Origin: a virus
IMG/VR virus record: IMGVR_UViG_3300009605_002428
Coordinates: 1 to 28,460 of that record
DNA length: 28,460 bases
Strand: one strand, 5' to 3'
Shown: positions 1 through 28,460 of the stretch, in pieces
Position numbering within the stretch: position 1 is the first letter of the stretch
How the letters are laid out: each line of letters opens with the position of its first letter
The notes under the pieces: model-generated
What the model saw: only the letters and a program-made list of their open reading frames with translations
The model's database searches: none
What the model was told of the DNA's origin: nothing
Position numbers and translations under genes: made by a program

Positions 1-129
1 CATCAGCTTACTAAGCATAAGAAATTATTCTTAATAACTCACAATGAATATCTCACTTATCTTTTAGAAGAATATTCGGAAACTTTAACGGTTACAAAAC
101 GTAATAATCTTACCAAAATCACTAAATAA
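1..129 (+). CDS. C-terminal fragment of an unknown protein, possibly an SbcC/gp46-type ATPase
   Basis: The frame is open from the first base to a TAA at 127-129 and gives the last 42 residues of a protein whose start lies outside the window. The fragment contains LFLITHNE followed by a short helix and TVTKRNNLTKI. A hydrophobic strand ending in (S/T)H, followed by a strand containing V.K and a late polar turn, is how SMC/Rad50-like ABC ATPases such as SbcC and T4 gp46 end, the His being the H-loop. This would fit the replication and recombination genes that follow. The fragment is too short for a firm assignment. Confidence 0.55.
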   Translation, partial: HQLTKHKKLFLITHNEYLTYLLEEYSETLTVTKRNNLTKITK

Positions 130-141
130 AACGTACACAAA

Positions 142-432
142 ATGGAATATTCACCTAACGGACAGAGACTCATCGTCACGCGCAAGAAGCATGAACTTAA
201 AACCAAAGCAGGTATTATCCTACCGGATAATATTACTGAGAAGAAACTGAGTGAAGGCTATATTGAACGTGTAGGGGTGTTATGTGAGAACGAGGAATGG
301 GAAGAAGGAATGCATGTTGTGTTTGCCCAATTCGCTGGACAAGAGATTACGGTTGATGAAGACGCGTATCTTGTTATTCCTGAAGATGATGTATTGGTAT
401 ATGGCTGGGATGACGACCGAGCAAAAATGTAA
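142..432 (+). CDS. GroES-like co-chaperonin (gp31-type)
   Basis: A 96-residue protein with the Cpn10 pattern: an N-terminal strand LIVTRKK, the mobile-loop region with KAGIILPDN (residues about 23-31), a central strand around ERVGV, and the C-terminal GMHVVFAQFAG plus VIPEDDVLVYG (GroES family: the roof, then E-D-I-L). Length matches GroES (about 97) and is slightly shorter than T4 gp31. Family role: caps the host GroEL ring, often to fold the major capsid protein. No GroEL gene is in the window, so it probably works with host GroEL. The start has no SD, only an A-rich leader. The stop codon overlaps the next start as TAATG. Confidence 0.9.
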   Translation: MEYSPNGQRLIVTRKKHELKTKAGIILPDNITEKKLSEGYIERVGVLCENEEWEEGMHVVFAQFAGQEITVDEDAYLVIPEDDVLVYGWDDDRAKM

Positions 433-2336
433 TGGCATATGAAATCCCCGAACAATCCCTAAGCGAAACTATTTTTCTAGAGAAGTACGCCTACCCCGGA
501 GAGACTTCCTGGAAAGAGTGCGCTAAGCGCGTGGCTAAATCAGCGGCTGACCCCGAGTTCCCTGAGAACCGAGAGAAGTTTGAAGCCAAGTTTTATGAAG
601 CCATTAACAGTGGGGATTTCTGTCCGGGAGGACGCATTCTTTTTGGGTCGGGTAGGAGTAAACAAAATATGCTTAATTGTTATGTTCTCGACCCCGAGGA
701 TTCTGTAGAGAGTATTGGAAAAGTTATTTCTGATATGTACAAAATCTCGTGTGGAGGAGGAGGCATAGGGTTCAACTTCTCCAAAATTCGCCCCAAAGGG
801 GACAACATCCAAAACATTCATCACTCAGCACCCGGGTCTATTTCGGTCATGCGTATGATTAATGAGATTGGGAATCACGTCCGTGCAGGAAAAAATCGTA
901 GAACTGCACTCATGTCTATCCTAGATATTACTCACCCAGATTTTCTGGAGTTTTTGCACGTTAAATTAGACCGAAAGGAACTTACTAATTTCAACGTATC
1001 TGTCGCCATCACTAAAAGATTTGTGGAAGCGGTAGAAAAGAACGAGGAATGGTATTTTACTTTTGGAGGTAGGCAGAACCAATATTATGTATATGAAATT
1101 GAACGTACGTCTCAAGAAGGCAACGACACGGTGGACGTCGTGGCTAAGAATGAAGAGGATGCTCTCGGACGTGCTCAATTGCACCACCTTAAACACTATG
1201 CGGATACATTTACAAACCCTACGAAGAAGGAAATCCTCGCTCGTGAACTCTGGGAGCGTATCGTAGATAACGCTATTGAATCAGGGGAACCGGGAATCTT
1301 CAACATAGATTTTGCTAACGAATACACTAACGTTTCTTATTTTGAGCATATGCCTTCAACTAATCCCTGCGGTGAGGAAGTTCTCCCTGCTTACGGTAAC
1401 TGTTGTCTTGGGCATGTTAATCTTGCTAACATGGTTGACATGGATGGCAATATCGATTGGCGTAGGCTGGCTCGTACGGTTAGGACAGGTGTGCGCTTCC
1501 TGGATAACATCCTCACAGCGAACCACTTCCCCATCCCCGAATGCGACGAGGCAGGAATCCGCTCTCGACGAATCGGCTTGGGCATCACCGGGCTACACTA
1601 CTTCCTCATCAAAGCGGGGTTCAAGTATGGGTCAGAGTCCTGTTTGGAATTCTTGGAACGGTTATTCGCTACGTTAAGAAACGAAGCGTACAAAGCCTCT
1701 ATGTACTTGGCGAGAGAGAAGGGAAGCTTCGCCGCTTATGATTGGAGCAAAATTAAAGATGAAAAGTTTTTTAAAACGTTGCCTTCGCGCATACGTTCAG
1801 ATATTAAGAAGAATGGCTTGCGCAATGCCGTTCTACTTACAGTTGCGCCAACTGGAACGATTAGCATGGTCTTGGGTGTCTCTACTGGTCTTGAACCGAT
1901 ATTTGCCCCTGTTTACAAACGTAGGTGGCGTACTGGCACTGATGGTGTTTGGAATGAGAATATTGTTATTGACCCTCTATTTAAGCAGTTACATCTGCGG
2001 GGACGTGATGTATCGCATTGCGTGGGGGCTTATGATGTTACTCCGGAAGAGCACATTAAAGTTCAAGCAGTGGTGCAAACATATATTGATTCGGCGGTTT
2101 CAAAAACATGTAACCTACCTCCGGACTTTGCTCCCGCTAACCTTTATGATGACCTCTTGATGTACGCTAATGATATGAAGGGGTTTACTTTCTATCGTGC
2201 CGGGTCCCGGGGCAATGAACCATTGGAAGCGGTGGACCTCACTAAAATCGATTTAGATAAACTGATTGTTGACGGAGAGATTGAGGAGCTTGCGCAGTCC
2301 GTAGAAACCTGTAAGAACGGGGCGTGTGAGATATGA
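432..2336 (+). CDS. nrdJ: Class II (adenosylcobalamin-dependent) ribonucleotide reductase
   Basis: A 634-residue protein that reduces ribonucleotides to deoxyribonucleotides for phage DNA synthesis. Visible landmarks: LNCYVL with C83 (first redox Cys), SCGGGGIGFNFSKIR (107-121), NPCGE (311-315) with the thiyl-radical Cys, GNCCLG (322-327) holding the partner Cys, a late APTGTISM motif, and a C-terminal CKNGACEI tail with two cysteines (627 and 632) for re-reduction. No N-terminal ATP-cone is seen and no small-subunit gene follows, which supports class II over class I. A block of about 50 residues (212-265) sits between WYFTF and ILARELWERI, where most family members have a much shorter link. 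Overlaps the upstream gene by TAATG and the downstream gene by ATGA. Confidence 0.92.
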   Translation: MAYEIPEQSLSETIFLEKYAYPGETSWKECAKRVAKSAADPEFPENREKFEAKFYEAINSGDFCPGGRILFGSGRSKQNMLNCYVLDPEDSVESIGKVISDMYKISCGGGGIGFNFSKIRPKGDNIQNIHHSAPGSISVMRMINEIGNHVRAGKNRRTALMSILDITHPDFLEFLHVKLDRKELTNFNVSVAITKRFVEAVEKNEEWYFTFGGRQNQYYVYEIERTSQEGNDTVDVVAKNEEDALGRAQLHHLKHYADTFTNPTKKEILARELWERIVDNAIESGEPGIFNIDFANEYTNVSYFEHMPSTNPCGEEVLPAYGNCCLGHVNLANMVDMDGNIDWRRLARTVRTGVRFLDNILTANHFPIPECDEAGIRSRRIGLGITGLHYFLIKAGFKYGSESCLEFLERLFATLRNEAYKASMYLAREKGSFAAYDWSKIKDEKFFKTLPSRIRSDIKKNGLRNAVLLTVAPTGTISMVLGVSTGLEPIFAPVYKRRWRTGTDGVWNENIVIDPLFKQLHLRGRDVSHCVGAYDVTPEEHIKVQAVVQTYIDSAVSKTCNLPPDFAPANLYDDLLMYANDMKGFTFYRAGSRGNEPLEAVDLTKIDLDKLIVDGEIEELAQSVETCKNGACEI

Positions 2337-2881
2337 CCAAAAATATGTTTTGGCCAGGAGAGAAAAATGAGAAGGAAGAAACTCGTTTTTATTTTCAATG
2401 TAGTAATCTAGAATGCAAGCCAGGACGCTTAAAGTTCCACGCCAATTGGCAGAAGCCTGGACCCGCACTCATTCCCTCCGGAATTGACTGCCCCTATTGC
2501 GGAGAAGAGGCGCATTGGCAAATGGACGGATTTTGCGGTATCAATGTGGTAGGTAAGGCGGGAAGCCATGAGAACCCGTACTATTCTAGGAAGCTAGCTG
2601 ATTCTGAACATAGGTGGATGGAATTACAGATTGAGGAAGCTAAGAAGGCAGTCGATGGAGAGGACCAGATTACTGGAACCGCCGCCAGCCCCTACACTAA
2701 AGTGACCCCTAACTATGAGGAACTGGAGAAGGATGGGGTTATCAAGAGAAACGATACTGAGACTGCGGCTCAAAGGAAGCGTATTATTGAGGACCGAGCT
2801 AAGAAAGTTGCCGAACAAGCCAGCGATAAGATTGACAGAGAGATTGAAAGGAAGCACATTGGACGGAGACACGACGGATAA
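2333..2881 (+). CDS. Zinc-ribbon-like protein of unknown function
   Basis: A 182-residue protein starting inside the nrdJ stop codon (ATGA), so probably translationally coupled. The N-terminal half carries CSNLEC (C23, C28) and, 26 residues later, CPYCG (about 54-58), spaced as a four-cysteine zinc ribbon. Several Trp and aromatic residues surround it. The C-terminal 60 residues are charged and predicted helical (AQRKRIIEDRAKKVAEQ), ending in a basic tail. I do not recognise the family. Its place between reductase and helicase suggests a DNA-metabolism accessory, possibly nucleic-acid binding, but that is inference. Confidence 0.8.
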   Translation: MTKNMFWPGEKNEKEETRFYFQCSNLECKPGRLKFHANWQKPGPALIPSGIDCPYCGEEAHWQMDGFCGINVVGKAGSHENPYYSRKLADSEHRWMELQIEEAKKAVDGEDQITGTAASPYTKVTPNYEELEKDGVIKRNDTETAAQRKRIIEDRAKKVAEQASDKIDREIERKHIGRRHDG

Positions 2882-2942
2882 TTTTCTTACCAAATTGGAC
2901 CTCGGAGGACTCTTATAAAGGGAACAATAACGTCTAATCGAC

Positions 2943-2946
2943 GGAG
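2943..2946 (+). promoter_or_regulatory. Shine-Dalgarno for the helicase gene
   Basis: GGAG seven bases before ATG 2954. It fixes the helicase start and shows that the host ribosome reads a classical SD. The 72 bases between the previous stop and this start (2882-2953) otherwise show only a short CCTCGGAGG palindrome. Confidence 0.7.
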
Positions 2947-2953
2947 AATATTA

Positions 2954-4234
2954 ATGGCATACGCATTTCAAGAATCAATTCAACGGGGCATAGTGTACCT
3001 TGCGAAATCTGACGATAACTTTTTAGTACAGGCAATGCCGATGGTGAAGGAGACCTATTTTGAATTTCCTTCCCACCAAAAGTTCTGGACTGTTATCAGC
3101 GATTACTATGGTTCCTATAAGAAGCTCCCTTCTGACGAACAGATTTTAGAGCAGATTAGGGAACTCAAGTCGGAGAATGAATTGTTATCCGACTTTAAAG
3201 AAGAGCTAAAGGAAATTAACTCTGTCGATGAAAAGTCTTTAGAGAACGAAGAATTTTATTTGGATAAAGTTGAAGAGTTCGCTAAAGAACAATGTCTCAA
3301 GGACGCCATCATAACCTCTATCGATTTGCTTAAACAAAAGAAGTTTGGCAAGATTGAAGAGCAGATTAGAGATGCTCTATCGGTGAGCCGTGATGTGGAC
3401 CTAGGCATAGACTATTTTGGTGATGTGGAGAATCGATATGCACGACTTAATAATAATACTTTGGATACTCAGTTTAGGACTCCTTTTGAGACAATTAATC
3501 AAGAACTCGAAGGAGGGTTAGCCCCTAAGGAATTGGCGATGGTAGTGGCTCCTCCCGGTGTGGGGAAGTCTCTCTTCCTAGCCAACCAAGCCGCTAGGTC
3601 TGTAATGGATGGGAAGGATGTTCTTTATATCTCACTGGAGATGTCGGAGGACAGAGTAGCACAACGCATGGATAGCATCTTTACTCGCATTAAGCAAGTG
3701 GAGTTGAAGAAAGGGCATAAGATGTTGACGGACCGTTTGGAACAAATGAAAGTTGCAGCTCCTAATATGGGAAGCCTTAAAATAAAAGAGTTTCCCACTA
3801 AGAGACTTACTGTAACCGGGCTTCGTGCGTACCTCAATCAGCTCCGTAACTACGAAGATTTCCATCCGGACATTATAGTTATTGATTACTTAGAATTGAT
3901 GACCAACATCGATAACACCATGTCAGAGTATATGGCACAGGAGCGAATTGCTCAAGAGTTACGTGGTATCGCCGTAGAACATAAGTGCCTAGTCTGGACC
4001 GCCACTCAAACTAACCGTAAAGGTAAGGAAGTGGATATTATAACCGATGCTGAGTTAGCTGATTCTTATGGCAAGATTCGCGTATGTGATTTAGCATTTT
4101 CGATTAATCAGAAAGAACAGGAGTTTGACGAAGGGAAAGCTCGTATGTTCGTAATGAAATCTCGTAATGGTAGAGCGCGATACATCGTGCCTATTCGTAT
4201 CGATTACAGTAGACTTGTAATCTCGCAACAATGA
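2954..4234 (+). CDS. Replicative DNA helicase, DnaB/gp41 type
   Basis: A 426-residue RecA-fold hexameric helicase that would unwind the phage replication fork. The N-terminal 150 residues are helical and acidic, like the DnaB/gp41 N-domain. The motor domain begins around ETINQELEGGLAPKE; Walker A is APPGVGKS (199-206), followed by LYISLEMSEDRVAQR, the classic DnaB segment with the catalytic Glu in LEMS. Walker B is IIVIDYLEL (307-315), then TATQTNRKG (about 348-356) as the DnaB H3-type motif. Size is between T4 gp41 (about 475) and a bare motor. No primase domain is fused and no separate primase is seen in the window. It ends in an ATGA overlap with the next gene. Confidence 0.93.
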   Translation: MAYAFQESIQRGIVYLAKSDDNFLVQAMPMVKETYFEFPSHQKFWTVISDYYGSYKKLPSDEQILEQIRELKSENELLSDFKEELKEINSVDEKSLENEEFYLDKVEEFAKEQCLKDAIITSIDLLKQKKFGKIEEQIRDALSVSRDVDLGIDYFGDVENRYARLNNNTLDTQFRTPFETINQELEGGLAPKELAMVVAPPGVGKSLFLANQAARSVMDGKDVLYISLEMSEDRVAQRMDSIFTRIKQVELKKGHKMLTDRLEQMKVAAPNMGSLKIKEFPTKRLTVTGLRAYLNQLRNYEDFHPDIIVIDYLELMTNIDNTMSEYMAQERIAQELRGIAVEHKCLVWTATQTNRKGKEVDIITDAELADSYGKIRVCDLAFSINQKEQEFDEGKARMFVMKSRNGRARYIVPIRIDYSRLVISQQ

Positions 4235-4575
4235 ACGTTCAAAAATTTCCCCAGTACAAACATCCGATGACTGTCTATACAGGCATAAAAACATTTAAAA
4301 TTAAACAGGAGTCTTTAACAAAAGATAACTTGTATGGGTGTGTAGAGTTTCCGAAGTCTCTCCTGACGATTGACCCCAACCAATGCGTTGAAGATTATAA
4401 AGGTACATTACTACACGAGATTTGCCATATTGGATACGAAGTATTCGGTTTAAATGACGATGACGAAATCCCTAGCATGAGCAACGAATATCTCACGAGT
4501 GTAACCTCTAATATGATACAGCAACTTGCAGGATTAAACCCTAAATTATTTCAATTTATTTTCGCAGACAAATGA
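4231..4575 (+). CDS. Small HExxH metallopeptidase-like protein
   Basis: A 114-residue protein with LLHEICHIGYE, that is H62-E63-x-x-H66, the zinc-binding motif of gluzincin-like peptidases. The motif is preceded by a beta-strand region with LTIDPNQ and followed by a region (SNEYLTSVTSNMIQQL, about 83-98) that could supply a third ligand, E84. Short phage proteins of this design are widespread and are usually annotated as putative metallopeptidases; their substrates are generally unknown. Located between helicase and gp32 genes, coupled to both neighbours by ATGA overlaps. Confidence 0.8.
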   Translation: MNVQKFPQYKHPMTVYTGIKTFKIKQESLTKDNLYGCVEFPKSLLTIDPNQCVEDYKGTLLHEICHIGYEVFGLNDDDEIPSMSNEYLTSVTSNMIQQLAGLNPKLFQFIFADK

Positions 4576-5015
4576 TTAATATCAAAGACATTTACGATAA
4601 TTTAGAAGATACCTATATGGATATCACTAAGAAATACATCGCTATCTCGGAGCATAACTTCCAGGAAGCGATGGCGAACCACCCATCCACCTTCGCGTTT
4701 TTCGCCGGGGTCATGGCATATGCGAAGAAGGAATTAGACCGGGCGAACCTTTTGTTTGAGACCAGAGAAGCCGAGGCAAGAGAGGCTCGTAGAGAAGAAC
4801 TTCTCCAGAAAGGTCAGAAAGCCACAGACCGTGCGCTTGATGCCTATCTTAAAACACAACCTGAGCTCCAGACCATCCAAAAGGGTATGCTGGTTATGGC
4901 TCACCGATATAATTTATCCAAGAATATTGTGTCTAGTTTGGACCATCAAAAGGATATAATAATACAACTGTCTGCTAATAAGAGAGCAGAAGCTAAACTA
5001 ATTGAACAACTTTAA
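4572..5015 (+). CDS. Helical protein, possible UvsY-like recombination mediator
   Basis: A 147-residue, almost wholly helical charged protein. The layout of a first helix carrying D-I-T, a middle segment rich in Glu/Arg/Ala (about 62-80), then KATDRALDAYLKTQPEL (84-100) and a last pair of helices ending KRAEAKLIEQL resembles UvsY-type mediators, which load UvsX onto gp32-coated single strands. The position directly before gp32 supports the idea, since gp32, UvsY and UvsX act together. There is no unambiguous signature motif, so the assignment rests on size, helical pattern and neighbours. Alternatives: another small ssDNA-binding or replisome accessory protein. Confidence 0.75.
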   Translation: MINIKDIYDNLEDTYMDITKKYIAISEHNFQEAMANHPSTFAFFAGVMAYAKKELDRANLLFETREAEAREARREELLQKGQKATDRALDAYLKTQPELQTIQKGMLVMAHRYNLSKNIVSSLDHQKDIIIQLSANKRAEAKLIEQL

Positions 5016-5020
5016 AAACT

Positions 5021-5788
5021 ATGGTTAACATCGAACAACTAAGAAAAAAATACGAACAAATTAATAACCCGGGAGGAAGCAGCAACGCCGAGTTTCTCAG
5101 CAAATTCTTTATGATGGAGGAAGGTACTTCTCTTGTACGAGTTCTTCCCTCCAAGGATGAAGATAGTGAATTTTATGCTGAGACTGCCATTCACCGTCTC
5201 AATGATAAGAATTATCATTGCCCCCGCATTAAGGGTGACAAGTGTCCTGTATGTGATACTTATTACGACATGTGGAAGGAAATTAATGCGGTTGGTAAAG
5301 ACACTCCGCAAGGTAAGGAAATGGCTGACATTGCACGTCAGATTAAAGCCTGGAAACGGTACTACATGAACGTAGTAGACCGTAGAGATAACTCTGTTAA
5401 GATTCTGTCAGTAGGACAAAAGCTTTTTGGTAAGGTTCTCGACTGTTTCTTTGATGAGGACTTTGGAGATATCACCGACCTAAAAACTGGTTGGGATTTC
5501 AAGATTGTTAAAGACACTCAAGGACAATGGCCAAACTATGATAAGTCTGCACCAAAACCAAAATCATCTTCCGCAGGAACTGCTAAGGAGAACGCAACTT
5601 ACATGGATGAGCTTCATGACATTCACGGTCTTGTAAAGGTCGCTGAGTATGACGAACTCAAGTCTTTAATGACGGACCTTGTAGCTACTAACACTCCAGC
5701 GGAGGATAATCTAGGAACAGATTATCAAGCACCGAACGCAGATGACCAGGACTATATGTCCCATCTGAAAGACCTTAAGGTGGACTAG
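5021..5788 (+). CDS. Single-stranded DNA-binding protein, gp32 type
   Basis: A 255-residue homologue of T4 gp32, which coats single strands in replication, recombination and repair. The short basic N-terminus (LRKKYEQINNP) corresponds to the cooperativity element. VRVLPSK (39-45) matches the start of the OB-fold core. H58, C67, C75 and C78 (HCP..KGDKCPVCD) match the structural zinc site (His, Cys, Cys-x2-Cys in T4). Aromatic/basic stretch KAWKRYYMNVVDRR (about 109-122) follows. The C-terminus is acidic (EDNLGTDY..ADDQDYMSHLKDL), the partner-binding tail. The protein is shorter than T4 gp32 (301), mostly in the tail linker. It closes the replication block; the sugar-modification genes begin 3 bases later. 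Confidence 0.94.
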   Translation: MVNIEQLRKKYEQINNPGGSSNAEFLSKFFMMEEGTSLVRVLPSKDEDSEFYAETAIHRLNDKNYHCPRIKGDKCPVCDTYYDMWKEINAVGKDTPQGKEMADIARQIKAWKRYYMNVVDRRDNSVKILSVGQKLFGKVLDCFFDEDFGDITDLKTGWDFKIVKDTQGQWPNYDKSAPKPKSSSAGTAKENATYMDELHDIHGLVKVAEYDELKSLMTDLVATNTPAEDNLGTDYQAPNADDQDYMSHLKDLKVD

Positions 5789-5791
5789 TTC

Positions 5792-7060
5792 ATGGCAGAT
5801 AAGCTAAAGGTCTTAGCTTGTCCATCGAATCACGGAGGGTGCGCTTACTATCGCATCCTCCTACCGATGGAAAAACTGCAACAGTTATATCCTGACGAAG
5901 TGGAGATTCGTTGGGATGATAACCCTTTAGGGTGGACTTCCCCCTCAGGAGAAGGGGAGAACATGGTACCCGGACAGCAAACTCCTCCGGATTATGACTA
6001 TGAAAATTTGAAATGGGCTGACGTGGTATTCACGCAGAACATTCATAACTATGGAGGGCTTTATACTCTTCACATACTACAGAAGGCTAATGAGTTTGGA
6101 GCCTTTACACACTTTGATACAGACGACCTTCTTACTGACCTGTACGAAGGACACCGTTTGTACAATGTCTACACGGAACAAAAACTAGATGAGATAACAA
6201 AATACATTTATAATAATGTAGATTTGGTTACAGTAACGCAAAGAAAGTTCGCGGAACGTATAGCCGAGTTTGTGAGAGGAGCGTTAGTGGTAATAAAGAA
6301 CACGATAGATTATAGCTTACCACATTGGAATCTACCCAAAAAGCCTAAGCCCCGTAAGAAGTTTACCAGGATAGGCTGGGTAGGAGGAATTCACCATGAC
6401 GTGGATGTAAAACATTTTGTTGGAATTCCGTGGCTAGTAAATCAAAAAGTAGGAATGGAGAATGTTCACTGGGGTTTCTATGGGAAACCCCCTATGGCTC
6501 CCGAGGAAAGGGATTGGCAGTGGGATGTTTGGGAAGGTTATGAACGTATGTTTAAGGCAGGTTTTAAAGGACATAGAAATTACAACATATTTCCCGCAAT
6601 GCCCCCCAATACCTACGGAGAGATGTACACCAATATCGACATCAACATGGCAGTCTTGGATAACAATGCTTTTAATGATTCTAAGTCTGAGATTAAAGCT
6701 ATTGAGGGGGCACGGTATGGCGTACCGTTGATTGCAACTGACGTCGGATGTTACGATGAACTAATTGTTAACGGGGAGACAGGTTATCTTATTGACCCTG
6801 TCAACTCTAAGAGTGAATGGCTGAGAGTTCTCACTAAGTGTATCAAGGACCCAAAACACGTAGCAGAGATGGGACGTAATTTAAAAACGGTCTGTGACGG
6901 TTTATACGACATTAACAAAGTGGTAGGACAACGTCTCACTTTATATAAAGACCTTATGGGGCTCAAGGCTCAAGCACTGGCTGAAGCTCAGGATTTCCAA
7001 AAGACCAAAGCAGTAGTCGAGTCTCCTCACCAAGTACATTATAACCAACCTATTGATTGA
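5792..7060 (+). CDS. Glycosyltransferase, GT-B fold, family-1/GT4-like
   Basis: A 422-residue protein that would transfer a sugar from a nucleotide donor. The N-terminal lobe begins VLACPSNHGGCAYYRI; the C-terminal lobe opens with TRIGWVGGIHHD (192-201). The donor-binding signature is in SEIKAIEGARYGVPLIATDVG (299-319) followed by ELIVNGETGYLI (323-334), with the E-x7-type motif and the acidic residues usual for GT4. The last 40 residues (after LYKDL) look like a disordered tail. First gene of the sugar island, three bases after gp32, with GGTGGA upstream as a weak SD. Donor and acceptor cannot be read from sequence. Confidence 0.88.
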   Translation: MADKLKVLACPSNHGGCAYYRILLPMEKLQQLYPDEVEIRWDDNPLGWTSPSGEGENMVPGQQTPPDYDYENLKWADVVFTQNIHNYGGLYTLHILQKANEFGAFTHFDTDDLLTDLYEGHRLYNVYTEQKLDEITKYIYNNVDLVTVTQRKFAERIAEFVRGALVVIKNTIDYSLPHWNLPKKPKPRKKFTRIGWVGGIHHDVDVKHFVGIPWLVNQKVGMENVHWGFYGKPPMAPEERDWQWDVWEGYERMFKAGFKGHRNYNIFPAMPPNTYGEMYTNIDINMAVLDNNAFNDSKSEIKAIEGARYGVPLIATDVGCYDELIVNGETGYLIDPVNSKSEWLRVLTKCIKDPKHVAEMGRNLKTVCDGLYDINKVVGQRLTLYKDLMGLKAQALAEAQDFQKTKAVVESPHQVHYNQPID

Positions 7061-7857
7061 TGAAATATCTCAGCGTAGTTGCCGTTATGAAGGATGAACT
7101 TCCTAATTTGGAAGAGTGGTTAGATTTCCACCGGGGGGTAGGAGTAGAGCATTTTTATTTATACGATAATGGAAGTACGGATGGCACTCATGGGTTTATC
7201 AAAGACCAGGAGCCCTCGGACATTTCTTATTTTAATACAGATATGGATATGTGCCAACTCGCATGTTATTATAATGCGCTAACCGCATTTAATGACCAGT
7301 CTCAATGGATGGCATTCATTGACCTAGATGAGTTTCTCTTCTCCCCCAAGGGGGATTTGCGGGAGGAGCTTAAAAAGTTTGAGGGAAGCGCCCCAGGAAT
7401 TGCAGTGAATGAAGTGTTCTTTGGTTCTAACGGACATAAGACGCGACCTGAGGGAGGAGTGTTAAAGAATTATACCAAACGTCGCAAAGATATTGACAAG
7501 CATATTAAAAGTATATGTCAGCCCCGATACACTTTGTGCCCTGCGGGAAATCCCCACTCGTTTTACTATACTCAAGGGATGGCTCTCGACGAGAAGCATC
7601 AGAACTCTCCGGGTCCGTTTAGGTATCCCGGTACGGCAGATACTTTTCGGGTAAATCATTACTGGGTTAAATCTAAAGAGGAGTACGAAAGGAAGCTAAC
7701 CAGAGGCAGAGCTGATGTCCCTTCTCGCGACCCTAAGTTTAGGTATACTACTGGTATAGGAAGGAAGTTGGAGGATGTGTGGAAACAAGACAATGAAATG
7801 GAAGACACTATAATTTTGGACCATGTCAAAAATAAAAATAATCTCCGGCTGGTCTAA
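7060..7857 (+). CDS. Glycosyltransferase, GT-A fold (GT92/GT2-like)
   Basis: I place the start at ATG 7060 (TGATG overlap with the upstream stop); a TTG one codon earlier is also in frame. The 265-residue product shows the GT92/DUF23-like pattern: VVAVMKDELPNLEEWLDFH (7-24), a Gly-rich loop, FYLYDNGSTDGT (32-43) and WMAFIDLDEFL (83-93), with D88-x-D90 as the metal-binding DxD. Later NHYWVKSKEEYERKLTRG is also typical of the family. Cytosolic, with no membrane segment or signal peptide. Overlaps the next gene by 35 bases. Confidence 0.88.
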   Translation: MKYLSVVAVMKDELPNLEEWLDFHRGVGVEHFYLYDNGSTDGTHGFIKDQEPSDISYFNTDMDMCQLACYYNALTAFNDQSQWMAFIDLDEFLFSPKGDLREELKKFEGSAPGIAVNEVFFGSNGHKTRPEGGVLKNYTKRRKDIDKHIKSICQPRYTLCPAGNPHSFYYTQGMALDEKHQNSPGPFRYPGTADTFRVNHYWVKSKEEYERKLTRGRADVPSRDPKFRYTTGIGRKLEDVWKQDNEMEDTIILDHVKNKNNLRLV

Positions 7858-8620
7858 AGAAGGAGGCTCCACATTTTCGTTGATGGAGCTATGTGACCTT
7901 TTTAATGAACGAGGTCATGATTGCACTTTCTATGGTCCTCATCCATGGCACTTGGATAAGTGTCGGGGTGACCTTAGCCATAACTTTTGTTTCGAAGAGG
8001 GAGATGTTACTATAGGACACTTTATCCATATGCCTACCCGACCTCCTCAACCACGACGACTGGTTTTGAGCTGTCACGAAAAAGCTATCTTCCAGTTACA
8101 GAAACTTGAGAGTGAGATTTCCGGGTTCGACGATATAAGGTTTATCAGCGAGAATCAAAAGGAATGGCAGGGCGTAGAGGGTATTGTAATACCTAACACG
8201 ATTCGGGGCGTAGCGGATTCAGGAAACCACCCCCAAGGCGTGGCTGGAGTTATAGGAACCGTATGTCCCCTAAAAAGAACTCATGTATCCATTGAGCGAG
8301 CTTTCGCTGATGGAATAAAAAAGGTTTTAATTTACGGCAATAGTTTGGATAAAAGTTACTTTAATGATATTATAAAACCACTCTTAGGAGAAAAGGTAAT
8401 CTACATGGGAATGGAATTAGACAAACAAAAGATATATGATTCTATTTCATGTGTTTACCAATCCAATTCTAACGAGCTTCCTGAAGCTTTCGGAAGAGTA
8501 CGCGCTGAATGTATCAGAGCGGGTATTCCGTATCACGGCAACGAGAATGCTACTACCGAATTTGAGCTCTGGGAGGAAGACACAATTTATAATACATGGA
8601 AGGAATTTTTAGAACTATGA
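7823..8620 (+). CDS. Short GT-B-like glycosyltransferase
   Basis: A 265-residue protein with a GT4-like N-terminal start, IISGWSKEGGSTFSLMELC (5-23), where the Gly-rich loop follows the first strand, then LFNERGHDCTFYGPH. The middle has a strand IGTVCPLKRTHVSIERAF (about 143-160), equivalent to the donor-lobe opening, and the end has YQSNSNELPEAFGRVRAECIRAGIPYHG (about 213-240), the usual donor-binding position with the Glu. It is about 100 residues shorter than typical GT4 enzymes. Starts inside the upstream gene and ends in an ATGA overlap with the next. Specific substrates unknown. Confidence 0.78.
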   Translation: MSKIKIISGWSKEGGSTFSLMELCDLFNERGHDCTFYGPHPWHLDKCRGDLSHNFCFEEGDVTIGHFIHMPTRPPQPRRLVLSCHEKAIFQLQKLESEISGFDDIRFISENQKEWQGVEGIVIPNTIRGVADSGNHPQGVAGVIGTVCPLKRTHVSIERAFADGIKKVLIYGNSLDKSYFNDIIKPLLGEKVIYMGMELDKQKIYDSISCVYQSNSNELPEAFGRVRAECIRAGIPYHGNENATTEFELWEEDTIYNTWKEFLEL

Positions 8621-9327
8621 CAGTAGGCATTATAGGGTATGGAGAGATAGGACAGGCTTTAGATAAGCTTTATATTCAGTACGAGTATATTCCTCTCATT
8701 AAAGACTTAGACCGGGATGATGGTTTGGGTGGAGTAGACGTTTTGAACATTGCTATTCCTTGGAGTCATTCCTTTATCTCCGATGTCCAGAGCTATATTG
8801 CCGAGATTAAGCCGCGTTTAGTTATTATTCATTCCACTGTCCCACCCGGCACAACCCGGGAGGTTGGAAAGACGTTCGGTAACATCGTTCATTCCCCCGT
8901 CAGAGGAGTGCACCCAAATCTTTTCGAGGGACTACAAACTTTTGATAAGGTTATCGGAGGAGAAGGTTTTGCGGATGCCAAACAACATCTAGAAGACCTA
9001 GGGCTAAACGTAGTAGTTTACGAAACTTCTATGTGCTCAGAAGTGGCTAAGCTCTTAGACACCTCCTACTATGGTGTATGTATCGCATGGCATGATTATG
9101 CGAAGAAGTTGTGTGATTTATGGGGCGTCAATTTTGATGACGCACAGACCCATTACAATGAATCTTACAACGAAGGGTATACTAAATTAGGGAAACCTAA
9201 TGTCGTGAGACCTACTCTCACTCCACCCGAGGGAGCTATCGGGGGACATTGTATTGTGCCTAACGCTGAACTTCTTAGAGAGGTTTTAGATTCGGCTCTC
9301 CTACAATCTATCACTAACCTCAAATGA
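8617..9327 (+). CDS. Shortened UDP-sugar dehydrogenase-like protein
   Basis: Start chosen at ATG 8617: it overlaps the upstream stop as ATGA and puts the NAD-binding GIIGYGEIG (4-12) right at the N-terminus; an upstream in-frame ATG at 8596 is less likely. Family landmarks of UDP-glucose/UDP-ManNAc dehydrogenases: HSTVPPGTTR (72-81), SPVRGVHPNL (93-102), SEVAKLLDT (141-149) with K145, and GGHCIVPN (209-216) with the catalytic Cys C212, closest to WecC-type GGHC. The product has 236 residues; the family usually has 400 or more, with a C-terminal UDP-binding domain that is absent here. The residue at the usual catalytic Asn (K-x3-N) is Thr149. It may act on a different substrate or need a partner. 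Confidence 0.8.
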   Translation: MTVGIIGYGEIGQALDKLYIQYEYIPLIKDLDRDDGLGGVDVLNIAIPWSHSFISDVQSYIAEIKPRLVIIHSTVPPGTTREVGKTFGNIVHSPVRGVHPNLFEGLQTFDKVIGGEGFADAKQHLEDLGLNVVVYETSMCSEVAKLLDTSYYGVCIAWHDYAKKLCDLWGVNFDDAQTHYNESYNEGYTKLGKPNVVRPTLTPPEGAIGGHCIVPNAELLREVLDSALLQSITNLK

Positions 9328-10031
9328 TTACTGACTCCTTTGCGAAAGATTTTGAATTCATCTACAACAAGGTGAAGAACAGAGACCACTTTTCGTTTAG
9401 CAAGTTTGCTGACGGAGAGTATATGATTTTGCGCAACGAGGAGATTACGAACTGCGACAACTGGACCTTCAATCCTACTGAACACTTCAAAGAACAACAG
9501 CTTCTACTCGACTCCTTTCAATATGAACACGAGGATTATTATGTGGGAATAAGCTGTCCTTGTTGTCAACCACACGACCACATTAAGTGGATGAGAGACC
9601 ACGTAGGAACCCAGAATGTTACATGGGCAAACCTTTTTGTGAATGCTAACTACCCTATGTTCTTGGATAAAATGATACCCGAGTTCGCCACATGGGAGGG
9701 AAGAACTATTCTAGTAGCTAATGAGGCAGGTCAAGACCGTGAGCTTCCCTTCAAGGTGGATGAGTATGTTCCCTGCAACATGAAAGCTTTCTTACATCCT
9801 TATGTGGACAAGCATTTCGAAAAACTATTCACATTAGCTTTAGAGGAGGAAGGACAACTAATCCTCTTCTCTGCAGGACCTTTAGGAAACATGTTAGCCC
9901 ACCAGCTACATCTACTCAATAAGAAAAATACGTATCTAGATATAGGGTCTACGATAAACCCCTGGATTGTAGGACCCAATCGAGGGTACTTAAACAGACC
10001 TCTCTACATGCTGACATCCTGTCAGTGGTAA
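9324..10031 (+). CDS. Putative GT-D-fold (DUF1792-like) glycosyltransferase
   Basis: A 235-residue protein starting in an ATGA overlap. FSKFADGEYMIL (25-36) matches the signature of GT-D enzymes, where D-x-E (here D30-G-E32) binds the metal and donor. Further matches to that family's layout: YYVGISCPCC (about 72-81), TWANLFVNANYP (about 99-110), and near the C-terminus LILFSAGPLGNMLAHQL (about 178-194) then TYLDIGSTINPW. No membrane segment. The known GT-D enzymes add glucose to Ser/Thr-linked glycans of serine-rich proteins, but the acceptor here cannot be inferred. Sits between the dehydrogenase-like gene and the epimerase. Confidence 0.7.
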   Translation: MITDSFAKDFEFIYNKVKNRDHFSFSKFADGEYMILRNEEITNCDNWTFNPTEHFKEQQLLLDSFQYEHEDYYVGISCPCCQPHDHIKWMRDHVGTQNVTWANLFVNANYPMFLDKMIPEFATWEGRTILVANEAGQDRELPFKVDEYVPCNMKAFLHPYVDKHFEKLFTLALEEEGQLILFSAGPLGNMLAHQLHLLNKKNTYLDIGSTINPWIVGPNRGYLNRPLYMLTSCQW

Positions 10032-10032
10032 T

Positions 10033-11028
10033 ATGATTCTTATTTGCTTTGGTACCCGACCTGAATGGTTGAAAGTAAAACCCTTACTTAAGGTTCTGGA
10101 CAACTATCAGTTATTATTTACCGGACAGCATGAAGACTTACTCAAATCGGTTGAGGTTGATTACCGTATCACTATGGGAGACCATAGCAATAGGCTAGAC
10201 GGAATTATAAGTGACTGCATGATTCAATTCCCTGAAGGGGGCTTTGATTCCGTACTCGTACAGGGCGATACTGCCTCAGCTTTTGGGTGCGCTCTTGCCG
10301 CGTTTAATAGGAAATTAAAAATCTATTACTTGGAGTCTGGACTCCGGACTTACCAACTAGACCACCCTTATCCTGAGGAGGGATACCGCCAGATGATTTG
10401 TCGTCTCGCGGACAAGCATTTCTGCCCTACGGAGTTGGCGGCACGAAATGTAGAGGAAGAGAAGTGTGGAGGAACTATAGATGTTGTGGGGAATACGGTA
10501 TTAGATAATCTAGTTCACTACCGGGATAAGTGTAGCTATGGCGACCAAGTCTTGGTAACCCTACACCGCCGAGAGAACCACCACCTAATGCGTGAGTGGT
10601 TTCTCCAACTAGAGGATATTGCTCGCTGGAACCCCAACCTGGAGCTTATTATACCCCTTCACCCTAACCCTAATGTTCAGAAGCATAAAGATGTTTTTAG
10701 GTATGTTAAAGTTGTTGACCCATTAGAGTATCCCGATTTATTAAATTTGTTAGTTAAATCTAAGTTTGTTATAACCGACAGTGGTGGACTGCAAGAGGAA
10801 GGCAGTTTCTTTAACAAGAAGGTTATTGTGTGTAGAGAGTGCACGGAAAGACCTGAAGCTATCGCGACAGGACACCTGCACATGTGCTCTAAACCAGAAC
10901 TCCTTAAAGATATTGTTACTTCTGTGAATAGAAATCCTATAATAACACAACCGTGTCCTTATGGGGACGGAAACTCTGCTACTCGTATAAAAGACTTATT
11001 ATGGCAAAAGAAAAAAATAGAATCGTAG
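10033..11028 (+). CDS. wecB: UDP-N-acetylglucosamine 2-epimerase (non-hydrolysing)
   Basis: A 331-residue GT-B-fold epimerase that would convert UDP-GlcNAc to UDP-ManNAc. Motifs in order: FGTRPEWLKVKPL (6-18), VQGDTASAFG (74-83) with the catalytic Asp, YLESGLRT (about 98-105) with the Glu, PEEGYRQMICRLADKHFCPTE (about 113-133), VTLHRREN (about 173-180) with the His, ITDSGGLQEEG (about 246-256), and RECTERPEAI (about 265-274). It is about 45 residues shorter than E. coli WecB, lost in loops, but all catalytic positions are present. A WecB next to a WecC-like dehydrogenase suggests a ManNAc or ManNAcA donor. The last 28 bases overlap the carbamoyltransferase gene. Confidence 0.93.
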   Translation: MILICFGTRPEWLKVKPLLKVLDNYQLLFTGQHEDLLKSVEVDYRITMGDHSNRLDGIISDCMIQFPEGGFDSVLVQGDTASAFGCALAAFNRKLKIYYLESGLRTYQLDHPYPEEGYRQMICRLADKHFCPTELAARNVEEEKCGGTIDVVGNTVLDNLVHYRDKCSYGDQVLVTLHRRENHHLMREWFLQLEDIARWNPNLELIIPLHPNPNVQKHKDVFRYVKVVDPLEYPDLLNLLVKSKFVITDSGGLQEEGSFFNKKVIVCRECTERPEAIATGHLHMCSKPELLKDIVTSVNRNPIITQPCPYGDGNSATRIKDLLWQKKKIES

Positions 11029-12680
11029 GAATTTCCACGGGTGGACACGATGTATCCTATGCTATCCTTAAAGATGGACGACCCGAAAAACATGCGGAGT
11101 TAGAAAGATACACTCGTATTAAGGAGTGCGCTGGAGATGCCGTAGAATTTTTGTTGGAGAACGAGGACCTGTCCGACGTATCCCATGTATGCAATTTAAT
11201 AAACCCGTATAAGGGAGGTATACAGAAACGTTTCCCTGAGTCCTGGGCAAAGCTTCGAGACACTCTTAATAAGACCGGAGGCGAGTACGTTGAAGTGGGA
11301 CATCATAGGTCTCACGCCGCCAACGCATTCTTTTCCAGTCCTTATCATGAATCTCTTATCATTACAATTGATGGTGGGGGCTATTGTGATGGGACTGGGG
11401 AAGTTAAAGTTACTTGTGTTACCGTCTGGGTAGGGCAAGGAAATAAAATACAACATATTAGTACTTTCCCGGATGCGTTTAACCCCGGTAAGTTCTGGAG
11501 CGATTGCACTAAAAATATTTTTGGACTCTCTATTGGTCCTCCCATAGGAAATCAATGTGGTACTGTCATGGGGATGGCGGCATGTGGAGACCCGGTCAAA
11601 TATGTGCGAGAATTCCTGGAGGACCCACTTTTTATGCATCACCAAGGGTTTGACGAGTTCACTAGACCAAGTGACTTTGTGAAGAAGGGAGGAGCGCGAA
11701 ATGAGCTCCCGGGATTTGATTTTGAGAAGTGGGCAGAGAGAGCTAAGGAGTCCGAAACCGAACAGTTCAATATAGCTGCTGGTCTGCAACGGGCGACTGA
11801 GATTGCCATGCGCCAGTTGATAACCCAGATTATAGAACATACCCACAACGTAACCAACCATAAATTTGATAAACTATGTTTAGCGGGAGGCGTGGCTCTG
11901 AATTCAGTTATGACAGGGAAGCTCTATGAGTGGTTCCCTCACTTCTCACAAATTTATATTCCTCCGGTTCCCTACGATTCCGGGTTAGCTATAGGCTCCC
12001 CCCAATACTTATATCATCACGTTATGGATAATCCTCGCGTGGATTTTGGGGATTGCTTTACTCCATACATGGGAGGGGAATATAACAAGAGGGAGATTAT
12101 GGAGGTAGTTAATAATACCAGCGGCATCGAGTGGAGAGAAGCTAGTGCTGATGAAGTCGTAGATTTACTCACGGAGAAAAAGGTAGTGTCCTTATTTGGA
12201 GGACCTTCGGAGTGTGGAAGACGGGCTTTAGGGAATAGAAGCATCGTAGCTGACCCTAGGTTCGATGATATTAAAGATATTGTCAATGAGCGCGTAAAAC
12301 ATCGGCAGTGGTTTAGACCCTTTGCTCCCTCTATATTGTGGGAAAAATGTGGAGAGTGGTTCGACCGACCCATTCCTAGCCCCTACATGTCTTTCGTCAG
12401 TAGGTTCGCTACCGAACCATTAGAAGATAAAGTCCCCGGGGTGGCGCACTTTGATGGCACTGCCAGGACTCAAACGGTGACGAAGGAAAGTAACCCTTGG
12501 TATCATAGTTTCATTTCTAAATTTGATGAGAAGACTGGGGTACCTATGATTCTCAATACCAGTTTCAATGATAGAGAGCCTATTGTTGAAACCCCACAGG
12601 ATGCTATGAATTGTTTTTATAAAACAGAGATTGATTATCTGTATTATTTCGACTATAATATTTTGGTAAACAAATCATGA
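11001..12680 (+). CDS. Carbamoyltransferase, NodU/TobZ family
   Basis: Start placed at ATG 11001, so that the first strand IVGISTGGHDVSYAILKDG (8-26) comes at the usual distance; an in-frame upstream ATG at 10953 would add 16 unlikely residues. The 559-residue enzyme family moves a carbamoyl group from carbamoyl phosphate, via carbamoyl-adenylate, to a hydroxyl. Kae1-like domain: H16, HHRSHAANAFFSSPY (101-115) with metal-binding His residues, DGGG (124-127), LAGGVALNS (294-302). YrdC-like domain: LFGGPSECGRRALGNRSIVADP (398-419), RQWFRPFAPSIL, and the late LNTSFNDREPIVETPQDA. Acceptor unknown: probably a sugar in this context, though carbamoylation of modified cytosine in phage DNA is known for relatives. 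Confidence 0.93.
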   Translation: MAKEKNRIVGISTGGHDVSYAILKDGRPEKHAELERYTRIKECAGDAVEFLLENEDLSDVSHVCNLINPYKGGIQKRFPESWAKLRDTLNKTGGEYVEVGHHRSHAANAFFSSPYHESLIITIDGGGYCDGTGEVKVTCVTVWVGQGNKIQHISTFPDAFNPGKFWSDCTKNIFGLSIGPPIGNQCGTVMGMAACGDPVKYVREFLEDPLFMHHQGFDEFTRPSDFVKKGGARNELPGFDFEKWAERAKESETEQFNIAAGLQRATEIAMRQLITQIIEHTHNVTNHKFDKLCLAGGVALNSVMTGKLYEWFPHFSQIYIPPVPYDSGLAIGSPQYLYHHVMDNPRVDFGDCFTPYMGGEYNKREIMEVVNNTSGIEWREASADEVVDLLTEKKVVSLFGGPSECGRRALGNRSIVADPRFDDIKDIVNERVKHRQWFRPFAPSILWEKCGEWFDRPIPSPYMSFVSRFATEPLEDKVPGVAHFDGTARTQTVTKESNPWYHSFISKFDEKTGVPMILNTSFNDREPIVETPQDAMNCFYKTEIDYLYYFDYNILVNKS

Positions 12681-13252
12681 TGAAATCTCCCTGGACGACC
12701 GATTACATAAATGACGTACAAGTAATAGGTATGTATAAATCCGGTACTAATTTCGTAGAATGGAGTCTTAATAATAACTTTGAGGACATAGACTACCGGG
12801 ACATAAGCCGGAGGATGAGACGTACTAGGATATGCCCCGTCACTAGAGAGAGTTTACCGGAGCCGAAAATTGGTGAGTGGGGACAGTTAATAGCTATCAA
12901 GCATCTATTTCCCGGTCTAGATATTACTTGGAACAATACAATTGCCATTTACCGGGAGTTTGATGTGTGGGCGAATTCCATGAAAGAGTACACCGAGAAA
13001 GACGACACGGTCTTTAACATACCTCTTCAAGAGGGATGGGACAACTGGTGGAAGGGAATCAACGAACAGTTAGACCCGGAGCGTACGATTGTAGTGGAAC
13101 ACAGTTGGGCTGTAAAGAATTACAGCGATTTTATGAATCTTATTGTGGATAAATTTGGATACACTTTAAAGAAAGATTTCCGAGCCCCATCTTTCCGTTT
13201 AGATAAGGGAGGGGCTGAGGCAGTCGAGACTGAGGAGCCGTTCTCCCTATGA
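12677..13252 (+). CDS. Sulfotransferase-like protein
   Basis: A 191-residue protein; ATG 12677 or 12680 are both possible, overlapping the upstream stop. The first strand and loop VIGMYKSGTNFVEWSL (16-31) resemble the 5'-phosphosulfate-binding loop of PAPS-dependent sulfotransferases (K-S-G-T). IAIYREFDVWANSM (89-102) resembles the 3'-phosphate-binding strand, in which an Arg (R93) and a Ser (S101) are spaced similarly. VVEHSWAVKNYSDFMNLIVDKFG (about 138-160) matches the late helix where the family reads Y.dL...p...i..ifeFLG. Smaller than most sulfotransferases. If active it would sulfate a sugar. A P-loop kinase-like alternative cannot be excluded. Confidence 0.65.
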   Translation: MMKSPWTTDYINDVQVIGMYKSGTNFVEWSLNNNFEDIDYRDISRRMRRTRICPVTRESLPEPKIGEWGQLIAIKHLFPGLDITWNNTIAIYREFDVWANSMKEYTEKDDTVFNIPLQEGWDNWWKGINEQLDPERTIVVEHSWAVKNYSDFMNLIVDKFGYTLKKDFRAPSFRLDKGGAEAVETEEPFSL

Positions 13253-13992
13253 TTACCACTATTCTCAACTGTTACAAACGGACAGACTATTTGAAGGAAC
13301 AGATAGAAGCTGTACGCGCCCAGTCCATACCTGCTGAGGATATATGGATTTGGTACAACAAACCCGAAGACAGGGAACAAATAGAGTTGGAGGCACCGGG
13401 ATGTAAAACCATAGTGTGTAATCACAACTTTAAGTTTCACGGAAGGTTTGCTTTAGGGCTCCTCGCCCAGACCCCCTACGTTGCATTCTTTGATGATGAC
13501 ACCGTACCTTCTCCCCGTTGGTTTGAGAACTGTATGACCTCTATAGATTTAGGTTATGACGGTATCTTGGGGGCGATTGGGGTGGTGCTTCAAGGCGAGG
13601 CGTATGCTCCTAATTATAAAGTGGGTTGGGATTTTCCCAACGATAAAATCGAAGAGGTTGATTTAGTTGGTCATGCATGGTTTATGAACAAAGAGTACTT
13701 AAGATACCTTTGGTACGAAGAGCCTCTCAGTTGGGAGAACGGGGAGGACATGCAGTTGAGTTATCTCGCACAGAAGCACGGAGGAGTGAAGACATACGTC
13801 CCACCCCACCCCGAGGATAACACAGAGATTTGGGGTAACAACCCCAAGACGGCAACTGAGTATGCCAATGATGAGAATGCTAATGGGTTCCATGTGCAGT
13901 CTCACTTTCCTCTACGCCAGCAAGTGGCAGCTACTCAAATTCGTAATGGGTGGCAAACTGTACTGAAACGAAACAATGAACTTCAAGGATAA
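13249..13992 (+). CDS. Glycosyltransferase, GT-A fold (GT2-like)
   Basis: A 247-residue protein beginning ITTILNCYKRTDYLKEQIEAV, the usual GT2 opening strand and helix, then PYVAFFDDDTVPSPRW (76-91) with the metal-binding D82-D83-D84. VGHAWFMNKEYLRYL (140-154) and ENGEDMQLSYLAQKHG (163-178) correspond to the acceptor-side segment and the catalytic E-D motif (G165-E166-D167). No membrane segment. Starts with an ATGA overlap; its last 17 bases overlap the dehydratase gene, so the two are probably co-translated. Donor and acceptor unknown. Confidence 0.87.
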   Translation: MITTILNCYKRTDYLKEQIEAVRAQSIPAEDIWIWYNKPEDREQIELEAPGCKTIVCNHNFKFHGRFALGLLAQTPYVAFFDDDTVPSPRWFENCMTSIDLGYDGILGAIGVVLQGEAYAPNYKVGWDFPNDKIEEVDLVGHAWFMNKEYLRYLWYEEPLSWENGEDMQLSYLAQKHGGVKTYVPPHPEDNTEIWGNNPKTATEYANDENANGFHVQSHFPLRQQVAATQIRNGWQTVLKRNNELQG

Positions 13993-14824
13993 AAATATTT
14001 TAATCACCGGAGGTTCCGGTTTCTTAGGTAAGGCTTTAGTTAAAAGGTTGCTAGGTACGGCTAACCACATTCGGGTCTTGTCTCGGGATGAGGGACAACT
14101 CATTGAACTAAAGCAGGAGTTCCCGGAAGTGGAGATTTACACCGGAGACATTGGCGATGAATTTACAGTACACCAAGCGGCATACGGAATGGATGGTATC
14201 TTTCATTTGGCGGCTTTTAAACATGTAGGGTTGGCTGAGAAGTTTGCCAGTGAATGCACCCGGTCCAATGTGTTGGGAAGCATGAATGTTCTGTCTGCCA
14301 GTATGGTATACGATTTAGAGTTCGTGGTGGGAATCAGTACAGACAAAGCCGCACAGGTAGCAGGGGTATACGGAGCCACCAAACTGCTTATGGAAAGACT
14401 ATTTAAGCAGTACGAAGATGTGAACGATAAATGCCAGTATCGTATTGTACGCTATGGGAATGTATTACACTCTACAGGCTCTGTTTTATGTAAATGGAAA
14501 AAACTTTTAGAGAACGGGAAGGAGTGCTTAATAACCGAACCCACTGCCACGCGTTTCTACTGGAGCGTGGACCAAGCTATAGATTTGATTTTTGAATGCT
14601 GTGATGAAGCCGAGGACTCGTCACCTTACTGTCCTGCAATGAAGGCTATGAAAATTGCTGACCTATTCACAGCCATGAAGAAGAAATATGGCGTTGAAGC
14701 CCCTCTTCCTAAAATTATAGGATTGCAACCCGGGGAAAATTTACATGAAAAGGTTCTCGATGATGGACCTTATTCCAACGAGGTGGAACTATACACCGTT
14801 AAAGAAATTATGGAGATGGTATAA
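13976..14824 (+). CDS. NDP-sugar 4,6-dehydratase, FlaA1/PseB type
   Basis: A 282-residue extended short-chain dehydrogenase that would make a 4-keto-6-deoxy-HexNAc nucleotide sugar. NAD-binding TGGSGFLG (11-18); LSRDEGQL (35-42) is the FlaA1-type segment after the second strand; HLAAFKHVGLAE (77-88) is diagnostic of PseB/CapD. The catalytic set STDKAAQVAGVYGATK has D123, K124, Y132 and K136, with the K+8=Y spacing of FlaA1/PseB, replacing the usual S-Y-K. VRYGNVLHSTGSV and TATRFYWSVDQAIDLIF follow as in the family, then GLQPGENLHEKVL. Cytosolic and soluble, without the membrane segments of CapD. Starts inside the preceding GT gene and ends TAATG with the next. Confidence 0.92.
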   Translation: MNFKDKNILITGGSGFLGKALVKRLLGTANHIRVLSRDEGQLIELKQEFPEVEIYTGDIGDEFTVHQAAYGMDGIFHLAAFKHVGLAEKFASECTRSNVLGSMNVLSASMVYDLEFVVGISTDKAAQVAGVYGATKLLMERLFKQYEDVNDKCQYRIVRYGNVLHSTGSVLCKWKKLLENGKECLITEPTATRFYWSVDQAIDLIFECCDEAEDSSPYCPAMKAMKIADLFTAMKKKYGVEAPLPKIIGLQPGENLHEKVLDDGPYSNEVELYTVKEIMEMV

Positions 14825-15537
14825 TGAAAGACCTAACCTTACTTGTAGGCACTTGTGATAAATACAGTTTTTTATGGGATAACTTTAAAACCCTAGAACA
14901 ACGCTACTTAGGGCTGAAGGACTGTCCTAGGGTTGCGTTCTCCGAGTCCATGGAATTCGGGGACGGCTATACGACTTCCTTTGAGGGGAAGGGAAAGAAT
15001 TCAGAGGTGTGGTCTAACCGACTGCTCAAGGCTCTGAAGGAAGTAGACACAGAGTTTGTTTTCTTCGTATTGGAAGACTACTACTTCACCAGAGAAATTC
15101 CCCAAGAGGATTTTGAACAAATTGTACAGCTGTTAACAGCTACAGACTTTAATAAGTTTATGTATGTGAACCAGTTACGTTCTTATAAAGTAGCCGACAC
15201 TCTGTGGTTTGAGAAGCGCATGAAGCTTTTTGGAACCCCATTCATTCAGCACCCTACAAGTGACTACTTGACCTCGGTTCAACCAGCTGTGTGGAGAACC
15301 TCTTTCCTTAAGGACTGCGTACACCGTGACTGGAGCCCATGGGATTTGGAGATTAAAGGAACCAAAGAGATAGCGGGAGAAAATAATAAAATACTTTTAT
15401 ATCATAGTGATGATATTTATTTTAATGCCGTACGCTCGGTAGGAGAAACTTCGGCAGAAAAACGTATTGCTGTCTCCGAGGGATGGGAAGAAGTGAGAGA
15501 TAAGGAAAATCTAAAAGAAATTGTTTTACCTAAATAA
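14824..15537 (+). CDS. Putative GT-A-like glycosyltransferase
   Basis: A 237-residue protein opening DLTLLVGTCDKYSFLWDNF (3-21), a first strand and helix like GT2 enzymes. Then WSNRLLKALKEVDTEFVFFVLEDYYFTREI (about 62-91), where FVLEDYYF stands at the place of the DxD strand with L-E-D. SDYLTSVQPAVWRTSFLKDCV (about 146-166) and SPWDLEIKGT (about 170-179) resemble the acceptor-side region of small bacterial capsule/LPS transferases. Last gene of the sugar island. No membrane segment. The DxD is not canonical, so activity is inferred from fold-level resemblance and position. Confidence 0.75.
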   Translation: MKDLTLLVGTCDKYSFLWDNFKTLEQRYLGLKDCPRVAFSESMEFGDGYTTSFEGKGKNSEVWSNRLLKALKEVDTEFVFFVLEDYYFTREIPQEDFEQIVQLLTATDFNKFMYVNQLRSYKVADTLWFEKRMKLFGTPFIQHPTSDYLTSVQPAVWRTSFLKDCVHRDWSPWDLEIKGTKEIAGENNKILLYHSDDIYFNAVRSVGETSAEKRIAVSEGWEEVRDKENLKEIVLPK

Positions 15538-15540
15538 ATC

Positions 15541-15744
15541 ATGGCTAAATTTGTAAATAATTCGGATAACGATGTGTTCATCGACCTAGGGAAACTAATT
15601 CTGATTAGACCGGGGGAAGTAATTGATTTACCAAAAGCGAATTCCTGTCCTCCTCTCACCCTTATTCCTCCCACACCCAAGAAGAGGAAACCTAAGGTGA
15701 CCGCCAAAAAATCTCCTACACCGCCTGTAAGTGGAACTATATAA
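15541..15744 (+). CDS. Small protein with Pro/Lys-rich tail, unknown function
   Basis: A 67-residue protein three bases after the preceding stop. Residues 1-40 look like a small beta domain (FVNNSDNDVFIDLGKLILIRPGEVIDL), and the remaining 27 are rich in Pro, Lys and Thr, likely disordered (PPTPKKRKPKVTAKKSPTPP). I do not recognise it. The layout, a compact beta unit with a basic flexible tail, occurs in small phage structural or nucleic-acid-binding proteins, but nothing here proves either. Confidence 0.7.
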   Translation: MAKFVNNSDNDVFIDLGKLILIRPGEVIDLPKANSCPPLTLIPPTPKKRKPKVTAKKSPTPPVSGTI

Positions 15745-15748
15745 TTGT

Positions 15749-15889
15749 ATGCATCCACTCCACCGCCGAAGACTACGTATCATCAAAGCTCAGCGCGAAG
15801 CTGCTGCCAAAGCCGCCGCCAATGAATCCATCTTGGAAAAAGCTAAGAAGGCTATGTCTTCTAAGAAGCCCAAGAAATCCGATAAGTAG
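15749..15889 (+). CDS. Tiny basic Ala/Lys-rich helical protein
   Basis: An ATG at 15749 opens a 46-codon frame ending in TAG at 15887-15889 that fills an otherwise empty gap. The product starts MHPLHRRRLRIIKAQREAA, continues with an alanine-rich amphipathic stretch and ends in KKPKKSDK; about a third of residues are Lys or Arg. The composition is that of a small nucleic-acid- or protein-binding helix. There is no SD. Its stop abuts the repeated ATAAGTCAAA box. Unknown function; the evidence is position, uninterrupted frame and coherent composition. Confidence 0.5.
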   Translation: MHPLHRRRLRIIKAQREAAAKAAANESILEKAKKAMSSKKPKKSDK

Positions 15890-15906
15890 GGGAAGTATAA
15901 GTCAAA
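15889..15906 (+). repeat. Repeated intergenic box, copy 1 (GGGGAAGTATAAGTCAAA)
   Basis: First of four copies of a GG-rich element ending ATAAGTCAAA; the others are at 23805, 23842 and 24024. All are in short gaps between genes. Here it lies between the 46-residue gene and recA/uvsX. The last six bases, GTCAAA, end exactly 17 bases before TATAAT, so this copy could also act as a weak -35 element. Confidence 0.75.
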
Positions 15907-15929
15907 AACTTTCCCGCCATGTCTATAAT
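15901..15929 (+). promoter_or_regulatory. Putative promoter of recA/uvsX
   Basis: A perfect TATAAT at 15924-15929, with GTCAAA at 15901-15906 (3 of 6 matches to TTGACA) at the ideal 17-base spacing. The -10 box ends five bases before ATG 15935, so the transcript would begin at or very near the start codon. The box lies within CTATAATAAG, which recurs before rmlA, so a phage-specific (late-type) promoter is an alternative reading. Confidence 0.6.
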
Positions 15930-15940
15930 AAGGCATGGCG
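15915..15940. repeat. Inverted repeat around the recA/uvsX start
   Basis: CGCCATG (15915-15921) and CATGGCG (15934-15940) are perfect 7-base inverted repeats enclosing 12 bases that contain TATAAT. The right arm contains the ATG. As DNA it could be an operator over the -10 box; in read-through RNA it would form a hairpin that buries the start codon. Confidence 0.7.
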
Positions 15941-16906
15941 AATATTTTAGACGACATCTGTAAGAGGCTCGATGGAGCCAATCTCCTGTCCGAAGAGGGG
16001 CAGGTTCACGGGTATGTAGATTCCGGTTCCTACGCTCTCAACAAGATTATTTCGGGAGAGTATAATGGAGGATTTCCCATCGGAGGTATTACAGAGATTT
16101 ACGGTGAATCTTCGACAGCAAAAACAGTATTTCTTACTCATGCGTTCGTAGGAGCGCAGAAGCAGGGATACTATACGATTATGGTAGATAACGAACATGC
16201 GTATTCTCCTTCATTTGCTGAGACTTTAGGTGTTGATAGTGAAAGATTAATTTACACGATGCCGGAAACTATGGAAGATTGTTTTGAGACAATCGAAAAA
16301 GCTATACGAGCAATTCGTGAAACCGATAAAGATACCCCCATTGTTATTGGGTATGATTCTATCGGTGTGTCCCCCACAAGAAAAGAAATGGAGGGGGACC
16401 TAGGTAATAATAGTGAAATATCGGGTGCTTTGAGAGCAAAAGTTGCTGGACAATGCTTACGACGCATTAATCCCTTACTAAGAAAACACAAAGCCTGTCT
16501 TATCATTATTAACCAAGTTCGTAGTAAAGTTGGTTTGGTGTTTGGTGACCCACGCACAAAAGCTGGAGGAGGCAAAGCTCTCCTTTATTATTGTGCCGTG
16601 TCCCTCGAAGCTGCATCTGGAAAAAGTGATATACTATACGATGATGTTAAAAACCCGACTGGAATTAAGGGCACTATGAGATGTGTAAAAAACAAAGTAA
16701 CTGTCCCCTATCAAGATTGTGATTTTAAACTTCTGTATAATGAAGGATTGCAGCGAGACTACGGACTAACCAATTCAGCCTATAAAAGTGGAGTAGTGAC
16801 TTCCCCCTCTAAAGGTTGGTACTCTTTGGATGGCAAGAGCAAAGCTCGTGCCGCCGATTTAACTTCAACCCTCTGTGGTATGATAGAAGAAGGAACCTTA
16901 ATATGA
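15935..16906 (+). CDS. uvsX: RecA/UvsX-type recombinase
   Basis: A 323-residue strand-exchange ATPase. Order of features: an N-terminal helix, GSYALNKIISGEYNGGFPIG (31-50), Walker A GESSTAKT (57-64), VDNEHAYSPSFAETLGVD (84-101) with the catalytic Glu E87, Walker B IVIGYDSIG (136-144), and NQVRSKVGLVFGDPRTKAGGG (193-213) as the second DNA-binding loop, matching RecA's NQIR..G..FG.PET..GG. The Walker A Gly before Lys is Ala (G-x4-A-K-T), a departure of the sort phage UvsX proteins tolerate. The C-terminal domain of bacterial RecA is largely missing, as in phage forms. Acts with gp32 and the possible UvsY. Ends ATGA with the rmlC-like gene. Confidence 0.94.
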   Translation: MANILDDICKRLDGANLLSEEGQVHGYVDSGSYALNKIISGEYNGGFPIGGITEIYGESSTAKTVFLTHAFVGAQKQGYYTIMVDNEHAYSPSFAETLGVDSERLIYTMPETMEDCFETIEKAIRAIRETDKDTPIVIGYDSIGVSPTRKEMEGDLGNNSEISGALRAKVAGQCLRRINPLLRKHKACLIIINQVRSKVGLVFGDPRTKAGGGKALLYYCAVSLEAASGKSDILYDDVKNPTGIKGTMRCVKNKVTVPYQDCDFKLLYNEGLQRDYGLTNSAYKSGVVTSPSKGWYSLDGKSKARAADLTSTLCGMIEEGTLI

Positions 16907-17340
16907 GCCGTTTAATTAAACTCGATAAATTTGTGGATTCTCGTGGGTGGAGTCTTAACGATATCTATTCTATGTTCAATCCTAAGCTAGTAGATGCTAA
17001 TGACTACCAAATAAATTATTCTATATTATATCCTGGTATTGTTAAGGCGTGGCACAGACACAAATATCAAGATGATTATTTCTGCATCCTTAAAGGCATG
17101 GCTCAAGTAGGCTTATATAGCAAGGAGAAGGGTATTGAAAAACATTTTATTGGGGAACATAACCCTGCAATAGTTCATGTGAAGGCAGGAGAATGGCATG
17201 GGCTAACTGCTGTTGGCAATGAACCGTGCGGTTTATTATACCTTGTTACAAAGAAGTATAACTCCGATGAGCCTGACGAGGAACGTGCGTCATGGAATTC
17301 ATTTGGGGATGACAGCTTCTGGTATCCGGAGTGGAAGTAA
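16903..17340 (+). CDS. rmlC: RmlC-like dTDP-sugar 3,5-epimerase (cupin)
   Basis: Start at ATG 16903, overlapping the uvsX stop as ATGA; the frame is open further upstream, but that would run inside uvsX. The 145-residue cupin has DSRGWSLNDIYS (12-23), KAWHRHKYQDDYFCILKG (48-65) with H51 and H53, IVHVKAGEWHGL (90-101) with H99, and LLYLVTKKYNSDEPDEERASW (111-131) with the C-terminal Tyr region, all in RmlC order. RmlC epimerises dTDP-4-keto-6-deoxyglucose on the way to dTDP-L-rhamnose. It is shorter than E. coli RmlC (185). The other three Rml enzymes are encoded 3-6 kb downstream. Related cupin ketoisomerases (FdtA type) are the alternative. Confidence 0.78.
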   Translation: MSRLIKLDKFVDSRGWSLNDIYSMFNPKLVDANDYQINYSILYPGIVKAWHRHKYQDDYFCILKGMAQVGLYSKEKGIEKHFIGEHNPAIVHVKAGEWHGLTAVGNEPCGLLYLVTKKYNSDEPDEERASWNSFGDDSFWYPEWK

Positions 17341-17624
17341 TGGTTGATTTTATGGTTGAATCGATAGGTTTTATTATAGGATTCTTATTTATCATTTTAT
17401 GGGTTCCTATGGCGGGATGGCAATGTGGAGTAGCATCGGCAGAATTAATAACAGAGATGTTTAGAAAGGATGAAGACCACAGGAAGCCCACTCCCCAAGA
17501 AGACCCCATCCCAGACCGCGAAAAAAGACCTAAGAAATTATCAGGCAAATCTTCAAAATCTAGCTATCCTGTGATAGAAGACTATACTGAGGAATACAAA
17601 ATTACTAACCCCGTAGACTTTTAG
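17340..17624 (+). CDS. Small single-span membrane protein
   Basis: ATG 17340 overlaps the upstream stop (TAATG); a GTG three codons earlier is also in frame. The 94-residue product has one strong membrane segment, SIGFIIGFLFIILWVPMAGW (about 8-27), with no charged residue between 7 and 40, and then a hydrophilic, proline- and lysine-rich tail. There is no cleavable signal or lipobox. Function unknown; single-span phage proteins of this size may belong to lysis or host-membrane functions. Confidence 0.68.
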   Translation: MVDFMVESIGFIIGFLFIILWVPMAGWQCGVASAELITEMFRKDEDHRKPTPQEDPIPDREKRPKKLSGKSSKSSYPVIEDYTEEYKITNPVDF

Positions 17625-17650
17625 CCCTAGATATACATGAGGATTATCTT

Positions 17651-18043
17651 ATGATTAACGAAGTAAAGGCTAAATCCGGTAACAAAAAGGTTTCTCCTAC
17701 AAAAAGGGGGAAGCTAGATACGGGCAAAAAAGCTCGTGTTCCCGTTCACGCTTCTATTAGCGATGCTCTTAGTAAGCACAGTTACGGACATTACTTTACG
17801 ACTCCAGCATCAGATAGGATTTATGTTATAACGCATGGTACATGGGGAGAGAAATCTAAAGACAAAGTTGTAAAGGGATTTCCTGGAAAGACCGATATCA
17901 ATGTAATTAAAGCATATTCCAAAAGAACCAATGTGAAGCATGGTCCGGCAAAGATGCCAACCAGTTCCAAAGGTAAAGCCAAAGCTGGTTATGCCACTAA
18001 AAAATATAAAAACTTAGAAAAAAGAAAGACCCCGCTAGATTAA
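17651..18043 (+). CDS. Lysine-rich basic protein, unknown function
   Basis: A 130-residue protein with GAGGA seven bases upstream as SD. The two ends are strongly basic and low-complexity (KSGNKKVSPTKRGKLDTGKKAR; KGKAKAGYATKKYKNLEKRK), flanking a more ordered middle (ISDALSKHSYGHYFTTPASDRIYVITHGTWGE, 36-67). That composition suggests binding to nucleic acid or an acidic partner. Overlaps the next gene as TAATG. I do not recognise the family. Confidence 0.72.
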   Translation: MINEVKAKSGNKKVSPTKRGKLDTGKKARVPVHASISDALSKHSYGHYFTTPASDRIYVITHGTWGEKSKDKVVKGFPGKTDINVIKAYSKRTNVKHGPAKMPTSSKGKAKAGYATKKYKNLEKRKTPLD

Positions 18044-18357
18044 TGCCTAAAATATACACACCCAAAACGAGCTACTTCTCTGAACAAAGAGTTCAGAAGA
18101 TGGCGAAGGATGTAATACGGGATAGTACGCAGGACAGAAAACTGGCACTTGAGGCTTTTGAGTATTTCAAAGAAATGGTAGGTGACAATCCTCTAGACGA
18201 TAAAGCTAAGGCAGAAATGTCTAAGGCGTTAGACCTTGCTCAAGGTGCAAACGATAAGGTTGTTAAGATACTTGATTTGATGCTTAAGATGACTCAAGCA
18301 GAAATGAAAACCTCTAAAGCGACGGACCCAATGTCGTTTGAAGACCTGAGCAAATGA
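18043..18357 (+). CDS. Helical protein, unknown function
   Basis: A 104-residue protein, nearly all alpha-helical by composition, with heptad-like stretches (DRKLALEAFEYFKEMV, 31-46; ANDKVVKILDLMLKMTQAEMK, 73-93). The pattern of a tandem helix pair ending in a leucine-rich coiled segment is loosely like the small terminase subunits of T4-type phages, but no terminase large subunit is in the window and I would not assert it. Coupled upstream by TAATG and downstream by ATGA. Confidence 0.72.
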   Translation: MPKIYTPKTSYFSEQRVQKMAKDVIRDSTQDRKLALEAFEYFKEMVGDNPLDDKAKAEMSKALDLAQGANDKVVKILDLMLKMTQAEMKTSKATDPMSFEDLSK

Positions 18358-19604
18358 TGCGGAAAGAATTTAAAAACAAATTTATCGTCTACTCTCACTC
18401 CCTGGACAGGTTTATACCTATTAAGAAGTTGGATGACGATGAGTTGGATTCTTTGGTCATGGATATGCTTGATGCCATTACCACCCCAAGGTATTCCATT
18501 ACGGAGTACGTGAGTTTTATATTGAAGCATTTGGTTATAGGCTACGATGAGGTAATGAAGGAGTGCAAAGAAGACGGTGCGCCCGAGGCATTGTTTGAGT
18601 GTGTGACTGAAATTTATCAAGGCTTCTCATTAGAGATGATAAACAAAACTATCAACGCTTATATTGAGGAGAAGGGAGGTCGTTCCAAGACCACACGAAG
18701 AAAGAAACCACTTACTTACTCTGACCTGTCCTCTATTGAGAACCAGATAAAAGAGATTATAGTAGGGCAGGAGGAGCCAATAACCGAAATAATGCAACAG
18801 CTTAGGTTAATGCGTTCTGGGTTATCGGACAATTCAAACCTCTTCTTCATTGGACCTACAGGTGTGGGCAAGACTGAGTTGGCTCGCGTCCTGGCGAAAA
18901 AAGTGTTGGGGTCGAAGAAGAAGTTGTTAAAGATAAACTGTGGTGAATACTCCAACTCTCATGAGTATGCCAAATTGGTTGGAAGCCCACCGGGGTACAT
19001 TGGACACAACGAGAAGGGCATCCTGTCAGAAAAGGCTGCAAAGACTAATGAGTGGGTTATAGTGTTTGATGAGATTGAGAAGGCTCACTCGAAACTTTTT
19101 GACCTTCTTCTGAATCTTATGGATGAGGGAACAATAACTGATTCTCATGGAGTTGAATTAGATTTTACCAAGTCTTTGTTATTGTTTACTAGCAATATTG
19201 GTTTACGTGAATATGTAGGAAAAACTACTTTAGGCTTCGGAGATGTGCAGCATACGTACGATAATGCTAAGGAAAATATAGATAGAGTTTTCAAAGAGAA
19301 ATTTTCTCCGGAATTTAGGAACCGTTTAGACAACACTATATTCTTCAACGCACTAAATAAAGATGACGCTGAAAAGATAGTTCGCTTACAGCTTAAGGAA
19401 CTTCCCATACGCGTCACTAAAAAACTGGTGCATTTCATCACCGAAAACGCTTTTTCCGAGGAATTCGGTGCTCGAAATATCAAAAGGTTTATTAAAAACA
19501 ACATTTCAATTAAGATTGCAGATGAAATCCTGAAAGGGGGAGACTCTGTAAAATACAAACCATTATTTAAAAAGAATGAATTCATCGGAGTCCAAGCCTG
19601 TTAG
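18354..19604 (+). CDS. Clp/Hsp100-type AAA+ ATPase
   Basis: A 416-residue unfoldase-like ATPase. The first ~125 residues are helical and not recognisable. Then IIVGQEEPITEIMQQLRLMRSG (135-156), Walker A GPTGVGKT (167-174), substrate pore loop SPPGYIGHNE (211-220) with aromatic Y215, Walker B VIVFDEIEKA (235-244), sensor 1 LLLFTSNIGLRE (276-286), FSPEFRNRLD (317-326) with the arginine finger, and sensor 2 EEFGARNIKRFI (369-380). This is the ClpA/ClpB second-ring module as a single ring. No ClpP is nearby and I see no clear ClpP-binding loop, so disassembly or remodelling, or use of host ClpP, are both open. ATG 18354 and 18357 are equally possible. Confidence 0.9.
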   Translation: MMRKEFKNKFIVYSHSLDRFIPIKKLDDDELDSLVMDMLDAITTPRYSITEYVSFILKHLVIGYDEVMKECKEDGAPEALFECVTEIYQGFSLEMINKTINAYIEEKGGRSKTTRRKKPLTYSDLSSIENQIKEIIVGQEEPITEIMQQLRLMRSGLSDNSNLFFIGPTGVGKTELARVLAKKVLGSKKKLLKINCGEYSNSHEYAKLVGSPPGYIGHNEKGILSEKAAKTNEWVIVFDEIEKAHSKLFDLLLNLMDEGTITDSHGVELDFTKSLLLFTSNIGLREYVGKTTLGFGDVQHTYDNAKENIDRVFKEKFSPEFRNRLDNTIFFNALNKDDAEKIVRLQLKELPIRVTKKLVHFITENAFSEEFGARNIKRFIKNNISIKIADEILKGGDSVKYKPLFKKNEFIGVQAC

Positions 19605-19836
19605 ACTGTCTATGTCCAATCTCCTCCCTGTACTTACCTGTGCTGTTGCTGTAGCTGTGTCATGGGGTACTCTGGACGCTCAAGTAAATGAATTAGAACA
19701 GAAGGTTTCCACCTTGGAGGAGAGGACTCTGGTGCAACTGGAAAGCCTCAATGAAGGTATGAATAATCTCCGTGTAGAACTGGCTAAAGTATCCAACGAC
19801 CTAGAGTGGATGAAAGACCAGATGAAAGAAAACTAG
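19576..19836 (+). CDS. Membrane-anchored coiled-coil protein (possible inner-membrane spanin)
   Basis: An 86-residue protein overlapping the Clp gene by 29 bases; ATG 19612 inside the frame is an alternative start. A short N-terminal leader is followed by a membrane segment LLPVLTCAVAVAVSWGTL (16-33) and then a clear heptad pattern, VNELEQKVSTLEERTLVQLESL continuing to the end (about 37-86). One N-terminal anchor plus a coiled coil outside is the topology of i-spanins and of XhlA-like proteins. No lysis gene is adjacent, so this stays a suggestion. Confidence 0.68.
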   Translation: MNSSESKPVRLSMSNLLPVLTCAVAVAVSWGTLDAQVNELEQKVSTLEERTLVQLESLNEGMNNLRVELAKVSNDLEWMKDQMKEN

Positions 19837-19866
19837 GTTTTCGGGTCCGTTTCGGGGCAACAGGAC

Positions 19867-19872
19867 TATAAT
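19867..19872 (+). promoter_or_regulatory. TATAAT promoter box before the 86-residue gene at 19907
   Basis: ACTATAATAG carries a perfect TATAAT. The position 17 bases upstream reads GTCCGT, not a good -35. The same ACTATAATAG string precedes the small gene at 24048. The transcript start would fall near 19879, giving a leader of about 28 bases with an SD, unlike the leaderless-looking sites at 15924, 20232 and 22588. Confidence 0.5.
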
Positions 19873-19883
19873 AGTATACATAA

Positions 19884-19900
19884 GGGCAAAAGCCCAGGAG
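19884..19900 (+). promoter_or_regulatory. Small hairpin joined to a Shine-Dalgarno
   Basis: GGGC-AAAA-GCCC (19884-19895) is directly followed by AGGAG (19896-19900), six bases before ATG 19907. The SD is one of the best in the window; the hairpin ends exactly at it and could modulate ribosome access. The stretch ATAAGGGCAAAAG also resembles the ATAAGTCAAAG box. Confidence 0.6.
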
Positions 19901-19906
19901 ACAAAA

Positions 19907-20167
19907 ATGCACAGTAAAGAATTTTCTTATAAGCCTGGAACTGATTCGAACCCCTCTGTTTTGGTGACTGCTGAAAATCAGCACACCCTGCGGGGCTTCA
20001 ACACAAATTACATGACCAAAGGTCAAGCGACCCGAATTCGTAATGAGTGGCGAAGGATTGAGAATCAGCCCTGGAAGCTCACTACTAAAGAGCGCGTTCT
20101 AATGAAGCGAGTTGGCTCACCAGCCAGGAACTCCTTCCGTTTGTACCGTAAAGAGTACATTAGCTAG
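19907..20167 (+). CDS. Small basic protein, unknown function
   Basis: An 86-residue protein with its own promoter box, a good SD and a terminator behind it, thus a one-gene transcription unit. The sequence is polar and basic: SYKPGTDSNPSVLVTAENQHTLRGFNTNYM, then QATRIRNEWRRIENQPWKLTTKERVLMKRVG and FRLYRKEYIS. The first half looks like beta strands and the second like a helix with many Arg/Trp. No membrane segment or cysteine. I do not recognise the family. A dedicated promoter suggests it is made in quantity. Confidence 0.8.
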   Translation: MHSKEFSYKPGTDSNPSVLVTAENQHTLRGFNTNYMTKGQATRIRNEWRRIENQPWKLTTKERVLMKRVGSPARNSFRLYRKEYIS

Positions 20168-20190
20168 AACGAGTTTAAGTTTTACCTTTT

Positions 20191-20220
20191 AATAGCGTAG
20201 GATTTTCCTACGCTATTTTT
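20191..20220 (+). terminator. Rho-independent terminator
   Basis: AATAGCGTAGGA (20191-20202), loop TTT, TCCTACGCTATT (20206-20217): a perfect 12-base stem running into TTT and then TTATTT. It ends the 19907 gene unit and insulates the rmlABD unit, whose promoter box starts 12 bases later. Confidence 0.94.
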
Positions 20221-20228
20221 TTATTTAG

Positions 20229-20237
20229 TGCTATAAT
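20229..20237 (+). promoter_or_regulatory. Extended -10 promoter of rmlA
   Basis: TGCTATAAT is an exact extended -10 (TGN-TATAAT). It ends six bases before ATG 20244, so the A of ATG would be the expected first transcribed base. There is no SD. No -35 is visible because the terminator stem occupies that position, which is consistent with the extended -10 form. Confidence 0.65.
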
Positions 20238-20243
20238 AAGCGT

Positions 20244-20972
20244 ATGAAAGGTATTGTATTAGCTGGGGGTCTAGGTACTCGTTTGCACCCTCTCACACAT
20301 GCGACTAACAAACACTTGTTACCTGTATATGACCGACCGATGGTATACTATCCGTTACAAACACTTGTAACTGCGGGTATTAAAGATGTTATGGTGGTAA
20401 CTGGTGGTCCTCATGCTGGGGACTTCATTCGTGTATTGAAAAATGGAGAAGACTTAGGTCTGGAGAAATTAAGTTATGGATATCAAGAAGGAGAAGGAGG
20501 AATCGCTGATGCTCTCGCTATGGCTGAACCTTTCGTCGGTGGTGATAGCTGTGTCGTCATTCTTGGCGATAATATTATTGCTGATGACATTTCTAATGTG
20601 GTTGAGCATCATGAGTCTATGGGAGGCTGTCAAATCCTTACCAAACAAGTTCCGGACCCGGAAAGGTTTGGTGTAGTTGAGTACGAACCTGTAGGGAGAG
20701 GAATAAAGGATATTATTGAGAAACCTGAGAATCCTCCGTCTGATGATGCAGTTATAGGTTTGTATATGTATGATAATACAGTATTCGACCGTATCAGGAG
20801 CCTAAAACCATCGGCTCGTGGTGAGTTGGAGGTTACAGATTTGAATAGGTCTTACCTCAGAGACGACCAACTAGAGGCACACAAACTTCACGGCACGTGG
20901 ATTGATTGTGGTACATTTGATTCTCTAGCTCACGCAACCCAAAAATTCTATGAAGACAAGAATCAAGAATAA
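20244..20972 (+). CDS. rmlA: Glucose-1-phosphate thymidylyltransferase
   Basis: A 242-residue nucleotidyltransferase making dTDP-glucose from glucose-1-phosphate and dTTP. The N-terminus has the signature GIVLAGGLGTRLHPLT (3-18), then NKHLLPVYDRPMVYYPLQTL (22-41) with the conserved Lys, YGYQEGEGGIADAL (78-91) and VILGDNI (105-111) with the metal-binding Asp D109. DPERFGVVEY, the conserved Glu in IIEKPENP, and the late GTWIDCGTFDSL are all as in RmlA. About 50 residues shorter than E. coli RfbA; it lacks the C-terminal extension, as in the short RmlA class. First gene of rmlABD. Confidence 0.96.
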   Translation: MKGIVLAGGLGTRLHPLTHATNKHLLPVYDRPMVYYPLQTLVTAGIKDVMVVTGGPHAGDFIRVLKNGEDLGLEKLSYGYQEGEGGIADALAMAEPFVGGDSCVVILGDNIIADDISNVVEHHESMGGCQILTKQVPDPERFGVVEYEPVGRGIKDIIEKPENPPSDDAVIGLYMYDNTVFDRIRSLKPSARGELEVTDLNRSYLRDDQLEAHKLHGTWIDCGTFDSLAHATQKFYEDKNQE

Positions 20973-21909
20973 AACAATTGTGGTAACGGGAGGCTGTGGG
21001 TTCATAGGTTCTCGTTTTATTAATTACGTATACTATAATACGCCACATAATATTATAAATGTGGACAAATATACTTATGCCGCAGACCACGACCGACTAC
21101 CTATCTCCATTCGTGACGATAATGATAGGTATCACTACCTCAAAGCAGATATTTGTGATGACATAATTAAGCATGAAGAGATTGAGAATGCGGACTATGT
21201 GGTTAACTTTGCCGCTGAGAGCCACGTAGACAACTCTATTGAGGACGGTAAGCCATTTGTGGATACGAACATAGGAGGAGTCTACAGTCTCTTAGAACAG
21301 TTTAGAAACGCTCCTAACCTAAAGAGATTCGTTCAGATTTCTACGGATGAAGTTTACGGAGACATGGACGATTATAGAGGAACTACCCATGCAACAGAAT
21401 CATTTTCGCTTAAACCATCTTCGTACTATTCGGCTTGTAAGGCATCGGCGGACCTATTGGTACAGTCGGCTGCGAGAACGTTTGGACTCAAATACCTCAT
21501 CACCCGAACCTGTAACAATTTCGGACCAGGACAAGACCCGGAAAAGTTCCTCCCCAAAATCGCTAAATGTATCGGGGAAGGAGGAAATGTTCCTGTTTAC
21601 GGAGATGGAGAACAGGTAAGGGAATGGATGTACGTGGATGATAATGTGGAAATAATCTATGGGTTAATGATGACGGCTCCCGACAATCAGGTTTATAATA
21701 TCGGGACAGGGTATAGTCGGACCAACAATGAAGTGGTGGATATGATTAGTGATGCATTAGGAGAAAATGTTAAATACGAATATGTGGAAGACCGTCTAGG
21801 ACATGATAGACGGTACGCACTTGATTGCGCTAAAGTGGATGAATACCTTTTAGACCACTTCATTCCTTACAGCCTAGACAATTATATTAAGGATACCTTT
21901 GGGAAATGA
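20950..21909 (+). CDS. rmlB: dTDP-glucose 4,6-dehydratase
   Basis: A 319-residue extended SDR that converts dTDP-glucose to dTDP-4-keto-6-deoxyglucose. NAD loop TGGCGFIGS (13-21), NVDKYTYAAD (37-46), NFAAESHVDNSI (86-97) characteristic of RmlB, the catalytic STDEVYGD (131-138) with the T-D-E triad, YSACK (160-164) with the catalytic Tyr/Lys, and CNNFGPGQDPEKFLPK. GDGEQVREWMYVDDN and EDRLGHDRRYALD follow as expected. Slightly shorter than E. coli RmlB (361). Its start overlaps rmlA by 23 bases. Confidence 0.96.
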   Translation: MKTRIKNKTIVVTGGCGFIGSRFINYVYYNTPHNIINVDKYTYAADHDRLPISIRDDNDRYHYLKADICDDIIKHEEIENADYVVNFAAESHVDNSIEDGKPFVDTNIGGVYSLLEQFRNAPNLKRFVQISTDEVYGDMDDYRGTTHATESFSLKPSSYYSACKASADLLVQSAARTFGLKYLITRTCNNFGPGQDPEKFLPKIAKCIGEGGNVPVYGDGEQVREWMYVDDNVEIIYGLMMTAPDNQVYNIGTGYSRTNNEVVDMISDALGENVKYEYVEDRLGHDRRYALDCAKVDEYLLDHFIPYSLDNYIKDTFGK

Positions 21910-22592
21910 GATTAGAAGGAAAAAGAATTTTAGTAACAGGTGCGCATGGACGACTAGGGAAAGAGTTAGTTCCCCTCCTGCGTAAAGAAGGAGCTAGAGT
22001 TATGGCTCCCAGCCGCAAGGAATGGGATGTAAGTGCTTTTCCCTGTGGCTTGGCAATGCCCGAAGACCCAGATGTTATTATACACGCGGCGGCTTACACA
22101 AATGTTGCGGGGTCAGAGGTAGAAAAAGATGAGTGCCGACTAACAAACGTTGACGGAACTCTCTCAGTTGCTAAATTGGCCAAACAGACAAAAGCTAAAT
22201 TAGTTTATATATCTTCAGATTATGTTGATGTACATCCTATGGGCTTCTACGCCTTTACCAAGAAGGCGGGAGAATCATTTGTAGATAAGAATAAGGGGTT
22301 AATTATAAGAACCTCATTTAAACCAAGGGGTTTGTGGGGGGAGAATAAATTAGAGGGAGTGTTTCATCCTGTTTATACCAATGCGGATTGGGTGGATGTT
22401 ATTGCCTCTAAGGTTGTGGATGTAGTTTGCTCAGACTTGACAGGTATGGTGAATGTGGGAACCTCACCTAAAACCTTAAAAGACTTAGCAATCCAAGAGT
22501 ATCCAGAGGTGGAGGAAATACCTGTAGAAGAAGCAGATGAGTTATTAGGGTATATTTATCCACGAGATACTACTATGGAACTAACTATATAA
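21906..22592 (+). CDS. rmlD: dTDP-4-dehydrorhamnose reductase
   Basis: A 228-residue SDR for the last step to dTDP-L-rhamnose. NAD(P) loop TGAHGRLG (11-18), DVIIHAAAYTNVAGSEVEKD (56-75) as in RmlD, NVDGTLSVAKLAK (81-93), YISSDYVDV (101-109) and catalytic Y115-x3-K119. The stretch between the SDYV strand and YxxxK is about 6 residues, where RmlD usually has about 25 (VFDG..., PY.E.D.P.P), and the C-terminal substrate domain is also short: 228 against about 290 residues. ATGA overlap with rmlB. Confidence 0.85.
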   Translation: MRLEGKRILVTGAHGRLGKELVPLLRKEGARVMAPSRKEWDVSAFPCGLAMPEDPDVIIHAAAYTNVAGSEVEKDECRLTNVDGTLSVAKLAKQTKAKLVYISSDYVDVHPMGFYAFTKKAGESFVDKNKGLIIRTSFKPRGLWGENKLEGVFHPVYTNADWVDVIASKVVDVVCSDLTGMVNVGTSPKTLKDLAIQEYPEVEEIPVEEADELLGYIYPRDTTMELTI

Positions 22593-22593
22593 T
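22588..22593 (+). promoter_or_regulatory. TATAAT box six bases before the next start
   Basis: TATAAT overlaps the rmlD stop codon and ends six bases before ATG 22600. This is the same geometry as at rmlA (six bases) and uvsX (five). No SD is present. Overlap with the tandem stop codons TAATAA means part of the match is imposed by the stop. Confidence 0.45.
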
Positions 22594-22599
22594 AATACT

Positions 22600-23028
22600 A
22601 TGCCACGATATGACCCTTGGACAAAAAAGAGGCACGGATTCCCTCGTACAGACTCCCCTGCTTTTCAAAGAGAATGGAAATCACTAGGTTCTAGTGGTGT
22701 TCTTTTGGATGATACCGCTTCACAGATAGTTGTAAAAGCCGCTTCGGGACCCTCTGAATCAGGTGTAAGTGGTACTTTATATCTTTGGGGTCTAGGTATG
22801 TGTACAACTAATAGCGCGGCGGCTGGAGGACATATAAAGGATGATGCAGGAAATACCCTCGCTACTGTTGTGTCTACCCGTAATGGTCCGTTCTTCCTTC
22901 AATTACCTACTCCGATTAAACTTCCTCAAAATTCCAATCTGGTATACCATCAGATAATATATCGAGCGGAAAGTTATTTAACTCCTTTCTATTCAACTAC
23001 GAGAGAACCTCAGGAGACGGGAACATAA
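22600..23028 (+). CDS. Possible virion protein, paralogue A
   Basis: A 142-residue, mostly beta-strand protein rich in Gly, Ser and Thr, without membrane segment or signal. It shares an outline with the next gene product: P-W near the N-terminus, then F-P-R-T/F-R-D with DSP, VLLDD/VLLDG, a Gly/Ser-rich loop, NGPFFLQLPTPIKLP (about 102-116) against NGPWFQGYELPIKIHG, and a closing strand with Y. Tandem, soluble beta-sandwich-like proteins of this size in phages are often capsid decoration, head-fibre or neck proteins; this is inference. Confidence 0.7.
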   Translation: MPRYDPWTKKRHGFPRTDSPAFQREWKSLGSSGVLLDDTASQIVVKAASGPSESGVSGTLYLWGLGMCTTNSAAAGGHIKDDAGNTLATVVSTRNGPFFLQLPTPIKLPQNSNLVYHQIIYRAESYLTPFYSTTREPQETGT

Positions 23029-23522
23029 TGCCAGTCAATCCTTGGGGACCAGTAAGTTCGTTCGGAAGTGTCTTTAGAGATTCTCCTGGATTGCTACGAG
23101 AGAATGGATGGACATCCGTTTATCAAGTATTATTAGATGGTGCTGATGGAGCAAGTCGTGCTATATGTTCTGGAACAGGGGACAGCGGAACTTCTTATGA
23201 TATCTTACCTATCTTAAAAGCAGGGGAAACATTGAATATATTTTCTATTCAAGGAGGCTCAGGTAATACTGGAGAGCCTCTACAATTTGGTCTACACGCG
23301 TCTGGAGATGGCACTTACGAGAGTGTCGCCGGAGATTCGTTATTAATGGTAGGTACTTCAAACGCTAACGGACCATGGTTCCAAGGATATGAATTACCTA
23401 TTAAGATTCATGGACCAGCTAAAGTATGGTGGAATGGGTTAGAGACAGGGGCAGTTGCCACCTACAATTTCGTTACCATCGATTATATTGTTGTAGATGA
23501 GTCTGCAAGTATAGTTGAGTAG
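23028..23522 (+). CDS. Possible virion protein, paralogue B
   Basis: A 164-residue beta-rich protein starting as TAATG on the end of the previous gene. Features: NPWGPVSSFGSVFRDSPGLL (4-23), VLLDGADGAS (34-43), several Gly/Ser loops, LNIFSIQGGSGNTGEPLQFGLH (about 69-90), NGPWFQGYELPIKIHGPAKVW (about 115-135), and VTIDYIVVDES. The second half aligns with paralogue A around NGP(F/W)F..(T/L)PIK. No catalytic motif is seen. Likely a structural protein that duplicated from or with its neighbour. Confidence 0.7.
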   Translation: MPVNPWGPVSSFGSVFRDSPGLLRENGWTSVYQVLLDGADGASRAICSGTGDSGTSYDILPILKAGETLNIFSIQGGSGNTGEPLQFGLHASGDGTYESVAGDSLLMVGTSNANGPWFQGYELPIKIHGPAKVWWNGLETGAVATYNFVTIDYIVVDESASIVE

Positions 23523-23549
23523 CCTCTGTAAATTAAATAATTAAAAATT

Positions 23550-23744
23550 ATGAATAAATTACTTTTACTTTTGGCAGTTGCCTGTTTAGGTAGCTGTAGT
23601 GTTGCACAACCCGTATGGGATGGCACCAAAAATGTCGTAGGGACCGTTGTGGAAACTACGGAAGATGGTGTGGTCTGGGTATACGACCATTCGGTTGGAT
23701 ACCTACTTCCTCGTGAGGAAGAGACTGCTGATTCTGAGGAATAA
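23550..23744 (+). CDS. Small lipoprotein
   Basis: A 64-residue protein with a lipoprotein signal: MNK, a hydrophobic stretch LLLLLAVACLGS and Cys16 in the lipobox context LGSC. The mature part (about 49 residues) reads SVAQPVWDGTKNVVGTVVETTEDGVVWVYDHS and ends in an acidic tail; it lacks the proline richness of o-spanins and somewhat resembles entericidin-like small lipoproteins. It would be anchored in a membrane facing the periplasm. Candidate roles: lysis partner or superinfection exclusion. A hairpin follows it. Confidence 0.78.
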   Translation: MNKLLLLLAVACLGSCSVAQPVWDGTKNVVGTVVETTEDGVVWVYDHSVGYLLPREEETADSEE

Positions 23745-23761
23745 TTAATTTTCCTTTTGTT

Positions 23762-23791
23762 AATAGAGCCGTATTAATCTACGGCTCTATT
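23762..23791 (+). terminator. Terminator-like hairpin
   Basis: AATAGAGCCGTA (23762-23773), loop TTAATC, TACGGCTCTATT (23780-23791): a perfect 12-base stem. The following bases (CTCATATGG) do not form a strong U-tract, so termination may be partial, or the hairpin may protect or process RNA ends. The same stem length and AATA..TATT ends as the 20191 terminator suggest the same role. Confidence 0.7.
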
Positions 23792-23798
23792 CTCATAT

Positions 23799-23807
23799 GG
23801 GGGGGGG
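23799..23807. repeat. Nine-G homopolymer
   Basis: Nine consecutive G bases directly after an AT of a possible ATG (23797). It overlaps the first base triplet of the repeated box (copy 2). Such tracts are prone to slippage and also to sequencing error. Confidence 0.9.
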
Positions 23808-23822
23808 AAGCATAAGTCAAAG
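23805..23822 (+). repeat. Repeated intergenic box, copy 2 (GGGAAGCATAAGTCAAAG)
   Basis: An 18-base element identical to copy 3, 37 bases downstream. The sequence just after it (CACTTGCTTC) can pair with GAAGCA..AGT inside the box, making a small imperfect hairpin, GAAGCA/TGCTTC. Confidence 0.85.
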
Positions 23823-23841
23823 CACTTGCTTCATGACCCTA

Positions 23842-23859
23842 GGGAAGCATAAGTCAAAG
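23842..23859 (+). repeat. Repeated intergenic box, copy 3 (GGGAAGCATAAGTCAAAG)
   Basis: Identical to copy 2 over 18 bases. It ends 15 bases before ATG 23875; in between is ACTAGATAATAG, which resembles the ACTATAATAG promoter string. Confidence 0.85.
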
Positions 23860-23874
23860 GGACTAGATAATAGT

Positions 23875-24021
23875 ATGGACTCCCTCAACACCTGGAATAA
23901 GAAGAATCAGAAACGCAAGGAACTGAGGAATGCTCTGATTCTAGCTCCACTTATTTTGATAGTAACTGGCTTCGCAGTTGTAGGATTTTTGCGCCTATTA
24001 GAAGCCTGTAATATACTATAA
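23875..24021 (+). CDS. Tiny single-span membrane protein
   Basis: I chose ATG 23875, giving 48 residues. In-frame ATGs at 23797 and 23833 would translate the repeated boxes and are less plausible. The N-terminal 20 residues are polar and basic (WNKKNQKRKELRN), followed by a membrane segment ALILAPLILIVTGFAVVGFL (20-39) and a short tail with one Cys. Positive residues before the segment suggest N-in topology. Unknown function. Confidence 0.6.
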   Translation: MDSLNTWNKKNQKRKELRNALILAPLILIVTGFAVVGFLRLLEACNIL

Positions 24022-24022
24022 T
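24017..24022 (+). promoter_or_regulatory. TATAAT box before the gene at 24048
   Basis: ACTATAATAGG overlaps the preceding stop codon. It is followed at once by box copy 4, and the transcript start would fall near 24029, within that box. No -35 element is visible. Confidence 0.45.
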
Positions 24023-24023
24023 A

Positions 24024-24040
24024 GGTGGTATAAGTCAAAG
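24024..24040 (+). repeat. Repeated intergenic box, copy 4 (GGTGGTATAAGTCAAAG)
   Basis: Shares TATAAGTCAAAG with the other copies; the 5' part is more diverged (GGTGGT for GGGAAGC). It ends seven bases before ATG 24048, so here it occupies the position of a ribosome-binding region. Confidence 0.75.
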
Positions 24041-24047
24041 AGTTATT

Positions 24048-24275
24048 ATGGCAAGAGCATTCATTCGAGGAAGGTCGTTCAACCAATATCTCAAAGTGGG
24101 ATATAATGTTGTTCGTCGATTCCAAAAGGGAGATGAACCTGACAATGATAATGATTTGTTTGAATGGTTATGTTCTGCTCGGACTCCTGAAGCGGCGAAA
24201 AGAAAAGCGGCGAAACACGAAGGTGAAACAGAAATAATGGTCTTCAAAAAACAAGAACCTGTAAAAGATAACTAA
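24048..24275 (+). CDS. Small protein, unknown function
   Basis: A 75-residue soluble protein: a basic N-terminus ARAFIRGRSFNQYLKVGYNVVRRF, an acidic linker DEPDNDNDLFEWL and a charged helix TPEAAKRKAAKHEG, then a strand EIMVFKKQE. I do not recognise it. Together with the preceding membrane protein it belongs to a set of tiny genes each preceded by promoter-like and ATAAGTCAAA elements. Confidence 0.65.
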   Translation: MARAFIRGRSFNQYLKVGYNVVRRFQKGDEPDNDNDLFEWLCSARTPEAAKRKAAKHEGETEIMVFKKQEPVKDN

Positions 24276-24337
24276 AACGGTATTCTCGTCGTTATTATAT
24301 TATAGCTCGCTCCCCTCCAAAATAAACATACAACTCC

Positions 24338-24344
24338 CTAAATA
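24338..24344 (+). promoter_or_regulatory. Possible T4-type late promoter (CTAAATA)
   Basis: CCCTAAATACTATT lies in the 81-base gap 24276-24356 before ATG 24357. T4-like phages use TATAAATA or, in cyanophage relatives, CTAAATA as late promoter core. This is a single short match in AT-rich sequence, hence weak. Six C bases follow just before the ATG, and there is no SD. Confidence 0.3.
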
Positions 24345-24356
24345 CTATTGCCCCCC

Positions 24357-24725
24357 ATGAAGCGTCCGAAATTACAACTCAATGTAGAGGGAGGAACAGG
24401 TGCTTTAATAAAACATCTTCTTCCCTTTGTAAATCTTGTAAGTACCAGAGCGGATAGAGACTTAGCCATTAATCTTTTGGGGTTTCAATCTCCTAGTCAT
24501 TATGTATTAGCCGTTACGCAAGACAAACGCTATGGAGATATGTTGGCAATTATTCTTTTTCTTTTTATGTTAGATGATTATGAAGAACGAAAAGTATTTT
24601 GGGATAGGATAAGTTTCTCTGATAGATTTTTAGAGAGTCGTTTGAGCCAACTATGTGGTATGGATTTAGATGTTCCCACGGCACACGAATTGAATGAGGT
24701 TTGGGATTTGAAATTTCCCTACTAA
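24357..24725 (+). CDS. Helical protein, unknown function
   Basis: Start at ATG 24357, after a run of six C (a TTG three codons earlier is in frame but unlikely). The 122-residue product starts with a basic segment (KRPKLQLNVEGG), followed by helices: LIKHLLPFVNLVSTRADRDLAINLLGF (17-43), YGDMLAIILFLFMLDDYEERKVFWDRISF (about 59-87) and an acidic end. The hydrophobic stretch MLAIILFLFML is only 11 residues, too short for a membrane span. No known family recognised. Confidence 0.7.
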   Translation: MKRPKLQLNVEGGTGALIKHLLPFVNLVSTRADRDLAINLLGFQSPSHYVLAVTQDKRYGDMLAIILFLFMLDDYEERKVFWDRISFSDRFLESRLSQLCGMDLDVPTAHELNEVWDLKFPY

Positions 24726-24736
24726 CTTTATGTTAT

Positions 24737-24800
24737 GGGCGAAGTCCGTGAGCCGTGCGTAAGTGCTTACGCCACAAGGACTTACGCCTATTTTTATTTC
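24737..24800 (+). terminator. Branched terminator-like structure
   Basis: The outer arms GGCGAAGTCC (24738-24747) and GGACTTACGCC (24778-24788) pair over 10 bases with one bulged A. Inside, GCGTAAG (24757-24763) and CTTACGC (24766-24772) form a second perfect stem with a 2-base loop. TATTTTTATTTC follows the outer stem. This would end transcription of the upstream small genes. The inner CTTACGC and a later copy of the 3' arm (24825-24835) allow alternative pairings. Confidence 0.65.
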
Positions 24801-24835
24801 ATACATTAACTCCTTTGTAGGCAAGGACTTACGCC
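24775..24835 (+). repeat. 14-base direct repeats CAAGGACTTACGCC
   Basis: Exact copies at 24775-24788 and 24822-24835, with a third shorter copy (CTTACGCC) at 24766-24773. They are the 3' arm of the branched structure, duplicated. Confidence 0.9.
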
Positions 24836-24920
24836 CATTGGATTTCCCATTTTGTTCTTGACAGGGAGAATGGATTTTGCTAAAATACAGCTTCATTGTA
24901 AACCCAAAACTCCTTTGTGG
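24808..24920 (+). repeat. Direct repeats AACTCCTTTGT, exactly 100 bases apart
   Basis: AACTCCTTTGTAG (24808-24820) and AACTCCTTTGTGG (24908-24920) match at 12 of 13 bases. The second copy is also part of a hairpin, TTTGTG-GTCTA-CACAAA (24914-24930). One copy lies upstream of the sigma70 promoter and one in the leader of the AAA+ gene. Confidence 0.8.
24858..24886 (+). promoter_or_regulatory. Sigma70 promoter of the AAA+/VWA unit
   Basis: TTGACA (24858-24863), exactly 17 bases, TAAAAT (24881-24886): a perfect -35 and a 5/6 -10. The expected start is near 24893, leaving a leader of about 68 bases that contains the TTTGTG/CACAAA hairpin. It is the best classical promoter in the window, suggesting expression by unmodified host polymerase, that is, early or middle. 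Confidence 0.88.
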
Positions 24921-24960
24921 TCTACACAAAACTTAAATTCAAAAAACATAAAAATAAATC

Positions 24961-25803
24961 ATGAAGTTCGTAATCGACGAAACAAAGAATGAAATGATTC
25001 ATACTCTTATCGAGGGCGGTAAGAATGTGATGCTCACAGGTGCAACTGGCTCAGGTAAAACTACTTACTGTGTAGAAGTTGCTAAGAAACTTGGAATGGA
25101 TTATATTGTAGTAAACTGTGGTTCCACGCAGGACGCTCGTACTTCATTACTTGGTTATTTCCAGTTGAAGGATGGTAACACCAGTTTTACACCTTCCGAC
25201 TTTATTAAAGCTATCCAGAAAGAAAATACGCTCATTATTCTTGATGAACTTTCAAGAGCTTCTGATGACGCTTTCAACATCTTGTTTCCTATTCTTGACC
25301 ACCGTAGGGAAATAAACATTGAAGAAGAAAATGGTGGTGAGAGAAACATTAAAGTGGCAGACGGAGTTAGGTTTGTCGCAACCGCAAACATTGGTTTAGA
25401 ATACTCCTCTACGAGAACTCTTGACCGAGCTTTACAAGACCGCTTTATGACTTTCAATCTTCCATACATTACGGGAGAGGAAATGGAGAAGTTTATTGAC
25501 GACAACCATGAACTCACCAAAAAAGATAAGGAAATGGTTGGAGTCTTATCCAAAGTTTACGATTACTCCCACAACCTTTTTGGGAAGGGCAAAATCGGAA
25601 CGAGGATTTCAACTAGGTCTGTTCTCGATGTGATGTCTCTCGTTAAGGGAGGTTTCAAGATGAGAGATATTTTAGACCATGCAATTCTTTCGCAGTACGA
25701 ACAGGATTCTAGCACCATTGTAAATGATGCAAACATTATTCGTGAGTACGCAGATAGCATGGGTGTTTACTTGGCAGACGATTCCGTTGAAGAAGAACTC
25801 TAA
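24961..25803 (+). CDS. MoxR/CobS-type AAA+ ATPase
   Basis: A 280-residue single-ring ATPase. GGKNVMLTGATGSGKTT (19-35) holds Walker A, followed by MDYIVVNCGSTQDARTSLLGYF (46-67), Walker B LIILDELSRA (91-100), sensor 1 FVATANIG (138-145) and LDRALQDRF (154-162) with arginine-finger positions. This is the MoxR/CobS clade; the HRREINIEE insert after helix 2 fits. Genes of this type are annotated cobS in many T4-like cyanophages. Next to it come a metallopeptidase-like and a VWA protein, the usual genomic partners of MoxR ATPases, so it probably remodels or loads a client with them. A-rich leader AAATAAATC before ATG, no SD. TAATG overlap with the next gene. Confidence 0.93.
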   Translation: MKFVIDETKNEMIHTLIEGGKNVMLTGATGSGKTTYCVEVAKKLGMDYIVVNCGSTQDARTSLLGYFQLKDGNTSFTPSDFIKAIQKENTLIILDELSRASDDAFNILFPILDHRREINIEEENGGERNIKVADGVRFVATANIGLEYSSTRTLDRALQDRFMTFNLPYITGEEMEKFIDDNHELTKKDKEMVGVLSKVYDYSHNLFGKGKIGTRISTRSVLDVMSLVKGGFKMRDILDHAILSQYEQDSSTIVNDANIIREYADSMGVYLADDSVEEEL

Positions 25804-27047
25804 TGAGCAAAACTGAAACCGTCGATATACAGCCTGTTAAGGCTGATGCAGAACTTATGTCTGCATGGCTTGGGGATATGGAAGATATTTCCATATCTCC
25901 CAAGTTGTTGTTCGACCTCCAAACCCTTTTGAGGCATTACGCAGACTTTCTTGTTCCAGATAAGAAAGTAAGTATTGATTATGCTTGCGAGGGAATTCCA
26001 TGTGCGTCTGTGGATAAAAATCAAGTTTTTATTCCAGTTGATATGCTCAAGGAAGGTCGAGTAGATGAAACCATTTCCGCTGTGATACATGAGTTGCACC
26101 ATATAAAACTCTCTGATGGAGAGACAGAAATATGTCGTAATTTGTTTCCCTATTTTAAGAGAATACTTAAAACTGTGGAAGTAGAACACTACGGTAGAAA
26201 GATGTCGTTATGGGATGCACTTGCTTCTCATGGCAACATGACTGCGAACCAGATAGTGCAAAGAGAACTCAAGCACAAGTATAAGGACTATATCTATCAA
26301 TTCTTTGGTGATTTATTCCTTTTAATGAATGCTGTTGAAGATGTGCGTATTGATGAGATGCAACCTGAGAATCTTAAAAAGTATCGTTTCAAGCATGAAA
26401 AGATTTGTTACGATAAATTCGCAGAACGCATTGCCGAAGGCGAAATTGATACAAACACTTTGCATGGGCAGTTTCTGAATTCTTTGTTTCATTGGAAAGG
26501 TTATGTGAAAGATGATATTATCGCTAACAGCAACCTTACCTCTGATTTCATTAAAGATGTAGAAACACCTAATGACTACTTCCCAAATACTTTCCAGACT
26601 TTTGGAAAGGTTGTTCAAGACCACGCAGGAGCGTTGTGGAAACAATTTGAGGAGCAAACTGAAATGAACCAAAGTGCTATCTCTGATTTTCTCGCTGATG
26701 AAGTGGGAGAAGAAGGAGGTGATACTGGTTCTTTACAGGGGGATGAGGAGTTAAAGTTGGAACCCAAAAAGGCTTCCGATTGCACGGATGTGGATGCGGA
26801 ATTTGTTGAACAGGTTCGACACGAACTTGGTGAAGACGATATCCGAGATTTATTAACAGCAATGGGAAACCCTGAAGGGGAGACTGAGGCTGACAACAAG
26901 GGTGAACCACGATTTGTGATAAACCCCCAGCTTTGGGCTGAAATACAAGCCTTCAAAGCTATAAACCATGTTCCATGTAGAGAGATTATGAATCAAGCTC
27001 CACAAGGAATAGACTACGATACACTTATTTTTGATTGCTATGCTTAA
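25803..27047 (+). CDS. HExxH metallopeptidase-like protein of an AAA+/VWA module
   Basis: A 414-residue protein. ISAVIHELHHIKLSDGETEI (91-110) has the zinc motif H96-E97-x-x-H100, and FLLMNAVEDVRIDEM (172-186) has the N-x-x-E-D-x-R that follows the motif in VWA-associated metallopeptidases and CobT-like proteins; E179 or D180 could be the third ligand. Residues about 295-330 are acidic and probably disordered (DEVGEEGGDTGSLQGDEELK). The C-terminal part carries a helical stretch. No VWA domain is fused here; that domain is on its own two genes downstream. Whether it is a protease or a structural zinc fold is unknown. Confidence 0.85.
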   Translation: MSKTETVDIQPVKADAELMSAWLGDMEDISISPKLLFDLQTLLRHYADFLVPDKKVSIDYACEGIPCASVDKNQVFIPVDMLKEGRVDETISAVIHELHHIKLSDGETEICRNLFPYFKRILKTVEVEHYGRKMSLWDALASHGNMTANQIVQRELKHKYKDYIYQFFGDLFLLMNAVEDVRIDEMQPENLKKYRFKHEKICYDKFAERIAEGEIDTNTLHGQFLNSLFHWKGYVKDDIIANSNLTSDFIKDVETPNDYFPNTFQTFGKVVQDHAGALWKQFEEQTEMNQSAISDFLADEVGEEGGDTGSLQGDEELKLEPKKASDCTDVDAEFVEQVRHELGEDDIRDLLTAMGNPEGETEADNKGEPRFVINPQLWAEIQAFKAINHVPCREIMNQAPQGIDYDTLIFDCYA

Positions 27048-27429
27048 ACTAACAGAACCAAAATCATTTCTACGCTTTGCTAAGAACATGACGGTAGGGG
27101 AACTAAAAAATGTTACCACAACCGATATCATGGAATACGAAGCAGAATTTACAACAACCATAAAGCCTGATTACGACGCTGACTTTGCGACGGTTACAGC
27201 TACTAACAACACCATGACCGAACTTGCGATGCAAGTTTATGGTGCTGGAAGTAAGCAACATAAGTATCTTGGTCGTAACTTTGCGAAAGGAGAAAGTGTG
27301 GTTGATTTACATTACTCCGTATATGCCACTATTAGAGAAATAAAGTGGTGGGTGGAGAACGCACAAAGTGGTCGTTACGATGATGCTTGTGTGCCAGCCC
27401 AAAATTATATGCGAAAGGAGGATATCTAG
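27040..27429 (+). CDS. Unknown protein of the AAA+/VWA module
   Basis: Start at ATG 27040, eight bases before the upstream gene's end (a TTG three codons earlier is unlikely). The 129-residue product reads LTEPKSFLRFAKNMTVGELKNV, TDIMEYEAEFTTTIKPDYDADFATV and TMTELAMQVYGAGSKQHKYLGRNFAKG, and ends with KWWVENAQSGRYDDACVPAQNYM. Mixed alpha/beta, no motif recognised. Its consistent overlap between the peptidase and VWA genes suggests a module component or adaptor. Confidence 0.72.
   Translation: MLKLTEPKSFLRFAKNMTVGELKNVTTTDIMEYEAEFTTTIKPDYDADFATVTATNNTMTELAMQVYGAGSKQHKYLGRNFAKGESVVDLHYSVYATIREIKWWVENAQSGRYDDACVPAQNYMRKEDI
27415..27421 (+). promoter_or_regulatory. Strong Shine-Dalgarno deciding a GTG start
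   Basis: AAGGAGG lies seven bases before GTG 27429. It is the strongest SD in the window and fixes the start of the VWA gene at a GTG that overlaps the upstream stop (TAGTG). Confidence 0.92.
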
Positions 27430-28388
27430 TGGTTAGAGAGAATTCCAACAAACTTAGGTTTGATAAAGAAGCACTTTTTAAGAAGCATAAGCCTCCTGTA
27501 AAGAGTTATCGTGAGGAACTGTTCAGAAAGTTTACTCGCAATATGACTGCTTTGCTTGAATCAAGAGAGCCAAAGAGATACCAAAGTAATCGTGGACTAC
27601 TTGACCCTAGAAAACTTTATCGACATCAAATGGACGATAGTGTGTTCTACAAAAAGACAAGTGTTCCTAAATCAGATACGACATTTCTTTTCTTGATTGA
27701 TACGAGTGGAAGTATGTCGGGCTACACTAGTACGGAGTATGAGGATTATAACTTAGACCGTATTGAAATTGCTAATGCGATTGTTTCTGCTTTCGCAAAA
27801 GCAAATAAAGTAGTGTTGAACAACAAAATCAAGATGGAAGTATTCACTAAGTCCGAAGCGGGTGAAGTGTTTAATAGTTTTGTGAAAGGCTATGTTCCTG
27901 TTCTCAGTAGGGTATTTTCTAATGTAAAGAATGATACCGACTGGGATAAGATTTTAGATTTGGAAACCTCTGCTCCTATCACGATTAATGAGAGAGCGAG
28001 TGGAAGTTATACTCCAGAGTTTTTGCTTTTACCTGCTCTACTTGAGTGGTGCAGAAAGAACATTACAACTAAGAACATGGTTATTATCAATCTAACTGAT
28101 GGAGAGGTGGTTCATAACTTTATTCCTAAAGAATCATTGGAGAGTTACATTAAGGATGGATATGGTGTAACAACTTATCGGGCACATAATGAGGATACTA
28201 AAGCACTACGCATTAAGTATCTTCGTGGTATTCCCAATCTCACAATGTATTTGGATGGAGGTCGTAGCGACCACCATGCCGAGCAAATAAAAGACATATA
28301 TGGCACGAATGCTGTTACTGTCTCCGACGATAACTTTGATGTAGAATTTTTCAAAACAATTAACCAACTGATAAACGATTATGCGTAA
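27429..28388 (+). CDS. CobT-like VWA-domain protein
   Basis: A 319-residue protein starting at GTG 27429. A basic N-terminal region with NRGLLDPRKLYRHQMDDSVFYKK (54-76) matches the segment preceding the VWA domain in CobT-type proteins (G.Ld.r.L.R....vF.r). The VWA domain begins TTFLFLIDTSGSMSGYT (84-100), with the metal-ion-dependent adhesion site D91-x-S93-x-S95; a Thr in SGSYTPEFLL and the Asp in INLTDGEV (about 220-227) can complete the site. Family role: with a MoxR/CobS ATPase it forms a two-part remodelling machine that inserts metal or matures a client. Here it is encoded with a metallopeptidase, and no CobN is present. Confidence 0.92.
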   Translation: MVRENSNKLRFDKEALFKKHKPPVKSYREELFRKFTRNMTALLESREPKRYQSNRGLLDPRKLYRHQMDDSVFYKKTSVPKSDTTFLFLIDTSGSMSGYTSTEYEDYNLDRIEIANAIVSAFAKANKVVLNNKIKMEVFTKSEAGEVFNSFVKGYVPVLSRVFSNVKNDTDWDKILDLETSAPITINERASGSYTPEFLLLPALLEWCRKNITTKNMVIINLTDGEVVHNFIPKESLESYIKDGYGVTTYRAHNEDTKALRIKYLRGIPNLTMYLDGGRSDHHAEQIKDIYGTNAVTVSDDNFDVEFFKTINQLINDYA

Positions 28389-28404
28389 AAAAATAATAAA
28401 CGAT

Positions 28405-28410
28405 TATACT
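28405..28410 (+). promoter_or_regulatory. Possible -10 box before the last gene
   Basis: TATACT in the 31-base gap after the VWA gene, nine bases before ATG 28420. No convincing -35 is present. Weak evidence. Confidence 0.3.
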
Positions 28411-28419
28411 CTAAAGTGT

Positions 28420-28460
28420 ATGAGTAACGAAAAGAGAGGAGTGGCTACATTCCTTATGGA
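28420..28460 (+). CDS. Start of a gene running off the window
   Basis: ATG 28420 opens a frame reading MSNEKRGVATFLM up to the window edge. No SD is evident. Only 13 residues are visible, so no function can be given; it would be the next gene after the VWA module. Confidence 0.5.
   Translation, partial: MSNEKRGVATFLM

What the first reader, a model, noticed from the sequence alone, without database searches (positions are those of the whole stretch)
5792..15537. Sugar-modification island inserted between gp32 and recA, without export or polymerisation genes
Seen: eleven reading frames encode six putative glycosyltransferases of at least three folds (GT-B, GT-A, GT-D-like), a WecB epimerase, a shortened UDP-sugar dehydrogenase, a FlaA1/PseB dehydratase, a carbamoyltransferase and a sulfotransferase-like protein, all co-oriented and overlapping. 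Known: host polysaccharide loci also need a priming transferase, flippase and polymerase; none is visible. Inference: the island decorates an existing acceptor (a virion protein, phage DNA or host LPS) with a complex, carbamoylated and perhaps sulfated oligosaccharide.
Basis: partly seen in the sequence, partly recalled or inferred. Interest (0 to 1): 0.72.

Follow-up and report, generated by a model that had tools for sequence, protein, structure and literature searches.

The report
Swappable sugar-chain locus in marine phages
A family of marine T4-like viruses keeps, at one fixed spot among its DNA-replication genes, a constantly exchanged set of sugar-building enzymes that probably paints a strain-specific sugar chain onto the virus particle or its host, which matters because nobody knows what such phage sugar genes are for.

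Summary
The eleven co-oriented genes are real; most functional calls hold, but the sixth glycosyltransferase (14824) has no support and the sulfotransferase rests on motifs. The block is not a one-off insertion: it is one allele of a permanent hypervariable locus. All 29 distinct relatives with both flanks carry a block between gp32 and recA (2.7-14.3 kb). All share the first gene, a GT4-type glycosyltransferase; only one other gene occurs in half of them (115 gene clusters, 77 seen once), while flanking genes are constant. Shared genes are under purifying selection (dN/dS about 0.05-0.2), and two near-identical phages differ by a clean swap. A second sugar module, cupin + rmlA-rmlB-rmlD, lies right of recA and recurs in most relatives. 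No flippase-, polymerase- or priming-transferase-like membrane protein appears among 2,063 ORFs of relatives, and no thymidylate-synthase/dCMP-hydroxymethylase fold in any record of the lineage. Most likely the locus builds, in the cytoplasm and directly on an acceptor, an oligosaccharide with a constant inner and a swappable outer part. A virion protein is the likeliest acceptor (inferred); host surface is the main rival; DNA is less likely. New variant of known marine-phage glycosyltransferase islands.

The parts
5021..5788 (+). gp32 ssDNA-binding protein; fixed left flank
   Evidence: PF08804 1.6e-14; flank in all 33 complete intervals
5792..7060 (+). GT4-type (GT-B) glycosyltransferase, the only invariant island gene; proposed first-sugar enzyme
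   Evidence: PF00534; phrog_7162 2.8e-29; 29/29 distinct islands; dN/dS 0.05-0.08
7060..7857 (+). GT-A glycosyltransferase (GT2_4/GT92 type); TTG 7057 or ATG 7060 start
   Evidence: PF13704 2.8e-16, PF01697 2.3e-12; 12/29 islands
7823..8620 (+). compact GT-B glycosyltransferase
   Evidence: AF2 pLDDT 92; Foldseek PimA 1.4e-8 and other GT-B enzymes; 16/29 islands
8596..9327 (+). short UDP-sugar dehydrogenase-like enzyme without C-terminal domain; possible start ATG 8617
   Evidence: PF03721/PF00984 weak; profile to 4r16 3.7e-8; catalytic-type Cys in invariant GGHC; 9/29 islands
9324..10031 (+). GT-D (DUF1792-like) glycosyltransferase
   Evidence: profile to 4phr/4pfx 0.0027 and 5v4a 0.085, invariant DGE motif
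10033..11028 (+). WecB-type non-hydrolysing UDP-GlcNAc 2-epimerase
   Evidence: PF02350 3.3e-62; TIGR00236 208 bits vs cut-off 210; PDB 6vlb 3e-46
11001..12680 (+). O-carbamoyltransferase of the TobZ/NodU family (ORF opens at GTG 10953; likely start ATG 11001)
   Evidence: PF16861 7.5e-60, PF02543; near full-length alignment to TobZ 1e-50; relatives 59-60% in L194, L198
12677..13252 (+). sulfotransferase-like protein (motif level)
   Evidence: no Pfam/PDB hit; homologue in L205 28%, 3e-23, same slot between WecB and GT2, shared SGTNF-type motif
13249..13992 (+). GT2 (GT-A) glycosyltransferase
   Evidence: PF00535 3.1e-9; partner of WecB and GT-D in other phages
13976..14824 (+). FlaA1/PseB-like UDP-GlcNAc 4,6-dehydratase
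   Evidence: PF02719 1.9e-61; FlaA1 2gn4 1.7e-46 with STDKA..YGATK kept; below NCBIfam PseB and FnlA cut-offs
14824..15537 (+). unassigned island protein, possibly a glycosyltransferase
   Evidence: no family or structure match
15541..15744 (+). small conserved 3'-boundary ORF ending in SGTI
   Evidence: similar 72-73 aa ORFs shortly before recA in seven relatives
15935..16906 (+). recA/uvsX; fixed right flank
   Evidence: PF00154 1.1e-45
16903..17340 (+). cupin sugar isomerase/epimerase-like (CapF C-terminal/WbuC-like)
   Evidence: PF14667 1.1e-6, PF07883; TIGR04366 5.9e-5, below its cut-off
20244..20972 (+). RmlA-like glucose-1-phosphate nucleotidyltransferase
   Evidence: PF00483 7.7e-53; TIGR01207 1.9e-70; 16/18 relatives with enough sequence right of recA
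20950..21909 (+). RmlB-like dTDP-glucose 4,6-dehydratase
   Evidence: TIGR01181 1.5e-94; 15/18 relatives
21906..22592 (+). RmlD-like reductase (short)
   Evidence: PF04321 9.4e-27; TIGR01214 1.8e-25; 14/18 relatives

Best explanation
It is one allele of a hypervariable 'glycotype' locus of an uncultured marine T4-like phage lineage. SHOWN: a fixed site (gp32-recA) is always occupied; the first gene (GT4) is invariant, the rest are swapped as cassettes while the flanks stay the same; shared genes are under purifying selection; the lineage shows no recognisable flippase, polymerase or membrane priming transferase. INFERRED: the cupin-rmlA-rmlB-rmlD module makes a dTDP-6-deoxyhexose; GT4 (and the semi-conserved GT-A and GT-B enzymes) attach the constant inner sugars directly to an acceptor in the cytoplasm; the swappable genes (here GT-D + WecB + GT2, the PseB-like dehydratase, carbamoyltransferase and sulfotransferase-like protein) make and cap the outer part with ManNAc-type and 6-deoxy-amino sugars, carbamoyl and perhaps sulfate. 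The most likely acceptor is a virion protein, so the locus would give each phage strain its own surface sugar type.
For: 33 complete gp32-recA intervals, 29 distinct, 2.7-14.3 kb, GT4 in 29/29, 77 of 115 gene clusters seen once, while flank genes are constant (gp41 23/23, 4572 25/25, ClpX 17/17). Swap: L140 and L141 have gp32 100%, recA 99% and GT4 dS 0.03, yet the third ORF is not meaningfully alignable (dN 0.89) and the remaining ORFs belong to different clusters. Gene-wise recombination: L033/L035 dS 0.15-0.18 for two genes against 0.94-1.47 for their neighbours. dN/dS mostly 0.05-0.2. No protein with 5+ spans in 2,063 ORFs (control). Other alleles carry NeuB, cytidylyltransferase, GT29 (sialyltransferase family), FdtA, DegT, FkbM and other methyltransferases, an O-antigen-like repertoire. 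rmlA in 16/18 relatives. No PF00303 protein in any record of the lineage tested, although the same search finds it in 6 of 15 other phage records. Precedent: chlorovirus capsid glycans have a conserved inner core and a variable outer region and are made in the cytoplasm by virus-encoded enzymes (PMC7019647).
Against: No acceptor is identified by sequence. Location among replication genes could mean early expression, which fits DNA or host-surface targets at least as well as virions; late-promoter scans were uninformative. LPS core can also be built by soluble enzymes on the cytoplasmic face without Wzx/Wzy (established knowledge). Two of the most divergent relatives lack rmlA on the contig held. 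One member (14824) is unassigned. The smallest islands hold only two to five ORFs, so a long glycan is not universal.
Confidence: 0.5

Rival explanations
1. The locus remodels the host cell surface during infection: soluble glycosyltransferases extend or cap host LPS core or another envelope glycolipid on the cytoplasmic face, and host machinery exports it, excluding competing phages.
For: This is the reading published for cyanophage P-SSM2 LPS clusters (PMC2984593) and for pelagimyophage glycosyltransferase islands (PMC7029224). The repertoire is O-antigen-like. Host surface diversity would explain the allelic diversity.
Against: Neither the window nor relatives encode membrane steps, so it depends wholly on host export. 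A strictly conserved own GT4 plus an own rml module is less expected if the acceptor varies with the host. Whether a lytic infection leaves time to remodel the surface is unknown.
Confidence: 0.3
2. The enzymes hypermodify phage DNA with glycosylated, carbamoylated pyrimidines to evade nucleases.
For: A 5-hydroxymethylcytosine carbamoyltransferase of this enzyme family exists in phages (PMC8670742). The GT-B enzyme 7823 matches T4 alpha-glucosyltransferase among many other GT-B folds. The block sits among replication genes.
Against: No thymidylate-synthase/hydroxymethylase fold in 35 virus records of the lineage nor in the whole single-cell assembly holding a 130.6-kb member. No Tet/JBP match (but the control did not ring). 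In PMC8670742 DNA-active carbamoyltransferases co-occur with thymidylate synthase, and those on unmodified contigs neighbour group-1 glycosyltransferases, as here. NeuB, FkbM and FdtA genes in other alleles fit surface glycans better.
Confidence: 0.12
3. Stuffer or passenger DNA with no selected function (raised for cyanophage LPS genes in PMC3037559).
For: High turnover of genes; most gene clusters are unique to one contig.
Against: dN/dS mostly 0.05-0.2 for shared island genes, intact frames, 577 of 587 ORFs co-oriented, one invariant gene.
Confidence: 0.03
4. A cargo of metabolic genes that alter host nucleotide-sugar pools rather than build a defined glycan.
For: Epimerase, dehydratase and dehydrogenase genes; the related single-cell phage carries PanB and a TPP enzyme in its island.
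Against: Several glycosyltransferases per allele, with a glycosyltransferase as the only invariant gene.
Confidence: 0.05

Closest known systems
Pelagimyophage host recognition cluster (PMC7029224)
   Same: Hypervariable island in T4-like marine phages holding several glycosyltransferases and sugar genes between conserved core modules
   Different: That island lies in the structural region between VrlC and gp14 and contains tail fibres; this one lies between gp32 and recA, shows no recognised tail-fibre gene, and begins with one invariant glycosyltransferase
LPS gene clusters of cyanophages P-SSM2, S-SM2, S-SSM7 (PMC3037559, PMC2984593)
   Same: Large clusters of sugar genes in marine T4-like phages; carbamoyltransferases also occur in cyanophages
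   Different: Found near hli03 or phoH in some larger genomes only; here a fixed locus occupied in every relative with both flanks, with cassette swapping shown between close relatives
Chlorovirus capsid glycosylation (PMC7019647)
   Same: Cytosolic virus-encoded sugar chain with conserved core and virus-specific outer part is the logic proposed here
   Different: Virus of a eukaryotic alga; acceptor (major capsid protein) proven; here a single swappable locus in a bacteriophage and the acceptor is unknown
O-antigen/capsule loci of bacteria (Wzx/Wzy type)
   Same: Conserved flanks, hypervariable middle, rml genes, sugar-modifying enzymes
   Different: No flippase, polymerase or membrane priming transferase; sits in a phage replication region
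5hmC carbamoyltransferase systems of phages (PMC8670742)
   Same: Carbamoyltransferase of the same Pfam families
   Different: No thymidylate-synthase partner; neighbours are glycosyltransferases, as on the unmodified contigs of that study

Membership tests
Wzx/Wzy-type O-antigen or capsule locus | NDP-sugar synthesis genes plus several glycosyltransferases | tested here: met
Wzx/Wzy-type O-antigen or capsule locus | Flippase, polymerase and membrane priming transferase | tested here: not met
   No ORF with 5+ predicted spans in window or relatives; E. coli Wzx, Wzy, WcaJ give 5-9. ABC export or missing genome parts not excluded
Pelagimyophage host recognition cluster | Hypervariable island with glycosyltransferases in a T4-like phage | tested here: met
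Pelagimyophage host recognition cluster | Located between VrlC and gp14 with tail fibres | tested here: not met
   Flanks are gp32 and recA; no tail-fibre family among those shown for the island ORFs (lists cut at 25 families)
Phage DNA hypermodification (hydroxymethylpyrimidine based) | dCMP/dUMP hydroxymethylase (thymidylate synthase fold) | tested here: not met
   PF00303 absent in 35 virus records plus a whole single-cell assembly; found in 6/15 other phage records. Most records are fragments
Phage DNA hypermodification (hydroxymethylpyrimidine based) | Tet/JBP oxygenase as alternative entry | tested here: inconclusive
   PF12851 0/24, but the control set did not ring either
O-carbamoyltransferase (TobZ/NodU) | N- and C-terminal carbamoyltransferase domains over full length | tested here: met
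   acceptor specificity unknown; far below the NodU equivalog cut-off
WecB | Full-length epimerase fold | tested here: met
   208 bits, just under the curated 210
PseB/FnlA 4,6-dehydratase | Curated equivalog score | tested here: not met
   191 of 408 bits (PseB), 147 of 730 (FnlA); only the fold and STDKA..YGATK motif are met, so the product is undetermined
UDP-sugar 6-dehydrogenase | NAD-binding and central domains with catalytic Cys | tested here: met
   single-sequence Pfam scores below cut-off
UDP-sugar 6-dehydrogenase | C-terminal UDP-binding domain | tested here: not met
   243 aa; absent in all members aligned
GT-D (DUF1792) | DGE metal-site-type motif and profile match | tested here: met
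   Weak but specific: 4phr E=0.0027, 5v4a 0.085
Sulfotransferase | PAPS-binding fold | tested here: inconclusive
   Motif only; no hit, low-confidence model
Chlorovirus-like virion glycosylation | Glycosylated capsid protein | not testable with these tools
   needs purified virions

The most novel reading that the evidence does not exclude
A bacteriophage lineage has a 'serotype' system for its own particles: a constant inner sugar and a swappable outer oligosaccharide, built in the cytoplasm on a virion protein by a single hypervariable locus, the bacterial-virus counterpart of chlorovirus capsid glycosylation and of bacterial O-antigen loci.
Probability: 0.35. Interest if true: 0.82.

Novelty: new variant of a known kind. 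Interest (0 to 1): 0.56.

Why it matters
'LPS genes' in marine T4-like phages have long been described without knowing whether they act on virion, host surface or DNA, or are stuffer DNA (PMC3037559 says so openly). Here the locus is fixed, occupied in every relative examined, led by one invariant enzyme, under purifying selection and visibly swapped between near-identical phages. That argues against stuffer DNA and turns the question into a test: find the acceptor of the GT4 enzyme. If the acceptor is the virion, phages would have surface types under diversifying selection.

Tried and rejected
Close relatives of the PseB-like protein, CarbT and SulfT as single-protein queries in viral contigs: none found; relatives of CarbT and SulfT came only through WecB. 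Structure prediction of the sulfotransferase-like protein without relatives: pLDDT 38, discarded. PDB and phage searches for 14824: nothing useful. GT4 in cultured phages: only short weak Streptomyces-phage matches. Exact junction words in the right half to confirm the assembly: no second contig, so that part rests on one assembly, on uniform base composition and on conserved synteny. Promoter and terminator scans: no more sites than shuffled DNA. T4 late-promoter word: no signal. Repeats: nothing like integration sites. Considered and rejected: a bacterial O-antigen fragment (phage genes on both sides), a degraded dehydrogenase (conserved family), a one-time insertion (no empty site seen). 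Single-linkage clustering merges short-chain dehydrogenases into one cluster, so counts for 'PseB/SDR' are for SDR enzymes in general; the 14824 cluster is also loosely linked.
Full report
WHAT THE WINDOW IS. The window is a whole 28,460-base virus record, probably a genome fragment, of a T4-like phage: GroES, ribonucleotide reductase, gp41 helicase, gp32, RecA/UvsX, a ClpX-like AAA protein and a MoxR/VWA pair. Its RecA is at best about 35% identical to RecA/UvsX of cultured phages, so the lineage is essentially uncultured. In pelagiphage HTVC008M the neighbours of UvsX are DNA polymerase and primase-helicase, with no sugar block.

THE OBSERVATION. Eleven + strand ORFs fill 5792-15537, nearly all overlapping or abutting. 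Pfam supports six of them above its cut-offs and one weakly. Two more are supported by structure or profile: 7823 is a compact GT-B enzyme (AF2 pLDDT 92; Foldseek to PimA, BshA, WaaG and T4 AGT), and 9324 matches the GT-D enzymes 4phr/5v4a with an invariant DGE motif. The short UDP-sugar dehydrogenase-like protein at 8596 belongs to a conserved short family with the nucleotide-binding glycines and the catalytic-type Cys retained. The sulfotransferase-like protein has no database hit, but one homologue (28%, 3e-23) lies in the same WecB-X-GT2 slot in another phage, L205, and shares an SGTNF-type motif. ORF 14824 remains unassigned.

COMPARATIVE ANALYSIS. Scans of 2.9 million virus contigs with RecA and gp32 gave 35 and 80 loci. 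Thirty-three contigs, the window included, hold the full gp32-recA interval, 29 after removing four duplicates. The interval is never empty: 2.7 to 14.3 kb. GT4 is in 29/29. Only 7823 also reaches half (16/29). 115 gene clusters occur, 77 of them in one contig. By contrast gp41 (23/23), 4572 (25/25), 17651 (20/20), 18043 (20/20) and ClpX (17/17) are constant. Right of recA, rmlA is present in 16/18, rmlB in 15/18, rmlD in 14/18 and the cupin in 10/18 contigs with enough sequence. Island content diverges fast: contig pairs with gp32 90-99% identical share on average half of their island clusters (mean Jaccard 0.49).

SWAPPING AND SELECTION. L140 and L141 have identical gp32, 99% identical recA and GT4 dS 0.03, but the third island ORF is hardly alignable (dN 0.89) and the remaining ones belong to different clusters. 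L033 and L035 show dS 0.15-0.18 in two genes next to genes with dS 0.94-1.47, i.e. exchange gene by gene. Shared genes have dN/dS mostly 0.05-0.2. This is a working, actively reshuffled locus, not stuffer DNA.

REPERTOIRE. Other alleles carry GT2, GT11, GT29-family and GT4 enzymes, NeuB, cytidylyltransferase, FdtA, DegT aminotransferase, FkbM and many other methyltransferases, WbqC, formyl- and acetyltransferases. The GT-D/WecB/GT2 trio is wider than this lineage: among 58 loci encoding WecB relatives, 48 have the GT-D enzyme and 46 the GT2 enzyme nearby, mostly in other, often larger phages. In this window CarbT and the sulfotransferase-like gene sit between WecB and GT2; in G005 the trio is uninterrupted. 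CarbT relatives (59-60%) occur further along the same island in L194 and L198.

EXPORT AND DNA TESTS. No ORF of the window or its relatives (2,063 examined) has five or more hydrophobic spans; E. coli Wzx, Wzy and WcaJ give 5-9. PF00303 (thymidylate synthase/hydroxymethylase fold) is absent from all 35 virus records of this lineage tested and from the whole single-cell assembly G036, while the same search finds it in 6 of 15 other phage records. Tet/JBP was not found, but the control did not ring. In the published 5hmC-carbamoyltransferase work, DNA-active enzymes travel with thymidylate synthase, whereas those on unmodified contigs neighbour group-1 glycosyltransferases (PMC8670742); this island matches the latter.

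HOST AND CHROMOSOMAL ORIGIN. The invariant GT4's only strong match in one-genome-per-species bacterial and archaeal data is contig QCKN01000003.1 (130,604 bp) of the Prochlorococcus single-cell assembly AG-409-P03. That contig is itself a T4-like phage with head, portal, terminase and baseplate genes, the same RNR-gp41-gp32-GT4...recA-ClpX order and its own roughly 17-kb island. This hints at a cyanobacterial host for that relative (a particle sorted along with the cell is possible) and says little about the window's own host.

MECHANISM. Shown: fixed locus, invariant first glycosyltransferase, swapped remainder, purifying selection, no export genes found. Inferred: GT4 places the first sugar of a constant inner region, fed by the cupin-rmlABD module; the variable enzymes build and cap the outer region, here from WecB and PseB-like products with carbamoyl and possibly sulfate groups; assembly is sequential in the cytoplasm. 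The acceptor is inferred. A virion protein fits best with cytoplasmic assembly, an own conserved core and diversifying outer sugars, the logic of chlorovirus capsids (PMC7019647). Host-surface remodelling is the published view for related islands (PMC7029224, PMC2984593) and remains open.

VERDICT. It is a new variant of a known kind, marine phage glycosyltransferase islands. The acceptor question is open but now directly testable.

Noticed in passing
   Followed up: yes
L192-L249 (58 loci): A widespread phage cassette GT2-WecB-GT-D: 46 and 48 of 58 loci with a WecB relative carry the GT2 and GT-D partners nearby, mostly in other and often very large phages.
   Followed up: partly
L171, L185-L191: A 130.6-kb phage contig binned in the Prochlorococcus single-cell assembly AG-409-P03 belongs to this lineage; its gp32-recA island carries ketopantoate hydroxymethyltransferase, a TPP enzyme, radical SAM proteins, DegT and RmlC.
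   Followed up: partly
L029/L030 contig G020 60099-62933 and L027 contig G019 55060-58062: Ribonucleotide reductase genes of two relatives are interrupted by an in-frame insert of about 1 kb; in G020 it begins with Cys and ends with Asn before Cys, as inteins do.
   Followed up: partly
window 15541-15744: Small conserved ORF at the right edge of the island (about 67-73 aa, ending SGTI), without any family.
   Followed up: partly
window 15915-15940: A 10-pair hairpin spanning the recA start codon (ATG 15935), possibly a translational control element.
   Followed up: no
window 24961-28388: MoxR-type AAA ATPase, an unknown 414-aa protein and a VWA-domain protein, conserved together in relatives.
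   Followed up: no
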